Positions 1 through 64,000 of a stretch of 64,000 bases of DNA are shown here, in pieces (positions within the stretch are counted from its first letter, which is position 1; the number at the start of each line of letters is the position of its first letter). Made by a program: the position numbers and the translations under genes. Source of the stretch: an archaeon. Lineage in GTDB: Archaea; Aenigmatarchaeota; Aenigmatarchaeia; GW2011-AR5. Location of the stretch: NCBI GenBank assembly GCA_028279825.1, contig JANQNA010000007.1, forward strand, positions 25,409-89,408, written 5' to 3'. The notes beneath the pieces are model-generated. The model was not told the DNA's origin and made no database searches. It was given only the letters and a program-made list of their open reading frames with translations.

Positions 1-112
1 TGCCTCCTCCAATAAGATTTCCTGTCGTAACGGCCGAGAAACCAAATGTAAAGGGTAACTGAGTACTACTCAGAGACTGGCTATAATATAGGAAGCCTCT
101 TTAACCCTCACA
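1..112 (+). ncRNA. rnpB: Possible 3' end of RNase P RNA (partial)
   Basis: No ORF covers this stretch, and it looks like a structured RNA. It contains GAGAAACCAAATGTA, which resembles the RNase P CR-IV core (GAGCAAGGCCAAAUAG). This is followed by a small hairpin (CTGAG-tacta-CTCAG) and then AGAGACTGGCTATAAT, which resembles the CR-V core (AGAANCCGGCUUAU). The order and spacing fit the 3' third of an RNase P RNA whose 5' part lies outside the window. The match is by eye and imperfect; another structured RNA is possible. The 3' end is estimated from the drop into very AT-rich sequence. Confidence 0.35.
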
Positions 113-369
113 AACGACGTGCAACTTTGGAAAATATATTTCTTATTATATATTAAATAACGTATATTTTGTAGAATCATTTCTCATTTTATCACTCACA
201 TAAAAAATGTTCTGAAGAAAATATATTTTGTGAAGAATATTATATGTAGTATTTTATATAATATATATACTATAGAAGAATGTAATGTCCGGAAAATGGG
301 CTGGCTCTATCTCTCACATAAAAAAGCCTTTTCTTTCACGAAAGAAAACCCTTGGAAAAAGAAAGGTTA
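113..369. other. AT-rich intergenic region
   Basis: This gene-free stretch is extremely A+T rich, with runs such as ATATTATATGTAGTATTTTATATAATATATA. It holds two copies of a CTCACATAAAA motif (near 194 and 313) that recurs in other intergenic regions of the first 9 kb. No ORF with a credible start was seen. It probably contains promoter elements and the 3' untranslated end of the leftward gene at 370-888. Confidence 0.5.
329..348. terminator. Hairpin downstream of wHTH gene
   Basis: TTTTCTTTC-AC-GAAAGAAAA is a near-perfect inverted repeat ending about 20 bp from the stop codon of the leftward gene at 370. It lies in A/T-rich sequence, consistent with a transcription end signal. Archaeal termination depends mainly on T-runs, so the hairpin itself may be incidental. 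Confidence 0.35.
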
Positions 370-888
370 TTAATTGTTTTCTTCATCCTGCAGCATTTCT
401 TCTTTGTTTTCTTCTTCTGTTTCCGTTCCTTTTTGAGCGCGTGCCATCTCTAACATAAGAAGATCGTCAAAATCCTTGGCTATGCGGCGTGTTTTGCGGA
501 AAAACGACTTTGTTGATGACTCAGCCTTGTCCAGCAGTCTATTCACCGTACCGCCTGTAAGCATGTAACCCTTAACAAAGCCCTCTCCTGCAGGAATTTT
601 AACGAATTCCAGAAGACCTAAACTTCTCCATTTACGAATTTCCTCGTATGTCTGGCTTTGTGAAACGGATAATACCTCTGATATTTTCTCTATTGAAAGT
701 GGAACATTGTCTTTTCTGTACTTTAACAATTCTAGAAGCAGCCTGGCGTGCTCAGCGCGTGATTCTTTACGTTTTAGGCCAAGACGTCTCACTAAAACAT
801 TGGACATATCCGTTGGAGACAGTGTTTTTTGATGATCCGGAGGACTAATCCTCTGGAAAACAATATCAGACATCTTTCTCTTTGGCAT
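370..888 (-). CDS. Winged-helix DNA-binding protein
   Basis: A 172-aa protein, probably a transcription regulator. Residues ~40-115 read as a helix-turn-helix with a wing: SIEKISEVLSVSQSQTYEEI is a plausible HTH, followed by the effector-like strand segment LGLLEFVKIPAGEGFVKGYML. The C-terminus (from ~150) is a highly acidic tail rich in E. It is co-directional with the dCMP deaminase gene, 4 nt downstream of its stop. It has its own Shine-Dalgarno AGAGGTGAT just before the ATG, so the two are probably co-transcribed. I do not recognise the exact family; the DNA-binding call rests on HTH pattern and basic N-terminus. Confidence 0.7.
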   Translation of the reverse strand: MPKRKMSDIVFQRISPPDHQKTLSPTDMSNVLVRRLGLKRKESRAEHARLLLELLKYRKDNVPLSIEKISEVLSVSQSQTYEEIRKWRSLGLLEFVKIPAGEGFVKGYMLTGGTVNRLLDKAESSTKSFFRKTRRIAKDFDDLLMLEMARAQKGTETEEENKEEMLQDEENN

Positions 889-892
889 TGAA

Positions 893-1393
893 TCACCTCT
901 TGAATTTATCGACGGTTATACCTGATTCTTTCATCATATCCATTGCTTTGTGATCTAAACCGTCGTCATGAAAATAATCCGCATCGAAGACAACCCGTTT
1001 GATTCCAGCGGCTATAACCATCTTTGCACATTGATAACATGGATTGTACATAACATAAAGAGTAGAACCATCGGTTGGTATGCCATTAAGGGCACACTGC
1101 ATTATCGCGTTTTGCTCTGCGTGAAGAGTTCGGATACAGTGGTCTCTGGCGATCTCCTGGCCATCAACGATCTGGGTTGTTGGGACAACAAAACATCCCT
1201 TATCATCGCAGTGTGGCTGACCGGATGGGGAGCCGTTGTAGCCTGTTGCTACGATTCTTTTGTTTTTTACCAGAACAGCACCTAACTTTTTTCTTGTACA
1301 GGTTGCGCGCTTTGCAACAAACTGCGTCAAGTTCATGAAATACTCATCCCAACTTGGTCTTCCTTCCTTTGTTTTGAATATATCTGCATTCAT
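893..1393 (-). CDS. dCMP deaminase (ComEB-type cytidine/deoxycytidylate deaminase)
   Basis: Zinc-dependent deaminase of the deoxycytidylate family, converting dCMP to dUMP for dTMP synthesis in the cytoplasm. Visible signatures are the N-terminal SWDEYFMNL motif, GYNGSPSG, the zinc/catalytic HAEQNAI (His ligand and catalytic Glu) and PCYQCAKMVI (two Cys ligands). Length (166 aa) is typical of ComEB/dCMP deaminases. The ORF track opens at an upstream GTG; I prefer the ATG at 1393 because AAGGTGAC sits at Shine-Dalgarno distance before it. It is first gene of a probable two-gene leftward operon with the wHTH gene. An additional Cys-His cluster (HCDDKGC) matches the second zinc site seen in some dCMP deaminases. 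Confidence 0.9.
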   Translation of the reverse strand: MNADIFKTKEGRPSWDEYFMNLTQFVAKRATCTRKKLGAVLVKNKRIVATGYNGSPSGQPHCDDKGCFVVPTTQIVDGQEIARDHCIRTLHAEQNAIMQCALNGIPTDGSTLYVMYNPCYQCAKMVIAAGIKRVVFDADYFHDDGLDHKAMDMMKESGITVDKFKR

Positions 1394-1777
1394 TTGGGTC
1401 ACCTTTTGGATACAAGATTGAGTCCTGTAATAGGGCTATTTTCTTTTGTGAGAGATAAAATCACTTCAAAAACCGTGTTATTTTTTGTCTCAATTTTCAT
1501 CATTTTTCACCAAAAACGCTATCATAATTTACTTGGAGTGAAATTATAAATTACCCTGTTTTTCGTTTTTTTGGCTCATAACCTTGCTCATGAGTAAACT
1601 CTTTTTGTACAGGGAATTTTTATGTTTTTCTATGTTTGACAAGAAGTATTGGTATAACCAGGAGTAAGGCCATTTTCTAAAAATGGCCCTCTGAAAAGCC
1701 TTAATTTTTTTCACAATTAAGCCGTAATGAAAAAAGTAGAGATTTTTCGTATATGTCTCACATGAGAACTAGAAAAA
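1394..1777. other. Non-coding stretch with hairpins
   Basis: No credible gene was found here. It contains a TTTTGTGAGAGATA motif (about 1445-1458) about 50 bp upstream of the dCMP deaminase start. It also has a perfect 9-bp palindromic hairpin GGCCATTTT-CTA-AAAATGGCC (1668-1688), a second weaker stem CTTAATT...AATTAAG (about 1700-1723), and TCTCACATGAGA near 1756. The hairpins lie between the end of the leftward gene at 1778 and the promoter of the deaminase gene and may be termination signals. Confidence 0.45.
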
Positions 1778-2200
1778 TTACCAACCAGTTGGAATGTCAC
1801 GACCTTGCTCACTTTCTACTACTGGGCGCGTGGCATAAGCTCCTTGTTCGTCATGGTAGAAAACAACCCTGCTTTTGACTTTGACATCGTCAAGCTGTTC
1901 CAATTCTCTGGAAATATAAACAATATCACCCGGCATTTCGGCATAATCTATGCCAAGTTCACCTCTTTCTACAGCTTCTCTTACAGCTCTGTTGAAAGAC
2001 AAAGAATCGAAACGTTGCAGTTCTCGATCGTCACGCGGGGCCTTGCTGCCAGGAGTGCTTACCATCTCATGTTCCACGTATAACTCACCAACAACCGGGA
2101 ACTCCTGAAAAGGTCTAACTCCAATGATTCCCGGGTTTCCTATCCTGTCTTCTGACGGATGCCAGTCAAAATATTTTGCAGCTCCTTTTATTTCTGCCAT
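1778..2200 (-). CDS. Orphan protein, 140 aa
   Basis: Unrecognised acidic protein of 140 aa without membrane segments. The track starts at GTG 2209 (MILMAEIKG). I place the start at the ATG encoding MAEIKG because the upstream GTGATAC then serves as ribosome-binding site. It is third in a leftward set: a MarR-like regulator (2426-2722), a 57-aa small protein (2248-2421), then this gene. The C-terminal half contains MPGDIVYISRELEQLDDVKVKSRVVFYHDEQG, suggesting beta strands of a small beta-rich fold, but I cannot assign a function. Confidence 0.65.
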   Translation of the reverse strand: MAEIKGAAKYFDWHPSEDRIGNPGIIGVRPFQEFPVVGELYVEHEMVSTPGSKAPRDDRELQRFDSLSFNRAVREAVERGELGIDYAEMPGDIVYISRELEQLDDVKVKSRVVFYHDEQGAYATRPVVESEQGRDIPTGW

Positions 2201-2247
2201 AAGTATCACTGGTAAATGTAGTGAAAATGTATTTAAACGCTGTAAAA

Positions 2248-2421
2248 TCAGGTGAATTTTGGGTATTCATATGCTCCATTTTCTCGTGTTTGGTGTCTAT
2301 CTTTACTTCCTTCTCTGTATGAATCCTCAATTGGTTGACCCTCTCCAGGAGGTTCAAGTACCCATCTAGTTCCCCAGAAATAACTATGTCCCACTGCTAT
2401 TGTTTGTGTTGGTCCTTGCAT
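2248..2421 (-). CDS. Small 57-aa protein with FWGxRW motif (not in ORF track)
   Basis: A short leftward ORF below the track's cutoff. It begins 4 nt after the stop codon of the MarR-like gene and reads MQGPTQTIAVGHSYFWGTRW..., ending ...AYEYPKFT. The segment SYFWGTRWVLEPPG closely resembles [14 protein letters not shown] at the C-terminus of the unrelated-looking 115-aa protein at 4992-5339, between the RPA and RadA genes. That independent recurrence, plus tight coupling to the upstream gene, argues it is translated. Function unknown. The alternative ORF 2166-2357 on the same strand in another frame lacks this support. Confidence 0.6.
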   Translation of the reverse strand: MQGPTQTIAVGHSYFWGTRWVLEPPGEGQPIEDSYREGSKDRHQTRENGAYEYPKFT

Positions 2422-2425
2422 TTTT

Positions 2426-2722
2426 TCACTTTCTTTTTGGTTTTAGTTTGGCGAATTTGCGTAGCACGGCTTCAAAGTTACCGGCAAGTTCCATACCATC
2501 CTGTGTTAACTTAACGTACTTGATTCTTCCGTGTTTTTCAAATTCAACAATGCCCATATCCTTGAAGATTTCAAGAAGTTTTACAGTGTGAGAATACGTA
2601 CAGTCTGTATTCTTGGCTAAAACGGAAACGTATTTCGGGTTAGATCCTATCTTGACGTTTAGCAGCAATCTAACAGGTTTCCTTCGGATAAAAAGTTCCT
2701 CAATTTCGTTTTTTGCAGTCAT
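2426..2722 (-). CDS. MarR-like winged-helix transcriptional regulator
   Basis: A 98-aa single-domain winged helix. After an N-terminal helix, NPKYVSVLAKNTDCTYSHTVKLLEIFKDMGIV forms the HTH, with TYSHTVKLLEIF as probable recognition helix. EFEKHGRIKYVKLTQDGMELA is the wing and following helix. This pattern is typical of small archaeal MarR/ArsR-like repressors. A TATA-like ATATATAGT lies about 20-25 nt upstream of the ATG, so the transcript is probably leaderless. The divergent intergenic region toward the histone gene contains repeated TTTACTATA words that could be its operators. It likely regulates the downstream 57-aa and 140-aa genes. Confidence 0.8.
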   Translation of the reverse strand: MTAKNEIEELFIRRKPVRLLLNVKIGSNPKYVSVLAKNTDCTYSHTVKLLEIFKDMGIVEFEKHGRIKYVKLTQDGMELAGNFEAVLRKFAKLKPKRK

Positions 2723-2950
2723 GTCAACTATGTTTTACTATATATTTTCTCCTTTATATACGTTAAATATATCTTTGAACATATACTTTACTATAGGTAC
2801 ATTACTACATATCTGTTATTTTGTATTCTATAGCGTAATTGCTTTGTAAAATATACATTAAAATAGATATATTACACTAAATTCTTTGACTCTCACAAAG
2901 TAAAAAGTTAGCTTAAAATAAAAAGAAACGACTAAGTTATCAGTGATTAC
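2723..2950. promoter_or_regulatory. Divergent promoter region, repressor gene / histone gene
   Basis: A 228-bp AT-rich region between divergently transcribed genes. It contains TTTTACTATATAT (about 2734) and CTTTACTATAGG (about 2785), plus several TACATA-like words, candidate operators of the adjacent MarR-like regulator. A TCTCACAAAG motif occurs near 2891. Toward the histone gene there is a TATA-like CTTAAAATAAA (about 2912) and a GTGAT ribosome-binding site immediately before the ATG. Confidence 0.4.
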
Positions 2951-3166
2951 ATGGAAATGACGCTGCAGCCTCTGAGAAAGATGATGAAAAGGGCCGGTGC
3001 CAAAAGAGTGAGTGATAAGGCAGCCGGGCAACTGGGGTTAATTCTTGAGGATCACGCAAAAATACTTTTACTAGAGGCAAAAAGGCTGTCAGAACACGTT
3101 GGCAGACGTACAGTAATGAAAAGAGATGTGCGCGCGGCGCGTAAGATACTGGAGAAGAGACAGTAA
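2951..3166 (+). CDS. Archaeal histone (HMf family)
   Basis: A single histone-fold protein of 71 aa that dimerises and wraps DNA into nucleosome-like particles. It shows the three-helix pattern of archaeal histones. RVSDKAAGQLGLILEDHAKILLLEAKRLSEHVGRRTVMKRDVRAARKIL carries the RVS motif at the alpha1/alpha2 junction, the acidic central helix and the diagnostic GRRTVMKRDV segment (RT pair and DV). A GTGAT ribosome-binding site precedes the ATG. It stands alone in its own transcription unit, followed closely by the promoter of the next gene. Confidence 0.95.
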   Translation: MEMTLQPLRKMMKRAGAKRVSDKAAGQLGLILEDHAKILLLEAKRLSEHVGRRTVMKRDVRAARKILEKRQ

Positions 3167-3173
3167 AAATATC

Positions 3174-3182
3174 TTTATATAC
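3174..3182 (+). promoter_or_regulatory. TATA-like element for the 3214 gene
   Basis: TTTATATAC lies about 35 nt upstream of the ATG at 3214, predicting a start of transcription some 10 nt before the start codon. The intervening GGTGTGGAT would then be the ribosome-binding site on a very short leader. Confidence 0.5.
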
Positions 3183-3213
3183 TAGTCACTATATAGTGGT
3201 TACAGGTGTGGAT

Positions 3214-3621
3214 ATGAACTGGAAAGAATTCGCTGCAGGAGCCGCTATTGCGGGTGTAACAGCAGGGGTTATAGGTCAGGGTGTGTATACAGGTAAAACA
3301 AGGCAGATTAAGGAAGCCGCTGAAAGAAGGGCTTATTTTCAAGATGCTGGTTTGCATGTAGTTCAATGCCCAGATACCATGGTTACATGTGTTTACAGAC
3401 AAACAGGTGATGGTCCACAGCTTATTGGTAAATACGGACGCAGCCTTATAGACGGAGTAATGGAGTTCCAGCCTGAGGAAAATGATACTGAATTAGAAGA
3501 GTTTGCCGGTAAAGGTAGAATGAGGGTAAGAAAAAAGTCTTCAGACGTGGATTGTACTGCTGATACTATAGAAGACTTGTCAATAGCTGCCAGTTATGCA
3601 CCGTTATTGCTTTTGTGGTAA
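3214..3621 (+). CDS. Orphan protein with N-terminal membrane anchor
   Basis: A 135-aa protein starting at the ATG of MNWKEFAAG, chosen over the track's upstream GTG because GGTGTGGAT precedes it at Shine-Dalgarno spacing. Residues ~6-26 (AAGAAIAGVTAGVIGQGVY) form one Gly/Ala-rich transmembrane or amphipathic segment, followed by a soluble domain containing AYFQDAGLHVV and ending in a hydrophobic tail. The next gene (3658-3963) has the same plan: anchor, then FTEAGYEIV and a GKYGR/GHYRI-type strand. The two look like diverged tandem duplicates. Function unknown. Confidence 0.6.
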   Translation: MNWKEFAAGAAIAGVTAGVIGQGVYTGKTRQIKEAAERRAYFQDAGLHVVQCPDTMVTCVYRQTGDGPQLIGKYGRSLIDGVMEFQPEENDTELEEFAGKGRMRVRKKSSDVDCTADTIEDLSIAASYAPLLLLW

Positions 3622-3657
3622 TTTAGTCCTTTAAACATTTTTTAGATATCTTTGATT

Positions 3658-3963
3658 ATGTTAAAGGAACTTGGGCTATCTATTGCACTATTAGGTGGTG
3701 TTGGTGCTATGGCAGGTCTTTCTGTTTCACAGGAAAATGAAAGAAGGGGAAACCTCAGAAATGCCTTTACAGAAGCTGGTTATGAGATCGTTGGTTCTGG
3801 AAGCCAGATTGCGTTCTTAAGAGATGGAGAGATTGTCGGACACTACAGAATTGATCCTTTTAACGGATCGTATTTTGTGACAACAGACGAAAAGGCTCGT
3901 AAACTCGCCATAGGACACGCAAGAGTTAGTAGAACGTCGCTAAGTCCTTTCCCAGGCTACTGA
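3658..3963 (+). CDS. Orphan membrane-anchored protein, paralogue of the 3214 gene
   Basis: A 101-aa protein with an N-terminal transmembrane segment (GLSIALLGGVGAMAGLSV) followed by a small soluble domain (NAFTEAGYEIVGSGSQIAFLRDGEIVGHYRIDP). I use the ATG at 3658 (MLKELG). A TTTAAACAT box lies about 25 nt upstream, predicting a leaderless message. The order anchor - AG(Y/L)xxV - short strands - (G)(K/H)Y matches the upstream neighbour, suggesting duplication. It could modify membranes or anchor a complex, but nothing in the sequence fixes a role. Confidence 0.6.
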   Translation: MLKELGLSIALLGGVGAMAGLSVSQENERRGNLRNAFTEAGYEIVGSGSQIAFLRDGEIVGHYRIDPFNGSYFVTTDEKARKLAIGHARVSRTSLSPFPGY

Positions 3964-3992
3964 TTGGTCTTTAAACATTTTTCTGAAATACT

Positions 3993-4979
3993 ATGTGGAT
4001 GCTTAATGAGATCATAAAAAGAATTGCTTCTGAAAGCGGGAAAACAGAAAAGGAAATCAATGTTCTTATTGAAGAAAAAAGGACGGAACTGTCTGATTTA
4101 ATTTCTGAAGAAGGTGCAGCTTACATTGTTGCCAAAGAACTGGGTGTGGCAATGATAAAGCAAGACAGACTTAACATAGCAAACATAGTTGCCGGGATGC
4201 AAAATGTTGATGTTGTCGGCAAAATAACCAACATTTCGCCTGTCAGAGAGTTTAAAACAGAAAAAGCATCAGGGCGCTTTGCCAATGTTACTATTGCTGA
4301 CGAAACCGGATCCGTGAGAATTTCTTTCTGGAATGATGAAATTAACCACTTAGCCGGTATGGAAGTAAACGATGCGGTGCGTATCAAAGGATACGTTAAA
4401 GAGGATAATCTTGGCAATCCTGAGATAAGACTTGGCAGGTACGGCAATATTGCAAAGAGTGATGAACAAATAGGCACAGTAAAGGAAGCGGAACGGAAAA
4501 CTGCACGTACTTCTATAGCAGGCCTAACGGAAGGCGGTTACAAGGAGATAAGGACGCCTCTGCTGCAGATATTCGAAGGGAATACCTTCTATGAGGTCTG
4601 TCCTGAATGCCGCTCACGCGTCAAGTTAAATGATAAAGATGAGTTTGCATGTGAAGAACACGGGGAAGTAAAGCCTGCTTACGGCATGATTATATCCGGA
4701 ATATCTGACGATGGGACAGGATCAATAAGAACGGTTTTCTTCAACGAGAATGCTGAGAAGATTCTGGGAATGAGCACAGAAGATGCCAAGAAAGTGTTTG
4801 ATCGTAAAAAGAAAATAACTGCTGTGCTAGAACAGGTTCCGTTGGGGAAAGAACTAATATTGACGGGTAGGGCCCGCAGAAACCAGCTTTTTGAGCGGCT
4901 GGAATTCATAGTCAACGATGTTAAGGATGTTGATGTAAAACAGGAAATAGAATTATTGCTAAACAGTTTGAACGAATAG
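3993..4979 (+). CDS. Replication protein A-like single-stranded DNA-binding protein
   Basis: Archaeal RPA homologue binding single-stranded DNA in replication and recombination. An N-terminal helical segment (~1-70) precedes an OB-fold at ~72-155 with the hallmark VVGKITNISPVREFKTEKASGRFANVTIADETGSVRISFWND. A zinc-binding stretch CPECRSRV...FACEEHG lies at ~203-225, within or before a second OB-fold-like region (GMIISGISDDGTGSIRTVFFNENAEKILG). A TTTAAACAT box about 24 nt before the ATG indicates a leaderless start. It is followed after 12 nt by an orphan gene and then RadA, a sensible recombination operon because RPA hands ssDNA to the RadA recombinase. Confidence 0.9.
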   Translation: MWMLNEIIKRIASESGKTEKEINVLIEEKRTELSDLISEEGAAYIVAKELGVAMIKQDRLNIANIVAGMQNVDVVGKITNISPVREFKTEKASGRFANVTIADETGSVRISFWNDEINHLAGMEVNDAVRIKGYVKEDNLGNPEIRLGRYGNIAKSDEQIGTVKEAERKTARTSIAGLTEGGYKEIRTPLLQIFEGNTFYEVCPECRSRVKLNDKDEFACEEHGEVKPAYGMIISGISDDGTGSIRTVFFNENAEKILGMSTEDAKKVFDRKKKITAVLEQVPLGKELILTGRARRNQLFERLEFIVNDVKDVDVKQEIELLLNSLNE

Positions 4980-4991
4980 AGGTGAATTGAA

Positions 4992-5339
4992 ATGAAAAAC
5001 TCTGCAGAAATAACACAAGATATAAGAGATGAAGTAGATTATAGATGGCTTGGCAGTCCAGGGTTTGATAAACCATTTGAATTTGATTATAGAGGAAGTC
5101 ATATTTCAAGCAAGTTTGCCAAAGTGCGAGAAGGTGTAGTGTTAGTACGCCCGTATACTGTTATGTACTCGTTAGTACCACAGGCTTTTGACTTGCGTGA
5201 AGTAAGTAATCCAAGTGTACCTAATGAAGAAAATTATAGACCCCATTCACATCCTCTAGAAGGGGGTAGTCAATTCTGGGGACCCAGATGGAGTTTAGAT
5301 GTACTTGGCGGTGCAAATGAATTAGGAAAGGAGGTATAA
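4992..5339 (+). CDS. Orphan protein between RPA and RadA
   Basis: A 115-aa protein of unknown family, translated from a good GAGGTGA ribosome-binding site and separated by only 12 nt from the RPA stop and 2 nt from the RadA start. Its C-terminus contains [22 protein letters not shown], whose FWGxRWxL core recurs in the 57-aa ORF at 2248-2421. The body ([36 protein letters not shown]) looks beta-rich and lacks membrane segments. Position suggests an accessory to ssDNA binding or strand exchange, but it might only be a small gene riding in the operon. Confidence 0.7.
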
Positions 5340-5341
5340 AC

Positions 5342-6373
5342 ATGGCTTTCAAAAAGAAAAAAACGGTAGAAGAGGAATTGGCTGAACTCAGCGAGGGCGC
5401 TGATGAGGTAGAGAAGGATACTAGTGACAAGGATGTGGATGAACTTACTATAGAAGATCTTCCTGGTATTGGTCCAAAGGGTGCTGAAAAACTTAGAGAA
5501 GCAGGTTATAATGATTTGATATCTATAGCAGCTGCCTCTACAGGTGAAATAGGGGCTGCATGTAGCATAGGTTCGGCAACTGCGGAAAAAATTATACAGT
5601 CTGCTAGAAGTAAGCTCGACATGGGTTTCAAGAGTGCTTCTGATGTACTTCAAAGGAGAAAGGAAATAGGTAAAATAACAACTGGCTCCGCTACGCTGGA
5701 TGCTCTTCTAGGCGGCGGGGTGGAAACGCAGGCGATAACAGAAGCGTTTGGGGCCTTCGGCTCCGGCAAGAGTCAAATTGGATTCCAGCTTGCTGTTAAT
5801 GTGCAGCTGCCTAAGAAAGACGGTGGACTAAACGGTAAATGTGTTTTCATTGATACGGAAAGTACGTTTCGTCCTGAGCGTATAATGCAACTTGCAGAGG
5901 CGAAAGGATTGGATCCAAAGAAAGTTCTAAAGAACATTCTTATTGCTAAAGCATACAACAGTGATCACCAGGTTCTTTTAGCGGAAAAGGTAAAAGACCT
6001 GATGAAGGAGCACGATGTAAAACTTGTGATAGTTGATTCTATGATGAGTCACTTTAGGAGTGATTACAGTGGTAGAGGAGAATTAGCACCACGTCAGCAA
6101 AAATTAAATCGGCATCTGCATGCACTACAGAAATTGGCTGATACAAACAACGTTGCTATTTATTTTACGAACCAGGTAATGGCTCGTCCAGACGTCATGT
6201 TCGGCGATCCAACAACACACATAGGTGGACACATAATCGGACATGCATCAACGTACAGACTATATCTAAGAAAAAGCAAACAGAGTACAAGAATTGCAAG
6301 ATTGATAGACAGTCCTAATTTGCCGGAAGGTGAAGCTGTGTTTAAGCTGTCGGAAGTTGGGTTGAGTGACTGA
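5342..6373 (+). CDS. radA: DNA repair and recombination protein RadA
   Basis: RecA/Rad51-family recombinase, 343 aa, forming ATP-dependent filaments on ssDNA for homologous recombination. The N-terminus carries a helix-hairpin-helix domain ([29 protein letters not shown], ~35-65). The core has Walker [10 protein letters not shown], Walker [13 protein letters not shown], and the L2/C-terminal landmarks [27 protein letters not shown] and [28 protein letters not shown]. It has a strong AGGAGGT ribosome-binding site. Length and motif order are typical. A 74-aa ORF overlaps its 3' end by 8 nt. Confidence 0.97.
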
Positions 6374-6590
6374 AATAGTTGGAAGAGGATACGCAGCTTT
6401 TGATAGAGCGTTTCGTAGGGGTGAAATCAAACCAGGTTCCACTGTGGCAGTTCCTATCCAAGACGAAGTAGAATTCTATACAGTAGCCAGAAATGGTCAA
6501 CTAGATATACGTGATAGGAATCGGGGTGTTCATTCACAAGAGGCTACCAGTTTACTTTTATACAGACGTAAGTGGCAAGTCACGTTCTAA
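6366..6590 (+). CDS. Small orphan protein overlapping the RadA 3' end
   Basis: A 74-aa ORF starting at a GTG that overlaps the last codons of radA by 8 nt, the usual sign of translational coupling. The sequence includes [49 protein letters not shown], which suggests a small beta-rich fold. No family is recognised. No internal stop and a gene-like composition support it, but a spurious extension remains possible. Confidence 0.5.
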
Positions 6591-6620
6591 TTTTCTTTTG
6601 TGAGAGATAGAGTCGTAAAA

Positions 6621-6643
6621 GTAGTATGGAATTATTATACTAC
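6621..6643. terminator. Hairpin between convergent genes
   Basis: GTAGTAT and ATACTAC form a 7-bp inverted repeat with a 9-nt loop, followed on the plus strand by an A-run and preceded by TTTTGTGAGAGATA. It lies between convergent genes ending at 6590 (+) and 6650 (-), the expected place for a bidirectional termination signal. Confidence 0.35.
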
Positions 6644-6649
6644 AAAAAA

Positions 6650-6904
6650 TTAAACAATTTCCTTCTCGCTTATGATTACGAAGTCGCCTACACTTTTTAC
6701 TGATGAGAATGGAATAAGTAGACGGTTGTTATCGTCCTTATCTAAATTCAAGTCACCAATATGTTTTGTAGGCTCAACAAGAACCAGGTTGAGAAGTTCG
6801 CCACTCTCGGAAATGAAGTTTATGTCCCCGATTACACCGAATTTTCTTCCGGTTTCCTCAGAAACTATTACCTTTCCAAGTAGATCTCGTCCTCTGCTTT
6901 GCAT
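6650..6904 (-). CDS. PRC-barrel domain protein
   Basis: An 84-aa stand-alone PRC-barrel. The sequence LLGKVIVSEETGRKFGVIGDINFISESGELLNLVLV and RLLIPFSSVKSVGDFVIISE follow the archaeal PRC-barrel pattern (GKxVxsexGxxxGxVxDxxxd...G.l..lvV...p...v.siGDxvii). These small barrels are thought to be adaptor domains for RNA- or protein-binding complexes and are widespread in archaea. GAGGTGATAC provides a clear ribosome-binding site before the ATG. It is transcribed leftward in parallel with the AAA+ gene upstream, about 80 bp away. Confidence 0.85.
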   Translation of the reverse strand: MQSRGRDLLGKVIVSEETGRKFGVIGDINFISESGELLNLVLVEPTKHIGDLNLDKDDNNRLLIPFSSVKSVGDFVIISEKEIV

Positions 6905-6983
6905 CTTGTATCACCTCAATGTTAACTAATTACTGTCCTACCTTTAAATAATTTGTTCGGAAACTTCCTCAATTACGTGAAAA

Positions 6984-8186
6984 TTACGCTCTCACAAGAA
7001 TGCTTCTTATAGAAGGTGAAACCTGGTAAGCAAACGCTCTATCAACACGTACACGCTCTACAAGGCCTTCTTCCATCAGTCTCTTTAGGATGTTATTCAT
7101 AGAACGAACAGCATGCTGACGTGATTTGTATTTTTCTAAATCCAACTTATCCGCTACTTGTCCTGGTGTTAAAGGATCGACAAGCATTTCTACTATTTCA
7201 CGTTGTGTAGGCGTAAGCTCCTCTAAGAACCTCAACGAGACTTTAACCTCTTCTGATGCCATTTCCGGAACAACCAATTCTTTTGTGAGAGGTCTGCCTG
7301 TCTTCATGGACTCATTAATAATATCATTACATACTTTGATGATCTCACGAGGGAAGCCGCCAGAGCGGCTATAGATAGTATCAATGATTTCACTAAACTC
7401 ATTACCTGTTCCACCGACACTTTGAATTCTCTTAACAATTAATTCCCTTGTTTCTTCTTTTGTGAGAGATACGAGTTCTATTTTTGCCATGATTCGTTTT
7501 CTCAGCGTTTCTAGTCTTGTAAGGTTTTCTTCGAAAACAGGTAATCCTGCCAATACAATGGACATATTGTCAACCTGGTCGCTTAGGACACGAAGCCATT
7601 CTAAGACGTCAGTCTTGGACTCATGGGCCTCATCATACATTACAATCAGATGCTTAGAACGGAGGCGTTTATTCAAAAATCCTTTCAATTGATATATGTT
7701 TTTTATGTGAGGCTTACGGAACGGTATTTTTGTAGGATATTTTTCATTGAATATGTCAACAAACTCTTCTGGTTTTTGCGGTGGTTTTCCAATAAAAACA
7801 AAATCGAACACTTTATTTACACTACCTGCCAGCCACTCAAGCATTGTGGTCTTGCCTGAGCCGGTTGGGCCCACTAGTAGTACTACTTTGTGCTTTTCCT
7901 TCACAAGCCTCACAAGGTCTTCTGACTGTGACCTATATCCAACAAACAATTCTGGCAATATATTCAGTATGAACGGATTTCCTGCCCAATTCATAGTTCT
8001 AAACCACTCTTCCGGTTCTTTAGGCATTTTCTTCTCTGGAATGACTGTTTTTGGCTCTTCTGGTATTAACTGTGCCGGGGCGGGCATCACTTGTTTCTCA
8101 ATCTTTTCTATCCTCTCTTCTATTTTTTCTTCATTCTGGGCATGGGCTTCCTCTATTTTGTCCTCTTTTTTCTCTTCCATGCCCAT
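6984..8186 (-). CDS. AAA+ ATPase with C-terminal winged helix (ORC/ExeA-like)
   Basis: A 400-aa protein. Residues 1-60 are a charged, coiled-coil-like segment rich in E and K. The AAA+ core follows: WAGNPFILNILPELFVGYRSQSEDL (ExeA/TniB- and Orc-like entry), Walker A VGPTGSGKTTMLEWL, Walker B LIVMYDEAHES, sensor region MSIVLAGLPVFEENL, and lid SRSGGFPREIIKVCNDI. The last ~80 residues are a winged helix (LTPTQREIVEMLVDPLTPGQVADKLDLEKYKSRQHAVRSMNNILKRLMEEGLVERV). The plan resembles Orc1/Cdc6 and related archaeal regulators. A TATA-like element about 25 nt upstream predicts a leaderless start at 8186. Just upstream lies the phased TTCAC/GTGAA array, a plausible binding region for this protein. 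Confidence 0.8.
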   Translation of the reverse strand: MGMEEKKEDKIEEAHAQNEEKIEERIEKIEKQVMPAPAQLIPEEPKTVIPEKKMPKEPEEWFRTMNWAGNPFILNILPELFVGYRSQSEDLVRLVKEKHKVVLLVGPTGSGKTTMLEWLAGSVNKVFDFVFIGKPPQKPEEFVDIFNEKYPTKIPFRKPHIKNIYQLKGFLNKRLRSKHLIVMYDEAHESKTDVLEWLRVLSDQVDNMSIVLAGLPVFEENLTRLETLRKRIMAKIELVSLTKEETRELIVKRIQSVGGTGNEFSEIIDTIYSRSGGFPREIIKVCNDIINESMKTGRPLTKELVVPEMASEEVKVSLRFLEELTPTQREIVEMLVDPLTPGQVADKLDLEKYKSRQHAVRSMNNILKRLMEEGLVERVRVDRAFAYQVSPSIRSILVRA

Positions 8187-8202
8187 TATTTATACTCTAT
8201 AG

Positions 8203-8214
8203 TATATATATTTA
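8203..8214 (-). promoter_or_regulatory. TATA-like promoter of the AAA+ gene
   Basis: Read leftward this is AAATATATATAC, centred about 22-25 nt before the ATG at 8186, matching the leaderless arrangement common in this window. It abuts the first TTCAC half-site at 8227, so a protein bound to the array would be positioned to control it. Confidence 0.5.
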
Positions 8215-8226
8215 TCTGTTGTCAAG

Positions 8227-8578
8227 TTCACACATCTTCACGAGATTTTGATCCAATTTCACGGACTTTAGTCTTATCTTCATAAACTTCACCAACTCTT
8301 TCACAGAATTCTTGTTTTGTTCACGAATTTCACGTGAAATTCACGTGAATGTGGTGAAATTAGGCGTGAAGTATATGAAGGTTTTGTGAAGGGTTTATGA
8401 AGGTTTTGTGAACACTATTCCGGGTTTTTGTCATAGTACATGTTCAATTGTGAGTTTTGACTATATAGGGTCTATGAGATTCATTTTGTTTGTGAGGGTT
8501 TTTCACGATGTTCACATGAATTCACGTAGATCTTCACGGATTTTCATGAACTTCACATGAAGTTCACGTGGTATTCAC
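8227..8578. repeat. Helically phased array of TTCAC/GTGAA half-sites
   Basis: About 24 short elements in 350 bp of non-coding DNA. TTCAC occurs at 8227, 8237, 8258, 8288, 8300, 8320, 8329 and 8340. GTGAA (or ATGAA) occurs at 8334, 8345, 8354, 8366, 8375, 8386, 8397 and 8408. After an AT-rich gap, TTCAC (one TTCAT) occurs at 8502, 8511, 8521, 8533, 8543, 8552, 8563 and 8574. Nearly all spacings are 9-12 bp or multiples, so the sites lie on one face of the helix. Some pairs form TTCACGTGAA or TTCACATGAA palindromes. The arrangement of the last two blocks is inverted around an ~90-bp centre. This resembles iterons or a partition/cooperative-binding site, not a CRISPR. Confidence 0.85.
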
Positions 8579-8730
8579 GAACACAAATTTTTTTCGGGTG
8601 CCATCTATCAAAAATCGTGAGCCAGGGTTAGACTTAATTTTATGACTCAAATCAACATTACTTTGGCTATAGTATTGCAAAAGGCAATATTTTGCCTTTT
8701 TAAAGGATTTAATCCTAAAAATAGTCTTTT
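8579..8730. terminator. Two perfect hairpins downstream of the HTH gene
   Basis: This stretch has no ORF. AAAAGGCAA-TATT-TTGCCTTTT (8679-8700) is a perfect 9-bp stem with a T-run. AGGATT-T-AATCCT (8704-8716) follows directly. They lie 15-50 bp beyond the stop codon of the leftward gene at 8731 and are likely a transcription end, separating it from the repeat array. They could instead be part of the same regulatory region. Confidence 0.45.
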
Positions 8731-9033
8731 TTATTCGATTTTGCTCATGAGCCTCAAAATTTTCATGATCTGCTGGAGGTTGGAACCAGATTGCAGTCTC
8801 TCTATGACAAAGGGCTTTAGCTTGACTACACGCAGAAGTGGCTTGCTATCCGGACCTAGGCTGACATCATCAATCAACGGTGCAAGCACTGTTTTCAGGT
8901 AATGAGCTACTGTTGTAGGCGAATAACCCGCCTGTTTGGCTATTTGTCTAAGCCAAAGTCCATCTGGATTAGCTGCCAGGACTGATACTATCTTCGCAAT
9001 CTTCTTCTCATCGAAGCCTTTCTTCCTTCCCAT
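8731..9033 (-). CDS. Small HTH DNA-binding protein
   Basis: A 100-aa protein starting at MGRKKGFDEKK. I reject the track's longer start because CTTTTTATG lies about 25 nt before this ATG, indicating a leaderless message. KIAKIVSVLAANPDGLWLRQIAKQAGYSPTTVAHYLKTVLAPLI is a clear helix-turn-helix with GYSPTTVAHYLKTVL as recognition helix. A short wing (LLRVVKLKPFVIERLQ) and a C-terminal helix follow. The type is common among small archaeal regulators. It reads toward, and ends ~150 bp from, the phased TTCAC/GTGAA array, so it is one candidate ligand of that array. Confidence 0.75.
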   Translation of the reverse strand: MGRKKGFDEKKIAKIVSVLAANPDGLWLRQIAKQAGYSPTTVAHYLKTVLAPLIDDVSLGPDSKPLLRVVKLKPFVIERLQSGSNLQQIMKILRLMSKIE

Positions 9034-9194
9034 AGGGAATAAACTGGACAGCTGTACATAAAAAGATATCTGTGGGTATGAAGTCTGTAGATGCAGAATT
9101 TTGGTACACATGGAGTTTTTGCGAATTTAACTCTCATACGCGCTTTATTCCTGGTTCTGACAGTAGTTAATAAGCTTTTTCGCTATTTATTACT

Positions 9195-9701
9195 ATGCGT
9201 TGTTTCATTGCTGTTGATCTTGAACCAGGTCTTGTAAATAAAGTGAAAGCTCTTCAAGCAGATATATCCGGTCTAGCAAGAATTGTAGATCCAAGTAACC
9301 TACACTTCACGCTGAAGTTCATAGGTGAAGCAGATGAAGCTAAGATCGAAGAGCTAAAGGCTACTCTTCAAGGTATTGCTGAATCTACCCAGCCATTTGA
9401 GATCAATATAGAAACAGTTGGTGTATTTCCCTCAGAAAACTTCATACGAGTTGTCTGGGTAGGTGCGTTTGGACTGGAAAATTTTCATAAAACCATAAGC
9501 GGCGAAAGGAATCCTATTCCACATCTTACCATAGCGCGCGTTGGCTCAAAGAATAAGGAAAAAATCGTTGATTTTGTGAAAAAGCATGAGACTGACAAAA
9601 TTGGAACAATGACCGTGAAGACTGTGAAACTCAAGAAGTCCACGCTGACACCTGATGGGCCAATTTACGAGGATGTAGCTTCATATGAACTAGGTGAATA
9701 G
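9195..9701 (+). CDS. thpR: RNA 2',3'-cyclic phosphodiesterase (2'-5' RNA ligase family)
   Basis: 2H phosphoesterase of the LigT/ThpR family, 168 aa, hydrolysing 2',3'-cyclic phosphates in RNA and historically described as a 2'-5' RNA ligase. The two signature motifs are present: HFTLKFIGE (~34-42) and HLTIARVG (~112-119). The opening MRCFIAVDLEPGLVNKVKALQ is characteristic. Length is slightly short but complete. Its stop codon is immediately followed by the ATG of the OB-fold gene, so the two are translationally linked. Confidence 0.93.
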   Translation: MRCFIAVDLEPGLVNKVKALQADISGLARIVDPSNLHFTLKFIGEADEAKIEELKATLQGIAESTQPFEINIETVGVFPSENFIRVVWVGAFGLENFHKTISGERNPIPHLTIARVGSKNKEKIVDFVKKHETDKIGTMTVKTVKLKKSTLTPDGPIYEDVASYELGE

Positions 9702-10052
9702 ATGAATGTAAAAGAACTCTCTTTGATAGTTGCGATTATTGGCATAGTAATGATTTTTGCTGTATCTGTATTCATAGAGCCTGAACAGGTACCTATTGGT
9801 TCTATAGAGTTTTCTGACTCCGGTAGACATGTGATCATAAACGGAACAATATCTGAAATGAGCGTCAGTGGAGGCCATATATTCCTGACAGTCGAGGATA
9901 GCACGGGCAGTATATTGGTGGTCATGTTTGAACGTGATGCTAATCAAGATGTCTATAACATGAAAGCAGGAAATAACGTTGTTATTGAAGGTCAGATTAA
10001 CGTATATAAAAATGAGCTAGAAATAATAGCAAGAGACATAAAAGAGAAGTAA
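9702..10052 (+). CDS. Membrane-anchored OB-fold protein
   Basis: A 116-aa protein with an N-terminal transmembrane segment (LSLIVAIIGIVMIFAVSVF). A small OB-fold of the tRNA-anticodon-binding type follows: HVIINGTISEMSVSGGHIFLTVEDSTGSILVVMFERDANQ, then AGNNVVIEGQINVYKNELEIIARDI. The OB part resembles stand-alone archaeal OB domains suspected to bind nucleic acid. With a membrane anchor it may face either side. Start codon abuts the thpR stop. Confidence 0.75.
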   Translation: MNVKELSLIVAIIGIVMIFAVSVFIEPEQVPIGSIEFSDSGRHVIINGTISEMSVSGGHIFLTVEDSTGSILVVMFERDANQDVYNMKAGNNVVIEGQINVYKNELEIIARDIKEK

Positions 10053-10073
10053 CTTCTCAACGCTCGTGATAAA

Positions 10074-10718
10074 ATGGAAATGATAATTCTCGCCGGTGGT
10101 CAAGGTAAGAGGCTACGACCTTTGACCCACGATCTACCGAAATGTATGGTGCCTGTCAATGGCCATCCTATGCTTCACTGGCATTTACAATGGATAAACA
10201 AATACAAAATTGAGAAGGTGGTGCTTGCATGCGGATACAAATGGGAAAAGGTAAAACAGCACTATGGTGACAAGCTTGTATACTCCATAGAAGACGAGCC
10301 TCTTGGTACCGGTGGCGCGATAAAGCTTGCTCTGGATCATATAGAAAGTGACGAGTTTTTTGTGCTTAATTCTGATGATATCAACAACGTAAACCTGGCA
10401 GAAATGGCAAAACTCGGTGCCAATACAATAGCACTTAGCAGATTCAGAAGCCAGTTTGGTATTGTATCTGTGGAAGAGGGGCTAGCCAGGGAGTTTGAAC
10501 AAAAACCTATTCTTCCTTACTGGGCAAATATGGGGTTGTATCTTTTCAGCAAGAAAATGGACTTCCCGAAAAAAGGTGCATTTGAAATGGAGCTGTTACC
10601 TGAACTGGCTGCCAAAGGCGAGCTGAAAGCCTACCAACACACAGGTTACTGGGTAACCATAAACACTATGAAGGAATTGGAACAAGCCCAGGAATTCCTG
10701 AAAACGGTTAAGATTTAA
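10074..10718 (+). CDS. Sugar-1-phosphate nucleotidyltransferase
   Basis: GT-A-fold NTP transferase of 214 aa that would join a sugar 1-phosphate and NTP to give an activated NDP-sugar. The signature LAGGQGKRLRPLTHDLPKCMVPVNGHPML (GxGxRx...PK) is at the N-terminus, followed by EDEPLGTGGAIKLALDHI and the metal-binding NSDDI. There is no C-terminal left-handed beta-helix, so it matches the short mannose-1-phosphate guanylyltransferase / glucose-1-phosphate type; the exact sugar cannot be read. A phosphohexomutase is encoded nearby (11687-13003), giving hexose-6-P to NDP-hexose in two steps, probably feeding the glycosyltransferases later in the window. Confidence 0.88.
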   Translation: MEMIILAGGQGKRLRPLTHDLPKCMVPVNGHPMLHWHLQWINKYKIEKVVLACGYKWEKVKQHYGDKLVYSIEDEPLGTGGAIKLALDHIESDEFFVLNSDDINNVNLAEMAKLGANTIALSRFRSQFGIVSVEEGLAREFEQKPILPYWANMGLYLFSKKMDFPKKGAFEMELLPELAAKGELKAYQHTGYWVTINTMKELEQAQEFLKTVKI

Positions 10719-10741
10719 TAGACTTCTGATATCGCTTTTCT

Positions 10742-11710
10742 ATGCTTAGAAGGGCAATGATTGAATTTTCATTAAGAGCCGCTTTTGGTACAGCCGTTAG
10801 AGCTCAGGAAGGGATACCTTCGTATGTTGAATCGCTTTTTACTGAAACAGCAGAAGATTGTTTAGAAGGGCAGCCGCTTTATTTCTATGGACAATTTCTA
10901 GAAGATCTAAAAAGGCCTGAAAGGAGGGAACAACTTTACAGATTATGTCATAGATACAAGAGATTGCATGATGAGCTATCTGGATATACACCAAAGAGAT
11001 TAACACGTGAAGAATACACGGAAATGGTTCCTTATCTGGAAGATCTGGTTGTAAGAGCCTCTGGACATAAGGGCCGGTTACCTTTGGTACTAAGGTTTTT
11101 TTCTACAGAGGAAGAACTGGAAACTCTTCTGGAAGGTACAGAGTACGAGCAAGAAAGTGAGGCTATCGAAAGCGGAGCTGCATGGTTTTTGCCTCCAAAT
11201 ATTGGTATTGTCAATGAAAATGAAAATACAGATGCGCTGTTTCCAAATATTTATGCGCATGAAAACGCGCACTGCGTTACTCACTGGACTGGCTTAATAC
11301 GAGGTGTTGTTAATTCTCTTAAGCGGGATTATGCAACTCGCGTTCCCTGGGACGCGACAAGGACTGAAATAGAGCTCATGGAAGTTTTTGCACACGCCTT
11401 TGATGAAGGTATGGCGCAATGTTATCAGGAAGAAGCCATGAAACTACTCTTCAAAGAAACAGGTAATTTTGCTCCTTTGAAAAGGGCTTATAGAATGATT
11501 AATGAAAGATTATATTGTGCATTTATGTACGCAATTGATGAAAGTCCAGCATGTATATGGAGTGACGATGGCAGTGGCATTATAACAGACGATAGTATAA
11601 ATCAACATGCATTTGGAGCTGTAGTCCTAAAGTTTCTGCAAGACAGGCACGGGGAGGATGTTTGGAAAAGTTTCATAGACGGCCACTTAGACCTGATTAC
11701 CGACTTCTGA
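10742..11710 (+). CDS. Putative HExxH zinc metalloprotein, orphan
   Basis: A 322-aa soluble protein of no recognised family. FPNIYAHENAHCVTHW (~165-180) contains a canonical HExxH zincin motif. About 40 residues later IELMEVFAHAFDEGMAQCYQEEA offers acidic residues suitable as third ligand and a second His. The helical N-terminal half and the segment GAAWFLPPNIGIVNENENTDALF precede the site. It could be a gluzincin-like peptidase or a metal enzyme of another kind. The 3' end overlaps the convergent phosphohexomutase gene by 24 nt. The call rests on one motif. Confidence 0.6.
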   Translation: MLRRAMIEFSLRAAFGTAVRAQEGIPSYVESLFTETAEDCLEGQPLYFYGQFLEDLKRPERREQLYRLCHRYKRLHDELSGYTPKRLTREEYTEMVPYLEDLVVRASGHKGRLPLVLRFFSTEEELETLLEGTEYEQESEAIESGAAWFLPPNIGIVNENENTDALFPNIYAHENAHCVTHWTGLIRGVVNSLKRDYATRVPWDATRTEIELMEVFAHAFDEGMAQCYQEEAMKLLFKETGNFAPLKRAYRMINERLYCAFMYAIDESPACIWSDDGSGIITDDSINQHAFGAVVLKFLQDRHGEDVWKSFIDGHLDLITDF

Positions 11711-13003
11711 TTCTAATCTCTTGAAGAATTCTTCCTTTAACTCTCTTAGCCTTTTTTCGTTGTCTGCTTCTACTGTCAGCCTGATCTTCGGCCCCGTATT
11801 TGAGGCTCTTATAAGAATCCAGCCGTCATGGAAATCCACACGCACGCCATCCATTGTTGTGACGTTTTTGTATTCTTCCTTGAACTTGTGCTTTAATCTG
11901 TTGACAACGGCAAACTTTTTTTCGTCAGAACACTCTACTTTTGCACGCTCCGACGGATATATTCTAATCTCGTCGACTATCTCTGACAATCGCTTATCCT
12001 GCTTGGATAATACTGTAGCTGCATAAAGACTAACCATAAGAGAATCGTCAAAGGGTGCCAGATGAGGGACGGCAAAATGTCCCGCGGCTTCTACGCCGAA
12101 ACATGCCTTGTGCTTCAATGCTCCTTCCATCAGGAAAGTATGGCCTACGGGTACACGCACGACTTTTTTCCCGAACTTCCTGGCCATATCATCTATTACA
12201 CGGGTACATTCAACATTTGCTATGATCGGGCCCGGCTGCTTTGATGCATCCAAAAGTATCAGGTAAGATGTTTGTTCCGCTGACAGTTTTCTTCCGTTTT
12301 CGTCAACAAGCCCCATTCTGTCTCCGTCACCGTCATAAGCAATACCAATATCTGCTGTAGCCGTACGCTTCTTCAGCTCGAGCAACGGGTCAGATACTGG
12401 GTCCGGCTTTCTGTTAGGAAATTCCGGGTCAACAGTGTCAAAAATCGAATCTACCTCAAACCCTTCTTTCTCAAAAAGTTTCTTTGCAACTACGCTGCCC
12501 ATTCCGTTTCCTGAGTCCAATACCACAGACAGCTTTTTTCCTATTGTGGTCTTTTGTGTAAAGTACCTCACATAATGATCCAGTACTTCCTGTGTGTCTA
12601 CTTTAGTTACCTTTGCGCCGCTCTGTACTTCTATACTCTGGAAAATCCTTTCTATGTTTTTTCCTTCTTCTTCCATGAAACCTACACCGCTCTTGTGGAA
12701 GAATTTCACGCCGTTCCACTCTTTTGGCAAATGAGAAGCAGTTATGTATGCATAATCAGCTTTGTTTAATGCCCAGAGCATACCAACACCAAGAGGTACG
12801 CACCCAATATCCACAATTTTTTTGTTGCTGCCGGCGATGAAAGCGTTTTTTAGAGGTATGCTGGAAGTCCGGCCGTCATGACCTATAACTATTGTGTCTT
12901 CACTCATAGTAGAAAAGGCCGCTGCTATCCTTTTCATGATGTTTTCATCCAAATCTTTGGAATAAATTCCTCTAACATCGTAACTTCTGAATATGCCCAT
13001 CAC
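11687..13003 (-). CDS. Phosphomannomutase / phosphoglucomutase
   Basis: Alpha-D-phosphohexomutase, 438 aa, interconverting hexose 6- and 1-phosphates. All four active-site loops are visible: phosphoserine loop ITASHLPKEWNGVKFF (TASHxP), metal loop IAYDGDGDRMGLV, sugar loop FGVEAAGHF and phosphate loop ILIRASNTGPKIRLTVEA. The opening IFRSYDVRGIYSKDLDE is typical. Phosphomannomutase and phosphoglucomutase activities cannot be separated by eye. Together with the nucleotidyltransferase at 10074 it would supply NDP-sugars for glycan synthesis. It ends convergently with the HExxH gene. Confidence 0.93.
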   Translation of the reverse strand: MMGIFRSYDVRGIYSKDLDENIMKRIAAAFSTMSEDTIVIGHDGRTSSIPLKNAFIAGSNKKIVDIGCVPLGVGMLWALNKADYAYITASHLPKEWNGVKFFHKSGVGFMEEEGKNIERIFQSIEVQSGAKVTKVDTQEVLDHYVRYFTQKTTIGKKLSVVLDSGNGMGSVVAKKLFEKEGFEVDSIFDTVDPEFPNRKPDPVSDPLLELKKRTATADIGIAYDGDGDRMGLVDENGRKLSAEQTSYLILLDASKQPGPIIANVECTRVIDDMARKFGKKVVRVPVGHTFLMEGALKHKACFGVEAAGHFAVPHLAPFDDSLMVSLYAATVLSKQDKRLSEIVDEIRIYPSERAKVECSDEKKFAVVNRLKHKFKEEYKNVTTMDGVRVDFHDGWILIRASNTGPKIRLTVEADNEKRLRELKEEFFKRLESEVGNQV

Positions 13004-13051
13004 ATTAATATGAGAAAATAACTTTATAATTCTAACTTTCCAATTATCACT

Positions 13052-15502
13052 ATGTTATTAAATCATAATTTGAGTTGCTCTGTTCCTGATCCTCGTTTTG
13101 CCGGTGCTTCTCCGCAGGCACAATATGAACCTGACAGGAGTTTTGATACGGTTCACATAAAATTAGAACTTGATATTGATCATGAAAAGAAAATAATACA
13201 CGGTACCGCTACAAGTTCGTTCAGATCCATAAACGGATCCAATATCCTGAAGCTTAACGCTGCAGGCTTCAAGGTTAGTTCTGTTACGGATGCAAAAGGA
13301 AAGGCCCTTAAGCACAAACATGGCAATGGAATCCTGGAAATAACAACACAGAAAGTAGAGCCCGGTAACGAAATTGCTGTTGTGATAAAATACAAGATAC
13401 ACAATCCAAAACTCGGGGTATATTTTGTCGGGCCTGACAAACACTGGCCCAAAAAACCTATTCACATATGGTCGCACAGTGAGACGGAAGAGGCGCAATA
13501 CTGGTTTCCCGTACAGGACGTACCAAGCGACAAAGCAACAAGTGAAATGATCCTGCATGTCAAGAAAGGTTTCCTTGCAATATCCAACGGAATTTTGTTA
13601 AGCAAAACCGAAAAGAACAACAAGGAAGTGTTCCACTGGAAAATGTCAAAGCTGCATTCACCGTACCTGATGAATTTCGTTGCCGGAGAATTTGTGGAGA
13701 TAAAAGACTCGTGGAAGAAAATACCCGTTAATTACTACTGTGAAAAAGGAAGGGAGCAGGAAACAAAAAATGCTTTTGGCAAGACGCCAAGAATGATGGA
13801 GTTTTTTTCCAACAAGATCGGTTTTCCATATCCTTATGAAAAGTACCACCAGATGGCTGTCGTTGATTTCATTTTCGGCGGCATGGAACATACAACTTCC
13901 ACAACAATGGCTGATAGCTTCTTGCATGAATCAAGAATAAGAGAAGAGGCAAAATTCAGGGCGGAAGATGTTTGCGCGCATGAACTTGCACACCAATGGT
14001 TTGGAGATTTAATTACATGCAAGGACTGGTCGCACGGATGGCTGAATGAAAGTTTTGCAACCTATTTCTCTGCCCTGTTTACACAGTTTGACTCAGGTGA
14101 TGACGAGTTTCTTTACCAGCTGTATGATAATTACAACATCTACATGTCAGAAGACAAAGACTCTTACAGGAGGCCTATAGTCACCAATATGTTCAAACGT
14201 TCCAACGACCTGTTTGACAGGCATCTGTATGAGAAAGGTTCGCTGATACTTAACATGATACGCAACATACTTGGAGAGAAACTGTGGTGGGCTGCCATAA
14301 AGAAGTATGTTGAAAGAAACCAGAACAGGGCTGTTGAGACACTGGATCTTATAGAGGCTATCAGAGAGGCTACCGGCAAAAACATGAAAAAATTCTTTGA
14401 CCAGTGGGTATTCTGTGCCGGGCATCCTGAATACAAAGTTCTTTATCACTGGAACGGCAAGGAAGCTGTTGTGACAATATCACAAATGCAGAAACCTGAT
14501 TCTCCCATCTATGACATGGACATGACGTTCCATTTTGTTACAAGAAACGGTGTTAAGAACTTTACAGAAAGGGTAAACGGTAAAAAGCACACGTTCAAAT
14601 GGAGACTTGACTCGGAGCCGGTGCTGTTTACAGCTGATCCTGACAATTTTATACTGAAGACAATGGAAACAATAAAGCCGAAAAAGATGTGGGTTTACCA
14701 GCTTAACTTTGATCCAAACGTTGTAGGACGTATAACTGCTGCACAGGAACTTGGAAAGATTGGAGCTGTTGATGAACTGGGAAAGGCCCTTCATAAAGAA
14801 AAGTTCTGGGGTGTGCAGATGGAAATTGCAAAGGCACTTGGCGTAATCAGGACTGAAAAGGCTTTTGATTATCTTGTTGAAGGACTGAAGATAAAGCATC
14901 CGCGTGCAAGAAGATGTGCCGTTGCGGCGCTTGGTGAATTCAAAGACGGAAAGACTGTGAAGCATGTAAAACACTTCCTGGATGATAAAAACAGTGATCT
15001 GGTTCCTGCTGAATCATGCATAACACTAGGTAAAAGCGGAGACAAGTCAGCCGAGCACATGCTGAAAGTAATGCTAGGCAGGAACTCATGGAATGACGTC
15101 ATACGAACAGGTTCCCTGGAAGGACTTACATTATTGAAAGGCGAAGACGCCATAGATATCCTGAAAAAATATTCATTACCGGGTAATTTTTGGAGGACGC
15201 GAATAAATGCACTGAAGAATCTTGCGCTGGTTGGGAAAGGTAAAAGGGACGTACTGGACAGACTCATGGAATGCAGCAAAGACACCGACTTTATGGTAAG
15301 ATTCGGTACTGCTATGGCTCTCGGCGAACTTATGGATGAAAGAGCAGTTCCCGTACTGGAAGAAATGACAAAAGGCCATGAGGATGGAAGGATAATAAGA
15401 TCAGCCGAGGATTCTATAAAGAAAATATACTCATGGCTGGAAACGGATATAGAAACGTATCGTATTACAGAGGAAGTAAAGAAAAAGATGAGGAGGGAAT
15501 AG
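13052..15502 (+). CDS. M1-family aminopeptidase with C-terminal HEAT repeats
   Basis: Large zinc aminopeptidase (816 aa) of the M1 family, related to leukotriene A4 hydrolase / tricorn-interacting factors, removing N-terminal residues from peptides. Motifs are the substrate-binding FGGMEHTTSTTM (GxMEN variant with H in place of N), the zinc site HELAHQWFGDLITC and the Glu ligand in WLNESFATYF. EKGSLILNMIR includes the transition-state region. From about residue 540 the protein becomes HEAT/ARM-like (TAAQELGKIGAVDEL, VQMEIAKALGVIRTEKAFDYLVEGL, RRCAVAALGEF) instead of the usual ERAP domain. TTTATAATT lies about 28 nt upstream of the ATG. The M24 peptidase gene follows 1 nt after the stop. Confidence 0.93.
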   Translation: MLLNHNLSCSVPDPRFAGASPQAQYEPDRSFDTVHIKLELDIDHEKKIIHGTATSSFRSINGSNILKLNAAGFKVSSVTDAKGKALKHKHGNGILEITTQKVEPGNEIAVVIKYKIHNPKLGVYFVGPDKHWPKKPIHIWSHSETEEAQYWFPVQDVPSDKATSEMILHVKKGFLAISNGILLSKTEKNNKEVFHWKMSKLHSPYLMNFVAGEFVEIKDSWKKIPVNYYCEKGREQETKNAFGKTPRMMEFFSNKIGFPYPYEKYHQMAVVDFIFGGMEHTTSTTMADSFLHESRIREEAKFRAEDVCAHELAHQWFGDLITCKDWSHGWLNESFATYFSALFTQFDSGDDEFLYQLYDNYNIYMSEDKDSYRRPIVTNMFKRSNDLFDRHLYEKGSLILNMIRNILGEKLWWAAIKKYVERNQNRAVETLDLIEAIREATGKNMKKFFDQWVFCAGHPEYKVLYHWNGKEAVVTISQMQKPDSPIYDMDMTFHFVTRNGVKNFTERVNGKKHTFKWRLDSEPVLFTADPDNFILKTMETIKPKKMWVYQLNFDPNVVGRITAAQELGKIGAVDELGKALHKEKFWGVQMEIAKALGVIRTEKAFDYLVEGLKIKHPRARRCAVAALGEFKDGKTVKHVKHFLDDKNSDLVPAESCITLGKSGDKSAEHMLKVMLGRNSWNDVIRTGSLEGLTLLKGEDAIDILKKYSLPGNFWRTRINALKNLALVGKGKRDVLDRLMECSKDTDFMVRFGTAMALGELMDERAVPVLEEMTKGHEDGRIIRSAEDSIKKIYSWLETDIETYRITEEVKKKMRRE

Positions 15503-15503
15503 T

Positions 15504-16523
15504 ATGCTTCCCGGTTCCTATATATTCTCAACAGCCGGTGATCACGTTGACGAGAATTTCTACTATGTTACCGGCCTAAGTAAAATAAGGCAGGTTAGCG
15601 GTGCTGTTATTGTTACGAAGAAAGGTAATGTTGTTCTTACCAATATACTTGAGCACGGTCTCTTCAAAGGGAAGAAAATAATACTGAAAGAAAGGAAAGA
15701 CACCATAAAGGCTTTTCGAAAGTATACAGGAAAGACAGTCGGGTTGAATTTTTCTTCAATGAGTGCCAACGAGTTGAAACTTTACAGAAAACTCCTGAAA
15801 GGCAAAAAAATTGTTGACATATCCAAGGATATGTTTGAAAAAAGATCTGTTAAAACCCGGGAAGAGATCAAAAAGATAAAACATGCATGCAAAATCACAA
15901 CAGATGTTTTGGATGATATTGATAAACTTCTTAAAAAAAGTAAAACGGAAAAAGATCTTGCCATGGAACTCGAATGTGCCGCGCGGAGAAACGGGGCTGA
16001 AGCCATATCATTCGCCACAATTGTGGCTGCAGGCAAGGGCAGCGCGCTTCCTCACTATGCGTTGCATTCAAAGAAAATCGGGAAAGGTCTGCTGCTGATA
16101 GACTTTGGCGTTGTTCACGACGGTTATTGTTCAGATATAACAAGAACGTTCTGCGTGGGCAGGGCTGATCAAAGAACCCAATACGTTTACAAAAGTGTGT
16201 ATTCAGCACAGCAGGCCGCCATGAAAAAGGTAAAGTCCGGTGCGAAAGCCAGTGATGTTCATAATGCAGCCAGTCGCGTCCTGAAGGACACTTTAGGCCA
16301 GGAACTTGTTCACAGTCTTGGCCATGGACTAGGTATAGAAGTTCATGACTGTTTTGGAGTCAACCAAAAGTCAAAACTTGTTCTGAAGAATAATATGGTA
16401 ATGACAGTAGAACCAGGCTACTACAATAAAGCATGGGGCGGAATAAGAATAGAGGATGATGTAGTAGTCAGACATAGTGCTTTGCAGTTAAGCAAAGCGC
16501 CAAATGAGATAATAGAAATCTAG
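15504..16523 (+). CDS. M24-family Xaa-Pro aminopeptidase
   Basis: Metallopeptidase (339 aa) of the Xaa-Pro dipeptidase/aminopeptidase family cleaving X-Pro bonds. An N-terminal creatinase-like domain (~1-115) is followed by the pita-bread domain with its full dinuclear ligand set: LIDFGVVHDGYCSDITRTF (two Asp), HSLGHGLGIEVHD (His), VEPGYY (Glu) and GGIRIEDDVVV (Glu). It has an excellent GAGGAGGGA ribosome-binding site overlapping the end of the M1 gene. The two peptidases are clearly co-expressed and probably complete peptide degradation after the proteasome. Confidence 0.93.
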   Translation: MLPGSYIFSTAGDHVDENFYYVTGLSKIRQVSGAVIVTKKGNVVLTNILEHGLFKGKKIILKERKDTIKAFRKYTGKTVGLNFSSMSANELKLYRKLLKGKKIVDISKDMFEKRSVKTREEIKKIKHACKITTDVLDDIDKLLKKSKTEKDLAMELECAARRNGAEAISFATIVAAGKGSALPHYALHSKKIGKGLLLIDFGVVHDGYCSDITRTFCVGRADQRTQYVYKSVYSAQQAAMKKVKSGAKASDVHNAASRVLKDTLGQELVHSLGHGLGIEVHDCFGVNQKSKLVLKNNMVMTVEPGYYNKAWGGIRIEDDVVVRHSALQLSKAPNEIIEI

Positions 16524-16666
16524 TCATCTAACATCTGGGGCCTTGCTGCTTTGTCTTTCTTGACATAAACCACGTCACCGCACAGATCACAGTGAGCTTC
16601 AAAGAATTTCACTGTCTCTAATCCCGGTCTCATTTCTCTATTACAGCATTTTGGTAGTTTTTCCAT
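16520..16666 (-). CDS. Small zinc-ribbon protein (48 aa, not in ORF track)
   Basis: A leftward ORF below the track cutoff, with GAGGTG before the ATG. It reads MEKLPKCCNREMRPGLETVKFFEAHCDLCGDVVYVKKDKAARP..., giving a treble-clef or zinc-ribbon-like arrangement of CC (7-8) and CDLCG (27-30). The composition, ribosome-binding site and paired cysteines make it convincing. Its stop codon overlaps the M24 gene's stop by 4 nt, tail to tail. Its 5' leader contains competing inverted repeats (see 16687-16719). Function unknown; small zinc ribbons often bind RNA or ribosomes. Confidence 0.7.
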   Translation of the reverse strand: MEKLPKCCNREMRPGLETVKFFEAHCDLCGDVVYVKKDKAARPQMLDD

Positions 16667-16686
16667 TTTATACACCTCTTGTTTGA

Positions 16687-16719
16687 AAACGTCAAGGCCT
16701 TAGACGTTCTTTGAACGTC
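16687..16719 (-). promoter_or_regulatory. Competing inverted repeats in zinc-ribbon gene leader
   Basis: GACGTTC-TTT-GAACGTC (16703-16719) is a perfect 7-bp hairpin. A third arm, AACGTC (about 16689-16694), can pair with the GACGTT of that hairpin. The three arms cannot all pair at once, giving two exclusive structures just before the ribosome-binding site of the leftward 48-aa gene. This looks like an RNA switch or a protein-binding operator, though the promoter position is unknown. Confidence 0.35.
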
Positions 16720-17030
16720 ATTCTGCCCAGCGTTGATTCGTTATTTTTATTTCGTTTGTTAACCCCTGAATAATCAAAGATAGCTTGGTTGACGGCTGAA
16801 AGGTCCTCTGTCGCGCCTTAGAACAGGATCATACCCACATCACAGTGTTGTACACTTATCGATGCGAGCTGACACATAGATCATGCTATCAAAGTTAGAT
16901 ATAGCCCACGAATTATGTATATTTTGCATGATCTCCACTATGTGATTCTTGGGGCCGGATCCTTAAATATATTTTTTGCTACAGAAATTTTTACTGTTAA
17001 GTTACAAACCATACCACTCATGGCGCACAT
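16720..17030. other. Gene-free 310 bp, possible small RNA
   Basis: No credible ORF was found (ORF 16915-17181 is a shadow of dnaG). Base composition is more balanced than other intergenic DNA here, with stretches such as GGTTGACGGCTGAAAGGTCC and GTCGCGCCTTAGAACAGG. This is unusual for spacer in an AT-leaning genome and compatible with a structured RNA on either strand. I could not match tRNA, SRP RNA or a convincing C/D or H/ACA box set. Confidence 0.3.
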
Positions 17031-18191
17031 TTACTGTTTCATGCTTTCCATTGTTATGATTCTTACGTTTCCTGCCTCAATTCTCTCTTTCAGGCCCATT
17101 GCTGCTATAATAGCTATTCCTTTCTTTCTTGCCATGTCAGCCATGGTCTGGCTTACCTTGCCATCTACAACCATAGCGTAAATGTTGTTGTAGTCGTTTA
17201 TCATTTCAGGCAGTTGTGCAAGTGGAATTTTGCTTATTACCTGCTGGTTCTTGTCGATAAGATAAGCAGCTCTTGTACCTACAAGGTCTTCCAGAAGATC
17301 CTTGAAGAAATCAATGCTGTCACCGCCTACTTCTTCAGGTTCACTGACCTCTTCCTTTACCTCTATTTTCTTGTCAGAAGCCTGGTCCAGGGGAACCTTT
17401 TCACGCAAAGCCTTGAAGATCTCCTTTTTGGAAAGCTCTTCTACTTCCTTGCCTTCTTCAGCACGTGCGACGAAATCAAGGTCTGCAACGCTGCGCAGTT
17501 TCTTGAGATCTAAATCGCCACCACGATCACCGTCCAGAAATGCAGTTGTTATTTTCTTCTTGATAAGATCAACAGCTGCCGGTGGAACTTTTGAACCTTC
17601 AATTGCTACGCCATTTCTTATTCCGTTCTTCAGAAGGTTAATCACATCGGCACGGCCTTCTACGACGATTATCTCCTCGCTTGTTTCTATATCAGGTCCG
17701 CTTGCAAGTCCGTTGTAGTTGCATACTTCCCAACCTCTGACAGACTCCTTGATCGAATCGGCCATTTTCTGGGAATCCTGCATACCCGTGCTGTCCATCA
17801 TTGCGCGTAAGATTTCTTTGGCGCGGTCAACAACATAACGTCTTTTCTGACTTCTCACGTCTTCTACCTTTGTGACCTCTACTTCAGCGTCACAAGGACC
17901 TACCTTGTCGATAGTTTCCAAAGATGAAGCGATCAAAGCTGTTTCAGAAGCGTCCAAAGAAGACGGAATTATAATGTCTGCTGAGGACTTTCCCCTGTTT
18001 GTTTTAACATTAACCTCTATCCTGCCTATTCTTCCTGTCTGCTGTAATTCCCGAAGATCCAGCTCTGAACCTAATAGTCCTTCTGTTTGTCCGAAAATTG
18101 CTCCTATCACGTCTGGTCTTTCAACTACTCCCTTAGCCTGCATCCTGGAGTAAACCATATACTTTGCGAAATTCTGTGCCAATTTGGCCAT
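17031..18191 (-). CDS. dnaG: Archaeal DnaG-type primase
   Basis: TOPRIM primase homologue of the archaeal type (386 aa), known in archaea both for primer synthesis and as an RNA exosome subunit. The N-terminus (YMVYSRMQAKGVVERPDVIGAIFGQTEGLLGSELDLRELQQTGRIGRIEV) is the conserved archaeal DnaG domain. The TOPRIM core follows: EEIIVVEGRADVINLLKNGIRNGVAIEG with the catalytic Glu, and TTAFLDGDRGGDLDLKKL with the DxD. After an acidic linker (EVKEEVSEPEEVGGD) there is a C-terminal region starting SIDFFKDLLEDLVGTRAAYLID. AGGAGGTTGGT gives a strong ribosome-binding site. No zinc-binding domain of bacterial type is present, as expected. Confidence 0.95.
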   Translation of the reverse strand: MAKLAQNFAKYMVYSRMQAKGVVERPDVIGAIFGQTEGLLGSELDLRELQQTGRIGRIEVNVKTNRGKSSADIIIPSSLDASETALIASSLETIDKVGPCDAEVEVTKVEDVRSQKRRYVVDRAKEILRAMMDSTGMQDSQKMADSIKESVRGWEVCNYNGLASGPDIETSEEIIVVEGRADVINLLKNGIRNGVAIEGSKVPPAAVDLIKKKITTAFLDGDRGGDLDLKKLRSVADLDFVARAEEGKEVEELSKKEIFKALREKVPLDQASDKKIEVKEEVSEPEEVGGDSIDFFKDLLEDLVGTRAAYLIDKNQQVISKIPLAQLPEMINDYNNIYAMVVDGKVSQTMADMARKKGIAIIAAMGLKERIEAGNVRIITMESMKQ

Positions 18192-18353
18192 AATACCAAC
18201 CTCCTAAACATCTTTCGATGTTAATCTGTTTTGGAAGAACTAGCTACGTATAACCTTTGCCTTATTCATTGGTAAGTATGATATCATAACTATCCTTCCT
18301 GCTATGATAGAGAAGCAAATGTTTTTAAGCTTGAGGGCTTTTTATACCCTAAA

Positions 18354-18734
18354 TTAGTATTTTCTTACTTGAAGCCAAAAATGAAATAGAAGTATAGTTA
18401 TTATCCATGTCGCGACGGGTGCCAAGACGTGGATATCTGCCCCTGATATGTATGAATAAGTCCATATTATCGAAATAATCAAGAACACTATTCCCAGTAG
18501 CAGTGGATTATACCATCCCTTCCATTTGAAGTCTTTTGCTTCTTTTTCCGTCTTTGGTATGTTCCTTGGAAACAAAGCAAAAGCAACTGTCAACAATGGC
18601 ACAGTTATTACTATTGTTAGTAATAGACCTGTTCCGCTCCATTGATCATAAAATCTTCGGATAATAGTGTTGGCAATGGCCAATACCACAAAAATTCCGA
18701 TTATCAGTGCCGTGTTTCTCTTCATAATTATCAT
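18354..18734 (-). CDS. Small multi-pass membrane protein
   Basis: A 126-aa hydrophobic protein with about four transmembrane helices: NTALIIGIFVVLAIANTII, GLLLTIVITVPLLTVAFALF, NPLLLGIVFLIISIIWTYSYI and VLAPVATWIITILLFHFW, with a basic/acidic cytoplasmic loop (KTEKEAKDFKWKGW) between the second and third. Its start overlaps the stop of hjc (ATGA), so the two are coupled. An alternative ATG three codons in is possible. No family recognised. Confidence 0.7.
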   Translation of the reverse strand: MIIMKRNTALIIGIFVVLAIANTIIRRFYDQWSGTGLLLTIVITVPLLTVAFALFPRNIPKTEKEAKDFKWKGWYNPLLLGIVFLIISIIWTYSYISGADIHVLAPVATWIITILLFHFWLQVRKY

Positions 18735-19102
18735 ATATCCAGAATGCTTATACCTTTGTCTTCGATGAATTTCTTGCCAATATTTCCCCCATTCGCGACT
18801 ACGTCGCTCAGGTGTAAAAATTTCCAGTCTTTTCTTGATTGTTTGCAGCCGATATAGGCTGTCGCGCCTGCTTTATTGGCCCATTGTGTCAGTTCATCGA
18901 GCTGTTCGGCTCTTACAGTAAAGGCAGATTCCCTGGATTTACACTCTATGACAATCAATTTTCCGTCTTTTGCAGCAATTACATCCGGGCTTGGAAGGCC
19001 TATGCGGCCTGATCTCGGGGCACGTATTGTCATGTAACCCATTTCTGCCAATTTATGTGTTAATGAGCGCTCAGCGCGATATCCTTTGGCATATGATCTC
19101 AT
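18731..19102 (-). CDS. hjc: Holliday junction resolvase Hjc
   Basis: Archaeal Holliday-junction endonuclease, 123 aa, resolving four-way junctions after recombination. The PD-(D/E)XK nuclease signature is complete: GYRAERSLTHKLAEMGYMTIRAPRSG (Glu), SPDVIAAKDGKLIVIECKSR (Asp; ExK). I start at MRSYAKGYRAERS, which makes a 4-nt ATGA overlap with the upstream coiled-coil gene; the track's MFTCFK extension is probably untranslated. Coupling with a coiled-coil protein and DnaG nearby fits a replication/repair neighbourhood. Confidence 0.93.
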   Translation of the reverse strand: MRSYAKGYRAERSLTHKLAEMGYMTIRAPRSGRIGLPSPDVIAAKDGKLIVIECKSRESAFTVRAEQLDELTQWANKAGATAYIGCKQSRKDWKFLHLSDVVANGGNIGKKFIEDKGISILDI

Positions 19103-20238
19103 GCGACATTGCCTCCAACCAGCTTTGAAGCAAGTAAACATAAATCCGTCCGTGTTTTCGAAATTTCTGAATTATAATCGTTGAATTTTTCCTGGGATTC
19201 ATCCATGATTTTACCCGATTTCTTTATTTGGGACTCAAGATCCTGAATCTCTAAATCTTTGGCCATTTTCTTGGCCTCCAGGCTTTCATTTTGTTTCTTG
19301 AATTTCTCATGTTCTGTGCCCAAAATGTTTAGCGCGTCAGCCAGATCATCACGTACAACGCGCAAGTATATGGAACCGCCTACAACCGTCTCTATCTTCT
19401 TTTTCATTTCATCCACCTGACCTTCCAATGCCTGTGCTGCCTGTTTTGTGAGGTCAACTATCCTGATTTCCGAATCTTGCAACAGTGCGTTACTTGGGGA
19501 TTTTATGTATTCTTCCAGGAGTGGTTCTTTTGTATCGGAATCGTGCAGATATTTTTTGTACAGTTTCTGTAAAGACAAAAAGGAGTCTATTTCCTGCCTA
19601 AGTGACGAGGCTTTGCGCCTGGCTTCTGCCAGAATTGTCTCGTCAACCTGTCCGGGTTCTATGGAAGATATTTGACTGAGCCTGAGCTTCAGATCTTCTA
19701 TTTTTTCCTCATTTACTATTCGTTCCGCCTGGATTTTCCCCTTTTCTTCCTCAAGATCACGGATCTTTTTGTAAAACCTCACAGCCTTACGGTAATCAGT
19801 GGTCTCGTCTTTTGCTTTTTCTAACAATGACTCTATAGAACGAACCTTCTTCAGGACAGGCTGGAATGACTCTTCAAAGAACACCTTGATATACATTATC
19901 TGTTTTTGGGTTAGACCGCCTATACCGTTCAAAGTTGCCCTTACATCATCAAGATAATTATCTGACTCGGAATTTAACACTTTCAGCTGGTTGTTTGTGA
20001 CGGAACAAAACCTGTTTTTTATCTGTTCCGCCCCTTTGTGATTGTTCAAAGCATGACTTTCTTCAAAGGTTTTGACAAGATCTGCCAATACATCCATCTC
20101 TTTGGCTACGTCCACGGCAGTTTTTTTGTACTTTTCCCTATGTTCGCCTTCTGCCTCTGCGAGTCGTTTAGCTATCAAATCCATGGCCTGTTGTAATGTA
20201 TAATTTTCTTCCTTCTTGAATCTAGAGAAAAATCCCAT
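19099..20238 (-). CDS. Coiled-coil protein upstream of Hjc
   Basis: A 379-aa almost wholly helical protein with long heptad-like stretches (RKAVRFYKKIRDLEEEKGKIQAERIVNEEKIEDLKLRLSQI; KFKKQNESLEAKKMAKDLEIQDLESQIKKSGKIMDE). There is no membrane segment and no ATPase motif, so it is not an SMC or Rad50, though the register is similar. The N-terminus MGFFSRFKKEENYTLQQA is basic-aromatic. It is translationally coupled to hjc by an ATGA overlap, which suggests a structural partner in junction processing or chromosome organisation. A TTAAAATAT box is ~27 nt upstream. Confidence 0.75.
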   Translation of the reverse strand: MGFFSRFKKEENYTLQQAMDLIAKRLAEAEGEHREKYKKTAVDVAKEMDVLADLVKTFEESHALNNHKGAEQIKNRFCSVTNNQLKVLNSESDNYLDDVRATLNGIGGLTQKQIMYIKVFFEESFQPVLKKVRSIESLLEKAKDETTDYRKAVRFYKKIRDLEEEKGKIQAERIVNEEKIEDLKLRLSQISSIEPGQVDETILAEARRKASSLRQEIDSFLSLQKLYKKYLHDSDTKEPLLEEYIKSPSNALLQDSEIRIVDLTKQAAQALEGQVDEMKKKIETVVGGSIYLRVVRDDLADALNILGTEHEKFKKQNESLEAKKMAKDLEIQDLESQIKKSGKIMDESQEKFNDYNSEISKTRTDLCLLASKLVGGNVA

Positions 20239-20289
20239 AGATAATACTTAGACATTAGATATTTTAACGCGTTTTCACATAATTCATAA

Positions 20290-20475
20290 ATGTTCTCAAA
20301 GAAATGCGCTGTTTGTAAACGCCAAGCAAAGATAACCAAAATATTACCTGTTTACGGGTATACTACCGATCAAAAAAGACATTTTTGCACAGAGAAGCAT
20401 GCCGAGGCCTTTGAAAACGCCCATAAAACAGCCCTGGAGCATCATGTGCCCGGCTGTCGCACGTGCTACAAGTAA
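20290..20475 (+). CDS. TRASH/MYM-like small zinc-finger protein
   Basis: A 61-aa cysteine-rich protein: KKCAVCKRQAKITKILPVYGYTTDQKRHFCTEKHAEAFENAHKTALEHHVPGCRTCYK. CAVC and FCTEKHAEAFE recall the TRASH/MYM treble-clef fold (CxxC...FCSxxCxxxF, with His replacing one Cys here). A second CRTC pair closes the protein. Such small zinc domains bind metal, DNA or protein. Divergent from the coiled-coil/hjc operon by about 50 bp. Confidence 0.65.
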   Translation: MFSKKCAVCKRQAKITKILPVYGYTTDQKRHFCTEKHAEAFENAHKTALEHHVPGCRTCYK

Positions 20476-20502
20476 TTTAAACATTCTGGGTAAACTAGGG
20501 GA

Positions 20503-21126
20503 ATGGGTCATTTATTCCTGGATATAGAGACGTATGCTGCAAATGGAAATGAACAGACAGCACTTAATCCGTATCATGCTGATTCGAAGATACTTCTGAT
20601 AGCTTACAATTACTACAACTCTTTCAGGCCGCCGGTTATAGCGGATGTGAAGCCGCCTACTTTCCTGAAGGAATGGGAGTTAGGAGAAAGGGAGATGTTG
20701 AGACAGTTTTTGGAAATGCTGAGAATAACGCAGAAAGCTGACCCTCATATGAAGTTTCACGGATTTAATATTCTCAAATTCGATTTACCGTTTTTGTTCG
20801 GCAGGATGAAAAACCACAACCTCACGGAAGAACATGAACTGCATGAATTGCTGTTCAGGCCTTTCGGGCACGATATGATGCAGTTAAGTTCAATAGTATC
20901 AGATGAAACAAGAGTAAAAGAGCAGCTATGGGGAATAAGCCAGAAAGACGCGAACAAGTTCTTTGGTATACAGGTGAAGGAAGGAACAGGCCTTGACTGT
21001 TCAAGACATTATGATAACAAGGACTATGAGAAAATCATGCATTACTGCCAGCAGGAATTTACTTTTGAGCAGCTGTTAAATTCGTTTTATCTATATGCTA
21101 AAAGATTGAAAGAAGGTAAGGATTAG
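20503..21126 (+). CDS. DEDD-type 3'-5' exonuclease-like protein
   Basis: A 207-aa RNase H-fold exonuclease resembling the stand-alone proofreading domain of PolB. Motif I is LFLDIETYA (DxE), motif II is FHGFNILKFDLPFLFGRM (NxxxFD), and motif III lies in DYEKIMHYCQQEFTFEQL, where the usual YxxxD is YCQQE. The conserved order and spacing support the family. The D-to-E change in the last ligand could reduce activity. A TTTAAACAT box lies about 25 nt before the ATG, predicting a leaderless mRNA. Its 3' end overlaps the convergent 21123 gene by 4 nt. Could act in DNA repair or trimming. Confidence 0.8.
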   Translation: MGHLFLDIETYAANGNEQTALNPYHADSKILLIAYNYYNSFRPPVIADVKPPTFLKEWELGEREMLRQFLEMLRITQKADPHMKFHGFNILKFDLPFLFGRMKNHNLTEEHELHELLFRPFGHDMMQLSSIVSDETRVKEQLWGISQKDANKFFGIQVKEGTGLDCSRHYDNKDYEKIMHYCQQEFTFEQLLNSFYLYAKRLKEGKD

Positions 21127-21422
21127 TAATTAACACGGACTGTCCTATCTACGTCACTTGCCACTTTAGCGTCCTTTGCAAACTGGGCGCATTCTGCTTC
21201 CCACTCTTCGAATGGAACACTTCTTCCTTGTAATAACCTAAGGGCATCTGCTTCACGTTCCGGTATAGAACCCATAAGTATTACAGCAGGGTTACCTTCT
21301 CTGAGCTTTTTTTCTCTGTCTACTTTTGGATAAATATGAGCCGTTGCCTTTGCGCCGTCTACATATCCTTTCATTTCTCTGCCAATTCTTTCTCTGATAC
21401 ATTCGTAGCTTTTTTCTATCAT
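21123..21422 (-). CDS. Orphan protein downstream of the repeat/nuclease gene
   Basis: A 99-aa soluble protein (KGYVDGAKATAHIYPKVDREKKLREGNPAVILMGSIPEREADALRLLQGRSVPFEEWEAECAQFAKDAKV) of no recognised family. AAGTGATA provides a ribosome-binding site overlapping the end of the upstream 21427 gene, 4 nt away, so it is co-translated with that putative nuclease. Predominantly helical. No catalytic motif seen. Confidence 0.6.
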   Translation of the reverse strand: MIEKSYECIRERIGREMKGYVDGAKATAHIYPKVDREKKLREGNPAVILMGSIPEREADALRLLQGRSVPFEEWEAECAQFAKDAKVASDVDRTVRVNY

Positions 21423-21426
21423 ATTA

Positions 21427-22701
21427 TCACTTCAAATGGTTCTGTATTCTCTTCAGGGATTGATCTATCTCACTTTGCAATCCTCTTAAAGTTGATTCAA
21501 TAGAGTCCACAGCTGTGTTTATGGTACGTGCTTTTTTTATTGCTTGGTCTATTGCCAGGCTTTTTTCCAGAAGGAAAACAACTTCTGCCTGGATTTTGTC
21601 TATTGGTATTGTTTCGTGATTCTTTCGACCGGATTCCATCATCAGTCGTGCAACATGATAAGCGTAGTACAGGCCATTGCCGTCCATTGAAGTTATAATG
21701 TAATTCCTCGATATTCTACAAGGACGTAGCTTTGATGGTAATTGTTCAGAGTTTTTGAAGACGAAAATACCACACTCTGCTTTACGGTTCTCCATTGCTT
21801 CCTGGATCTCTTGTATTGTCTTGTTTACAGAATAATTCATAGCGTCCTTTGCTTCGACAACTATTCTCTCTTCGTCAGATTCGCGGAGTGTTATTACAAA
21901 ATCGCCTGTCTTGCCTATAGTGCCTGTTACTTTTGAAGTATCGCGAACTGTGTCACCATGTGCGTTGGTTATCTCGTGCAGAACGTCCATAATCCGTTCC
22001 TCAAATAAACCGCCCTTCTGGGTGGATTTCTCTAAGACGGCCTGTTCAGCTCTTGTTGTGACGATCTTTTCACTCAAATCGGCTATATTCTTGGACATTT
22101 CCTCGCGAAGCAGGTTTACAGGTGAACCAGGTCGTGCCGGATCTAATAGCTGTTTAATCTTTCCCTTATCAACATCAAAGTTCTCTGACAACTTGTCAGC
22201 AAACTGGCTCATTGAGCTGGACTTGGAGTTAAGATCAAAGTGTTTGTCCATCATTTGTCTGACTGTGCCTTGCTCTGAGAAGTATGAATCCATGTTCTTC
22301 AGCATGCCGCCAACAGGCGAACTTGGATTGTTAGGATCAAATGTAGTGTTCATTATATTCCTTACAACACCATTTTCGTCGTTGAAATACTCCTCCAACT
22401 GATTAGCCAATTTGAACATTGGAGAATCTGTGTTGGACGAATCAAACAATCTCTCAACACGATCGTGCTGTTCTGTAAATTTTCTTTCCATTTCCGTCAG
22501 AAACTGGTTGAATCTTTTGTCAATATAGTCAATGTTCATGCCTGTACTCATGCCGCGTAGGCCGATAGCGCCTACGGACAAGGCCTTTTCCAAAGCCGCC
22601 TCTTTGTCATCATGGTCTTCTAGAAAGTTAAACAGTTCGTCATTACGTATGGTCAAATCCTTGATTATAATCTCGCGCGTATCCTTGTTAAGACGAATCA
22701 T
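21427..22701 (-). CDS. Repeat-containing protein with PD-(D/E)XK-like domain
   Basis: A 424-aa protein. The middle (~85-205) contains three to four ~34-aa units, such as LFDSSNTDSPMFKLANQLEEYF, TFDPNNPSSPVGGMLKNMDSYF and HFDLNSKSSSMSQFADKLSENF, each followed by a V/I-R/K-x(I/M)-M-type helix. The C-terminal half holds a restriction-endonuclease-like core, GKTGDFVITLRESDEERIVVEAKDAMN (D...ExK), then IQEIQEAMENRKAECGIFVF, similar in style to DUF2130/Mrr-type proteins. I start at MIRLNKD because a TATA-like AAATATAT lies ~25 nt upstream. Probably a DNA-associated nuclease or inactive relative; role unknown. Confidence 0.7.
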   Translation of the reverse strand: MIRLNKDTREIIIKDLTIRNDELFNFLEDHDDKEAALEKALSVGAIGLRGMSTGMNIDYIDKRFNQFLTEMERKFTEQHDRVERLFDSSNTDSPMFKLANQLEEYFNDENGVVRNIMNTTFDPNNPSSPVGGMLKNMDSYFSEQGTVRQMMDKHFDLNSKSSSMSQFADKLSENFDVDKGKIKQLLDPARPGSPVNLLREEMSKNIADLSEKIVTTRAEQAVLEKSTQKGGLFEERIMDVLHEITNAHGDTVRDTSKVTGTIGKTGDFVITLRESDEERIVVEAKDAMNYSVNKTIQEIQEAMENRKAECGIFVFKNSEQLPSKLRPCRISRNYIITSMDGNGLYYAYHVARLMMESGRKNHETIPIDKIQAEVVFLLEKSLAIDQAIKKARTINTAVDSIESTLRGLQSEIDQSLKRIQNHLK

Positions 22702-22762
22702 ACCACTAATACTGCACAAATATATTTAATTGCCTTAAAAAGATTTCTGTCAAGGACTGGAT

Positions 22763-23014
22763 ATGCTTCCGGGAATAGATAGTTATGCCGTAGCATCGAC
22801 AGAGGCTGCGAAAGCGTATAGAAGATTGAGTGCATGCAGCCCTGACTCCAGACTTCTTGTGCTTGTAGAATTTCAGGGTAATACAGCTGTTTTTAACGCT
22901 GGGAGATTCCAGGAATTCTATGCCGGATTCTGCACAGATCTAGATACTACAAAAGGTATGGAAAGATATCGTGATGCTATGAACGCTGAAGCTGACAAAG
23001 CGGAGGGTAAATAA
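22763..23014 (+). CDS. Small orphan protein, tandem paralogue 1
   Basis: An 83-aa acidic, helical protein (STEAAKAYRRLSACSPDSRLLVLVEFQGNTAVFNAGRFQEFY...). It shares a layout with the next gene: AY(R/E)RLS, a short beta stretch, VF(N)AxRxF, then a helical tail with MNAEADKAEG / LNTAAEVAED. The stop overlaps the start of the next gene (TAATG). Family unknown; probably a tandem duplication. Confidence 0.55.
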   Translation: MLPGIDSYAVASTEAAKAYRRLSACSPDSRLLVLVEFQGNTAVFNAGRFQEFYAGFCTDLDTTKGMERYRDAMNAEADKAEGK

Positions 23015-23304
23015 TGCTACGCGACTGGGAAAGAAACAGGGCTATAGAAGATGTAAGAGCTGCGTATGAGAGATTATCGCTTGTACGGGAAGACCATTTT
23101 TTGCTTAAAGAATTGACTTATGCAGGTGAAGGCGGTATTGTTTTTGCCAATCGCCCAGGATTCGACAAAACATACGGAGCAGATGACGTTGAATCGTTCA
23201 GAAAATACGCTGCTGCTCTAAACACGGCTGCAGAGGTAGCAGAAGATGCTGAACTTCTCAAGGGTGGTATGAGACCCAACATAACCGAAATTGTTGATGA
23301 ATAA
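23014..23304 (+). CDS. Small orphan protein, tandem paralogue 2
   Basis: A 96-aa protein (IEDVRAAYERLSLVREDHFLLKELTYAGEGGIVFANRPGFDKTYG...) with the same pattern as the preceding gene and a one-nt TAATG coupling to it. No motif indicates function. It ends one nt before the stop of the convergent helicase gene. Confidence 0.55.
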   Translation: MLRDWERNRAIEDVRAAYERLSLVREDHFLLKELTYAGEGGIVFANRPGFDKTYGADDVESFRKYAAALNTAAEVAEDAELLKGGMRPNITEIVDE

Positions 23305-26300
23305 TTAACCCCATTTAGGACAATATAGTTTGTAAGAGCAGAACTTGCAGGGTGTATCGGATTCAGCCACGCTGAATCCATGTTCGTAGTCGTGAGCTAT
23401 CTTCTGGCAGATTTCTAGAACATTCTTCCTAATGTCTTCTACCTTTGCTTCTTTGATCCGTGTACCCGGTGCAGTCATGATACCGTTTTCTAATGTAAAC
23501 TCCAATGGCTTTTCTTTCTCTAACATATCTAAAACTAATTCAGTAGGGATCCAGTTATTCTTCTTTATCGTTTCATCGTTTTGCAAGGCTAAAGCATACA
23601 ACAGTAGCTGCCGCTCACGATCATCTTTAGGAACGTCTGTCTTAGTGTAACCTGTCTTGTAATCAATAATTCTTACTTTACCATCACCAAGATAATCGAT
23701 ACGATCTATCTTCCCGCGGAAAGCAAATCCACCAAGACGGAAGTTGAAAGGAAGCTCTGTTTCCAGAATACTGCGCATTCTTTTTTCATGTCTGTGCCAG
23801 AATACATCAATGATACGTTTTGCACGCTCTATGTCAATGTTTTCTGGTATTAACTCCTTTGTCTCTTCTTTGGTTAGTTTGTTCTTTGCAGCTAAGTCTA
23901 AAATATCGTGCATAATAGAACCGAAACCAAAAGCCCCTTCTCCTTCTTCGTCTTCACGGGAAGGCATGTTGAGTACGTGCTTAAGCTCATACTTTTTTGG
24001 ACATTGTAAGTATGTACCGGTGGATGTGACTGAGAAAGTTAGTGCATTAGGATTGAACTTTAATCCGGTCTTGCCGGAGGCCGCGTTATCTAAAAGTCTC
24101 TTTACCTCCTTTGCGGCTGCACCCTTGCCAACAGGTTCTCTGTTTATCAGACCCTGATAAACCAGCATGTGATAGTTTGCTGACTTCGTGTTACCGGTCT
24201 CCAGAGCATTCATCATTATCTTTTTACGATCCGCAGCCAACCTGTCTATATCTGTGTCCCTTGCCTCGTTAGCACGGATGTTTTTATCGAAAGTAAAATG
24301 AAGATCTGCTTCTTGTATTTCTTTTTGTGAAAACCATTGTGGTTTTGCCCCAACCTCAAAAAGGAAACCGGACGGATCACGTGAATCTTTACCACCATAA
24401 TCTTTTGCTAAAGTAAGAATCAGATTTTCCTTCGCTCTTGTAAGACCAACATAACACAATCTTCGCTCTTCCTTTTCTTTCAAGGTCTTTGTTAACTCTT
24501 TGATAGCTGTTTCCTTTTCTTTTTCGTTACGATAAGTTTTGGATAAAACTTCATTGTATTGTTCGTTTAACTCCTGTGGAATTAACGGTTCCGCACCACC
24601 ACGTGTCAAAGGGAACTTGTCTTTGACCATGTCCACGAGGAACACTGTCTTAAACTCTAAACCTTTAGCAGCATGGATAGTCATTAGCTTGACTGATTCC
24701 TCTTCAATTATCTTTGTTGACGGCATGCCGCCTCCCATCTCGTCAACCATTTCTAAGTATGTGATAAAATTGGCCAGGTCTGCACCATGGAAGGTTTCGA
24801 AAGTAGAGGACAGGCCAATCAAAAGTTTAATGTTCTGCATCGCTTCACGGTCAGAGGAATATTCTCTGGCCAGTCCTGTACGGTCATAAATTTCCAGGAC
24901 TAAGTCAGAGACCTTTCTGGCAGTCTTTGTTTTAAGATCATCAACTAGTGCCGTTAGGTCTTTAACACACTGTTTACCCTTTGCAGATAACCTAGTAGCA
25001 TCAATGTGGTTGTATAGAAGATCCTGAAGACCTAATCGTTTCTTCTTTTTGAAATCTGCTAAGATTGTAGAATCTGCTGCCGTTAGTCCAAATCTTGTAT
25101 GTAAAAGTCTCCACCAGGCTTGTTCTGCTTGTAGAAGCGAGCTGGATAAGTTGTTAAGTATGTAGATGAATGATAAAGCTGTCTTTATTTCTGGTTTATG
25201 AAAGAACTCCGTGCCACCGGCTGTTGAGTAAGGTATACCTCTTTGATTTAGAGCACGCTTGATTGCGCCGGCGGAAGAGTGGGATCTGTAAAGAATAGCT
25301 ATGTCCTTGTACGTACCCTGAAGTTTTTCAATTTCCTCCACTATACGCCTTGCCTGTTCCTTGTTGTCCTCTAACTGCACAATACGTACATCCTCACCCT
25401 CTATACTCTCGGCACTGGATAATAGAACAGACTCCTCTGGCTTAACATAGTTGTTTGTGATAAGCTTGTGTGCTGTTCTTAGTATCTTGTCTGAGGAACG
25501 GTAGTTTGTTGAAAGTTTGATTACATTCTCATCAGGCACACGGAATACTTTACGAAACTTTTCTATGTTATCTGCGTAAGCCCCACGAAAAGCGTAAACA
25601 GTCTGGTTCTGATCCCCTACAACAGTTATGTTACCGCGCTTCGCTAAATGAAGTAATAACTCGAACTGTACTTTGTTTGTGTCTTGAAACTCGTCTACAA
25701 CAATGTAATCATATACAGCTAATTCCTCGGCACCGTAACGAGAAACGTAATCAAGAACAATCATGTTTAGGTCTGCGAAATCCAGTGACTTAGACTTTTT
25801 CTTTAACTCTTCGTACTTAATCCAGGCTTCTAGAAACTCTTTGTACTGCAAATAGTTTTCATAGAGCTTGACAAACTCCATCAGTTTTTTCCGCTCTTCC
25901 TTAGGTAAGTCTTCACGAATAGTACGTAATATAACCAAAGCCTTATCGTACTCATAATTATAATTCGCCAAAAGATTTTCCTGATCCTGAAGATATCTTC
26001 TATAGTCGTCGATAGTTAACGACAGATCTTTTGCTTTGCCTATTGTGTTTGCATAACGCTTTGCACGACCTACATCCAGGTCCAGCTCACGCTTAAGCAA
26101 AATTGCCCCGTCCAACTCCTCAAGAATATTGTAGTTCTCACCTACGTTACACTCACGTGTATGGGCACGAATAAACTTATCACAGAAACTGTGGAAGGTG
26201 GAGATATGAATATGGCGTGCCTCAGGCGTCAGATCTTCTACCTTTGTTTTCATCTGTTCGGCTGCTTCATTGGAGAACGTCAACGCCAAAACCTTTTCAG

Positions 26301-26433
26301 GAGGTACGCCGTGATCGATAAGATACGTTAACTTCTCGACAATAGTCATTGTTTTGCCTGTTCCTGCACCTGCTATTATCAGACAAGGTCCCTCACTCAT
26401 ATGTACTGCGCGCAGCTGCTCAGAATTCAACAT
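23305..26433 (-). CDS. UvrD/RecB-type helicase fused to Fe-S PD-(D/E)XK nuclease
   Basis: A 1042-aa superfamily 1 helicase-nuclease. Helicase motifs: IIAGAGTGKTMTIVEKL (Walker A), VDEFQDTNKVQFELL (II), VGDQNQTVYAFRGA (III), LSTNYRSSDKIL (IV), MTIHAAKGLEFKTVFLVDMV (V) and YVGLTRAKENLIL (VI). The C-terminal ~250 residues form a RecB-family nuclease: FAFRGKIDRIDYLGDGKVRIIDYKTGY carries the Asp and DYK. A distant Cys (TYLQCPKKY) plus CKFCSYKLYC make an AddB/Cas4-like iron-sulfur site. It combines AddA- and AddB-like elements in one chain, suited to double-strand-break resection. The track's TTG start is replaced by the ATG of MLNSEQLRAVH. Confidence 0.92.
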   Translation of the reverse strand: MLNSEQLRAVHMSEGPCLIIAGAGTGKTMTIVEKLTYLIDHGVPPEKVLALTFSNEAAEQMKTKVEDLTPEARHIHISTFHSFCDKFIRAHTRECNVGENYNILEELDGAILLKRELDLDVGRAKRYANTIGKAKDLSLTIDDYRRYLQDQENLLANYNYEYDKALVILRTIREDLPKEERKKLMEFVKLYENYLQYKEFLEAWIKYEELKKKSKSLDFADLNMIVLDYVSRYGAEELAVYDYIVVDEFQDTNKVQFELLLHLAKRGNITVVGDQNQTVYAFRGAYADNIEKFRKVFRVPDENVIKLSTNYRSSDKILRTAHKLITNNYVKPEESVLLSSAESIEGEDVRIVQLEDNKEQARRIVEEIEKLQGTYKDIAILYRSHSSAGAIKRALNQRGIPYSTAGGTEFFHKPEIKTALSFIYILNNLSSSLLQAEQAWWRLLHTRFGLTAADSTILADFKKKKRLGLQDLLYNHIDATRLSAKGKQCVKDLTALVDDLKTKTARKVSDLVLEIYDRTGLAREYSSDREAMQNIKLLIGLSSTFETFHGADLANFITYLEMVDEMGGGMPSTKIIEEESVKLMTIHAAKGLEFKTVFLVDMVKDKFPLTRGGAEPLIPQELNEQYNEVLSKTYRNEKEKETAIKELTKTLKEKEERRLCYVGLTRAKENLILTLAKDYGGKDSRDPSGFLFEVGAKPQWFSQKEIQEADLHFTFDKNIRANEARDTDIDRLAADRKKIMMNALETGNTKSANYHMLVYQGLINREPVGKGAAAKEVKRLLDNAASGKTGLKFNPNALTFSVTSTGTYLQCPKKYELKHVLNMPSREDEEGEGAFGFGSIMHDILDLAAKNKLTKEETKELIPENIDIERAKRIIDVFWHRHEKRMRSILETELPFNFRLGGFAFRGKIDRIDYLGDGKVRIIDYKTGYTKTDVPKDDRERQLLLYALALQNDETIKKNNWIPTELVLDMLEKEKPLEFTLENGIMTAPGTRIKEAKVEDIRKNVLEICQKIAHDYEHGFSVAESDTPCKFCSYKLYCPKWG

Positions 26434-26484
26434 CTTTGTATGATACCACAAATCTATTTATTGGGGTGGTGATGAAATAGTAGT

Positions 26485-26910
26485 ATGCGGGTACAAGAGA
26501 CACTGATGAACAGATCGTTTTCGGTCATGAATAGCGATCCATATCTGCTGTCGCTAAAGGCGATGGAGAATATTTCCAGAAGTGGCAAGGTTATTGAGAA
26601 GAAGAACAAGTATGAGACGGACGGACCGCATCACAGGTCGTTTGTCAACTTTGATGTCGTTGAGATAGTTGATGATTTTTCGAAGATTGTATTCAACTTT
26701 GACCTTGTCGGTGAGAATGGAACGCTTCGCGTGACGGTAACAGGGAGTTTGATCACAAAGGTAGAAGACACGGGATTCTTCAGCCACGCGTTTTCTGACC
26801 ATTACATAAAAGAGATATATCCTGTGCTTCGCAAAATGAGCGGGGAAAAGATAGAGTTCTTTGGAAAGCGTGTGGACAGAATATTCCAAAAATCAATACC
26901 TGCGTCTTAA
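26485..26910 (+). CDS. Orphan protein, 141 aa
   Basis: A 141-aa soluble protein: FVNFDVVEIVDDFSKIVFNFDLVGENGTLRVTVTGSLITKVEDTGFFSHAFSDHYIKEIYPVLRKMSGEKIEFF. The alternating pattern suggests a beta-sheet core of the START/polyketide-cyclase or hotdog kind, but this is a guess. It is head-to-head with the helicase gene and overlaps the convergent HMG-CoA reductase gene by 18 nt. Start could be the internal MNRSFSV instead. Confidence 0.6.
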   Translation: MRVQETLMNRSFSVMNSDPYLLSLKAMENISRSGKVIEKKNKYETDGPHHRSFVNFDVVEIVDDFSKIVFNFDLVGENGTLRVTVTGSLITKVEDTGFFSHAFSDHYIKEIYPVLRKMSGEKIEFFGKRVDRIFQKSIPAS

Positions 26911-28143
26911 TTCTTCGAGAATTTCCTTGGCCCTTGCATTTGTTATCTGGCCTTCCTGGATCATGAGCTTTGTTACTTTTGGCACTTCATCAGGTGTTGC
27001 GCCGGCGGTCATAGCTAAATTGCTTGCATGGAGCTTCATGTGACCTGCCTGGATTCCTTCCTTGGCCATTGCGCGCATAGCTGCGAAGTTATTGGCCAAG
27101 CCAACACAGGCTGCTATCTCACCGAGTTCAGATGCATGCTTAACACCGAGAATCTTCAAGGTTATCCTTGCTATAGGATTCGTTTTTGTGGCTCCGCCAA
27201 CTATTCCTGCGACCATTGGCATTTCTATTGAGCCAACTAAGTCTCCAGACTCGTTCTTCCGGTAGTGTGTTAGCGGGCCATATCTACCTGCAGTAGCTGC
27301 GTAAGCATGTGCTCCGGCTTCCGCTGCTCTAAAGTCGTTTCCTGTGGCAATCATAACAGCGTCAACGCCGTTCATTATTCCCTTGTTGTGTGTAGCACAA
27401 CGGAATTTGTCCACTCTGGCCATTTCATAAGCATCAAGAATTCCCTCTATAACGTCTTCTCCTAGAACTTCCTTTTTCCAGATAACTTCTGCTTTGGCGA
27501 GCCTGTAAATAGCCAAATTGGAAATTATTTTTAGAACCGATCTTCCGCCTGTCAACTCTTCAAGAAAAGGTGCTATACACTCGCACATTGTGTTTACAGC
27601 ATTTGCACCCATCGCGTCCTGGACGTTAACAAGAAGGTGGACAACAACTATTCTGCCTCTGTCACTGTCATACTCGTTTACCTCTAAATCTTTCAAGCCT
27701 CCGCCAAGCTTCACTAAAGTAGAATCTTTCTTATTTACTAATCTTTCAATTTGGCCCTTTTCTTTCAAGATCTTTTGCTTCGCGTTATCTTTTGTGTCCA
27801 TTAACTGAATCTGGCCAATCATGATGGGTTTGTCACTAGAAGCTGTAAATCCTTCAGGTCTGGCCAATTTTGCGGCGTGGCTTGCAGCTGCCACAACAGA
27901 AGGTTCTTCAATGGCCATAGGAACTAGAATGTCTTTGTTGTTAATTGTAAAGTTGGTGGCTATGCCCAGAGGAAGCTCAACTGTGCCGATGACGTTTTCG
28001 ATCATCATATCGGCCAATTTCTCTAAACAGCCGGTGTCTTTCAGTGTTTCAGCCTCGCTATCTGTCAAGTTGCACTGATTTTTTATTATGGATACACGTT
28101 CCTCGACAGGCAGCTTGTAAAATCCGGATAAATCACTGTTCAT
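26893..28143 (-). CDS. hmgA: HMG-CoA reductase (class II type)
   Basis: Converts HMG-CoA to mevalonate, the committed step of isoprenoid synthesis for archaeal lipids. It has 416 aa from MNSDLSGF. Signature elements are GIATNFTINNKDILVPMAIEEPSVVAAAS (catalytic Glu and substrate loop), HNKGIMNGVDAVMIATGNDFRA (catalytic Lys and Asp region), GGATKTNPIA and MKLHASNLAMTAGA (catalytic His). EEPSVVAAAS, HNKGIMNG and the short length match the class II (mvaA-like) enzymes rather than the class I enzymes of most euryarchaea. A TTTAATAC box about 27 nt upstream supports this start. The thiolase/HMG-CoA synthase operon begins less than 2 kb away. Confidence 0.93.
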   Translation of the reverse strand: MNSDLSGFYKLPVEERVSIIKNQCNLTDSEAETLKDTGCLEKLADMMIENVIGTVELPLGIATNFTINNKDILVPMAIEEPSVVAAASHAAKLARPEGFTASSDKPIMIGQIQLMDTKDNAKQKILKEKGQIERLVNKKDSTLVKLGGGLKDLEVNEYDSDRGRIVVVHLLVNVQDAMGANAVNTMCECIAPFLEELTGGRSVLKIISNLAIYRLAKAEVIWKKEVLGEDVIEGILDAYEMARVDKFRCATHNKGIMNGVDAVMIATGNDFRAAEAGAHAYAATAGRYGPLTHYRKNESGDLVGSIEMPMVAGIVGGATKTNPIARITLKILGVKHASELGEIAACVGLANNFAAMRAMAKEGIQAGHMKLHASNLAMTAGATPDEVPKVTKLMIQEGQITNARAKEILEELRRRY

Positions 28144-28193
28144 AAGAATTAGCAATTAGACCGCATGTATTAAAGGGTATCGTTGGATATCAT

Positions 28194-28203
28194 TTTTTAT
28201 AGG
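28194..28203 (+). promoter_or_regulatory. TATA-like promoter, duplicated copy 1
   Basis: TTTTTATAGG lies about 25 nt before the ATG at 28223. The downstream leader GTTTTTGAGATGGTTTTG is nearly identical to that of the next gene (28550-28578), so promoter and gene appear to have been duplicated together. Confidence 0.55.
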
Positions 28204-28222
28204 TTTTTGAGATGGTTTTGAT

Positions 28223-28546
28223 ATGACTGAAGTAAGAGGGTTTATAGCGCTAGGTATTGTAGATAAACCTGGTGATGTATCTATATACCAGCAGCATCGT
28301 TTCAAAGAGCCTGCCAGAAGATGCATATCCGGTCTTGGGTACTTATGTGATAATCTTGAATCAGCTTCTGACCGGATTGTAGGAATTCTCGATTCTGCCG
28401 GCTTACCAGACGGGTATGTTGTTTGTGTGCGGGATCAGCGTTCTTCGAACTTTGTTCAATCTGAAAGACCGCTAAAAAGACGCGAGCTTGGTCCTATCGT
28501 AGCCGAAGTGAAAAGACAGAGACCTCAGTTTTCTTTCGTGTATTAA
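28223..28546 (+). CDS. Orphan protein, tandem paralogue 1
   Basis: A 107-aa protein. Its C-terminal two thirds (ESASDRIVGILDSAGLPDGYVVCVRDQRSSNFVQSERPLKRRELGPIVAEVKRQRPQFSFVY) align with the next gene (DKADEIVYRLLELLDTSDLPDGYSIAIRNGL...HPLRAADFSAIVEKVKRCRPRFAFVD). The shared LPDGY, PL(K/R)..(E/D)....IV.(E/K)VKR.RP.F.FV pattern is unmistakable. Small alpha/beta fold, no known function. Confidence 0.65.
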   Translation: MTEVRGFIALGIVDKPGDVSIYQQHRFKEPARRCISGLGYLCDNLESASDRIVGILDSAGLPDGYVVCVRDQRSSNFVQSERPLKRRELGPIVAEVKRQRPQFSFVY

Positions 28547-28549
28547 CTC

Positions 28550-28559
28550 TTTTTATATG
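28550..28559 (+). promoter_or_regulatory. TATA-like promoter, duplicated copy 2
   Basis: TTTTTATATG about 25 nt before the ATG at 28579, followed by TTTTTGAGATGGTTTTTG, matching the upstream gene's leader almost base for base. Confidence 0.55.
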
Positions 28560-28578
28560 TTTTTGAGATGGTTTTTGT

Positions 28579-28911
28579 ATGTCTGAAAATTCTGGGGTAA
28601 TTGAGCTTGCCACTTACCGTAGTGGCGGCGTGCCGGGTTTTGTGTCTAAAAACTACGAGCTTTACGGTGAAGATGGTACTTTGAGAAGAGCCGGAACCGG
28701 ACATTTTTGTGATAAAGCCGATGAGATTGTATATAGACTTCTGGAACTCCTTGATACTTCTGATTTGCCTGACGGTTATTCAATAGCTATTCGAAATGGA
28801 TTAACAGTGCCTGGATGGCAGCAGAATAATCACCCGTTACGGGCGGCGGATTTCAGTGCTATTGTGGAAAAAGTAAAAAGGTGCCGGCCCAGATTTGCTT
28901 TCGTAGATTAA
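28579..28911 (+). CDS. Orphan protein, tandem paralogue 2
   Basis: A 110-aa paralogue of the previous gene with its own near-identical promoter. N-terminal strands (GVIELATYRSGGVPGFVSKNYELYGEDGTLRRAGTGHFCDKADEIV) lead into the shared LPDGY core and RPRFAFVD terminus. No catalytic motif. Independent promoters suggest the copies can be expressed separately. Confidence 0.65.
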   Translation: MSENSGVIELATYRSGGVPGFVSKNYELYGEDGTLRRAGTGHFCDKADEIVYRLLELLDTSDLPDGYSIAIRNGLTVPGWQQNNHPLRAADFSAIVEKVKRCRPRFAFVD

Positions 28912-28945
28912 AAATCTTTTTATTGGGTCTGTGGCAAGTATAGTT

Positions 28946-29746
28946 ATGCTTGAGTCTATCATCAGACCGATGAGGGCAGAGAAGAATCCGAAGGAAGTAT
29001 TTGTGATTTCGCTGTTCTTTTCGTTTGTATCTGTGGCGTTTGCTATACATATATTTCCTTCACAGGCGTCTGTTTTCTCTGTTGCTTTGCTGACAATGCT
29101 GTTTCTACCGTTGTTTCAAAAGTTGTTTGTAATAGAAGAAAAGAAAGACTACAAACTGCACAAAAATCTTTGGAAACGGCATGAAGAGCTGTTCAAGGTG
29201 TTTACAGCGTTCTTCTTAGGTACTATTGTTGCATTGAGCTTCATCTACGTGTTCTTTCCTCATGCGCGTGATGCGTTTGCTCTTCAGGAAAGCTGGTATA
29301 TGGCCAACGGTTCAGTTATCACGGGCGAAGCCACAGGCGACGCCCAGTTCTGGGCGTTTTTCTGGAATAACACACAGGTCATGCTGATGATGTTTTTACT
29401 GTCTATAATCTTCGGTGCCGGTGCTATCTTCATTCTGGCGTGGAACGCGTCTGTAATAGCCGTATATGTTGGATTTGTAATCAATTCGTTCATACGAACA
29501 GGTATCAGTCCGGAAATTGCGTATATTTTAGGCGTTCCGGCAGGTATAGGATCTATCGCTCTACATGGAATTCCGGAAATACTGGCTTACTTTGTGGCTG
29601 CTTTAGCCGGAGGCATGCTGTCTGTGGGTGTTATAAGAGAAAGACTAAAGGGTCATTTTGAGAAGATTTTCATAGACTCGCTAATTTTCTTAGGTGCAGC
29701 TGAAGTACTCATAATCGTGGCTGCTTTACTGGAAGCTTATATCTAA
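28946..29746 (+). CDS. SpoIIM-family (DUF95) membrane protein
   Basis: A 266-aa integral membrane protein. MLESIIRPMRAEKNPKEVFVISLFFSFVSVAFAIHIFP opens the archaeal stage-II-sporulation-M-like family. About six transmembrane helices are visible, with a Gly-rich core (FIRTGISPEIAYILGVPAGIGSIALHGIPEILAYFVAALAGGML) that carries the family's H-G-x-x-E motif. The function in archaea is unknown; bacterial SpoIIM acts in engulfment. The start is set by TCTTTTTATTGG 25 nt upstream of the ATG. Confidence 0.85.
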   Translation: MLESIIRPMRAEKNPKEVFVISLFFSFVSVAFAIHIFPSQASVFSVALLTMLFLPLFQKLFVIEEKKDYKLHKNLWKRHEELFKVFTAFFLGTIVALSFIYVFFPHARDAFALQESWYMANGSVITGEATGDAQFWAFFWNNTQVMLMMFLLSIIFGAGAIFILAWNASVIAVYVGFVINSFIRTGISPEIAYILGVPAGIGSIALHGIPEILAYFVAALAGGMLSVGVIRERLKGHFEKIFIDSLIFLGAAEVLIIVAALLEAYI

Positions 29747-29816
29747 ATTCTGCGTTAAAACCGCAAAATTAGGGCTTAAAGGCGTAATTTAAGAATGTTT
29801 CGGTGATACTAGATTG

Positions 29817-30851
29817 ATGAACGTAGGTATAGTTGGGTACGGGGCATATGTGCCTAAATTCCGCATAAAAGCAGAGGAAATAGCCAAAGTATGGAACATG
29901 AATCCTGATAGTATAAGGAATGGTTTGTTAATAGAGGAGAAAAGTGTTCCTTCTCAGGATGAGGATACTGTTACTATATCCGTTGAGGCTGCGCGAAACG
30001 CATTGATAAGAGCAAATGTTAACGGTAGTCGTATTGGCTCGGTATACATAGGCAGTGAAAGTCATCCGTATACAGTAAAACCATCAGGTACAGTCGTGGC
30101 GGAAGCTATAGGCGCTACGCCTGATGTTATGGTTGCTGATTTTGAGTTTGCATGCAAGGCCGGGACGGCTGCTATGCAGGTGTGTTTTGCACAAGTGAAA
30201 GCTGGTCTGGTTGAATATGGACTGGCAATAGGTGCTGATACGTCACAAGGACGTCCGGGTGATGCGCTGGAGTATTCGGCTGCTGCCGGAGGCGCAGCTT
30301 TTGTGATTGGAAAGGATCCTATAGTCACGATAGATGATACTTATTCGTACACGACGGATACACCTGACTTCTGGCGAAGAGAAGGACAGCCATATCCAAG
30401 CCATGGGGCAAGATTCACAGGTGAACCGGCTTACTTTGCTCATCTGCCCGGTGCAGTGAAGGGTCTTCTAAGGAAGACTAACACTCAACCTGACGATTAT
30501 GATTACGTAGCTTTTCATACTCCTAACGGAAAGTTTCCGCTGCGCGCTGCAAAGATGTTAGGATTTGCAAAGGAAAAATTGCTTCCGGGATTAATTGTTA
30601 CAAAGATAGGTAATACTTATTCAGGTGCTTCTTTACTTTCTTTAACGGCTATACTTGATATAGCAAAGCCTGGGGACAAAATTTTACTCTGTTCTTATGG
30701 TTCAGGAGCAGGTGCTGACGCATTCAAGTTAACAGTAACAGACAAAATACTGGAAGTTAGAAAGGCTCCAACTACACAGCAATATATTGACAAGGCTGAA
30801 TACATAGATTATGGTACTTATGCTAAATTGAGAGGAAAACTGGTGAGATAG
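29817..30851 (+). CDS. Hydroxymethylglutaryl-CoA synthase
   Basis: Condenses acetyl-CoA with acetoacetyl-CoA to HMG-CoA. 344 aa, archaeal short type. Recognisable are [26 protein letters not shown], the nucleophilic Cys in [17 protein letters not shown], the His in [21 protein letters not shown] and the [12 protein letters not shown] motif. GGTGATAC before the ATG is the ribosome-binding site. It is the first gene of an eight-gene rightward operon ending in the DUF35 protein at 33842. In other archaea HMGS, thiolase and DUF35 form one complex channelling acetoacetyl-CoA. Here small orphan genes are interposed. Confidence 0.93.
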
Positions 30852-31103
30852 ATGGGTGTTGATGAAGCCTTTAAGGTGTTTTACGTGGCAGCTGGCAGAG
30901 TTGACGGAGATGAGAATAGAAGAACGTGGCTGTATGATCAGGAAGAAGGATCGAATACTGACATAGGGCAGCTTTTGGAGCATGGCTACCTAGAAACCGT
31001 CGGGACAAGACAGGCTGGAGATGTTGTTGAAACTGTTTACGAATTTACGAGAAGGGGAAGGAGACTTGGAATGAGGCTTTTCCCAGAAAGAGTGGTGAAT
31101 TGA
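30852..31103 (+). CDS. Small wHTH-like protein in mevalonate operon, copy 1
   Basis: An 83-aa protein beginning directly after the HMGS stop codon. IGQLLEHGYLETVGTRQAGDVVETVYEFTRRGRRLGMRLF reads as the recognition helix plus wing of a winged helix. The same unit recurs twice in the next gene and once in the third: VQGLVDDGYAELRSRRDGVDRYGLTRKGL, IGKLVDDGLVRDLGVKHGHHAYALSMKGQ and VQKMENAGLVRRGYAIINGIESTHFVATDMGKRL. No DNA target can be inferred. Confidence 0.55.
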   Translation: MGVDEAFKVFYVAAGRVDGDENRRTWLYDQEEGSNTDIGQLLEHGYLETVGTRQAGDVVETVYEFTRRGRRLGMRLFPERVVN

Positions 31104-31104
31104 T

Positions 31105-31536
31105 ATGGTAGATGCACAAAGAGCACTCAAAAACTTCAGGATTACAGCAGATGAAAACGGTGAAGTACTGCAGATGGCAAGGTATCCCTGCCAGACGGTC
31201 CAAGGACTTGTGGATGATGGTTATGCGGAGCTTCGGAGCCGTAGAGATGGCGTTGACAGATATGGCCTTACAAGGAAGGGTTTAAATGAGGCAAACGGTG
31301 TTGTAGATTTAAACCGTTACAGAGAGCGGCAAAGAAAGCTCAGGACATTTGCGGAATGTGAAAGGGCAGATGGCGTTGTCACGGCGGTAGCCAATACCTT
31401 CCTGGAAGAAGAAATTGGTAAACTTGTGGATGATGGTCTTGTAAGGGATCTTGGTGTAAAACATGGGCATCATGCGTATGCGTTGTCGATGAAAGGGCAG
31501 ATAAGATTTGATAGAAAGGAGGGTGTGATGAAATGA
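31105..31536 (+). CDS. Two-domain wHTH-like protein in mevalonate operon, copy 2
   Basis: A 143-aa protein with two tandem copies of the wHTH-like unit: RYPCQTVQGLVDDGYAELRSRRDGVDRYGLTRKGL (~27-63) and NTFLEEEIGKLVDDGLVRDLGVKHGHHAYALSMKGQ (~98-133). A helical linker (VDLNRYRERQRKLRTFAECERADG) joins them. Start 1 nt after the previous stop; its end overlaps the next gene by 4 nt (ATGA). It is probably a fused duplication. May bind DNA, RNA or act as a small protein scaffold. Confidence 0.6.
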   Translation: MVDAQRALKNFRITADENGEVLQMARYPCQTVQGLVDDGYAELRSRRDGVDRYGLTRKGLNEANGVVDLNRYRERQRKLRTFAECERADGVVTAVANTFLEEEIGKLVDDGLVRDLGVKHGHHAYALSMKGQIRFDRKEGVMK

Positions 31537-31757
31537 GTTTTCAATTAGAAGAAGTAGAAGATTTTAAGGGATTCTGGCGTGACGGTGGACATCTGGCATA
31601 TCCTGCTGGAATGGAAATACCAAGGTATGTTCAGAAAATGGAGAACGCTGGTCTTGTCAGAAGAGGATACGCTATAATAAACGGCATAGAATCCACGCAT
31701 TTTGTTGCTACTGATATGGGTAAAAGACTTGGAAGTACAATAGAGTTGAGAAAATGA
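31533..31757 (+). CDS. Small wHTH-like protein in mevalonate operon, copy 3
   Basis: A 74-aa protein with one unit of the same type (AGMEIPRYVQKMENAGLVRRGYAIINGIESTHFVATDMGKRL). ATGA overlaps at both ends couple it to the preceding gene and to the thiolase gene. These overlaps mean that all three small proteins are made stoichiometrically with the biosynthetic enzymes. Confidence 0.6.
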   Translation: MSFQLEEVEDFKGFWRDGGHLAYPAGMEIPRYVQKMENAGLVRRGYAIINGIESTHFVATDMGKRLGSTIELRK

Positions 31758-32911
31758 GAAATGTGGCTGTTGTAGGCGTCGGGCAGACGAAGTTCGGGGA
31801 ACACTGGAGCATGTCGCTGCGCGACATGCTTACGGAAGCCGGTAATGCCGCAATAGCCGATGCAGGTATTGAGCGAAGCTCTATAGAATCATTATTTGTA
31901 GGATCAATGTCGCCAGGGCGATATTCAGGACAAGAGCATATAGGTCCTCTGGCTGCTGATGCGCTTCGCTTGGGCAACATACCTGCTACAAGATTTGAAG
32001 GTGCTTGTGCTTCGGGATCGTTAGCATTGAGGACAGCTTATATTGATATTGCATCCGGCCGTCACGATACGGCTATTGTGCTTGGCGGGGAGAAGATGAC
32101 CGATGTAAACGGCTCAGAAGCTATTACAACCCTGGCTGCTGCCGGAGACCAGGAATGGGAAGCATCCATTGGTCTTACTTTTGCAGGTCTGTATGCACTG
32201 ATGGCAAGAAAGCATATGCATGATTATGGTACTACACTGGAACAAATGGCGGCTGTGTCAGTTAATAATCACAAGAACGGGATCAATAATCCTAACGCGC
32301 AGTTTCGCAGTCCTATCACAGTTGAACAAGTATTAGCTTCTTCGATGGTTGCTGATCCGTTGCGGCTTCTGGACTGCTCGCCGATAACGGACGGTTCAGC
32401 TGCGATGATTCTTATGTCAGAAGAACGTGCTAAGGCGCTTGATAATCCTGTTTGGATTCTGGGAAGCGGACAGGGTTCAGATACTCTTGCTCTACATGAT
32501 AGGATGTCTTACACAGAAATGATGGCAACCAAGGCAGCTGCCAAGGAGGCATTGGCAGAAGCAGGAATATCTATTGGAGATGTTGGCGCACTGGAAGTCC
32601 ATGATTGTTTTTCGATAAACCAGATCATAGCTCTGGAAGATCTTGGTTTCTGTAAAAAGGGTGAAGGCGGTAAATTCGTAGAGGATGGAAAAATTGCATT
32701 AAACGGTGAGATACCTGTCAACACCACAGGCGGGCTAAAGGCTGGTGGTCATCCGGTAGGTGCTACTGGTGTAAGACAGGCTATTGATATTGTTAAACAG
32801 CTTCGCGGAGACTCAGTAAACCAGATAAACACAGAGAAGGGAATGACGCTGAATATCGGCGGATCAGGCGCGACGGCTGTTGTGAACATATTCGGAAAGG
32901 AGATGGAATAA
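31754..32911 (+). CDS. Acetyl-CoA C-acetyltransferase (archaeal thiolase)
   Basis: Forms acetoacetyl-CoA from two acetyl-CoA, the first mevalonate step. 385 aa, SCP2/archaeal thiolase type. The active-site Cys is in FEGACASGSLALRTAY, the His in EVHDCFSINQI, and GGLKAGGHPVGATGVRQ is the Gly-rich C-terminal signature. The bacterial C-terminal CxG motif is absent, as in other archaeal members that work inside the HMGS-thiolase-DUF35 complex. ATGA overlap with the preceding small gene. Confidence 0.93.
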   Translation: MRNVAVVGVGQTKFGEHWSMSLRDMLTEAGNAAIADAGIERSSIESLFVGSMSPGRYSGQEHIGPLAADALRLGNIPATRFEGACASGSLALRTAYIDIASGRHDTAIVLGGEKMTDVNGSEAITTLAAAGDQEWEASIGLTFAGLYALMARKHMHDYGTTLEQMAAVSVNNHKNGINNPNAQFRSPITVEQVLASSMVADPLRLLDCSPITDGSAAMILMSEERAKALDNPVWILGSGQGSDTLALHDRMSYTEMMATKAAAKEALAEAGISIGDVGALEVHDCFSINQIIALEDLGFCKKGEGGKFVEDGKIALNGEIPVNTTGGLKAGGHPVGATGVRQAIDIVKQLRGDSVNQINTEKGMTLNIGGSGATAVVNIFGKEME

Positions 32912-32912
32912 A

Positions 32913-33233
32913 ATGGAATTGAGTTTTAAGGAAATGAGAGAAAGAGATCGTGTAGAGGTTACATGCAGAGGTGATCCGGTCGCAAAAGATCCTTATGAAT
33001 TGCAGGGTTTTGTTGAGGGGGTTAAAGATGGCCATTTACGCATAAAACCTGATTACGAAAAGCCGTTGGTAGTAGCTCCTCTCAGTGACTTGACAATAGA
33101 TGGCCATGAAGATGATGTGTGGCACCTGACTTATCATATGGGTAGAGCTGAACAACAAAGAGGTTATTGTGAACCTAGATTTGCACTGAGTACGTTTGCT
33201 CTTGAGAGGGAGAGGCCAGATGAACAGAGCTGA
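32913..33233 (+). CDS. Small beta-barrel-like orphan, copy 1, in mevalonate operon
   Basis: A 106-aa protein starting 1 nt after the thiolase stop. RDRVEVTCRGDPVAKDPYELQGFVEGVKDGHLRIKPDYEKPLVVAPLSDLT resembles an SH3-like/translation-type barrel and matches the next gene's GDLVVIDVRRGERTEHYRGAVVHYTNDGSVKLDVNGNVRLYPLTDI. A unique C-terminus (WHLTYHMGRAEQQRGYCEPRF) follows. Overlaps the next gene by 14 nt. Unknown function. Confidence 0.6.
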   Translation: MELSFKEMRERDRVEVTCRGDPVAKDPYELQGFVEGVKDGHLRIKPDYEKPLVVAPLSDLTIDGHEDDVWHLTYHMGRAEQQRGYCEPRFALSTFALERERPDEQS

Positions 33234-33456
33234 ATTCAGGGCACGTGCTGGTGTCGGTGATCTTGTAGTGATAGATGTCAGACGTGGTGAAAGGACTGAA
33301 CATTATAGAGGTGCTGTAGTGCATTATACAAATGACGGCAGCGTAAAACTTGACGTTAACGGGAATGTACGGTTATACCCACTAACTGACATCAAGAATG
33401 TTCGGAGGATTAGAATACCAGTAGACCCGCATGGGCCTATACCAATGTTGGAGTGA
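33220..33456 (+). CDS. Small beta-barrel-like orphan, copy 2, in mevalonate operon
   Basis: A 78-aa protein from MNRAEFRARAGVGDLVVIDVRRG, start chosen for the GAGAGG ribosome-binding site; the track's longer start reads through the preceding gene. It is essentially one barrel domain (GAVVHYTNDGSVKLDVNGNVRLYPLTDIKNVRRIRIPV), paralogous to the core of the preceding gene. It sits between thiolase and DUF35, where no gene is expected in other archaea. Confidence 0.55.
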   Translation: MNRAEFRARAGVGDLVVIDVRRGERTEHYRGAVVHYTNDGSVKLDVNGNVRLYPLTDIKNVRRIRIPVDPHGPIPMLE

Positions 33457-33461
33457 TAATT

Positions 33462-33842
33462 ATGCCGCATAGATCAAGTGTGCCAGCGTCGTGGAGACTA
33501 CAGGAAAACAGGTATTCTTTAGTCGGCACTACATGTGAGTGTGGTGAATGTCATATGCCAGGCCGACGCGTATGCGAGTGTGGTAATGAGAAGTTGGAAT
33601 CTTTAGAGTTCTGCGGGCTTGGTGAGATCGTTAGTTATACTACAATTCACGTGGCGCCTGCAGGCTTTAGCGGTCCTTATCATATAGCGCTAATTCGTTT
33701 GGAAGAAGGACCTGTTGTGACGGGTATTGTTACCGGTGATGATATTTCTGTTGGCAAGAAGGTGAAAAGTGTCTTTCGACGTCTGTATACAGACGGCCAA
33801 GAAGGGTTAATAACCTACGGATTCAAGTTTGAACTAATGTAA
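33462..33842 (+). CDS. DUF35 OB-fold / zinc-ribbon protein of the HMGS-thiolase complex
   Basis: A 126-aa acyl-CoA-associated DUF35 protein. A rubredoxin-like zinc ribbon (CECGECHMPGRRVCECG, ~23-39) precedes the OB-fold (LGEIVSYTTIHVAPAGFSGPYHIALIRLEEGPVVTGIVTGDDISVGKKVKSVFRR). In archaea DUF35 bridges thiolase and HMG-CoA synthase and shapes a shared CoA site. I use the ATG at 33462 (MPHRSS), which has GGAGTGAT before it. The gene is complete and last in the operon. Confidence 0.9.
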   Translation: MPHRSSVPASWRLQENRYSLVGTTCECGECHMPGRRVCECGNEKLESLEFCGLGEIVSYTTIHVAPAGFSGPYHIALIRLEEGPVVTGIVTGDDISVGKKVKSVFRRLYTDGQEGLITYGFKFELM

Positions 33843-34175
33843 TTAACCTACTAATTTAGTTGGTTCTATGGGAAAAATGCCAACAGGTTCTCTTGAGCGC
33901 GAATCCCTTCCAAGATGGTTTTCCAGAACGTACAACAGAGTTGGACGTTTCATAGCTCGTCCATATATAAGACCACCCCGATATAAAAAATAACCGGGAC
34001 CAAGACCACTAAAAACACCGTAATCAAGATCTTGTTGGAACCATAAACAGTCGTCAAGGATACTATCAGGGAACTCTCGGAAAATATACGACCCGTTAAG
34101 TGGGACTGGATCAGTTGGTTCTAGAATTAATATCTTTTCTCCATTATCTTCCGGTACTTTGGCATGGGTAATCAT
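33843..34175 (-). CDS. Orphan protein, 110 aa
   Basis: A leftward 110-aa protein from MITHAKVPEDNGEKILILEPTDPVPLNGSYIFREFPDSILDDCLWFQQDLDYGVFSGLGPGYFLYRGGLIYGRAMKRPTLLYVLENHLG. The shorter start is chosen because CTTTTATTTG lies about 25 nt before this ATG. It is tail to tail with the DUF35 gene with no spacer. Aromatic and Gly-rich; no family recognised. Its promoter borders the origin-like region. Confidence 0.6.
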   Translation of the reverse strand: MITHAKVPEDNGEKILILEPTDPVPLNGSYIFREFPDSILDDCLWFQQDLDYGVFSGLGPGYFLYRGGLIYGRAMKRPTLLYVLENHLGRDSRSREPVGIFPIEPTKLVG

Positions 34176-34238
34176 AAAAATATTAGATTGAATACAAATA
34201 AAAGCTTTTCCAGGGTTTATCAAGAATAAAAATCCCAG

Positions 34239-34450
34239 ACACCTTTGTTTCGTATGGAAATATTATATTTTGAAGGTGGTTTTGTGTTGAGAACCACACT
34301 TTCATTTCATATAACATAGTTATAAAGAAGAAATAGATTAATAGGGGGTTCTATAGGAAGTCATAGGGTGTTATGTCACTACTGATATACAGTTCTTAAC
34401 ATGTTCTTTCCGGATTGATTAACTATATATAGTTCCAGGGGAAATGTAGG
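34239..34450. other. Putative replication origin with ORB-like elements
   Basis: Directly upstream of orc1/cdc6 in a 300-bp gene-free region. Three words resemble the archaeal origin recognition box (TTCCAGTGGAAACGAAAGGGGT). Read leftward, TTCCATACGAAACAAAGGTG is at 34240-34259. Rightward are GTTCTATAGGAAGTCATAGG (34348-34367) and AGTTCCAGGGGAAATGTAGG (34431-34450). The outer elements face each other across AT-rich DNA (AAATATTATATTTT; TAACTATATATAG) that could be the unwinding element. A GTGGTT...AACCAC inverted repeat (34276-34297) lies between. The inverted ORB arrangement around an AT-rich element next to orc1 is the archaeal origin plan. Confidence 0.6.
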
Positions 34451-34531
34451 TAAGTAGTTTGGTGAGAAGCAAAAGAAAACATTGGTCATGTTCGATGCTA
34501 TTCACTAACAATTGGTAACAGGGGTGGTTTG

Positions 34532-35755
34532 GTGCAGGCAACAAGTAATATGTTCGTTCAGTATATTCAGCAGGAAGATATTTTTCAGGACAAAAAAGCT
34601 CTTTCTTCTTCTTTTGTCCCACAGAAGATAGCGCACAGGGATCTTGAACTGCAGCAAATCGGTTCCATGCTCGCGCCCGTTCTAAAAGGATATAACCCTA
34701 ATAATGTTTTCATCTACGGTACCTGTGGTACAGGCAAGACAATATGTGCCAAGTTTATCATAAAACAGCTTCAGGAGGCAGTTGCACAAAAGGGTAATAA
34801 CCTACAAGTTGTGTACATAAACTGTAAAATGAAGAAGGTTGCTGATACAGAATACAGGCTATTTGCGCAGCTGTTGAAAGAGCTGGGTGAGTGCGTGCCG
34901 GATACAGGACTTCCAACAGATGTTCTGTACAGAAGATTCTTTGAATGTGTAGACCAGAAGAATTCCCAACTCATTATAATACTTGACGAGATAGACACGC
35001 TTGTAAGGAAAGTCGGCGATGATTTCCTGTACAACCTGACCCGGATAAACCAGGAGATGAAGAAGAGCCATATAACCGTCATTGGTATTACAAATGACAT
35101 TTCTTTCAGGGACAATCTTGATCTTCGCGTAAAGTCTTCGCTGTCTGAAGAGGAAATTCTGTTTAAACCATACGATGCAAGGCAGCTGAGGGACATACTC
35201 AAAGACAGGGCTAAAGATGGCTACAAAGCAGGCGCCGTTGACGAGCTTGTGATAAGCAAGTGTGCAGCTCTGGCTGCCCAGGAACACGGGGATGCAAGGA
35301 GAGCACTGGATCTTTTACGCGTGGCAGGCGAGATAGCAGAGAGAAACGCTGAAAATGCCGTGACAGAGCACCACATTGACATGGCCCAGCAGAAACTGGA
35401 CATGGATCGTGTAACTGAAACGGTGAGAGGCCAGCCATCACAATCACAAGCGGTGCTTTATTCAATAATAAAACTGAATGAGAAAAACACCTCCCAAAAG
35501 GGCTGGGTTGACCGGAGACTTTTGACGGGTGATGTTTTTGATACGTACACGTCTATCTGCAAGACAAACAACATTAAGCCGTTGACACAACGTAGGATAA
35601 GTGACCTTATCGGGGAACTTGATATGCTTGGTGTGATAACTGCGAAAGTGATATCAAACGGCAGATACGGAAGGACGAGAGAAATAACGCTGGCACTGAA
35701 GGAAGACATTCTTGCCAGGACAAAGTCACTGCTGATAGAGAGATTTGGCGTTTGA
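34532..35755 (+). CDS. Orc1/Cdc6 replication initiator
   Basis: Origin-binding AAA+ initiator, 407 aa. DIFQDKKALSSSFVPQKIAHRDLELQQIGSMLAPVLKGYNPNNVFIYGTCGTGKTICAKF shows the N-terminal Orc signature and Walker A. Walker B is LIIILDEIDTLVRKVGDDFLYNL, sensor 1 HITVIGITNDISFRDNLDLRVKSSL, and sensor 2/lid HGDARRALDLLRVAGEIAE. The C-terminal ~100 residues are the winged helix. I choose GTG at 34532 (after GGGGTGG); ATG 34550 is possible. It lies next to ORB-like repeats and heads a cluster with the DP1-like subunit and PolB (1-nt and 28-nt gaps). Confidence 0.93.
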   Translation: MQATSNMFVQYIQQEDIFQDKKALSSSFVPQKIAHRDLELQQIGSMLAPVLKGYNPNNVFIYGTCGTGKTICAKFIIKQLQEAVAQKGNNLQVVYINCKMKKVADTEYRLFAQLLKELGECVPDTGLPTDVLYRRFFECVDQKNSQLIIILDEIDTLVRKVGDDFLYNLTRINQEMKKSHITVIGITNDISFRDNLDLRVKSSLSEEEILFKPYDARQLRDILKDRAKDGYKAGAVDELVISKCAALAAQEHGDARRALDLLRVAGEIAERNAENAVTEHHIDMAQQKLDMDRVTETVRGQPSQSQAVLYSIIKLNEKNTSQKGWVDRRLLTGDVFDTYTSICKTNNIKPLTQRRISDLIGELDMLGVITAKVISNGRYGRTREITLALKEDILARTKSLLIERFGV

Positions 35756-35756
35756 A

Positions 35757-36818
35757 ATGAACAAGGAGCAGATAATTAGTGAGTTTTTTAAAAAAGGAAA
35801 CCTTCTTACTGTGGATGCTATTCCCATTATAGAGAAAGATCCTGAGGCCTTTTTGAAAATGAAGCTGCCGACCATTGTCAAGGCCAATGACCTGAAACAG
35901 GAATGGAAAATTCTCAGGAATATAACTTCCAAGAAAACAGAAATCACAAAGGAAGATTTTGTCAAATTCTACAACTCCAAATACGAGAAAATGAGGAACA
36001 TCATCGTCCAGAGAGTTCCAAAAGATTACGTTTCTATAAACAAACTGGACTCTACGCGCAGCGAGGTGCACGTCATAGGAATAGTCAAGGATATCAGGGA
36101 GAAGGACAGCAAGAAGATTATAGAACTGGAGGACACGACCGGAAGCATTCCTATAATCTTTGACGATGTTGAGGATGCGGAGCTCGACGACGTTATAGCT
36201 GTGAGGGCTATAGCAGGAGGCAAGGTTCTTTTCGGGAAGCAAATAATTTACCCGGATATACCATTGCGCCAACCTACTGTTGGTTCCGGCAAGGGATGTT
36301 TTGTATCAGATTTGCATTTAGATGTGGCTTCCGTGAAGGACGTCGAAAAATTCTTTGAGTGGTTCAGCAAGCAGAGTATACCTTACTTGTTTGTGGCAGG
36401 TGTGACGGGCAATATGGCTGCTTTGGAGAAGTATGTTGACAGGTACTGTTACATGAAGACGGTTTTTGTTATACCTGATGATTATCCCAGTATACCCGTT
36501 AACTTCAAGAGCAGCAAAATAATCTCCCTCGGCAATCCTGCAATGATTGATATCGGCGTTAAGATTTTACTAACACACAAGGCCGACAAGACAATGCTCA
36601 AGAAAAGATATTTACAAAAGACGAAAACCATACTGGAAGAAGATTATCTTGTTATGGAGGACGTGCCTGATATTGTCCATTCAGGGAGAAGCAATGACGC
36701 AAGCGTTGTAAATTACAAATCCGTAACAATGGTTAGTTCTGGAAGTATGCTGGCCGATTTCCGGCCAATAGTGATTGATTTCGCGACCAGAGATATCGTA
36801 AAAGAGAAAGTTAAATAA
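35757..36818 (+). CDS. PolD small subunit (DP1) homologue with degraded phosphoesterase site
   Basis: A 353-aa homologue of DNA polymerase D small subunit. The OB-fold is conserved (HVIGIVKDIREKDSKKIIELEDTTGSIPIIF...IIYPDIPLRQP, ~102-175). In the calcineurin-like domain, motif I SDLH is kept. Motif AGDxVDG reads AGVTGN, PGNHD reads PDDYP, the AHG-type His is kept in THK, and the final GHxH reads GRSN. Thus about four of seven metal ligands are lost, so exonuclease activity is probably absent. The protein is also shorter than usual DP1. Eukaryotic polymerase B-subunits are inactivated in the same way. Start is ATG 35757, 1 nt after the orc1 stop. PolB follows by 28 nt. Confidence 0.9.
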   Translation: MNKEQIISEFFKKGNLLTVDAIPIIEKDPEAFLKMKLPTIVKANDLKQEWKILRNITSKKTEITKEDFVKFYNSKYEKMRNIIVQRVPKDYVSINKLDSTRSEVHVIGIVKDIREKDSKKIIELEDTTGSIPIIFDDVEDAELDDVIAVRAIAGGKVLFGKQIIYPDIPLRQPTVGSGKGCFVSDLHLDVASVKDVEKFFEWFSKQSIPYLFVAGVTGNMAALEKYVDRYCYMKTVFVIPDDYPSIPVNFKSSKIISLGNPAMIDIGVKILLTHKADKTMLKKRYLQKTKTILEEDYLVMEDVPDIVHSGRSNDASVVNYKSVTMVSSGSMLADFRPIVIDFATRDIVKEKVK

Positions 36819-36846
36819 TATTTAGAACAATGTAGAGTGTGGTCAG

Positions 36847-39501
36847 ATGAAGGTCAGGTTTCAACTAATCGATGCAGACTATTTTTTGAACGGTAATAAC
36901 CCTGTTATAAGACTTTTTGGAAGAACTGATGAGGGAAAATCAATATGTGTGCTGTATGACAAGTTCAGGCCTTATTTTTATGTGAAATGCAAGAAACCGC
37001 AGAACCTGGCTGTTGCCAACGCTGTTAACATAGAAGAAGTTGAAAAGTATCCGGCTATTGGTTATCACGAAAAGACGAAACTGTACAAGGTGACTGTAAA
37101 CAATCCCCAGGAAGTCCCGAAGATAAGAGACAGATTGACGGAGGAGAAACTGGTTGAAGAGATATTTGAAGCGGACATACTCTTCAAGTACAGGTTCATG
37201 ATAGACTTTGGCATGAAGGGCATGGACTGGATTGAAGCAGAGGTTGAGCGTGTAAACACAAGAGTGTCCAAGTGTATAACATTCACTGCACACAACATGA
37301 AAGTTGTCGAAGGGAAGAATGTTAAACTTAGGCACATGGCATTTGATATTGAATGTGTGCCGTCTGATCCTACGAAAGCGATAAGCTCAAAGAAAGATCC
37401 TATAGTGATGATCTCATTGTCGTTCTATCCGGAATTTCGCGGAAAAAAATCCCTGGTTGTGGTATCAAAGCCTTTTGCAGGACCGGACACAAAGGGGTTT
37501 GCTACAGAGAAAGAGATGCTTGAGGAATTTGTAAAAATAGTAGATGCTTATGATCCGGATGTTCTTACAGGCTATAACATAAATATGTTTGACCTTCCGT
37601 ACATCCTGGACAGATTAAGGGCTAATAACCTACACCTTAATCTCGGCAGAGCGGACAAGAACATGTTCTCCAGAACAGCGGGCATGTCGCAGGAGTTTGT
37701 TATAACAGGCAGGGTTGTTGTTGACCCGTACCAGCTCTACAAAAGAGATCCGTGGGTCAAATTCAACAGGTACGACCTGAATACAGTGTCAAAAATTCTG
37801 CTTAACGACGAGAAACACAATATAGAATACGGTGAAATGGCCGGTATGTGGAACGGTACCAGAGAGCAGCTGCACAAGTTTGTTGAATATGCGCGAAAGG
37901 ACGCGGATTTATCACTGCGATTGGTTGTGGAGAAAGGACTGCTTGACAAGTTTATTGAGCTCGGAAAGGTATCCGGATTACTTCTTCAGGATGTACTGGG
38001 CGGGCAGACAAGACGCGTGGAAATAATGGTTCTGCACGAATTCAAGAAGAGAGGGTTTGTTATGCCTTGTGCTCCGACGAAGGCAGATATAATCAAAAGA
38101 ACCCGCGATCGTGATAAACAGGGCCTGAAAGGTGCTATTGTTTTGGATCCCAGAAAAGGCCTGCATTCGGAAGGCTGTATTCTTGTGCTGGACTTCAAGA
38201 GCCTTTATCCGTCAATCATGAGAACGTATAATGTGTCGCCGGATACAGTGACTGTGGAAGGCGAGAATACACACAACTCACCATCAGGATCTTACTTTGT
38301 CGACCAGAAAATCAGGCAGGGAATACTTCCGGATTTGCTGACGGTGCTGCTTGCTGCAAGGGGGAAAGCCAAGAAAGAGATGAAAACGGCTGAGGGGGAT
38401 ATGAAGAGGCAGCTGAATGCAAAACAGCTGGCCATCAAGGACATGTGCAATTCGTTCTATGGTTATACGGGCTACATAAGGGCAAGACTTTACACCATAG
38501 ACGTTGCGAATACGATAACGGCCTATGGACGTAAGAACATAGAAAAGACGCGCAAGTTCGTGGAAGAGAACTTTGACGTTGAGGTTGTTTATGGAGACAC
38601 AGACAGCATATTTGTCAAGACTAAAATCACGAATCTGGACGAGGCAAAGGAGCTCGGTGATAGAATTTCGAAGAGCGTTACAGATATTCTGCCGGGCGTG
38701 CTGGAACTGGAATTCGAGAAGATTTACAGAACCTTTTTGATCCTCACGAAAAAACGCTATGCAGGATGGAAATTCGAGAAGGCAGACAAATGGACAGATG
38801 AGATAGAAATGAAAGGTATTGAGACTGTCAGGCGTGACTGGTGCCCGCTTGTATCAGAGTTAATGAACAAAGTGCTGATAACTGTTTTGAAAGAGGGAGA
38901 CCTGACGAAGGCTATAGAAATTGTCAAGAGTACCATTGATGACCTGAAAAACGGGAAAATACCTCTGGAAAAACTAACTATAACAAAGGGTATACAGAAG
39001 AGTATTGAGAGTTATGAGGGAATGCTGCCACATATCGAACTGGCCAGGAAACTTACAGCCAGGAACCCGCAGGATCCTCCAAAGATTGGTGACAGACTGG
39101 GATTTGTTATAATCAAGGGAGACCAGATGCTTTCAAAGAGAGCGGAGGATCCGGACTATGTGCGTAAGAACAACATCAAACTGGACCCTGATTACTACAT
39201 AAACAGCCAGCTGTTTCCTCCTATAGAGAGGATATTTTCTTCAGTGGGCATACAAAAGAGCGAGGTTTTTGGCGGAGGCAGGCAGACATCTTTGGGGGAC
39301 ATTATGAGTGGGACAAAACGACAGATGAAGCACACAATAGATGTCGAGTATAAAAAACCTCTGGAAGGATGGGAAGAATTCGTGTGCAAAAAGTGTAGTA
39401 AATCCTTCAGACGGATGCCCCTGAACGGTTTATGTGAATGCGGCGGGGAAATTTTGATAGGGTATCACGGATCCATGAGTGACAAGGTTGCAGTGAAGTA
39501 A
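36847..39501 (+). CDS. polB: Family B DNA polymerase with C-terminal zinc ribbon
   Basis: Replicative-type PolB, 884 aa. Proofreading motifs are MAFDIECVP (Exo I), GYNINMFDLPYI (Exo II) and YARKDADLS (Exo III). Polymerase motifs are DFKSLYPSIM (A), KQLAIKDMCNSFYGYTG (B) and VVYGDTDSIFV (C), then LTKKRYAGW. All catalytic residues are present. Near the end GRQTSLGDIM is a PIP-like box for PCNA. The protein then continues about 60 residues, including a zinc ribbon VCKKCSKSFRRMPLNGLCECGGEIL (~846-870) not found in Pfu-type PolB. This resembles the C-terminal zinc module of PolD DP2 (FRRxPLxGxCxxCGG, from memory), which binds DP1. A DP1 homologue lies immediately upstream. Confidence 0.95.
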   Translation: MKVRFQLIDADYFLNGNNPVIRLFGRTDEGKSICVLYDKFRPYFYVKCKKPQNLAVANAVNIEEVEKYPAIGYHEKTKLYKVTVNNPQEVPKIRDRLTEEKLVEEIFEADILFKYRFMIDFGMKGMDWIEAEVERVNTRVSKCITFTAHNMKVVEGKNVKLRHMAFDIECVPSDPTKAISSKKDPIVMISLSFYPEFRGKKSLVVVSKPFAGPDTKGFATEKEMLEEFVKIVDAYDPDVLTGYNINMFDLPYILDRLRANNLHLNLGRADKNMFSRTAGMSQEFVITGRVVVDPYQLYKRDPWVKFNRYDLNTVSKILLNDEKHNIEYGEMAGMWNGTREQLHKFVEYARKDADLSLRLVVEKGLLDKFIELGKVSGLLLQDVLGGQTRRVEIMVLHEFKKRGFVMPCAPTKADIIKRTRDRDKQGLKGAIVLDPRKGLHSEGCILVLDFKSLYPSIMRTYNVSPDTVTVEGENTHNSPSGSYFVDQKIRQGILPDLLTVLLAARGKAKKEMKTAEGDMKRQLNAKQLAIKDMCNSFYGYTGYIRARLYTIDVANTITAYGRKNIEKTRKFVEENFDVEVVYGDTDSIFVKTKITNLDEAKELGDRISKSVTDILPGVLELEFEKIYRTFLILTKKRYAGWKFEKADKWTDEIEMKGIETVRRDWCPLVSELMNKVLITVLKEGDLTKAIEIVKSTIDDLKNGKIPLEKLTITKGIQKSIESYEGMLPHIELARKLTARNPQDPPKIGDRLGFVIIKGDQMLSKRAEDPDYVRKNNIKLDPDYYINSQLFPPIERIFSSVGIQKSEVFGGGRQTSLGDIMSGTKRQMKHTIDVEYKKPLEGWEEFVCKKCSKSFRRMPLNGLCECGGEILIGYHGSMSDKVAVK

Positions 39502-39562
39502 TTATTACCTCTTTTTACCCTACGTTTTCTGTGTTGTAATTGTGTTCTTGGAATAACAAAAT

Positions 39563-39572
39563 GTTTATATAG
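39563..39572 (+). promoter_or_regulatory. TATA-like promoter
   Basis: GTTTATATAG about 25-28 nt before the ATG at 39596, predicting a leaderless message for the small basic protein and rejecting the track's upstream start. Confidence 0.5.
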
Positions 39573-39595
39573 TGGTTAAATTCATTTTACTAACC

Positions 39596-39793
39596 ATGAC
39601 AAACAGGCACATAAAAACAATTAATGGAAGGAAGTATTATTACGAGTCAATCCGCGTAGGCAGGAAAGTAACAAGCAGATATCTGGGGCCTGTTGAAGCA
39701 AGAAAGAGAAAAAGCAAGGTTGAAGAACAGCCTGTACAGCAGGAAACGGCTAATACAGAGGTTTCATCCGAAGAAGAAAACTACATTGGATGA
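39596..39793 (+). CDS. Small conserved-type basic protein
   Basis: A 65-aa protein. HIKTINGRKYYYESIRVGRKVTSRYLGPVEARKRK resembles the short (K)YYYExVRxGxKVxSxYLG domain found alone or at the ends of many archaeal and bacterial proteins, often transposase- or nucleic-acid-related. The acidic C-terminal tail (EEQPVQQETANTEVSSEEENYIG) is unstructured. Function unknown; nucleic-acid binding is plausible. Confidence 0.65.
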   Translation: MTNRHIKTINGRKYYYESIRVGRKVTSRYLGPVEARKRKSKVEEQPVQQETANTEVSSEEENYIG

Positions 39794-39794
39794 G

Positions 39795-40001
39795 CTATTT
39801 CTTACCAAGACCAACAATTATTGCGAATATTCCTACCAACGCCTTTAGAATTGCATATCCAAGAGCTACTGAAGATTCAGCTAATTGAGGGGCTCCTGTA
39901 ACCACGAATAACGTGGCCGCACCTTCTATCAACATTACCAGTCCTATCAGGAGTAATGCCCAATACAGCATCTTATCAGTCTTTACCTTTCTCTTTTTCA
40001 T
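39795..40001 (-). CDS. Small two-helix membrane protein
   Basis: A 68-aa protein with a basic start (MKKRKVKTDK) and two transmembrane helices (MLYWALLLIGLVMLIEGAATLFVV and VALGYAILKALVGIFAIIVGL), both termini probably cytoplasmic. Convergent with the preceding gene by 1 nt. No family recognised. Confidence 0.6.
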   Translation of the reverse strand: MKKRKVKTDKMLYWALLLIGLVMLIEGAATLFVVTGAPQLAESSVALGYAILKALVGIFAIIVGLGKK

Positions 40002-40053
40002 TATAAACTAACGAGCACGCAGGTTAGGATTTATAGGTCTGCTTAGGGATCTT

Positions 40054-40245
40054 CTATGTGCGTTGGGCTGCTCTACCCTCTCGGTGAGCATCCATTATTG
40101 GTCTTGGAACGTCCTGAAGAACACCACTATCTATGTCTTCCCCAAGTTTGTAGAATGCATCTGATACCAAACCATCGGCAGCTAGCATGTACTCCCTTAC
40201 TACTGCTTTTGTTCTTTCTATTTCTTCTCTTGAATACTCAGACAT
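40054..40245 (-). CDS. Small orphan protein coupled to NAC
   Basis: A 63-aa helical protein (SREEIERTKAVVREYMLAADGLVSDAFYKLGEDIDSG...) whose start overlaps the NAC gene's end by 8 nt. GGAGTTG provides a ribosome-binding site. Co-translation with NAC suggests a link with nascent chains or ribosomes, but no motif supports that. Confidence 0.55.
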   Translation of the reverse strand: MSEYSREEIERTKAVVREYMLAADGLVSDAFYKLGEDIDSGVLQDVPRPIMDAHREGRAAQRT

Positions 40246-40564
40246 TTTCTTTCAACTCCGTTATTGCTTTAGCCAAGTCATTGTTCAATTCTTCCAATTT
40301 CTTGACAACAGTATTGCGGTCCTTGCCTGTCTGGTCCATGACCAGCTTTACATCGTCCTCGTTAACAGGAACGCTTTCTGATACTTCACCGCTTATCTGA
40401 TAAACCTCTTTACCCATCATGTCGGCTATCATGACTTCAGGGTTAGAAATAACTATGTCCTTTTCTTTTGTCTTGATTACGACCATTTCAGCAGGAACCT
40501 GCTGTATGTTCATATTCAATTTCTTCATCATTTTTTCAATTTTCTTTGGATCTCCACCAAACAT
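40238..40564 (-). CDS. nac: Nascent polypeptide-associated complex protein (NAC alpha)
   Basis: Archaeal NAC homodimer subunit that contacts nascent chains at the ribosome exit. 108 aa. The NAC domain is KKIEKMMKKLNMNIQQVPAEMVVIKTKEKDIVISNPEVMIADMMGKEVYQISGEV. The C-terminal UBA-like helix bundle is NEDDVKLVMDQTGKDRNTVVKKLEELNNDLAKAITEL. Length and architecture are standard. Confidence 0.95.
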   Translation of the reverse strand: MFGGDPKKIEKMMKKLNMNIQQVPAEMVVIKTKEKDIVISNPEVMIADMMGKEVYQISGEVSESVPVNEDDVKLVMDQTGKDRNTVVKKLEELNNDLAKAITELKENV

Positions 40565-40620
40565 ATAATCACCTTAGACTAATTGGATTGATAATTTAAA
40601 AACTTAATAGAAGTGAAAAT

Positions 40621-41796
40621 ATGCTTGAGATCCTGATTTTTATTGTTCTTGGCCTGGTTTTAGGTGTTGGATTTGGACTTATTCCGGGTGTCCATCCCAA
40701 TATGATAATTCTCCTTATACCGGTGGTCGCGGCGCTTAATATTGAGCCAACAAGTCTTATAGCGTTTATAGTGGCTATTGGTATTTCGAATACGTTTGTT
40801 GACTTTATTCCGTCGATGCTGCTGGGCGCGCCTGAGCCCGGCAAAGAGCTGGCGCTTCTTCCTGCTCATAAGATGCTATTGAGCGGGAATGGTTATGATG
40901 CGATTAAGCTCGCTGTGACAGGAGGAGTTGGATCTGTGCTCCTTTTGATATTTTTACTACCGCTGATCATTATGGGTATTCCCTACATCTATTCAATAGT
41001 CAGGCCATTCACGTATGTTCTGCTGATATTCATTGTCTTTATGATTGTATGGTCAGAAAAAAAGAGCAAGTCGATCTCTTTGTTTGCATTTGGTGCTGCC
41101 GGGCTGATTGGTGTGCTGATGGGAACCTTGCCGATAGACAGAAATCTTTTACTATTTCCAATTTTCTCCGGACTATTTGGTGTTAGCATGTTACTGATGG
41201 TGACGAAAACGGAAAAGATAAAGAAGAGGGGGAAAGAAATTCATGTCAGCGGCAGGCAGACAAGAAGGTCTGTTTTATTTGGAAGTGCCGGAGGAATATT
41301 TTCCGGCCTGCTGCCGGGTGTTGGAACAAGCGAAATTGCTTCTCTTGCGAGTGTAGATAAGAATGAAAAATCGTTTTTGATAACTATAGGTGCCGTTACG
41401 ATTTCAAATGCACTGCTTTCCTTGATGGCTATATGGCTGATAAGTAATCCAAGAAGCGGCGTGGCCGTGCTGCTTACGCAGCTCACGAACATAGGATTCA
41501 ACGAAATGCTGCTTATAATTTCCGTCGGAATTTTTGTTGCAGGCCTGTCTGCTTTGATCACACTAAAACTCACAAAGGGGTTCATTGGTGTCATGGAAAA
41601 GATTGACTACGTCAAGCTAAGCAGGTTTGTAGTAATACTGATAGTGGGTATGACAGTTTTGTTCACAGGTCTTTACGGATTGTTGCTTTTAGTAACCTGC
41701 ACAGCACTTGGTGTTTTTGTTAATCTGTCCGGCATACGGCGCAGCATACTGATGGGAGTGCTTATCCTCCCGACGATAATTTTCTACTTACCTTGA
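40621..41796 (+). CDS. TctA-like (DUF112) integral membrane protein
   Basis: A 391-aa membrane protein with about ten helices and the inverted-repeat pattern of the tripartite tricarboxylate transporter TctA family. The repeat-like signatures are GLVLGVGFGLIPGVHPNMIILLIPV and AGGIFSGLLPGVGTSEIASLASV (GxxxGxxPGxxxn). FIPSMLLGAPEPGKELALLP is also characteristic. No periplasmic binding protein or TctB partner is nearby, as usual for archaeal members whose substrate is unknown. ATTTAAAAAC lies about 27 nt upstream of the ATG. Confidence 0.85.
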   Translation: MLEILIFIVLGLVLGVGFGLIPGVHPNMIILLIPVVAALNIEPTSLIAFIVAIGISNTFVDFIPSMLLGAPEPGKELALLPAHKMLLSGNGYDAIKLAVTGGVGSVLLLIFLLPLIIMGIPYIYSIVRPFTYVLLIFIVFMIVWSEKKSKSISLFAFGAAGLIGVLMGTLPIDRNLLLFPIFSGLFGVSMLLMVTKTEKIKKRGKEIHVSGRQTRRSVLFGSAGGIFSGLLPGVGTSEIASLASVDKNEKSFLITIGAVTISNALLSLMAIWLISNPRSGVAVLLTQLTNIGFNEMLLIISVGIFVAGLSALITLKLTKGFIGVMEKIDYVKLSRFVVILIVGMTVLFTGLYGLLLLVTCTALGVFVNLSGIRRSILMGVLILPTIIFYLP

Positions 41797-41805
41797 TTTT
41801 TATAG
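41797..41805 (+). promoter_or_regulatory. TATA-like promoter
   Basis: TTTTTATAG about 25 nt before the ATG at 41826. The next two genes have the same arrangement (TTTTTATAG at 42085-42093; CTTATATGC at 42618-42626), so each orphan gene has its own leaderless promoter. Confidence 0.5.
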
Positions 41806-41825
41806 TTCCGTATGCATAGTTTAAT

Positions 41826-42068
41826 ATGTCAGAATACAAGACCGGTGATATATGTACACTCACTGATGATTCTGGTTCTTATCGCGTAATGGTTCTAAAA
41901 AACTGTTCCGGTTCTACAAATGAAATTTACGACCTTCGTGTTCTGAAAGTATACGATGGAACTAGGAATCCTCACAGGGTTGGCCAAGTGATTCATATGG
42001 AGAGGATCCGTGAACAATCTTGGTTATTCGGGTGGGAGATAAGTCCTGTAATGGAGCCTACTCCTTGA
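41826..42068 (+). CDS. Orphan protein, 80 aa
   Basis: An 80-aa beta-rich protein (GDICTLTDDSGSYRVMVLKNCSGSTNEIYDLRVLKVYDGTRNPHRVGQVIHMERIREQSWLFGWEISPVM). The pattern of a small barrel (GDxxxLxDdsGxYRV...) is plausible, but no family is recognised. It has an independent promoter. Confidence 0.55.
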   Translation: MSEYKTGDICTLTDDSGSYRVMVLKNCSGSTNEIYDLRVLKVYDGTRNPHRVGQVIHMERIREQSWLFGWEISPVMEPTP

Positions 42069-42114
42069 TTAACTTCTGACCTAGTTTTTATAGTTTTTAT
42101 ACATCGGTTTAGAC

Positions 42115-42576
42115 ATGGCTATTGGATGGGAAGGATTTCCTAACGGATGGGGCGGCGACCTAGATTTTGTTGACAGCCCTGAACCACGTGTTTTATACAG
42201 GATGGGTTATGACATTGCTCATGATTGGCCTGGGTATTGGACACGTACACCTCTTTCTGTATTGAATGGTTTGTTATTAGAAGAAGGATTTGAACTGAGG
42301 AGTGCTTGCAGTAACAATTATGATATACGGGGAAATACTAATGCAAGGGGCATGTTGAACTACTTTAGAGATGAGGTTCGTATTAGTGTCCTTCAAACAC
42401 TCGGATTTTACAAAGATCATAGCCCTCCTTTGATGGAGCAAAGAAATTATATCGAATGTGCAACGAAACATAATTCCAAAGAGGCAACAGAAAGGGTTTT
42501 GGGTTTATTCTTTGACGAGCTTTTGGACGCTCCCGAAGACGATGAAAATATTCGTATAACTGTACCTCTTCTTTGA
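42115..42576 (+). CDS. Orphan protein, paralogue of the 42647 gene
   Basis: A 153-aa protein opening with a Trp/Gly-rich segment (IGWEGFPNGWGGDLDF). The core RTPLSVLNGLLLEEGFELRSACSNNYDIRGNTNARGMLNYFRDEVRISV parallels RMPIDALRTQLTSEGFSLMWSDEYDTRTASLFFREYTPCQHDYIYVSV in the next gene. Unknown function. TTTTTATAG at 42085-42093 serves as promoter. Confidence 0.6.
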   Translation: MAIGWEGFPNGWGGDLDFVDSPEPRVLYRMGYDIAHDWPGYWTRTPLSVLNGLLLEEGFELRSACSNNYDIRGNTNARGMLNYFRDEVRISVLQTLGFYKDHSPPLMEQRNYIECATKHNSKEATERVLGLFFDELLDAPEDDENIRITVPLL

Positions 42577-42646
42577 TACTTCTGCTTTTCAATTACATGA
42601 AAATTACAGGTTGCGTTCTTATATGCTTTTTGTACACCACTTTTTT

Positions 42647-43012
42647 ATGGAGACTAAAAGAACTTACTTTACTAGAATGCCGATTGATGCATTACGAACT
42701 CAACTTACATCCGAGGGATTTAGTTTGATGTGGAGTGACGAATATGATACACGAACAGCGTCACTTTTCTTTAGAGAATATACTCCATGCCAACATGATT
42801 ATATTTATGTTTCAGTAAGACCTGACAGTGACATAAAGACTGTTGTTGCCAAGGGTAAACCTGAGGCTACAGACGGCCTCATGAGATCTATTGGTATTGA
42901 TCCGGATGTAGCCGCTTGGCGCGAGGAAAAAAAGACTACTCCTTTATCAACTTCTGAACGAGGACTCCGAAGGCGGGCCGCGTTATTAAGATACCGACAA
43001 GGACTCCGATGA
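42647..43012 (+). CDS. Orphan protein overlapping secD convergently
   Basis: A 121-aa protein from METKRTYFTRMPIDALRTQL (start set by the TATA-like CTTATATGC ~27 nt upstream; the track's longer start is rejected). Diverged paralogue of the 42115 gene. Its last 25 codons overlap the 3' end of secD on the other strand by 77 nt, an unusually long tail-to-tail overlap. The C-terminal TTPLSTSERGLRRRAALLRYRQGLR may therefore be a recent extension through loss of an earlier stop. Confidence 0.6.
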   Translation: METKRTYFTRMPIDALRTQLTSEGFSLMWSDEYDTRTASLFFREYTPCQHDYIYVSVRPDSDIKTVVAKGKPEATDGLMRSIGIDPDVAAWREEKKTTPLSTSERGLRRRAALLRYRQGLR

Positions 43013-44678
43013 TTGTTGTTATGGCGAAGCCTCTCATCTGGAATATTATCATCAACGGTATCATTGCAGCTATTATCGTGCCTCCGGCTCCGAAGATAAC
43101 GAAGAATGCACGCTTTACTTTCTGACGCATAGTGAGAGTCTTGTCTTCCCCTCTTAGAGCCTGGTCTATTATCATGATCTGGCTGTCTATACCAGTACCG
43201 ACGGCTGCTATGATACCTGCTATGGCCGGAAGATCTATAGTCCAGCTTATTGCCGCGGCTACACCCAGAATTATCAACACTTCACTTAGTGAGGTGAACA
43301 CCATCGGGAATACTATCTTTATTTTCCTGTAGCGAATGCCTATCACTACAAGCACACCTATCATCGCGGCCATTGCCGCGAACATGGCGTTTGTCAAGAA
43401 CCCGACCCCTAAGGTTGGTGATATGCTGTCCAACTGGACTATCTCTACGGACGTTGGCAAAGCACCTGACCTTAAAATTGTCTGTAACTGTGCGCGATCT
43501 TTAACGGCCTCTTCAAGCGTGTCAGAATTACCGCTTATGGAAATTTCCGTCTCAACTTTACCTTTCAAGGTCGAAGATATTGTCAGCGAATCAACCAGGT
43601 TGTTATCCAGATACAACACTATAGGCGAGCTAAGGAAGCCTCTGCCAGGTATTATGTCAAGATTGCTTGTTACCCATGCAAACTTCTGCGCGCCGTCAGA
43701 GCTTAACTGAATTCCGAAAGACCATCTGTGGCTGTCTTCCAGAATTTCAATTCTTGATCTTTGAGGATCTGCAAAGACTATTACTATATCATCGCTTGTG
43801 AACACGGTTGCTGTCATGTTGAACTTATCTTCATCAATCTTCTCCAGACGCAGCGGTACGCCTTTTACTTCTACGGTTTCACCTTCCATGACTGTCTTTC
43901 CGTCTACAGTTACGGAATTGTTAGTTGCCGTTACATCATAGTTCCTGTCCAGTGTTATCACGCCGGAACCTTCATTGGTTTCAACATCAAATGTTATCGT
44001 CGCCCAGAACTGGCCTTGGTTTTCCAATAATGCTTTTAGTTCTTCCGTGGTTCCGCCGGCTATGCTTATTTCTACAAAACCCTTACCTTCATGGTACACC
44101 GGCCGGAAAACGGATTCCCTCAGCCCGTAAACATTAATCCTGGTTTGTAGTGTGGATATTACACTGCTTATTGTTTCGTTATCTGCCTGTGCCGGTTCTA
44201 AGACTGCCAGGACTCCACCCTTGAGATCTAAACCGAACTTCAGGTTTGTAACGGATACCGGTTCAGCCTCAAGGCCTAAATTTCCCGATACCCGCGCGAA
44301 CTTTACACCTTTATTGGTCTCGAGCTTTATGGTCCCGTTGTACATCTGCGCTAATACAGAAGGGTCAACCTGCCTGTCATCTATGGTGAACAGAATCTCT
44401 CCCACTTCTATGTTTTCTATCGTTGAATTGCCTGCTATGGATGTTACTGTATAACCTGTTGGATTCAGATTTATGGCTAACATAGAGACGGATAAAATAA
44501 GGAAGAACAACCATACCAGAACTTTCATGTTCTTTAGTGTAGCTTTTGGTATCAGCACAATGAATGAAAGAAGAATAAACGGTACTAAAATCATGACGGA
44601 GTTTAACTGGGCTGTCAGTCCAAGGCCTGTTAAAAGTACCAGGATTGCCCATAATCCTAAACGATAATTGTAGTTCAT
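42936..44678 (-). CDS. secD: Protein-export membrane protein SecD
   Basis: 580-aa SecD subunit that assists translocation through SecYE. N-terminal transmembrane helices precede the periplasmic/extracellular P1 domain. NLKFGLDLKGGVLAVLEP is the D1 signature (GLDLxGG). The six-helix C-terminal part includes ALPTSVEIVQLDSISPTLGVGFLTNAMFAAMAAMIGVLVVIGIRYRK and the charged VGTGIDSQIMIIDQALRGED motif. The start MNYNYRLG overlaps the secF stop by 4 nt; the track's N-terminal extension is not used. Confidence 0.95.
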   Translation of the reverse strand: MNYNYRLGLWAILVLLTGLGLTAQLNSVMILVPFILLSFIVLIPKATLKNMKVLVWLFFLILSVSMLAINLNPTGYTVTSIAGNSTIENIEVGEILFTIDDRQVDPSVLAQMYNGTIKLETNKGVKFARVSGNLGLEAEPVSVTNLKFGLDLKGGVLAVLEPAQADNETISSVISTLQTRINVYGLRESVFRPVYHEGKGFVEISIAGGTTEELKALLENQGQFWATITFDVETNEGSGVITLDRNYDVTATNNSVTVDGKTVMEGETVEVKGVPLRLEKIDEDKFNMTATVFTSDDIVIVFADPQRSRIEILEDSHRWSFGIQLSSDGAQKFAWVTSNLDIIPGRGFLSSPIVLYLDNNLVDSLTISSTLKGKVETEISISGNSDTLEEAVKDRAQLQTILRSGALPTSVEIVQLDSISPTLGVGFLTNAMFAAMAAMIGVLVVIGIRYRKIKIVFPMVFTSLSEVLIILGVAAAISWTIDLPAIAGIIAAVGTGIDSQIMIIDQALRGEDKTLTMRQKVKRAFFVIFGAGGTIIAAMIPLMIIFQMRGFAITTIIGVLVGILITRPAFGVLVQKLIKE

Positions 44679-45514
44679 TGTCTTCTCCTCAATAACCATG
44701 CACGAAGGACACCCGTATTTGTCATCCATGTGGTTGGTATATCAATTACCAGTCCTATTATCAAAACAAGTGCTATTTGTTCTATTACTATTGAACCTGC
44801 TATTAGATACATTGCTGATAGTGCTATCAGTGTTGTCAACGTTAACGTAAGTCCCGTTTTCATAGCCCGCTTGACGCCGGCGCTTAATTCACTGTGGGAA
44901 CCTTTCAACAATTCTGTCGTTAACAAAAGATCCGTGTCAACAGAGTAACCAATAAGTGTCAATAGTGCTGCTATTACTGGCAATGAAAGGGCTACGTCAA
45001 TAATGCTTAGAATTGCTATTGTAACTATCATGTCTGTTGCTGCAGCCAGGACCACTATGGTTGAAGGCACTATGGATCTAAACAACATGAAAACAACGAA
45101 AGCCATGAAAACGAAAGCAAGTATCATTGCCGTTAAGGCCTGTGAAAAGAAAACGTTACCTATTGAAGGACCAATTGTCCTAAAAGACGGTTCACCCTGC
45201 ACAACAGAGTGTTTTGAAGCAATATCTATCGCTTCCTGTTCGTCGGCTTCGAAAGGAATCTCAACTATCAGGTTCTTGACAACACCGCTTGTTAATCTCA
45301 CGGTTGAGCCGGGTAATTCCGCCTTTATCGCGTCAAGATCCGCCGAAGATACTTCCAGTGTAATTGACTTCCCGCCAGTCAGTTCTATGTCTTTTTTCAT
45401 GAAAGAACCGGTTGTTGCTATATTGAAGGCAATCACACCTATTGCCAAAATCAGTAGAACTATGGGTATCCAGAGCCATTTTTTCCAGTGCCTGTCAAAC
45501 TTTTCAAATAGCAT
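44675..45514 (-). CDS. secF: Protein-export membrane protein SecF
   Basis: 279-aa SecF, translated before SecD as in other archaea. Six transmembrane helices. IELTGGKSITLEVSS is the GG signature of the periplasmic head. The conserved proton-path region is MIVTIAILSIIDVALSLPVIAALLTLIGYSVDTDLLLTTELLKGS. GGGGTAAAA precedes the ATG. It forms one transcript with secD. Confidence 0.95.
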   Translation of the reverse strand: MLFEKFDRHWKKWLWIPIVLLILAIGVIAFNIATTGSFMKKDIELTGGKSITLEVSSADLDAIKAELPGSTVRLTSGVVKNLIVEIPFEADEQEAIDIASKHSVVQGEPSFRTIGPSIGNVFFSQALTAMILAFVFMAFVVFMLFRSIVPSTIVVLAAATDMIVTIAILSIIDVALSLPVIAALLTLIGYSVDTDLLLTTELLKGSHSELSAGVKRAMKTGLTLTLTTLIALSAMYLIAGSIVIEQIALVLIIGLVIDIPTTWMTNTGVLRAWLLRRRQ

Positions 45515-45566
45515 TTTTACCCCATTTAGTCTTTGTTTATAAGTTTTAACGTTTTACTTTTGAACC

Positions 45567-46631
45567 ATGTACGACGTCATAATAGTAGGCGCCGGTGTAG
45601 CCGGTTCTTACCTTGCAAGTAAACTTGAAGGGTTAAATGTATTGCTTATCGAAAAGGATAAAAACCCCGTGTTAAAGGACAGCGGCATCGTATCTGAAGA
45701 CTTTTTGGAGTTCTTTGACGGTCCGATAAGATCAGGTATAAAGAGAATGGACTGTTTTTCACCGTCAGGTGATATGTTTACGCTTTATCGGTCCAAGCCT
45801 TTTGCATATGTGCTTGAGAGGGAGGCGTTTGCAAAAGTGTTAAAATCTAAGGCCAGGGTAAATGCACGAATAGTGTATGATACAGTCAAAGACATAAAAC
45901 AGGAAAAAGATTTTGTTTTGGTGGAGACACCTACACGAATATTCAAAACCAGAATTGTTGTAGGTGCCGACGGGGCAAACTCAACGGTGCGAAGAAGCGT
46001 TGGTATAGAAAGCCCTCAACTCTCCGTGGGTGTTATGGTTAAGACGAGAAAAATAGACGGACATATCAACGTTTTCTTCAACAAGCACTACTCACCTGAC
46101 TTTTTTTCCTGGATAATACCGCAAAACAATGAATACGGACTGATAACTTCCATGAGACCAAGGGAATGTTTGGAGTACTTCAAAGACAAGCAATACCTGC
46201 CTCCCGGCAAGGTTATAGCACATCTTGTGCCAACCGGGTACACAAAAAGTTATAGCCACAGGACAATTCTCTTGGGTGATGCCTGCGGCCACAACAAGCC
46301 CCTGACAGGCGGAGGGATTATGTTCGGCCTAAAGGCAGCCGGCTATGCAGCCGATACCATAAAGGAGGCATTCTCGAGAGAAAAATTTAGCGGCAGAGTT
46401 CTTGGGAAGTACGAAGCTGCCTGGAAAAAAGATCTCGCGTGGGAAATAAGAAAACAGTTTCTTGTCAGGAGATTTTACAGAAACCTTACCAACAGACAAA
46501 TAGATAAAATATTCAGCCATATTGGCAATGAAATAGAAAAGCTTCCTTACTTTGATTACGATAAATTCAGCAAATCATGGATGAGAATGTCAAAGTACAG
46601 GCTTTTCAAGGCTTTCATGTCTTCTATTTGA
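45567..46631 (+). CDS. Geranylgeranyl-reductase-like FAD oxidoreductase
   Basis: A 354-aa flavoprotein of the geranylgeranyl reductase family that in archaea saturates isoprenoid chains of membrane lipids or quinones. DVIIVGAGVAGSYLASKLEGLNVLLIEKD is the Rossmann FAD site. VGADGANSTVRRSVG is the DG motif, and LLGDACGHNKPLTGGGIMFGLKAAGYAA is the second FAD motif. DFFSWIIPQNNEYGLITSM corresponds to the YxWxFP region of the family. Substrate cannot be assigned. Short (354 versus ~390-450). ATG follows a TTTTAAC box, so it is probably leaderless. Confidence 0.88.
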   Translation: MYDVIIVGAGVAGSYLASKLEGLNVLLIEKDKNPVLKDSGIVSEDFLEFFDGPIRSGIKRMDCFSPSGDMFTLYRSKPFAYVLEREAFAKVLKSKARVNARIVYDTVKDIKQEKDFVLVETPTRIFKTRIVVGADGANSTVRRSVGIESPQLSVGVMVKTRKIDGHINVFFNKHYSPDFFSWIIPQNNEYGLITSMRPRECLEYFKDKQYLPPGKVIAHLVPTGYTKSYSHRTILLGDACGHNKPLTGGGIMFGLKAAGYAADTIKEAFSREKFSGRVLGKYEAAWKKDLAWEIRKQFLVRRFYRNLTNRQIDKIFSHIGNEIEKLPYFDYDKFSKSWMRMSKYRLFKAFMSSI

Positions 46632-47568
46632 GCACGTTTCTGATCTCGAATTTTCTGGATAGATAAACAAAACAGACGCCGCCCGAAAGATTTACCATCC
46701 ATATTGTTATCAAACGGAAGATTATTGTTGCGGTTGTTGCTATGGTTGTTTCAACACCTAAGACACCAAGCAAAAGAATCATGACAACTTCTGTTGTACC
46801 AACGCCTCCAGGCAGGGAGGAGGCAATGCCAATCATTATTGACAATGAAGTTACACCCGCCAGCAGGAAAGGACTGACCTCTACACCCAATGCAATGAGC
46901 ACGAAGTATAATACAAAACCTATCATCCCCCATGTAACCAATGCTATGATTTGCGACTTTATTATGTTTCTTTTTTTGATCTGTACAGTGTAGAAAACGT
47001 CCATGAAGTTATCCGGCAGCCTTTTTAGAATAGGGAACTTTTTGACTATCCTGAACAACCACTTTCCAAACCCTTTGTTGTAGAGAACTGTAATGGAAAC
47101 GGCTATAATTACAATAAAGACTGAGACGCTTATGACACCTGCCACAAAGAAATTCTGGCTTATGGAAAGCCTGCCTATTGCAACCAGAGAAAACAACAAC
47201 AGAGCAATAACATCGGTTATCCGCTCCCATATTATTGACGTAAGTGACAGCGAAATTGGCACACCTTTTCTCATTTTCAGTATTACAGCTTTTGCAGGCT
47301 CTGCTGCCTTACCGGGCGTGAAATTACTCAAGGCAAAACCGAATATTTGTATCGGTACTAACTCTTTGTAGCTGACCTTGTTCAGAAGTATCTTCCATTT
47401 CCATACACCAAGAAACATTGTTGTGAATGCAAACAGAAAACCAAACACGATGGGTACAGGATTACTTCTTGAAAGAACTTCTATCATGACAACGGGATCT
47501 GCGTAATATATTACTGCCGACAAAATTACAAGACTCAGTATCAGCATGAGTAATTTATACTGTTTCAT
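46624..47568 (-). CDS. UPF0104 / LPG synthase TM-domain membrane protein
   Basis: A 314-aa protein with about eight transmembrane helices of the YbhN/UPF0104 family. The landmarks are FGFALSNFTPGKAAEPAKAVILKMRKGVPISLSLTSIIWERITDVIALL and the Gly/Pro-rich SLPGGVGTTEVVMILLLGVLG. Family members are implicated in lipid or lipid-linked glycan flipping in archaeal and bacterial surface glycan clusters, which suits the glycosyltransferases around it. The substrate is unknown. Overlaps the GGR-like gene by 8 nt tail to tail. Confidence 0.85.
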   Translation of the reverse strand: MKQYKLLMLILSLVILSAVIYYADPVVMIEVLSRSNPVPIVFGFLFAFTTMFLGVWKWKILLNKVSYKELVPIQIFGFALSNFTPGKAAEPAKAVILKMRKGVPISLSLTSIIWERITDVIALLLFSLVAIGRLSISQNFFVAGVISVSVFIVIIAVSITVLYNKGFGKWLFRIVKKFPILKRLPDNFMDVFYTVQIKKRNIIKSQIIALVTWGMIGFVLYFVLIALGVEVSPFLLAGVTSLSIMIGIASSLPGGVGTTEVVMILLLGVLGVETTIATTATIIFRLITIWMVNLSGGVCFVYLSRKFEIRNVLK

Positions 47569-47619
47569 ACTCGCAATTTCATCTTAAGCTTTTAAACATT
47601 GATGCAGATCCTAATAGTC

Positions 47620-48807
47620 ATGGATTTTCTGAAAAATCTCAGCAAAGACAAGGTTTTTGTCTCAGTTCTTACGATTTTCATAGTCATCAAACTTCTTGTT
47701 TTTTTCACGGGATTCGGCGCGCAGGCATTTATACCGGAGGAGATAACAAACAGAAAGGATGTGACAGATAACATTTTTCTTAATCCATGGGCACAATATG
47801 ATGCACGTATATACCTGGATATAGCGCAGAATGGTTACAGGGATGACATGACTATTGGTGTGGCAGGTACTAACTACCACTTTTACCCGCTATACCCGTT
47901 GCTTATTTATCTTCTCGGCTTCATGACGCTGCCACTGGCTGCGTTTTTAGTTTCTAATCTTGCCTCTCTCGGAGCAGTTATACTTCTTTATCTTATAGTA
48001 AGAGATGAGTTTGACAAGAAGACTGCAAAACGGTCTGTTATCTATCTACTGCTCTTTCCGACTGCTTACTACTTCACTGCCATGTACACAGAGGCTGTAT
48101 TCCTTTTCGTTTCTTTGGCTACTTTTTATTTTGCAAAGAAAGAAAACTGGTTACTAACCGGCATGTTTGGTTTCCTAACGGCTATAACAAGACCAACCGG
48201 CGGGATTTTGTTCTTCCCAATTCTTTACATGTACCTGAGATCGAAAAAATTCAGCTACAAAAAACTTAACCTAAAGGTACTGAGGCCGGACGTTCTTTAC
48301 ATGTTGTTGATACCTATCGGCTTCTTTGCGTTCATGTTTTACCACTGGATAGCTGTTGGCAATCCGTTTGCGCAGTTTGAAAGTTTCAAGTTATGGCCAA
48401 CAGAATTCGGATTCCCGTGGGAAGGATATAGTTTTGCCGTAAGCTCTATATTTACTGATCATACACTGATCAATGTTAGTTATCACGTGTTCAACCTGTT
48501 TCTGTCAGTTGTTCTGGTTGTAGGCATATACTTTTCATGGAAATACCTGAAGAAAGAATACGTAATGTATTACGTACTTGGTCTGATACCGATATTTGCA
48601 TCTACTACCTTGTTCGGACTGCCAAGATATTCACTTGTTTTGTTTCCTCTGTTCATGACATTTTCTGTTTTTTCCCAAAAAGGTAAATGGAACAACAAAC
48701 TTGTTATTTTAATGTACGTACTGTTTGTGATACTGCTCCCAGTGCTTATTGTTTTACATGCAAATGAAAGATTCGTAACCGGGCTTGTCTTTTTGGAATT
48801 GTTTTAG
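47620..48807 (+). CDS. PIG-V-like GT-C mannosyltransferase
   Basis: A 395-aa multi-pass GT-C glycosyltransferase from MDFLKNLSKD. NPWAQYDARIYLDIAQNGYRDD matches the catalytic first loop of the PIG-V/GPI-mannosyltransferase-2 family (W-D-a-x-xYxxIAxxGY). PLYPLLIYLLGFMTLPLAAFLVSNLAS and FPTAYYFTAMYTEAVFLFVSLATFYFAKKENW follow the family pattern. It would use a dolichol-phosphate-linked sugar on the outer side of the membrane. The GT2 gene next door could make that donor. A TTTAAAC box lies 25 nt before this ATG, replacing the track start. Confidence 0.88.
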   Translation: MDFLKNLSKDKVFVSVLTIFIVIKLLVFFTGFGAQAFIPEEITNRKDVTDNIFLNPWAQYDARIYLDIAQNGYRDDMTIGVAGTNYHFYPLYPLLIYLLGFMTLPLAAFLVSNLASLGAVILLYLIVRDEFDKKTAKRSVIYLLLFPTAYYFTAMYTEAVFLFVSLATFYFAKKENWLLTGMFGFLTAITRPTGGILFFPILYMYLRSKKFSYKKLNLKVLRPDVLYMLLIPIGFFAFMFYHWIAVGNPFAQFESFKLWPTEFGFPWEGYSFAVSSIFTDHTLINVSYHVFNLFLSVVLVVGIYFSWKYLKKEYVMYYVLGLIPIFASTTLFGLPRYSLVLFPLFMTFSVFSQKGKWNNKLVILMYVLFVILLPVLIVLHANERFVTGLVFLELF

Positions 48808-49523
48808 TTTAGAAACCTGAAACGTATTATTGCGCCAAAGACACGCGTCCCATCACGGAAGAACTTTATTTTCTTTCCCTCTTCCTTTGAACGGGACCTG
48901 TAACTAACAGGAACTTCCACCGGTATATGACCTTTCTTTACAAGCTTGGCAACTATTTCCCAGTCAAGTTCGAAGTAATTGCTTTTGAAATTGATATCTT
49001 TCATGCATTCTGTTTTGAATATCTTGAACATCGTTGCCGGGTCTGTTAGTTTTGTTCGATAGAAGAAATTGAACAAACTTGTGAAGAAAACACCACCAAA
49101 GTTAAGAATGCTGCCGTAGGTTCCTTCTTTCTTGTACTTTCTTATCTTCCAGTCACCTTTTCCAAGGTTACGCGAACCCAGAACGAATTTTGTTTTGTCG
49201 TTAAGAATAGGTGCGAGTAGTTTTGGATATTCTTCCGGTCTGTACTCAAGATCCCCGTCCTGTATCAATATTATATCCCCGGTTGCTTTTTTGAAACCAA
49301 GCTTCATCGCGTTCCCCTTTCCGCAGGGCTTGGACTGGTAGAAAGCTTTAACGTTCTGTTTCTTGGCGTACTCCTTTACCTTTTCTTTTGTCCCGTCTGT
49401 AGAATTTGATTCAATAATTATTATTTCTTTCGTCATACCTATCTTTACTTTCGCTACACGCTTCATTATTTCGTCTATTGTTTTCGCTTCGTTATACAGC
49501 GGCATTATTATCGAAAGTTTCAT
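48804..49523 (-). CDS. GT2 glycosyltransferase (dolichyl-phosphate mannosyl/glucosyl synthase-like)
   Basis: A 239-aa GT-A glycosyltransferase: MKLSIIMPLYNEAKTIDEIM, EIIIIESNSTDGTKEKV, metal-binding IQDGDLEYRPEEYPKLL and VLGSRN. No transmembrane domain, so it is a soluble or peripheral Dol-P-sugar synthase type that transfers from an NDP-sugar to dolichyl phosphate. The 3' end overlaps the GT-C gene by 4 nt. Its start overlaps the methyltransferase stop (ATGA). Confidence 0.9.
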   Translation of the reverse strand: MKLSIIMPLYNEAKTIDEIMKRVAKVKIGMTKEIIIIESNSTDGTKEKVKEYAKKQNVKAFYQSKPCGKGNAMKLGFKKATGDIILIQDGDLEYRPEEYPKLLAPILNDKTKFVLGSRNLGKGDWKIRKYKKEGTYGSILNFGGVFFTSLFNFFYRTKLTDPATMFKIFKTECMKDINFKSNYFELDWEIVAKLVKKGHIPVEVPVSYRSRSKEEGKKIKFFRDGTRVFGAIIRFRFLN

Positions 49524-50137
49524 TGTTTCACCTTCGGAAAGAACGCCACAAGTTCGTCTCCTATTATACTTGTCCTGTTTTTACCTATTTTGTTCAAAAA
49601 CTGTACAAGGTCTTTTTTGGTTCGTATGTAAATACTGCCTGGGTCATTGGTACCGTCCTCTTCACCAAGGAGCTTTTCAAGGAAAGTTTTTCTGCGTACA
49701 TCTCTCAAGAACCTGTAAGTTTTTCTTGTGTTAGCATTCGGGTCGCTGAAAGGCTCCACGACAATCAGACCTTTTCTTGCGGCCTTGAATGCACGTTTCA
49801 TAGGCGCTTCGTCTTCCGGATGTATGTGGTGAATCACGTCGCTTACTATTATATAATCAGTTCTTGGTATCTGTGCTTTTGTGAAGTCCTTTTTCTGGAC
49901 TTTAAGACCACGTTTCTTTGCGAATTTCAGGAAATATTTGTTCAGATCCCAGCCTACGTATGTACAGTTCCGTAAATACTCTACAAGTTTGCAGGAACCA
50001 CATCCGATGTCCAAAACAGAGGAATTCTGTTTTATCAGATTGGCTAACAGAACATATCTTTTACTGTAGTTTTTTCCGTGTATCAGTCTCATTCCAAAAT
50101 CGTACATTTTTGGATGGGAGTACCAGATCGACACCAT
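49520..50137 (-). CDS. SAM-dependent methyltransferase
   Basis: Class I methyltransferase of 205 aa. SSVLDIGCGSCKLVEYLRNCTYVGWDLN is the SAM-binding motif I, and TDYIIVSDVIHHIHPEDEAPMKRAF resembles the DVxHH region of class I enzymes acting on small molecules or sugars. It is coupled to the GT2 gene and diverges from STT3 across 52 bp. Likely modifies a glycan or lipid carrier. Confidence 0.85.
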   Translation of the reverse strand: MVSIWYSHPKMYDFGMRLIHGKNYSKRYVLLANLIKQNSSVLDIGCGSCKLVEYLRNCTYVGWDLNKYFLKFAKKRGLKVQKKDFTKAQIPRTDYIIVSDVIHHIHPEDEAPMKRAFKAARKGLIVVEPFSDPNANTRKTYRFLRDVRRKTFLEKLLGEEDGTNDPGSIYIRTKKDLVQFLNKIGKNRTSIIGDELVAFFPKVKQ

Positions 50138-50189
50138 GTGTATTACCTAAAAGGCACTGTTTTTAAAGTTTTAAGGGCTGAGAAAGGAT

Positions 50190-51395
50190 ATGCGCATAGT
50201 GGATTTTGCCAAAAAATACTGGGTAATTATTGCTATTATTCTGATAATGGTCATGGCCTTCAACGTAAGAATGACTGACTACAGATGGCCATACCTGAGG
50301 AATATTGACTCCTACGTTTACTACAGATGGATGGGAGAGATAGTAGAGAATGACGGTGTACTTCCTATACACGATCCTTATGCAATTGCACCCGTGGGCG
50401 TTGAAAGGGAGCAGGACTTTATCTACCCTTACTTCTATGAGGGCGCATATGCGTACATGCTTACCAATGTGTTTATCCCGGACCTGACGCTGATACAGTT
50501 CCTTATATTCTTCCCGCCGTTCCTGGCCGCGCTGGCTGTAATTCCTATGTACTACATAGGCAGACTGCTCTATGACAGGCGGGCCGGTGTACTTGCAGCA
50601 TTCTTCTATGCGTTTGATATATCCAATTTGTCACGTTCGCTGGGCGGAGACCCCGATACGGACTCTATAATCATGGTTTTCTCCATGATAACCATGGCGG
50701 CTTTCCTGTATACTTACAAATACGCCGGCAAAGAAAGAATAATACTCAAGCAGCTGGTTCTTTACTCGCTTATGACGGCCGTGGTTCTGTGGATATGGTA
50801 CTCAACATGGGCAGGTTACTGGTATATATTCTGGCTGATCACAGGTCTGATTGTTGTCAAGACGCTGTTCAATATAATAGACGTCAAGGACCTGAAGAAG
50901 GGAGTGTTCAATTCGAGATACATTCTGCTTAGTTTCGCGATTATGATGGTTGTATCTTTTGCGTTTACTGTGCCTGCGCGTGGTACAGATCTTATATCCA
51001 GTGCAGTTTTCGGACCTATACAGTTCCAGAACATAAAAGGCGAGGATGCCCAATTCCCTAACGTATACGTATCTGTAGCGGAGCTTCAGACATCCGGCGG
51101 ACCAAGGGAGATAATTGAAAGGACTAGCGTTCTTTCAGGACCGGGTATACTCATATCGCCGTTTTTCCTCATGATTTACGCATTGCTCTATCTTTTGTAC
51201 TCTTATTACAAGACAAAGAAGCATATTGACACTGCGTTACTGCTGTTAGTGTGGTTCTTAGGGCCGTTTGCAGCTACATTAGTGGCCGTCAGGTTCAGCA
51301 TACTGTTTTCGGCACCTATGGCCATAGGCTCTGCAATAATTCTAGCAAAGATCATTAGAATGTCTACCGGGGAGGACAAAAGTCTGGGTGATTAA
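50190..51395 (+). CDS. STT3/AglB oligosaccharyltransferase, N-terminal membrane half
   Basis: A 401-aa membrane protein with the STT3 membrane core: TDYRWPYLRNIDSYVYYRWMGEIVENDG (catalytic first loop, with the D in NIDS). GGDPDTDSIIMVFSMIT is the DxD loop, and FPNVYVSVAELQTSGG is the SVxE-type EL5 motif that binds donor and acceptor. It stops with TAA after KSLGD, just before the last membrane helices and the soluble domain. The next ORF begins at the adjacent ATG in the same frame and holds the remainder. It transfers the lipid-linked glycan to Asn in N-X-S/T. Confidence 0.93.
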   Translation: MRIVDFAKKYWVIIAIILIMVMAFNVRMTDYRWPYLRNIDSYVYYRWMGEIVENDGVLPIHDPYAIAPVGVEREQDFIYPYFYEGAYAYMLTNVFIPDLTLIQFLIFFPPFLAALAVIPMYYIGRLLYDRRAGVLAAFFYAFDISNLSRSLGGDPDTDSIIMVFSMITMAAFLYTYKYAGKERIILKQLVLYSLMTAVVLWIWYSTWAGYWYIFWLITGLIVVKTLFNIIDVKDLKKGVFNSRYILLSFAIMMVVSFAFTVPARGTDLISSAVFGPIQFQNIKGEDAQFPNVYVSVAELQTSGGPREIIERTSVLSGPGILISPFFLMIYALLYLLYSYYKTKKHIDTALLLLVWFLGPFAATLVAVRFSILFSAPMAIGSAIILAKIIRMSTGEDKSLGD

Positions 51396-52502
51396 ATGAA
51401 GAAAGAGATATTACTATTCCTGACGGTGCTGCTGCCATTCCTGGCTTTGGTTTACTTCGACTTACTTGTTTCTATAGTAGTGCTGATTATTCTTGTTGGC
51501 GTGTTTTATTTCACGAAGAACATTGAGAAGGAAAGAATTCCTGTTGCCGTGGTAGTGTTCTTTATCCTGACGATGATGTTTACACTGAATTTTGTGCCTG
51601 CAGTCAGCATAGCTAGCGGTCACGGGACTGTCCTGTCGGATAACTGGTGGGAGGCACTTAACTGGATGAAAGAAAATACTGCCGAATGTGCGGTCGTGGC
51701 AACTTACTGGGATCCTGGACACTTCATAACCGGTATTGCCAGAAGATCCGTGGTTTTTGACGGCGCGTCGCAGAGTCATCTGTATGAAAGACCTACTGAT
51801 GAGGACAGGGAGGGCCTGGTTGTTGACACGTTTGATAACAACATAAATCATATTGTACTGTATGAAAACGGCAACAAGACTACAGCAAGAATCCAGGACA
51901 TATCAACTACTTTGCTGACCTCCAATGAAACACTTGCTATAGAGATACTGAAAGAGTACAGAAACCCGGACTGTGATGAGATGTACTACATAGCTTCCGC
52001 GGATCTTATACCGAAAAGTACCTGGTGGACTTACTTTTCCACATGGAATCCTGTAGACAAGAGAGGAACACCTTATGTTTATTCGACGGTGCCCCTTGGA
52101 TCTTCAAGACCTGATGTACAGCAGAACGCAATAATCTATACATATCCTGTTGCACAGGATTCTTCTTTTGTTGTTTACGTTACGGAACAAGAAATGTTCG
52201 TGTTCCTTCAGCAGCAAGGCGCACCTGCACCACTGATGGTAGAGAAATTCCTGTTCTTTGACCAGGAGGGCAACGGACGACTGGTTGTGCAACAAAATTC
52301 CACGATACCAGGACTCGTGTTTATACAACCTGGAAACAGTGCATTGCTGTTCATACCTCCTGAACTGGAAAATGCAATGTTTACAAGGATGTTTCTTTTC
52401 AACGGAAACGGTCTGGAGAACTTTGAATATGTCGGTGAATGGGGCGGTGAAGTTAAACTTTTCAAAGTAAAATTTGAGGAAGAACTTTTCAGCTCTTTGT
52501 AA
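51396..52502 (+). CDS. STT3/AglB oligosaccharyltransferase, C-terminal half
   Basis: A 368-aa protein starting at the ATG immediately after the TAA of the upstream gene, in the same reading frame. Two or three transmembrane helices (EILLFLTVLLPFLALVYFDLLVSIVVLIILVGVFYF; IPVAVVVFFILTMMFTLNFV) precede the soluble domain with SDNWWEALNWMKENTAECAVVATYWDPGHFITGIARRSVVFDGASQ. ATYWDPGH is the equivalent of the WWDYG acceptor-binding motif. STT3 is usually one chain of 700-900 aa, and the two halves together give 769. The split may be genuine two-subunit architecture, stop readthrough or reinitiation. Confidence 0.92.
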   Translation: MKKEILLFLTVLLPFLALVYFDLLVSIVVLIILVGVFYFTKNIEKERIPVAVVVFFILTMMFTLNFVPAVSIASGHGTVLSDNWWEALNWMKENTAECAVVATYWDPGHFITGIARRSVVFDGASQSHLYERPTDEDREGLVVDTFDNNINHIVLYENGNKTTARIQDISTTLLTSNETLAIEILKEYRNPDCDEMYYIASADLIPKSTWWTYFSTWNPVDKRGTPYVYSTVPLGSSRPDVQQNAIIYTYPVAQDSSFVVYVTEQEMFVFLQQQGAPAPLMVEKFLFFDQEGNGRLVVQQNSTIPGLVFIQPGNSALLFIPPELENAMFTRMFLFNGNGLENFEYVGEWGGEVKLFKVKFEEELFSSL

Positions 52503-53601
52503 TATTCCTGTAAACGCCTACAATTCTTTTGACAATTATTTCCCAGTCGTACGCTTCCGCAGTTTTTCTGCCTCTTGCTGTGAATTTTTTATGCAAGACC
52601 CTGTCTTCCAGAAGCTCTTCAATTCTTTTTGCGAGTTCCTTCTCGTCACCAATTTCCGTGAGAAAACCATTCACACCGTTTTTGATGTAATCATTTGGTC
52701 CGTCAGTCTTTGTTGATATTATTGGTGTGCCTGCGGCCATCGATTCCAAAGGAACAATGCCAAAACATTCCCTTATTGACGGCAGAACAAGTACTGCAGC
52801 TGCTTTGATTTCCCTTACCATGTCCCTGTGGTTCTTGTAAGGTTTTATGAACTCTACACGTTCATTAACTTTCAGCTGTTTACATAACGCCTGCAGTTTC
52901 GGTTTTTCGAAACCTTCACCCAGTATTTTCAGTTTGTATTCTTTCTTTGTAAGGGCGAACGCCCTGATTAACGTTGGTACGTCTTTTTGCGGTGTTAATC
53001 TTCCTACATAAAGAATTGTGGTCTGTGATTTTTTCGGTTGTTTTACTGAATCTATTTCATCAACATGTATGCCACTGGGTAAAACGGATATTTTTTCCTT
53101 GTCGTACTTCAGAAGTTTGATTATACGGTCTCTTATTTTTGAATTGAGTGTCAACATTTTTGTTACAGGCATTTTTGCCGAGATTACTTCAAAGAAAGGT
53201 CCCGTGAAGAATAGTGAGCTATTGGTCATCTGTTTCCAGTTACCCAAGTACAGATCATGTAAAGTGCCAACTACGGGTGTTTTAGTCCTTAAGCCGGCCA
53301 GGGAACACGGAACTAATGTAGGATGACCGTTAGCATCAATAATATCATATTTTTCTTTTGAGAGTTTTTTGTACAGCTCGTACCAGTAACGCACAAGAAA
53401 AGCATAATTCCTCTTTGGAGGGTCTGTGATGGTTGGTTTTGAAGTCTGGATAATGTTCAGGTAAGGCAAGTCCTGCGGGTGACTTGTTGTGTACAGGTCT
53501 ATTTCAAATCCGTATTTTTTTGCAAGCACGGCTATCTGTTCAACTCGTTTTTCAACGCCGTACACCGGATACATAACTTCTGTACACAAAGCTACTCTCA
53601 T
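52489..53601 (-). CDS. GT4 glycosyltransferase
   Basis: A 370-aa GT-B retaining glycosyltransferase. MRVALCTEVMYPVYGVEKRVEQIAVLAKKYG opens the acceptor domain. TTILYVGRLTPQKDVPTLIRAFALTKKEYKLKILGEG and SIRECFGIVPLESMAAGTPIISTKTDG carry the E-x7-E donor motif. The PVYGVEKRVEQIA segment resembles the GGxExxxxxLA region. It probably builds the lipid-linked oligosaccharide. Tail to tail with the STT3 C-terminal gene, overlapping by 14 nt. Confidence 0.92.
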   Translation of the reverse strand: MRVALCTEVMYPVYGVEKRVEQIAVLAKKYGFEIDLYTTSHPQDLPYLNIIQTSKPTITDPPKRNYAFLVRYWYELYKKLSKEKYDIIDANGHPTLVPCSLAGLRTKTPVVGTLHDLYLGNWKQMTNSSLFFTGPFFEVISAKMPVTKMLTLNSKIRDRIIKLLKYDKEKISVLPSGIHVDEIDSVKQPKKSQTTILYVGRLTPQKDVPTLIRAFALTKKEYKLKILGEGFEKPKLQALCKQLKVNERVEFIKPYKNHRDMVREIKAAAVLVLPSIRECFGIVPLESMAAGTPIISTKTDGPNDYIKNGVNGFLTEIGDEKELAKRIEELLEDRVLHKKFTARGRKTAEAYDWEIIVKRIVGVYRNITKS

Positions 53602-53743
53602 GGCAATCAATCTGCAAAATAATTTATTAAAGCATCAAATTCAGGTTTATTTCCACCCTTGTACCAAAACCGCCTTTAAATCAAAATAAGTCTACGTATT
53701 TAAGAAACTTAATCTAATAAGGTTTTTTACGATTTGCTTCATA

Positions 53744-55042
53744 ATGAAAATTGTTTTTATTGATCCGAAAGGTGTCTGGGAGGGACTGAATAACGGACTT
53801 GCCTACATAGCTTCCGGAATAAGAGAACACGATGTTAAAGTAATTGATTTTGTCAACAAGGCAGGTAACGTGGAAAAAAGACTGGAGGCTGTCAAGGACG
53901 CGGATTTTATCGGGATTTCAATAAAGTCCTTTACCCTGGATGAATCCATAATGGCCGCAGAGATGGTAAGAAAGATTAATCCTGATGCAAAAATTATTGC
54001 AGGCGGACCGCATGTCATGGTTGACGGCTACAATCTTATGAAGGACAGTCCCGTTTTTGATATTGGAATATTTGGCGAAGCTGAGTACGCATTCAAGGAG
54101 CTGTTATCCGGCAAACCTCTGGAGGAAATAGACGGCATAATTTTCCGAAAGGGCGGGGTACTTGTAAACAACAAACCAAGGGAATGGATTACTGATTTAG
54201 ACTCCCTCCCATTTCCTACTTACGAAGCCTTTGATTCTGTGGAAACCCATGTTGAGAACTGGCCGCTTGTTACTTCACGCGGCTGTCCTTACACATGTAC
54301 CTACTGTAATGTGCCCAAGGTTATAGGAAGAAAATTCAGAACAAGAAGCGGGGAAAGCATTGTTAAGGAACTGAAGTATGCAAAAGAAAAATACGGAAGT
54401 ACGGAGTTCAAAGTGTTGGATGACAACTTTACACTACTAATGGACAGGGCAAAAGAAATCTGTAAACTTATGATAAAAGAGAATCTTGACATGAAATGGA
54501 CCTGTCCTAACGGCATAAGGGCGGACAGACTTGACGAGGAACTTTGTTCACTGATGAAGGAAGCCGGGTGTTATTCTGTTTCGATAGGTGTTGAAAGCGG
54601 AGACCCTGAAGTGTTCGACAAAATAAAGAAGGGTGAAAAACTGGAGGATGTTGAAAAAGGCATCAATCTTGCAAAGGCTGCCGGCATAAAGGTTCACGGT
54701 TTCTTTATAATCGGGCTGCTTGGAAGTACATATGAGTCTGACAAGAGATCCATGGAATTCGCAAAGAAAATGGGAATAACGGCTTCATGGGGCATACTTG
54801 TTCCTTATCCCGGAACAGAAGTATGGGAACAAATCAAGAAAGACCCAAAATCCAGGATACTGAAAGACTGGAAAGAGGGATTTCACATAGGCGCCAGACC
54901 AAAACCGGTCTACGATACCGAAGAATATACAGCGGAAGAACGCGTGAAGGCTTACTACAAGGCTAATATGTCAACAATAAAGAAAAGAGACATACCACGC
55001 GCTGCAAAGATGGTAATTAAGGGTCTTATGAGCGGAAAATAA
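53744..55042 (+). CDS. Radical SAM protein with B12-binding-like N-domain
   Basis: A 432-aa BchE/P-methylase-style radical SAM enzyme. N-terminal Rossmann-like cobalamin-binding region (IFIDPK..; DFIGISIKSFTLDESIMAAEMVRKINPDAKIIAGGPHV) without an obvious DxHxxG. The radical SAM core has SRGCPYTCTYCNVPKV (CxxxCxxC binding a [4Fe-4S]) and GVESGDPEVFDKIKKG. The substrate is unknown; in this surface-glycan setting it may modify a sugar, lipid or cofactor. A second, longer relative lies at 59585-61042. Confidence 0.88.
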   Translation: MKIVFIDPKGVWEGLNNGLAYIASGIREHDVKVIDFVNKAGNVEKRLEAVKDADFIGISIKSFTLDESIMAAEMVRKINPDAKIIAGGPHVMVDGYNLMKDSPVFDIGIFGEAEYAFKELLSGKPLEEIDGIIFRKGGVLVNNKPREWITDLDSLPFPTYEAFDSVETHVENWPLVTSRGCPYTCTYCNVPKVIGRKFRTRSGESIVKELKYAKEKYGSTEFKVLDDNFTLLMDRAKEICKLMIKENLDMKWTCPNGIRADRLDEELCSLMKEAGCYSVSIGVESGDPEVFDKIKKGEKLEDVEKGINLAKAAGIKVHGFFIIGLLGSTYESDKRSMEFAKKMGITASWGILVPYPGTEVWEQIKKDPKSRILKDWKEGFHIGARPKPVYDTEEYTAEERVKAYYKANMSTIKKRDIPRAAKMVIKGLMSGK

Positions 55043-55094
55043 TTCGGGTTTTGCACTAGATACGTTTTAAATGCTTTGTTTTCACTATTTCCAA

Positions 55095-55991
55095 ATGAGA
55101 ATTCTTTTCATAGGTTCTTCAAAGATAACAAGGGTCTGCATTGAGAGGTTAATATCTTTAGGCGAAGATGTGCAGGCTGTCATAACACTGCCAAATGAAA
55201 AAATATACAACAGAGCACGTGGAGTTGTGTTTGACGATCTGGGTGTGACAGTTGTTAAGACAGATGATATATCCTCGGAGGACGTTGTTTCTTTCGTCAA
55301 GGCGATAAAACCGGAAGTTATAGTTCAGTGCGGCTGGTCACAGAAAATACCAATGGATATTTTGAATGTCCCACAGCACGCAATAGGAATACACCAGTCT
55401 TATCTGCCGGAAAACAGGGGAGCTGCTTCACTTAACTGGGCAATAATTAATGATCTTAAGGAGACAGGCGTTTCACTGTTTTATATGGGTGAGAAGTATG
55501 ACGAAGGTGATATTCTTAATCAACGAAAAATTCAGATAGAAGAACGGGACGACATAAGGACCCTGCATGAAAAATCCGATGCCGTAAGCGTGGAAATGCT
55601 GGCAGAGACACTGGATCATATAAGGAATAATACTCTGGTGACAAAACCACAGGATAATTCTCTTGCTACTTATACGAAAAGAAGAAAGCCGGAAGACGGC
55701 AAGATAGAATGGAATAAAACCTCGAGAGAGGTTTGGAATTTTATCAGGGCCCTGACACAACCGTTTCCGGGTGCTTTTACATATCTTCGGGACAAGAAAA
55801 TTCTGGTATGGAAAGCAAGCATGTCAGACAAAACAGGGACACCCGGTGAGGTGCTGGACATAACAAACGGTAAGGGAGTTGAGGTAGCTACAGGTAATGG
55901 TTCCGTAATAATGGAACGTGTTGGTACGGACGGGATAGAAATGTTTGCGGATGAACTAGAAATAAAAATTGGTGATACTTTTGGAAATTGA
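55095..55991 (+). CDS. Formyltransferase-family protein (Fmt/ArnA-like)
   Basis: A 298-aa protein of the N10-formyl-THF formyltransferase fold from MRILFIGSSKITR (start set by a GTTTTAAATG box 25 nt upstream). GIHQSYLPENRGAASLNWAIINDLKETGVSLFYMGEKYDEGDIL carries the catalytic His and Asp; the usual N-x-H Asn is Gly (IGIH). The C-terminal domain KRRKPEDGKIEWNKTSREVWNFIRALTQPFPGAFTYL matches the Fmt C-terminal beta-barrel. Probably a sugar or amino-sugar formyltransferase, not tRNA formylation, which archaea lack. The one-carbon enzymes downstream support this. Confidence 0.85.
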   Translation: MRILFIGSSKITRVCIERLISLGEDVQAVITLPNEKIYNRARGVVFDDLGVTVVKTDDISSEDVVSFVKAIKPEVIVQCGWSQKIPMDILNVPQHAIGIHQSYLPENRGAASLNWAIINDLKETGVSLFYMGEKYDEGDILNQRKIQIEERDDIRTLHEKSDAVSVEMLAETLDHIRNNTLVTKPQDNSLATYTKRRKPEDGKIEWNKTSREVWNFIRALTQPFPGAFTYLRDKKILVWKASMSDKTGTPGEVLDITNGKGVEVATGNGSVIMERVGTDGIEMFADELEIKIGDTFGN

Positions 55992-57096
55992 AGATAGAAT
56001 AAAGAAGGCAACTGACTGGATGCTTAATTCGGGCATACAAAATTCAGACGGGGAACACAAAGGCGGCATAAACAGCTACCACACGGAACAAGGTTATCCA
56101 TATATTTACAGCGAGATAACAGGTTACGGTGTTTCTGCTTTTCTGTATGCAAGCGAAGTAAACAGAAAGCTTGTTGAACGTGCGAAACTTGCTGCTGACT
56201 GGCTTATCAAAAAGGCATTGATGTCAAGCGGAGGTGTCAGAACAAGATACTACTACCAGCCAACCGATAATATTTATTCATTTGAATCGGGTAATTCATT
56301 TCCTTTTGACACGGCAATGGGTCTTTACGGTCTTGTGATGCTTTACAACTCAACACGTGATGAGAAGCTGATTGAACCGATAAGAAGAATGGCTGATTTC
56401 ATTGTAAGCATGCAGAGAGAGGACGGCACATTTGATGCTTATGTCACATCTACGGGAGAGAAAGTGACTTCATACGATAAATGGTCCAACCAGCCTTCTC
56501 CGTTCCATTCAAAGCTATCTTTAGGTCTTTTAGAGGCAGGAATGCTGCTTGATGATGAGAATTTAGTGGAGGCGGCCATAAAGGTTTGTGAAAGGTCCAT
56601 GGACTTCATGGACAACGGAAGATTCATAACAAGAGCCAATGAAAGAATGTCAGATACGCATCCTAATTGCTATTCTGCAGAAGGGTTGCTGTATTCAGGC
56701 ATGGAACTTGAAAGATTTGATTTCATGGAGTGTGCCGCGTTTGGCGTTGATTCAATTGTCAAAAGATTTTACGGGAAACTTCCCTGTGCATTTGATGATG
56801 TTATAACAGTGGATAACATGAGAATTGACACTGTTGCACAGACACTGAGACTTTCGGTCATATTAAAGAAGCTTGATCTTTTGAAGACGGACAAGATGGA
56901 ACAGCTTTACAACACGCTTGTAGAAAACCAGATTGTTGATGGCAAACAGGACGGAGGATTCGTTTACGGCACAAATGACGACGGTGCTGTTATGAATCAT
57001 CCCAACTCATGGGTCAGCATGTTTGCACTACAGGCAATGATTATGTATAAAGACTGCTTGGACGGCAGAAAATTAAGGATAAAGCCTTTTGTATGA
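55981..57096 (+). CDS. (Alpha/alpha) toroid protein, glycan-processing-like
   Basis: A ~371-aa soluble protein rich in repeated helical hairpins: GYGVSAFLYASEVNRKLVERAKLAADWLI, FDTAMGLYGLVMLYNSTRDEKLIEPIRRMADFIVSMQREDGTF, FHSKLSLGLLEAGMLLDDENLVEAAIKVC, NCYSAEGLLYSGMELERFDFMECAAFGVDSI. This matches the (alpha/alpha)6 barrel of glycoside hydrolases, epimerases or terpenoid-cyclase relatives. No ATG is available near the start; TTG 55981 or GTG 55972 (within GGTGAT) must be used, overlapping the formyltransferase. Substrate unknown. Confidence 0.7.
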   Translation: MEIEDRIKKATDWMLNSGIQNSDGEHKGGINSYHTEQGYPYIYSEITGYGVSAFLYASEVNRKLVERAKLAADWLIKKALMSSGGVRTRYYYQPTDNIYSFESGNSFPFDTAMGLYGLVMLYNSTRDEKLIEPIRRMADFIVSMQREDGTFDAYVTSTGEKVTSYDKWSNQPSPFHSKLSLGLLEAGMLLDDENLVEAAIKVCERSMDFMDNGRFITRANERMSDTHPNCYSAEGLLYSGMELERFDFMECAAFGVDSIVKRFYGKLPCAFDDVITVDNMRIDTVAQTLRLSVILKKLDLLKTDKMEQLYNTLVENQIVDGKQDGGFVYGTNDDGAVMNHPNSWVSMFALQAMIMYKDCLDGRKLRIKPFV

Positions 57097-57106
57097 TCTT
57101 ATACTC

Positions 57107-58315
57107 ATGGATGAAATTTTCGGGCTTATAGAACAGGAGAAACAGAGGCAATTGGATACTTTAGAGCTTATACCTTCGGAGAACTATGTTTCACCGGCCG
57201 TGATGAAAGCGCTGGGATCAGAGCTTAACAACAAATATTCAGAAGGATATCCCAGAAAACGTTATTATGGCGGTAACCAGTTTGTTGACCAGCTTGAGGA
57301 GATGGCTATAGAAAAAGCCAAGAAGATATTTGGAGCGGAACATGTTAATGTACAGCCCTACTCAGGTTCTCCGGCAAATGCTGCAGTGTTTTTTGCGCTG
57401 CTTGACATAGGCGCCAAGTTTATGGGTATGGAACTCTCACAGGGAGGGCATCTTACACACGGTTCACCTGTAAGTTTTTCCGGAAAATTCTTTACAGCTG
57501 TGTCATATGGTGTTGACAGGGAGACAGAGATGCTTGATTACGATGCCATAAGGAAATTAGCTGTAAAGGAAAAACCAAAGATGATAATCTCAGGATTTAC
57601 TGCTTATCCAAGAAAGATAGACTTTGAAGAATTTCACAAAATAGCCCAGGAGGTTGACGCGATTTCTTTCGCAGATATTTCTCACATAGCAGGACTTGTT
57701 GCAGGTGGTGTGCATCCTTCACCGTTTCCTTTCATGGATGTTGTGTCAACAACTACACACAAGACACTCAGAGGTCCAAGAGGAGCTATGATATTGTGTA
57801 AAGAAGGCTTCGCCAAGGCTATAGACAAGGCTGTTTTTCCTCTGCTTCAGGGCGGACCACATGACCATGCTATTGCAGCAAAGGCTATTGCATTTGAAGA
57901 GGCTTTGCAACCTGAATTCAAGGAGTACCAGAAACAGATAGTCCGCAATGCCAAAGCACTGGCAGATGCACTGATGAACAACGGATTCAGACTGGTTTCA
58001 GGCGGCACTGATAATCACCTGATGCTGATAGACCTTACAAAGAACAACACCACAGGAAAAGAAGCAGAGACACTTCTGGACCGGGCTGGAATCACTGTAA
58101 ACAAGAATACTATACCGTATGACACAAGGAAGCCTCTTGACCCGAGCGGTATACGGCTTGGAACACCTATTGTTACTACAAGAGGGATGAAAGAGCAGGA
58201 AATGAGACAGATAGCCGAGTTAATCAAGAATGTTATAATTGACAAGAAGGATCCTGAAAAGGTAAGGGAAAACGTTAACGGCCTTTGCGCCGATTTTTCT
58301 GCTTTCGCGTGGTGA
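57107..58315 (+). CDS. glyA: Serine hydroxymethyltransferase
   Basis: PLP enzyme, 402 aa, moving a one-carbon unit between serine and (methano- or tetrahydro-)folate. ELIPSENYVSPAVMKALGSELNNKYSEGYPRKRYYGGNQ is the substrate-binding segment. DISHIAGLVAGGVHPSP and STTTHKTLRGPRGAM contain the Asp and PLP-binding Lys. GGPHDHAIAAKAIAFEEAL is the typical GGPHxH. I choose ATG 57107 (MDEIFGLIEQE). It is followed within 4 nt by folD, supporting a folate-type carbon carrier and the formyltransferase nearby. Confidence 0.95.
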   Translation: MDEIFGLIEQEKQRQLDTLELIPSENYVSPAVMKALGSELNNKYSEGYPRKRYYGGNQFVDQLEEMAIEKAKKIFGAEHVNVQPYSGSPANAAVFFALLDIGAKFMGMELSQGGHLTHGSPVSFSGKFFTAVSYGVDRETEMLDYDAIRKLAVKEKPKMIISGFTAYPRKIDFEEFHKIAQEVDAISFADISHIAGLVAGGVHPSPFPFMDVVSTTTHKTLRGPRGAMILCKEGFAKAIDKAVFPLLQGGPHDHAIAAKAIAFEEALQPEFKEYQKQIVRNAKALADALMNNGFRLVSGGTDNHLMLIDLTKNNTTGKEAETLLDRAGITVNKNTIPYDTRKPLDPSGIRLGTPIVTTRGMKEQEMRQIAELIKNVIIDKKDPEKVRENVNGLCADFSAFAW

Positions 58316-58319
58316 TTGA

Positions 58320-59129
58320 ATGTTGTTAGATGGTAAGAAAGTGGCTGCCAAGGTCGAGGAATATGCAAAAAATTTTATAGGTGACGGCAAACCTTCAATT
58401 ACTTTCTTTGTGGTTGGTGAGGATGCAGCTACTGACATATATGTAAGAAATAAGAGAAACGCCTGCGAGAGGGTTGGTATTGAATCGGAGGTTCTTAATT
58501 TTGCCGATGATGTTAAAGAGGAACATCTCATAGAAGAGATTCACAAAATGAACAAAAGTGACACTACAGGTATAATTGTGCAGCTGCCGCTCCCGGTTCA
58601 TATAAACGAAGACAAGGTACTCGGGGCAATTGACACAGAAAAGGATGTTGACTGCATGCATCCCGAGAATCTGGGACGATTATTCTTTTCGTCAGATCTT
58701 ATACCATGCACAACCGCCGGCATACTTAGACTAATAGAGGAGACCGGTACAGGTGTTAAAGGGAAAAACATTGTTGTAATAAACAGAAAACATATCGGGA
58801 AATCACTGGCTACAATACTGATTAACAGGAAGGCCACTGTTGCGGTATGTGGTAGGAACACCGATCTGGAAAAATTCACAAAGGATGCTGATATTGTGGT
58901 CACCGCCGCAGGTTGTCCCGGACTGATAAAAAAATCTATGCTGAAACCGGGTGTTATAGTCATAGATGTTGGGATAAGCAGAATAAACGGCAAGATCAAG
59001 GGCGATGCGGATGAAGACGTGAAGGATATTGCTTCTTATGTTACACCTGTCCCGGGCGGTGTGGGTCCAATGACGGTTGCTATGCTCATGAAAAACACAG
59101 CTGAGATGTACAAAAAACACAATATTTAA
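58320..59129 (+). CDS. folD: Methylene-THF dehydrogenase / methenyl-THF cyclohydrolase (FolD)
   Basis: A bifunctional NAD(P)-dependent enzyme oxidising methylene-THF to 10-formyl-THF, 269 aa. TDIYVRNKRNACERVGIESEV (catalytic Tyr/Lys), IVQLPLPVHINEDKVLGAIDTEKDVDCMHPENLGRL and PCTTAGILRLIEE are present, and YVTPVPGGVGPMTVAMLMKNT is the C-terminal signature. The GRSxxVGxP nucleotide loop is altered to NRKHIGKSLA, so cofactor binding may be unusual. Product 10-formyl-THF would be the donor for the formyltransferase 2 kb upstream. Confidence 0.95.
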   Translation: MLLDGKKVAAKVEEYAKNFIGDGKPSITFFVVGEDAATDIYVRNKRNACERVGIESEVLNFADDVKEEHLIEEIHKMNKSDTTGIIVQLPLPVHINEDKVLGAIDTEKDVDCMHPENLGRLFFSSDLIPCTTAGILRLIEETGTGVKGKNIVVINRKHIGKSLATILINRKATVAVCGRNTDLEKFTKDADIVVTAAGCPGLIKKSMLKPGVIVIDVGISRINGKIKGDADEDVKDIASYVTPVPGGVGPMTVAMLMKNTAEMYKKHNI

Positions 59130-59152
59130 GAGTAACTGTGATAGGAGTCCAT

Positions 59153-59590
59153 ATGAGTCTTGTGTACCTTATTATCATAGGAGTTTTGTTTAATCTAATT
59201 GTAAAACTAATTTCTATGAAGACGATAAAATATTCAAAAGGCCTGGATTCAATGCCAGCTATTCCAATAATAGCTGGTTTTCTTTACGGAACTTCTGCGG
59301 GATTATGGGCCGGTGTTATACTCGCAGTCAGTTATCATATAATAAGACCAAGAACACTTGGTTATGCACCGCTTACTGTTGTAACAAACATAATGGTAGG
59401 TGTTCTGGCAGCTTTCTTCGTTTCGTGGGATCTTCTTGTTTTGGGAGTAGTTCTCGTCATACTTTACCATGCAGTGTCAATAGGAATAGTTTCCGTTCTT
59501 GGCGGACTTGGGCCGGGATATTTTTCATTTACAGCGTTTAACTTCTTTACGTCACTTGTCATACTTTATCTTGCAACGCTCTACTTATGA
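59153..59590 (+). CDS. Small multi-pass membrane protein
   Basis: A 145-aa protein with about four to five transmembrane helices (LVYLIIIGVLFNLIVKLISMK; MPAIPIIAGFLYGTSAGLWAGVILAVSYHII; LTVVTNIMVGVLAAFFVSW; ILYHAVSIGIVSVLGGLGPGYFSFTAFNFF), resembling small ECF- or MptA-like membrane components by eye only. GGAG precedes the ATG at 59153. The 3' end overlaps the radical SAM gene by 6 nt. Function unknown. Confidence 0.65.
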   Translation: MSLVYLIIIGVLFNLIVKLISMKTIKYSKGLDSMPAIPIIAGFLYGTSAGLWAGVILAVSYHIIRPRTLGYAPLTVVTNIMVGVLAAFFVSWDLLVLGVVLVILYHAVSIGIVSVLGGLGPGYFSFTAFNFFTSLVILYLATLYL

Positions 59591-61042
59591 CCAGCCAAAC
59601 TTTCTTTTTACCATGCGATCAAGTATTTTCACGCTCATGGTTTTTTCAAAATTATGCTTCTCCCAGTTCTTTCTGTAGTTAGAGGACAATCCTCTTATGA
59701 AGAATTTAGGCACCTTTGTATTCCTCAGCACCTGACATAGCCTTTTTCCGTCAACGAATTTTGACGTGTACATTATCATTTCAAGCATTTCTTTCTTGTC
59801 CTGAATCCATGGTGTGTAAGTTTGCTGCCGACTGAAACCTATCCATTCTTCCAGCGTTTTTGGCACCTGGAAGCCTTGTTTAACGGCGTAGTCAAACAAA
59901 GGTGCACCGACATAAGGTACGTAGATATAGAACTGTGTTATGTGGCCATTGGGATTTTCTTTTATCATCTGCAGGGCCAGATCGACAGTTTCAAGAAGTT
60001 CGTCGTATGTCTCTCCGGGAAATCCCATCATGAAATTATAAAATGCCTTTATGTTTGTCTCAGCAAGTTTCCTGTTCGCGGCAATCATTGTTGCTTTGTC
60101 CTCACCCTTGTTTACCAGTTTCAGTATTCTGTCACTCCCCGATTCTATCCCGGGTTCTACAACTCTTAGCCCGCCAGCTTCAAGCTTTTTCATGTCTGTG
60201 ATCAGCATGTTATCCATACGTGCCTGCATTGACCACAGGAATTTTCCGCCAATGAGATCTGCTATTTCCTCACTGCGTTTTGGATTTGATGTGAAATTTT
60301 CGTCGTAGAATTTTACCACATCAATGTTAAACTTTTTTACCATCTTACTGACACGTTCATATGTCAGTTCGGCATTCATGCTTCTCCATTTCCCTTTGTT
60401 TATTCCTCCCGTGCTGCAGAAAGTGCATGTGTAAGGACATCCTCTGCTGGAAATAAAAGGCAGCGTCCTTTCTTTTACATTGAATGATATCCCGCCGCTT
60501 TTGACGTAATTTTCAATATCAACAAGGTTATACGGAACTTCGGGTATTTCGTTTGGATCAGGCTGGCCAGCTTTTTCATTGAACTTTACCCTTCCGTTTT
60601 CTTTGTAAACAATACCTTTTACATCTTCCAGATTCCTTTTACCGTCCAATGCATCCATAATATCCTGAAGAACAAACTCACCTTCGCCTATAACCAACAT
60701 GTCTATAAGGGGATGCTCTATGGTCTGCTGCGGCATTAGTGTTGCATGTACTCCACCCCATAGAACTTTTGCCTTTGATTTCTCTTTTACAATTCTGGAT
60801 GCTTCAAGGGCGTATTTTAGTTGTGTACCGGTCATTGAAGGAATTAACACAACTTTTGGATCTTTTGACAACTCTTCCAGCAGGTGCTTATCAAACTCGT
60901 CATCCACGCGCTGATCCAATATCTTTACTTCATGATCTTTGTATACAACAGATACCGTGGACAATAAACCAAGAGGTAATTCAACAGAAGAATTTTTTAT
61001 GTCATAACCTGTTTTTGGGTAGACACCCAATATCTCAGCCAT
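59585..61042 (-). CDS. B12-binding radical SAM protein
   Basis: A 485-aa radical SAM enzyme of the B12-binding class. The N-terminal domain (PLGLLSTVSVVYKDHEVKILDQRVDDEF...VLIPSMTGTQLKYALEASRIVKEKSKAKVLWGGVHATLMP) leads to FISSRGCPYTCTFCSTGG with the CxxxCxxC cluster. GGLRVVEPGIESGSDRILKLVNKGEDKATMI and FYNFMMGFPGETYDELLETVDLAL are typical. The second in the window, with different domain spacing. Substrate unknown; may act on isoprenoids, hopanoid-like lipids or sugars. Confidence 0.88.
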   Translation of the reverse strand: MAEILGVYPKTGYDIKNSSVELPLGLLSTVSVVYKDHEVKILDQRVDDEFDKHLLEELSKDPKVVLIPSMTGTQLKYALEASRIVKEKSKAKVLWGGVHATLMPQQTIEHPLIDMLVIGEGEFVLQDIMDALDGKRNLEDVKGIVYKENGRVKFNEKAGQPDPNEIPEVPYNLVDIENYVKSGGISFNVKERTLPFISSRGCPYTCTFCSTGGINKGKWRSMNAELTYERVSKMVKKFNIDVVKFYDENFTSNPKRSEEIADLIGGKFLWSMQARMDNMLITDMKKLEAGGLRVVEPGIESGSDRILKLVNKGEDKATMIAANRKLAETNIKAFYNFMMGFPGETYDELLETVDLALQMIKENPNGHITQFYIYVPYVGAPLFDYAVKQGFQVPKTLEEWIGFSRQQTYTPWIQDKKEMLEMIMYTSKFVDGKRLCQVLRNTKVPKFFIRGLSSNYRKNWEKHNFEKTMSVKILDRMVKRKFGWS

Positions 61043-61156
61043 TCCATGCATTATAGTTCACATACTTTTAAGGTTATTTTTGACTTCATTTCTATAATTG
61101 TACCAAAAAGACGTTCAATTCGTTTGGTTTAAATTCTTTTTTTGGCCTGTTATGTT

Positions 61157-62257
61157 ATGAAAGTAGCGATGGTTTTGGGAACCAGGCCCGAAATTATAAA
61201 GATGTCTCCTGTTATCAGGGAATTTGACAAACGTGGAGTGGAACATTTTATACTTCACACAGGACAACACTATTCCTACAACATGGACGAGTCTTTTTTT
61301 GATGAGATTGGTCTACCAAAGTCCAGATATAACCTCGGTGTGAGGTCAAAAGCACCGTATCTTCAGGGTGATCATACAGGAAGAATGATGACTCTTGTAG
61401 AGGAATTAATACTTAAGGAAAAGCCTGACGTTGTTCTTGTTTTAGGAGACACAAACACGGTTCTTGCAGCGTCTTTATGTACTGCAAAATTCAGGACGTC
61501 CAGAATCGGTATAGAGTTGGGTCATATAGAAGCAGGACTCAGAAGCTTTGAAAGAACATTACCTGAAGAGATAAACAGGGTTGTTTCTGATTCTTTATCA
61601 GACGTTCTTTTTGCACCCACGAATACTTCAAAGAGGAACCTGCTTAATGAAAGCATAGCGGAACACAGAATTCATGTTACGGGTAATACTGTCACAGACG
61701 CATTGGAATTTTTCAGAAACAAACTTAGTGACAAGATACTTACAGATCTTGGTGTTGAGAAAGATAACTATTTTGTTCTGACAGCTCACCGGGAATATAA
61801 CGTTGATGTCCCTGAACGATTCAAGGCCATAGCTGACGGCGTCCAGAAGATACACGACGAGTTTGGAATGAAGGTTATATACCCGATTCACCCAAGAGCC
61901 AAGAAAATGATGGCAACTCTTGGTATCAAGATCCCGGATTGTGTAAAAACAATAGATCCTGTCGGTTATCTGGATTTTCTGTCACTACAGAAAAACGCAA
62001 AACTGGCACTGACAGATTCCGGCGGAGTTCAGGAAGAGTCATGTATACTTGGTACACCATGTGTTACATTGAGAGACAGCACGGAAAGACCGGAAACCGT
62101 TGATCTGGGCTGTAATGTTGTATCGGGACTGGACCCGGTGAACATACTCAATGCTGCAACAACCGTGATAAACGCGAAGGACTGGAAACATCCGTATGGC
62201 GACGGAGATGCTGCTGTGAAAATTGCCAAAATACTTGCAGAAAAATATGAAAAGTAA
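61157..62257 (+). CDS. wecB: UDP-N-acetylglucosamine 2-epimerase (WecB)
   Basis: Non-hydrolysing epimerase, 366 aa, converting UDP-GlcNAc to UDP-ManNAc. MKVAMVLGTRPEIIKMSPVIREFDKRGVEHFILHTGQHYSYNMDESFFDEI is diagnostic. VLVLGDTNTVLAASLCTAKF, GHIEAGLRSFERTLPEEINRVVSDSLSDVLFAPT and VTGNTVTDAL follow. GVQEESCILGTPCVTLRDSTERPETV completes the active site. I use MKVAMV at 61157. It supplies a ManNAc-type sugar for surface glycans. Confidence 0.95.
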   Translation: MKVAMVLGTRPEIIKMSPVIREFDKRGVEHFILHTGQHYSYNMDESFFDEIGLPKSRYNLGVRSKAPYLQGDHTGRMMTLVEELILKEKPDVVLVLGDTNTVLAASLCTAKFRTSRIGIELGHIEAGLRSFERTLPEEINRVVSDSLSDVLFAPTNTSKRNLLNESIAEHRIHVTGNTVTDALEFFRNKLSDKILTDLGVEKDNYFVLTAHREYNVDVPERFKAIADGVQKIHDEFGMKVIYPIHPRAKKMMATLGIKIPDCVKTIDPVGYLDFLSLQKNAKLALTDSGGVQEESCILGTPCVTLRDSTERPETVDLGCNVVSGLDPVNILNAATTVINAKDWKHPYGDGDAAVKIAKILAEKYEK

Positions 62258-62288
62258 CTATTTATAAAATCAGTCGAAGAGGGTTTTT

Positions 62289-62996
62289 ATGAAAGAGAAG
62301 CTGTCTGTTATAATATCCGCTTACAATGAAGAGGAAAATCTAAAACGCATACCAAGGGAACTTATGCCAACCATGGAAAAGATTGGTAACTATGAAGTTG
62401 TTATAGTTGATGACGGATCTGTAGATAAGACCCTTGAAGTTTCACGTAAACTTGCAAAACACAGGAAGATAAAGGCCATAAAACATCCACGCAACATGGG
62501 TCTCGGTGCAGGAATGAAAACAGGCCTGAAGAATTCTTCCGGTGAACTTGTTGTTTTTCTGGATGCTGATTTTACATTTCATCCCACTGAAATACCAAAG
62601 CTTCTGAAAAAATACAACAGCGGCCGGTATGACTGTGTTATAGGCACACAATTTGGAAAGGGATCAAAAACAAGGATGAAGTTCCACAGAAAATTCATAA
62701 GTAAAGCTGTTAACATTTTATACACGATAGCTCTTGGCAGGAACATAACATCAATGAGTGCAATATTCAGGGTTTACAGAAGGTCTGCTTTGAAGGGCGT
62801 TAGTATGACAAGCAATAATTTTGACATTAATGCTGAAATGCTTTTTGACATGATAAAGAAAAAGAAGAGTATAGTGGAAGTTCCTGTGACCCTGACAGCA
62901 AGAAAATACGGCGTGTCAAAGATAAGTTTTACGAAAGAAACAAAAAACCATCTTAAGATCCTTTCAAAGATTGTAAAATGGAGGTTTTCAGGGTGA
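62289..62996 (+). CDS. GT2 glycosyltransferase (Dol-P-sugar synthase-like)
   Basis: A 235-aa GT-A fold enzyme: LSVIISAYNEEENLKRIPREL, NYEVVIVDDGSVDKTLEV, GLGAGMKTGLKNSSGELVVFLDADFTFHP (DAD metal site) and MSAIFRVYRRSALKGV. Similar to dolichyl-phosphate glucose/mannose synthases without a membrane domain. Its stop overlaps the GTG start of the GT-C gene (GTGA), so the pair probably makes and uses a dolichyl-linked sugar. Confidence 0.9.
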   Translation: MKEKLSVIISAYNEEENLKRIPRELMPTMEKIGNYEVVIVDDGSVDKTLEVSRKLAKHRKIKAIKHPRNMGLGAGMKTGLKNSSGELVVFLDADFTFHPTEIPKLLKKYNSGRYDCVIGTQFGKGSKTRMKFHRKFISKAVNILYTIALGRNITSMSAIFRVYRRSALKGVSMTSNNFDINAEMLFDMIKKKKSIVEVPVTLTARKYGVSKISFTKETKNHLKILSKIVKWRFSG

Positions 62997-64000
62997 GGAA
63001 TGATGTCAAATACATTATTCTCATACTGATCCTTGCATTAGCTTTCAGGTCTGTTTTTATCGGAACAAATTTTTCCGGGGATGCTATTGATACTATAAGC
63101 CCGGCCAGAAATTTTGTTGAGACGGGTGTTGCTGCTGTTTACTCGACTACGGAAGTTAATGTTCACGAATTTGCATACCAGACTGATGGGGTTTATTTTA
63201 ATTATACACACCCTCCCATGAGAGTTCTTTTGTATGTACTGTGGGCTGCGCTTGTTGGGTTTTCAAATGCTACAATGATTCTTTTACCAATAATTTTTGG
63301 TTTGTTGTCGATACTGTTCATATATTTGCTTGGTAAAGAGCTATACTCGACAGAAATTGGACTAATCGCTGCACTGCTTGCCTCTGTAGTAAGATATCAT
63401 ATTTATGCATCCGTCATCGGCTTTGGCGATAACTTCCTGATGTTTACACTCATAGCGTCACTTTACTTTTTCCTATTGTACCTTAAAACATCCAGATACG
63501 TCTATACCATACCTGTTATTATTTTTACAGTACTTGGATTTCTTACGAAGTTCGCTATTTTTGCAATGATACCCGTGTTCTTTTTGATAGCATTGCTTTA
63601 CAGGGACAAGGTAAAAATTCCTATTAGTTTTTTGATTATAGTAATTGCAATTGTTGCATCTATAGGAGCTGTTTATTTTTCGTATCCCGTGACTGAATAT
63701 CTGACCGGTGTAACGAACGAAGAATTTAATTTCTTTGATTCTTATGTAGGACTATTCTTAACGGCCACACCTTCTGCGACAGATTTTGTTGCACAGAAAT
63801 CTTTCTACCTTCTTTCGTTTGCGTGGCAATTCACACCGTTCTTTGCTGCACTTGTGGTTCTTTCTCTTTTCATGAAACGTGACAAAAGTTACTGGTTTCT
63901 TGTAATCTGGTTTGCTGTTGCATTTCTTTCAGGCATGTCGGCAAACGGACAGGACTTCCAGCGGTACATGGTTATTGCAATATCACCCGCGATAATACTT
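62993..64000 (+). CDS. GT-C (PMT/ArnT-like) glycosyltransferase, truncated by window end
   Basis: Open to the window edge (336 codons, no stop), so absent from the ORF track. GTG start overlaps the GT2 stop. The first loop FIGTNFSGDAIDTISPARNFVETGV has the catalytic acidic pair, and NYTHPPMRVLLYVLW is the HPP motif of PMT/ArnT-type enzymes. Multiple transmembrane helices follow (VGFSNATMILLPIIFGLLSILFIYLLGKELYS; DNFLMFTLIASLYFFLLYL). It would transfer a sugar from a dolichyl-phosphate donor made by the neighbouring GT2. Confidence 0.85.
   Translation, partial: MRNDVKYIILILILALAFRSVFIGTNFSGDAIDTISPARNFVETGVAAVYSTTEVNVHEFAYQTDGVYFNYTHPPMRVLLYVLWAALVGFSNATMILLPIIFGLLSILFIYLLGKELYSTEIGLIAALLASVVRYHIYASVIGFGDNFLMFTLIASLYFFLLYLKTSRYVYTIPVIIFTVLGFLTKFAIFAMIPVFFLIALLYRDKVKIPISFLIIVIAIVASIGAVYFSYPVTEYLTGVTNEEFNFFDSYVGLFLTATPSATDFVAQKSFYLLSFAWQFTPFFAALVVLSLFMKRDKSYWFLVIWFAVAFLSGMSANGQDFQRYMVIAISPAIIL

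Follow-up and report, generated by a model that had tools for sequence, protein, structure and literature searches.

In textbooks, archaeal and bacterial oligosaccharyltransferases (OSTs) consist of a single subunit, and an OST active site depends on residues of the membrane part together with residues of the extracellular domain. OST catalytic subunits have been described as single chains (PMC8342417). AglB of Archaeoglobus fulgidus (AfAglB; PDB 3waj, 5gmy, 7e9s) matches the locus considered here by profile from TM1 through the WWDYG region and by fold over its full length, and has its motifs in the same order (DxD, DxD, EL5 acidic motif, R-F, W-D-x-G). Unlike AfAglB, which is one chain, the locus encodes two, broken in the cytoplasmic loop between TM12 and TM13; it further differs by an extra TM hairpin, by YWDPG in place of WWDYG, and by a DK motif that we can match only tentatively. 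Fused AglB-like STT3 proteins of other Aenigmatarchaeota (families f22, f13, f18, f7 and others, and the genomes G030 and G035) are homologous, with the same domains and W-D-P-G, but come as a single ORF of 600-870 aa instead of two. Alg13/Alg14 (EpsF/EpsE), a MurG-like glycosyltransferase of the same pathway class, is also split (PMC4973528, PMC8993221); it resembles the present case in being a glycosyltransferase divided into a membrane and a catalytic chain, with both fission and re-fusion events, and differs in being a cytosolic nucleotide-sugar enzyme of GT-B fold that belongs to another step and family. In DPANN archaea, split genes have been described for alanyl-tRNA synthetase, reverse gyrase and Dph1/2, with fission occurring in small-genome members (PMC6349945); those proteins are soluble and mostly informational, whereas the pair here would form a polytopic enzyme of the membrane, whose active site is composite. 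Gene fission in DPANN is thus already known, and the split OST appears to be new: the literature that we searched on OSTs, gene fission and Aenigmatarchaeota glycosylation, with subscription papers and preprints outside its scope, gave no report of a split STT3, AglB or PglB.

The locus lies in a 64,000-nucleotide stretch of DNA, hereafter the window, from a draft genome (G000) of an Aenigmatarchaeota archaeon. The initial annotation had described two abutting ORFs in the same frame with one in-frame stop between them, and this is what we find, TAA being the only stop that separates the two:

50190..51395, + strand: N chain of the OST (STT3/AglB TM1-12), 401 aa, ATG start, PF02516 match; it contains both DxD-type motifs, the EL5 SVAE motif and the TM11-12 'RF'
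51393..51398, + strand: junction, with the N-chain stop TAA (51393-51395) abutting the C-chain ATG; it maps to the cytoplasmic TM12-TM13 loop
51396-51398, + strand: start codon ATG of the C chain
51396..52502, + strand: C chain of the OST, 368 aa, comprising a hairpin, TM13 and an extracellular domain with YWDPG

The N half matches the Pfam STT3 family (PF02516) at 4.4e-24 with 86 bits, against a cut-off of 24.5. The C half gave no Pfam match above cut-off, and profile searches built from its relatives were therefore used; it matches the core region of solved STT3s among PDB sequences. The archaeosortase-associated profile TIGR04154 (archaeo_STT3), with a cut-off of 450 bits, was not reached, the halves scoring 93 and 21 bits. 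No other STT3 above the Pfam cut-off was found in the 0.98 Mb genome, leaving the ORF pair as its sole STT3/AglB-type OST; a GT-C-like ORF running off the end of the window (63218-64000) has a sub-threshold PF02516 match of 23 bits. Like coding genes, both halves show third-codon-position variability and a low dN/dS, and with this coding-type variation and the STT3 matches of each half the ORF pair is more than a product of chance.

The catalytic motifs are distributed over the two chains as the initial annotation had it, with DxD and SVxE motifs in the N half (D40, D156-T-D158 and SVAE at 295-298) and YWDPG in the C half (C-chain residues 104-108):

50307..50309, + strand: predicted metal-binding Asp of the first DxD-type motif (N-I-D40), invariant in the N chains of split relatives
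50655..50663, + strand: second DxD motif, D156-T-D158, both Asp invariant in the N chains of split relatives
51072..51083, + strand: EL5 motif of TIXE/SVSE type, S295-V-A-E298, Ser and Glu invariant in the N chains of split relatives
51705..51719, + strand: sequon-binding motif of WWDYG type, here Y104-W-D-P-G108, invariant in the aligned C chains

The metal-binding role of D40 is predicted by homology to Asp47 of AfAglB (PMC8342417). R368-F369, in window numbering, is likewise invariant across the N chains of split relatives. On the other side of the junction, YWDPGHFI is invariant across the C chains of 16 relatives, fused relatives of the class having WWDPG at that motif, and the same alignment (n=16) holds an invariant D203-L-x-x-K207...W210-W211 that is DK-like with a spacing unlike that of the DK motif. 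The pair thus has the STT3 N-terminal multi-TM domain, two DxD-type motifs, the acidic EL5 motif and the WWDYG-type motif by which the OST family is recognized, and departs from the family in that the whole active site is encoded not in a single polypeptide but in two separate ORFs. This two-chain state is a variant within the homologous STT3/AglB/PglB (GT66) family and not grounds for exclusion from it.

The TM12-TM13 loop that holds the junction is on the cytoplasmic side of the membrane. Profile alignment to AfAglB, read on the 13-TM layout of AglB (PMC8342417), puts the junction between TM12 and TM13, with the N chain ending after TM12. The heads of the C chains contain 1, 3, 5 or 7 TM-like segments in 15/16 cases, the exception being L020, where four were counted and a fifth may be hidden; an odd number would place the N-terminus in the cytosol and the extracellular domain outside, and a break in a cytoplasmic loop would allow each chain to be inserted alone without a signal peptide. 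AlphaFold2 was run on the joined chain, read through the stop with TAA shown as Gly, using an alignment of 34 rows of split and fused relatives. The resulting model has a mean pLDDT of 90.3 and a pTM of 0.87, values that say nothing on the association of the free chains, and it has the 13-TM membrane fold and extracellular C domain of the family. The last of the long N-chain membrane helices in it is H367-393, just ahead of the junction; junction residues 398-401 have pLDDT < 50, i.e. are disordered, and an extra hairpin precedes the last TM helix. Foldseek returned PglB, AglB and STT3 as the top PDB matches, over the full length and more than 800 alignment columns, with TMq of 0.57-0.65 for the best matches to PglB/AglB. 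The model shows, within the limits of a prediction, that the two halves together hold the parts of one OST.

Two of the explanations offered initially, a sequencing error and a strain-specific lesion, here widened to take in assembly error and a recent nonsense mutation of an otherwise intact STT3, gain some appeal from the window's genome being a multi-contig draft, from the presence of one stop only, and from the fused ORF of 600-870 aa found in most other families of the class. Comparison with related genomes, the check suggested at the outset, speaks against both. We reconstructed both halves in relatives' genomes, nearly all of them metagenome draft assemblies of uncultured cells, and found the two-ORF split in 40 Aenigmatarchaeota genomes, G000 among them. 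In the window's order (families f1-f6) 26/27 genomes examined are split, the exception being the fused G030; family f11 has nine split genomes and the fused G035, and family f9 is split in 5/5. The relatives are therefore far from being all intact: 39 other genomes, independently assembled, carry the split, in six families of the order plus two others, always in the cytoplasmic loop preceding the last membrane helix and with differing junction sequences, and both halves are under purifying selection (see below). We therefore discard error and strain-specific damage, to which we would give next to no probability. Every named relative of the C half is either a member of Candidatus Aenigmatarchaeota or an unplaced archaeon of similar kind, with archaeon GW2011_AR5 (L033) among the closest. 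Some breaks, in G068 and in G002/G020, are possible assembly errors and were left out as separate evidence. In G068 (L082:1864-3943) STT3 is broken elsewhere, after about residue 270, with overlapping out-of-frame ORFs, either by a frameshift error or as another split; the frame breaks within the N half in G002 (L003:2-1418) and G020 (L010:87-1380) are probably assembly errors.

Decoding of the TAA by read-through or recoding, yielding a single full-length STT3, was another option raised initially, and the window itself is suggestive of it, with both halves in one frame and a single stop in TAA-ATG; G005 and G008 share this in-frame layout. The frame offset is zero, however, in only 5/34 adjacent pairs (G000, G005, G008, G020 and G027), three of which (G000, G005 and G008) abut as TAA-ATG, and the shared frame in the window is a coincidence. 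In the remaining 29/34 pairs, all three genus-mates of the window genome in the comparison set (G001, G002 and G003) included, the halves are out of frame, and read-through of a single stop would be unable to yield a fused protein in those genus-mates. The N stop varies among relatives between TAA, TAG and TGA: G002 and G003 have TGA, with the C chain starting 4 nt downstream of that codon's first base, and G001 has TAG, with two alternative C starts, a GTG that overlaps the N end and an ATG 19 nt further along. In genus g9 (G011 and G016) a complete methyltransferase ORF (Methyltransf_11, 2.3e-21) stands between the N and C halves:

L072:2012-2674 and L015:836-1498: intervening methyltransferase ORFs of genus g9, overlapping the N-half stop

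In genus g29 of family f11 the halves are on different contigs in four genomes (G074, G069, G042 and G048; MAG contigs), and in G074 both are mid-contig, the N half at C22:58526-59740 of 66,683 and the C half at C55:23100-24014 of 38,369. Lineages with a gene between the halves (g9) or with unlinked halves (g29) can thus make separate proteins only. Because the split is conserved, mostly out of frame and sometimes unlinked, we reject read-through together with error and damage; with a strong Shine-Dalgarno (SD)-like site also preceding the second ATG, we regard it as a very remote prospect. Around the displaced halves of f11, we note ATPase-like ORFs following the unlinked N half (L129:5992-8557, L130:5473-6813) and small repeats of the N-half 3' end near such ORFs in G074 (C22:60965-61138 and 62559-62663), which perhaps mark a route of C-half displacement. 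G069 has a second, partial C-half copy (L088, G069:C13:8257-8544), an ORF of 135 aa that lies about 3 kb away from the complete one and may be either a duplicate of the acceptor domain or a copy in decay.

The sequence leading into the C start in the window is GGTGAT-TAA-ATG, of which the first six nucleotides resemble an SD site:

51387..51392, + strand: SD-like GGTGAT for the C ORF, inside the end of the N ORF, predicted to pair with the anti-SD

The 3' end of 16S rRNA in the same genome is TGGATCACCTCCT and contains the canonical anti-SD, so that GGTGAT can pair with it; a candidate coupling sequence, GGTGATTAAATG, takes in both the SD-like site and the N-chain stop. The duplex energy of this site with the anti-SD is -9.9 kcal/mol, among the strongest 3% upstream of ATGs of the locus. 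Across 28 genomes the C starts average -6.9 kcal/mol, vs -3.4 kcal/mol for other ATGs in the same loci, with a Mann-Whitney p of 1.7e-10 that has to be read with the relatedness of the genomes in mind, since they are not independent and p-values in this test, as in the selection and TM-parity tests likewise drawn from related genomes, overstate independence. Termination-coupled or SD-driven initiation would be the natural reading of how the C chain starts, and the strong SD-like site supports (re-)initiation at the abutting ATG, also proposed initially, as the source of the second chain. The 16S rRNA gene of this genome itself looks interrupted (L146:1-1515; G000:C8, about 167.2-168.7 kb): near 600 the 16S sequence resumes just after the end of an ORF-like stretch, and about 170 nt of extra sequence lie near 1165-1340. 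These interruptions are possible rRNA introns.

As for the origin of the split, a quick tree of 52 concatenated sequences joins the order and f11 in one supported clade, puts f9 elsewhere, and requires four changes between fused and split states at the least. AU tests rejected the idea that all splits go back to one event with no later re-fusion: neither all splits as one clade (order, f11 and f9; p-AU 1e-74) nor an order-plus-f11 clade without the fused G030 and G035 (p-AU 4e-52) was compatible with the data. The fused G030 sits inside the split clade, and its fusion as an ancestral state retained outside that clade was weakly rejected (p-AU 0.02). The same loop must thus have undergone fission twice or more, or a combination of fissions and re-fusions. 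One split in the ancestor of the order and f11 followed by two re-fusions fits four changes, and separate splits with one re-fusion fit them equally. With halves separately encoded and a single gene in relatives, the locus belongs with the fissioned genes of DPANN, and by comparison of the genomes the split is old and inherited, not the result of a broken gene.

Between G003 and G002, dN/dS is 0.02-0.03 for the N half and 0.05-0.06 for the C half, with dS near saturation, and on this sequence comparison both halves are judged to be under purifying selection. The distances of N and C chains correlate in split genomes with r of 0.86 (order) and 0.96 (f11), and in fused genomes with 0.85. This bears on a further alternative, in which the separate chains no longer make one OST, for example with the N or C half keeping a lone GT-C activity and the other now an unrelated surface protein. 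Such divergence would be permitted by free coding and by the unlinking seen in some genomes, and the DK/MI motif of the C domain is matched only tentatively. However, the catalytic motifs split between the chains are all retained, N and C evolve in step as they do in fused relatives, the joined chains model as a full OST, and a fused member, G030, sits inside the split clade; we consider the loss of a joint OST function improbable.

We therefore favor, with a probability of roughly 0.88, a two-chain heteromeric OST with translationally coupled chains, for which assembly, activity and coupling are what we infer, while the split, its conservation, the separate coding in relatives and the selection on both halves are established as far as comparison of genomes can do so. 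The conserved split and the separate coding in relatives support the suggestion, made in the initial annotation, that the OST works as two chains. In such an enzyme, the N chain (TM1-12) would carry the donor- and metal-binding half of the active site, and the C chain, with its extra membrane hairpin, TM13 and extracellular domain, the acceptor-sequon (YWDPG) half. The adjacent, coupled ORFs would be translated separately, the SD-like site in the end of the N ORF perhaps loading or retaining a ribosome at the abutting ATG; each chain might then enter the membrane by itself, its broken end in the cytoplasm, before the two come together as one AglB-like enzyme. At the origin of the arrangement would be an old fission of the gene in the cytoplasmic loop between TM12 and TM13, which the order inherited and which recurred in other families.

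A gene cut exactly between the membrane part and the extracellular domain, with both halves under selection and sometimes separated, would offer a two-component system, already made by nature, in which to study how the donor side and the acceptor side work together, and would extend the split genes of DPANN to a membrane enzyme whose active site is composite. It would also lead automated annotation to label the N half as a truncated STT3 and to overlook the C half. One might go further and suppose that recurrent OST fission at the same cytoplasmic loop in this phylum has created an exchangeable acceptor-binding subunit, an idea that we entertain as a long shot; if so, unlinked C chains could be swapped, duplicated or separately regulated, and such changes could alter which sequons or proteins get glycosylated.

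Lastly, we note that the OST lies within a glycan-assembly neighbourhood (window positions 46624-62996), where Pfam matches identify an LPG_synthase_TM protein, a PMT_2 GT-C, a GT2, a methyltransferase and a GT4, and where radical-SAM-, formyltransferase- and UDP-GlcNAc-epimerase-like ORFs and a further GT2-like ORF are recognizable by eye.
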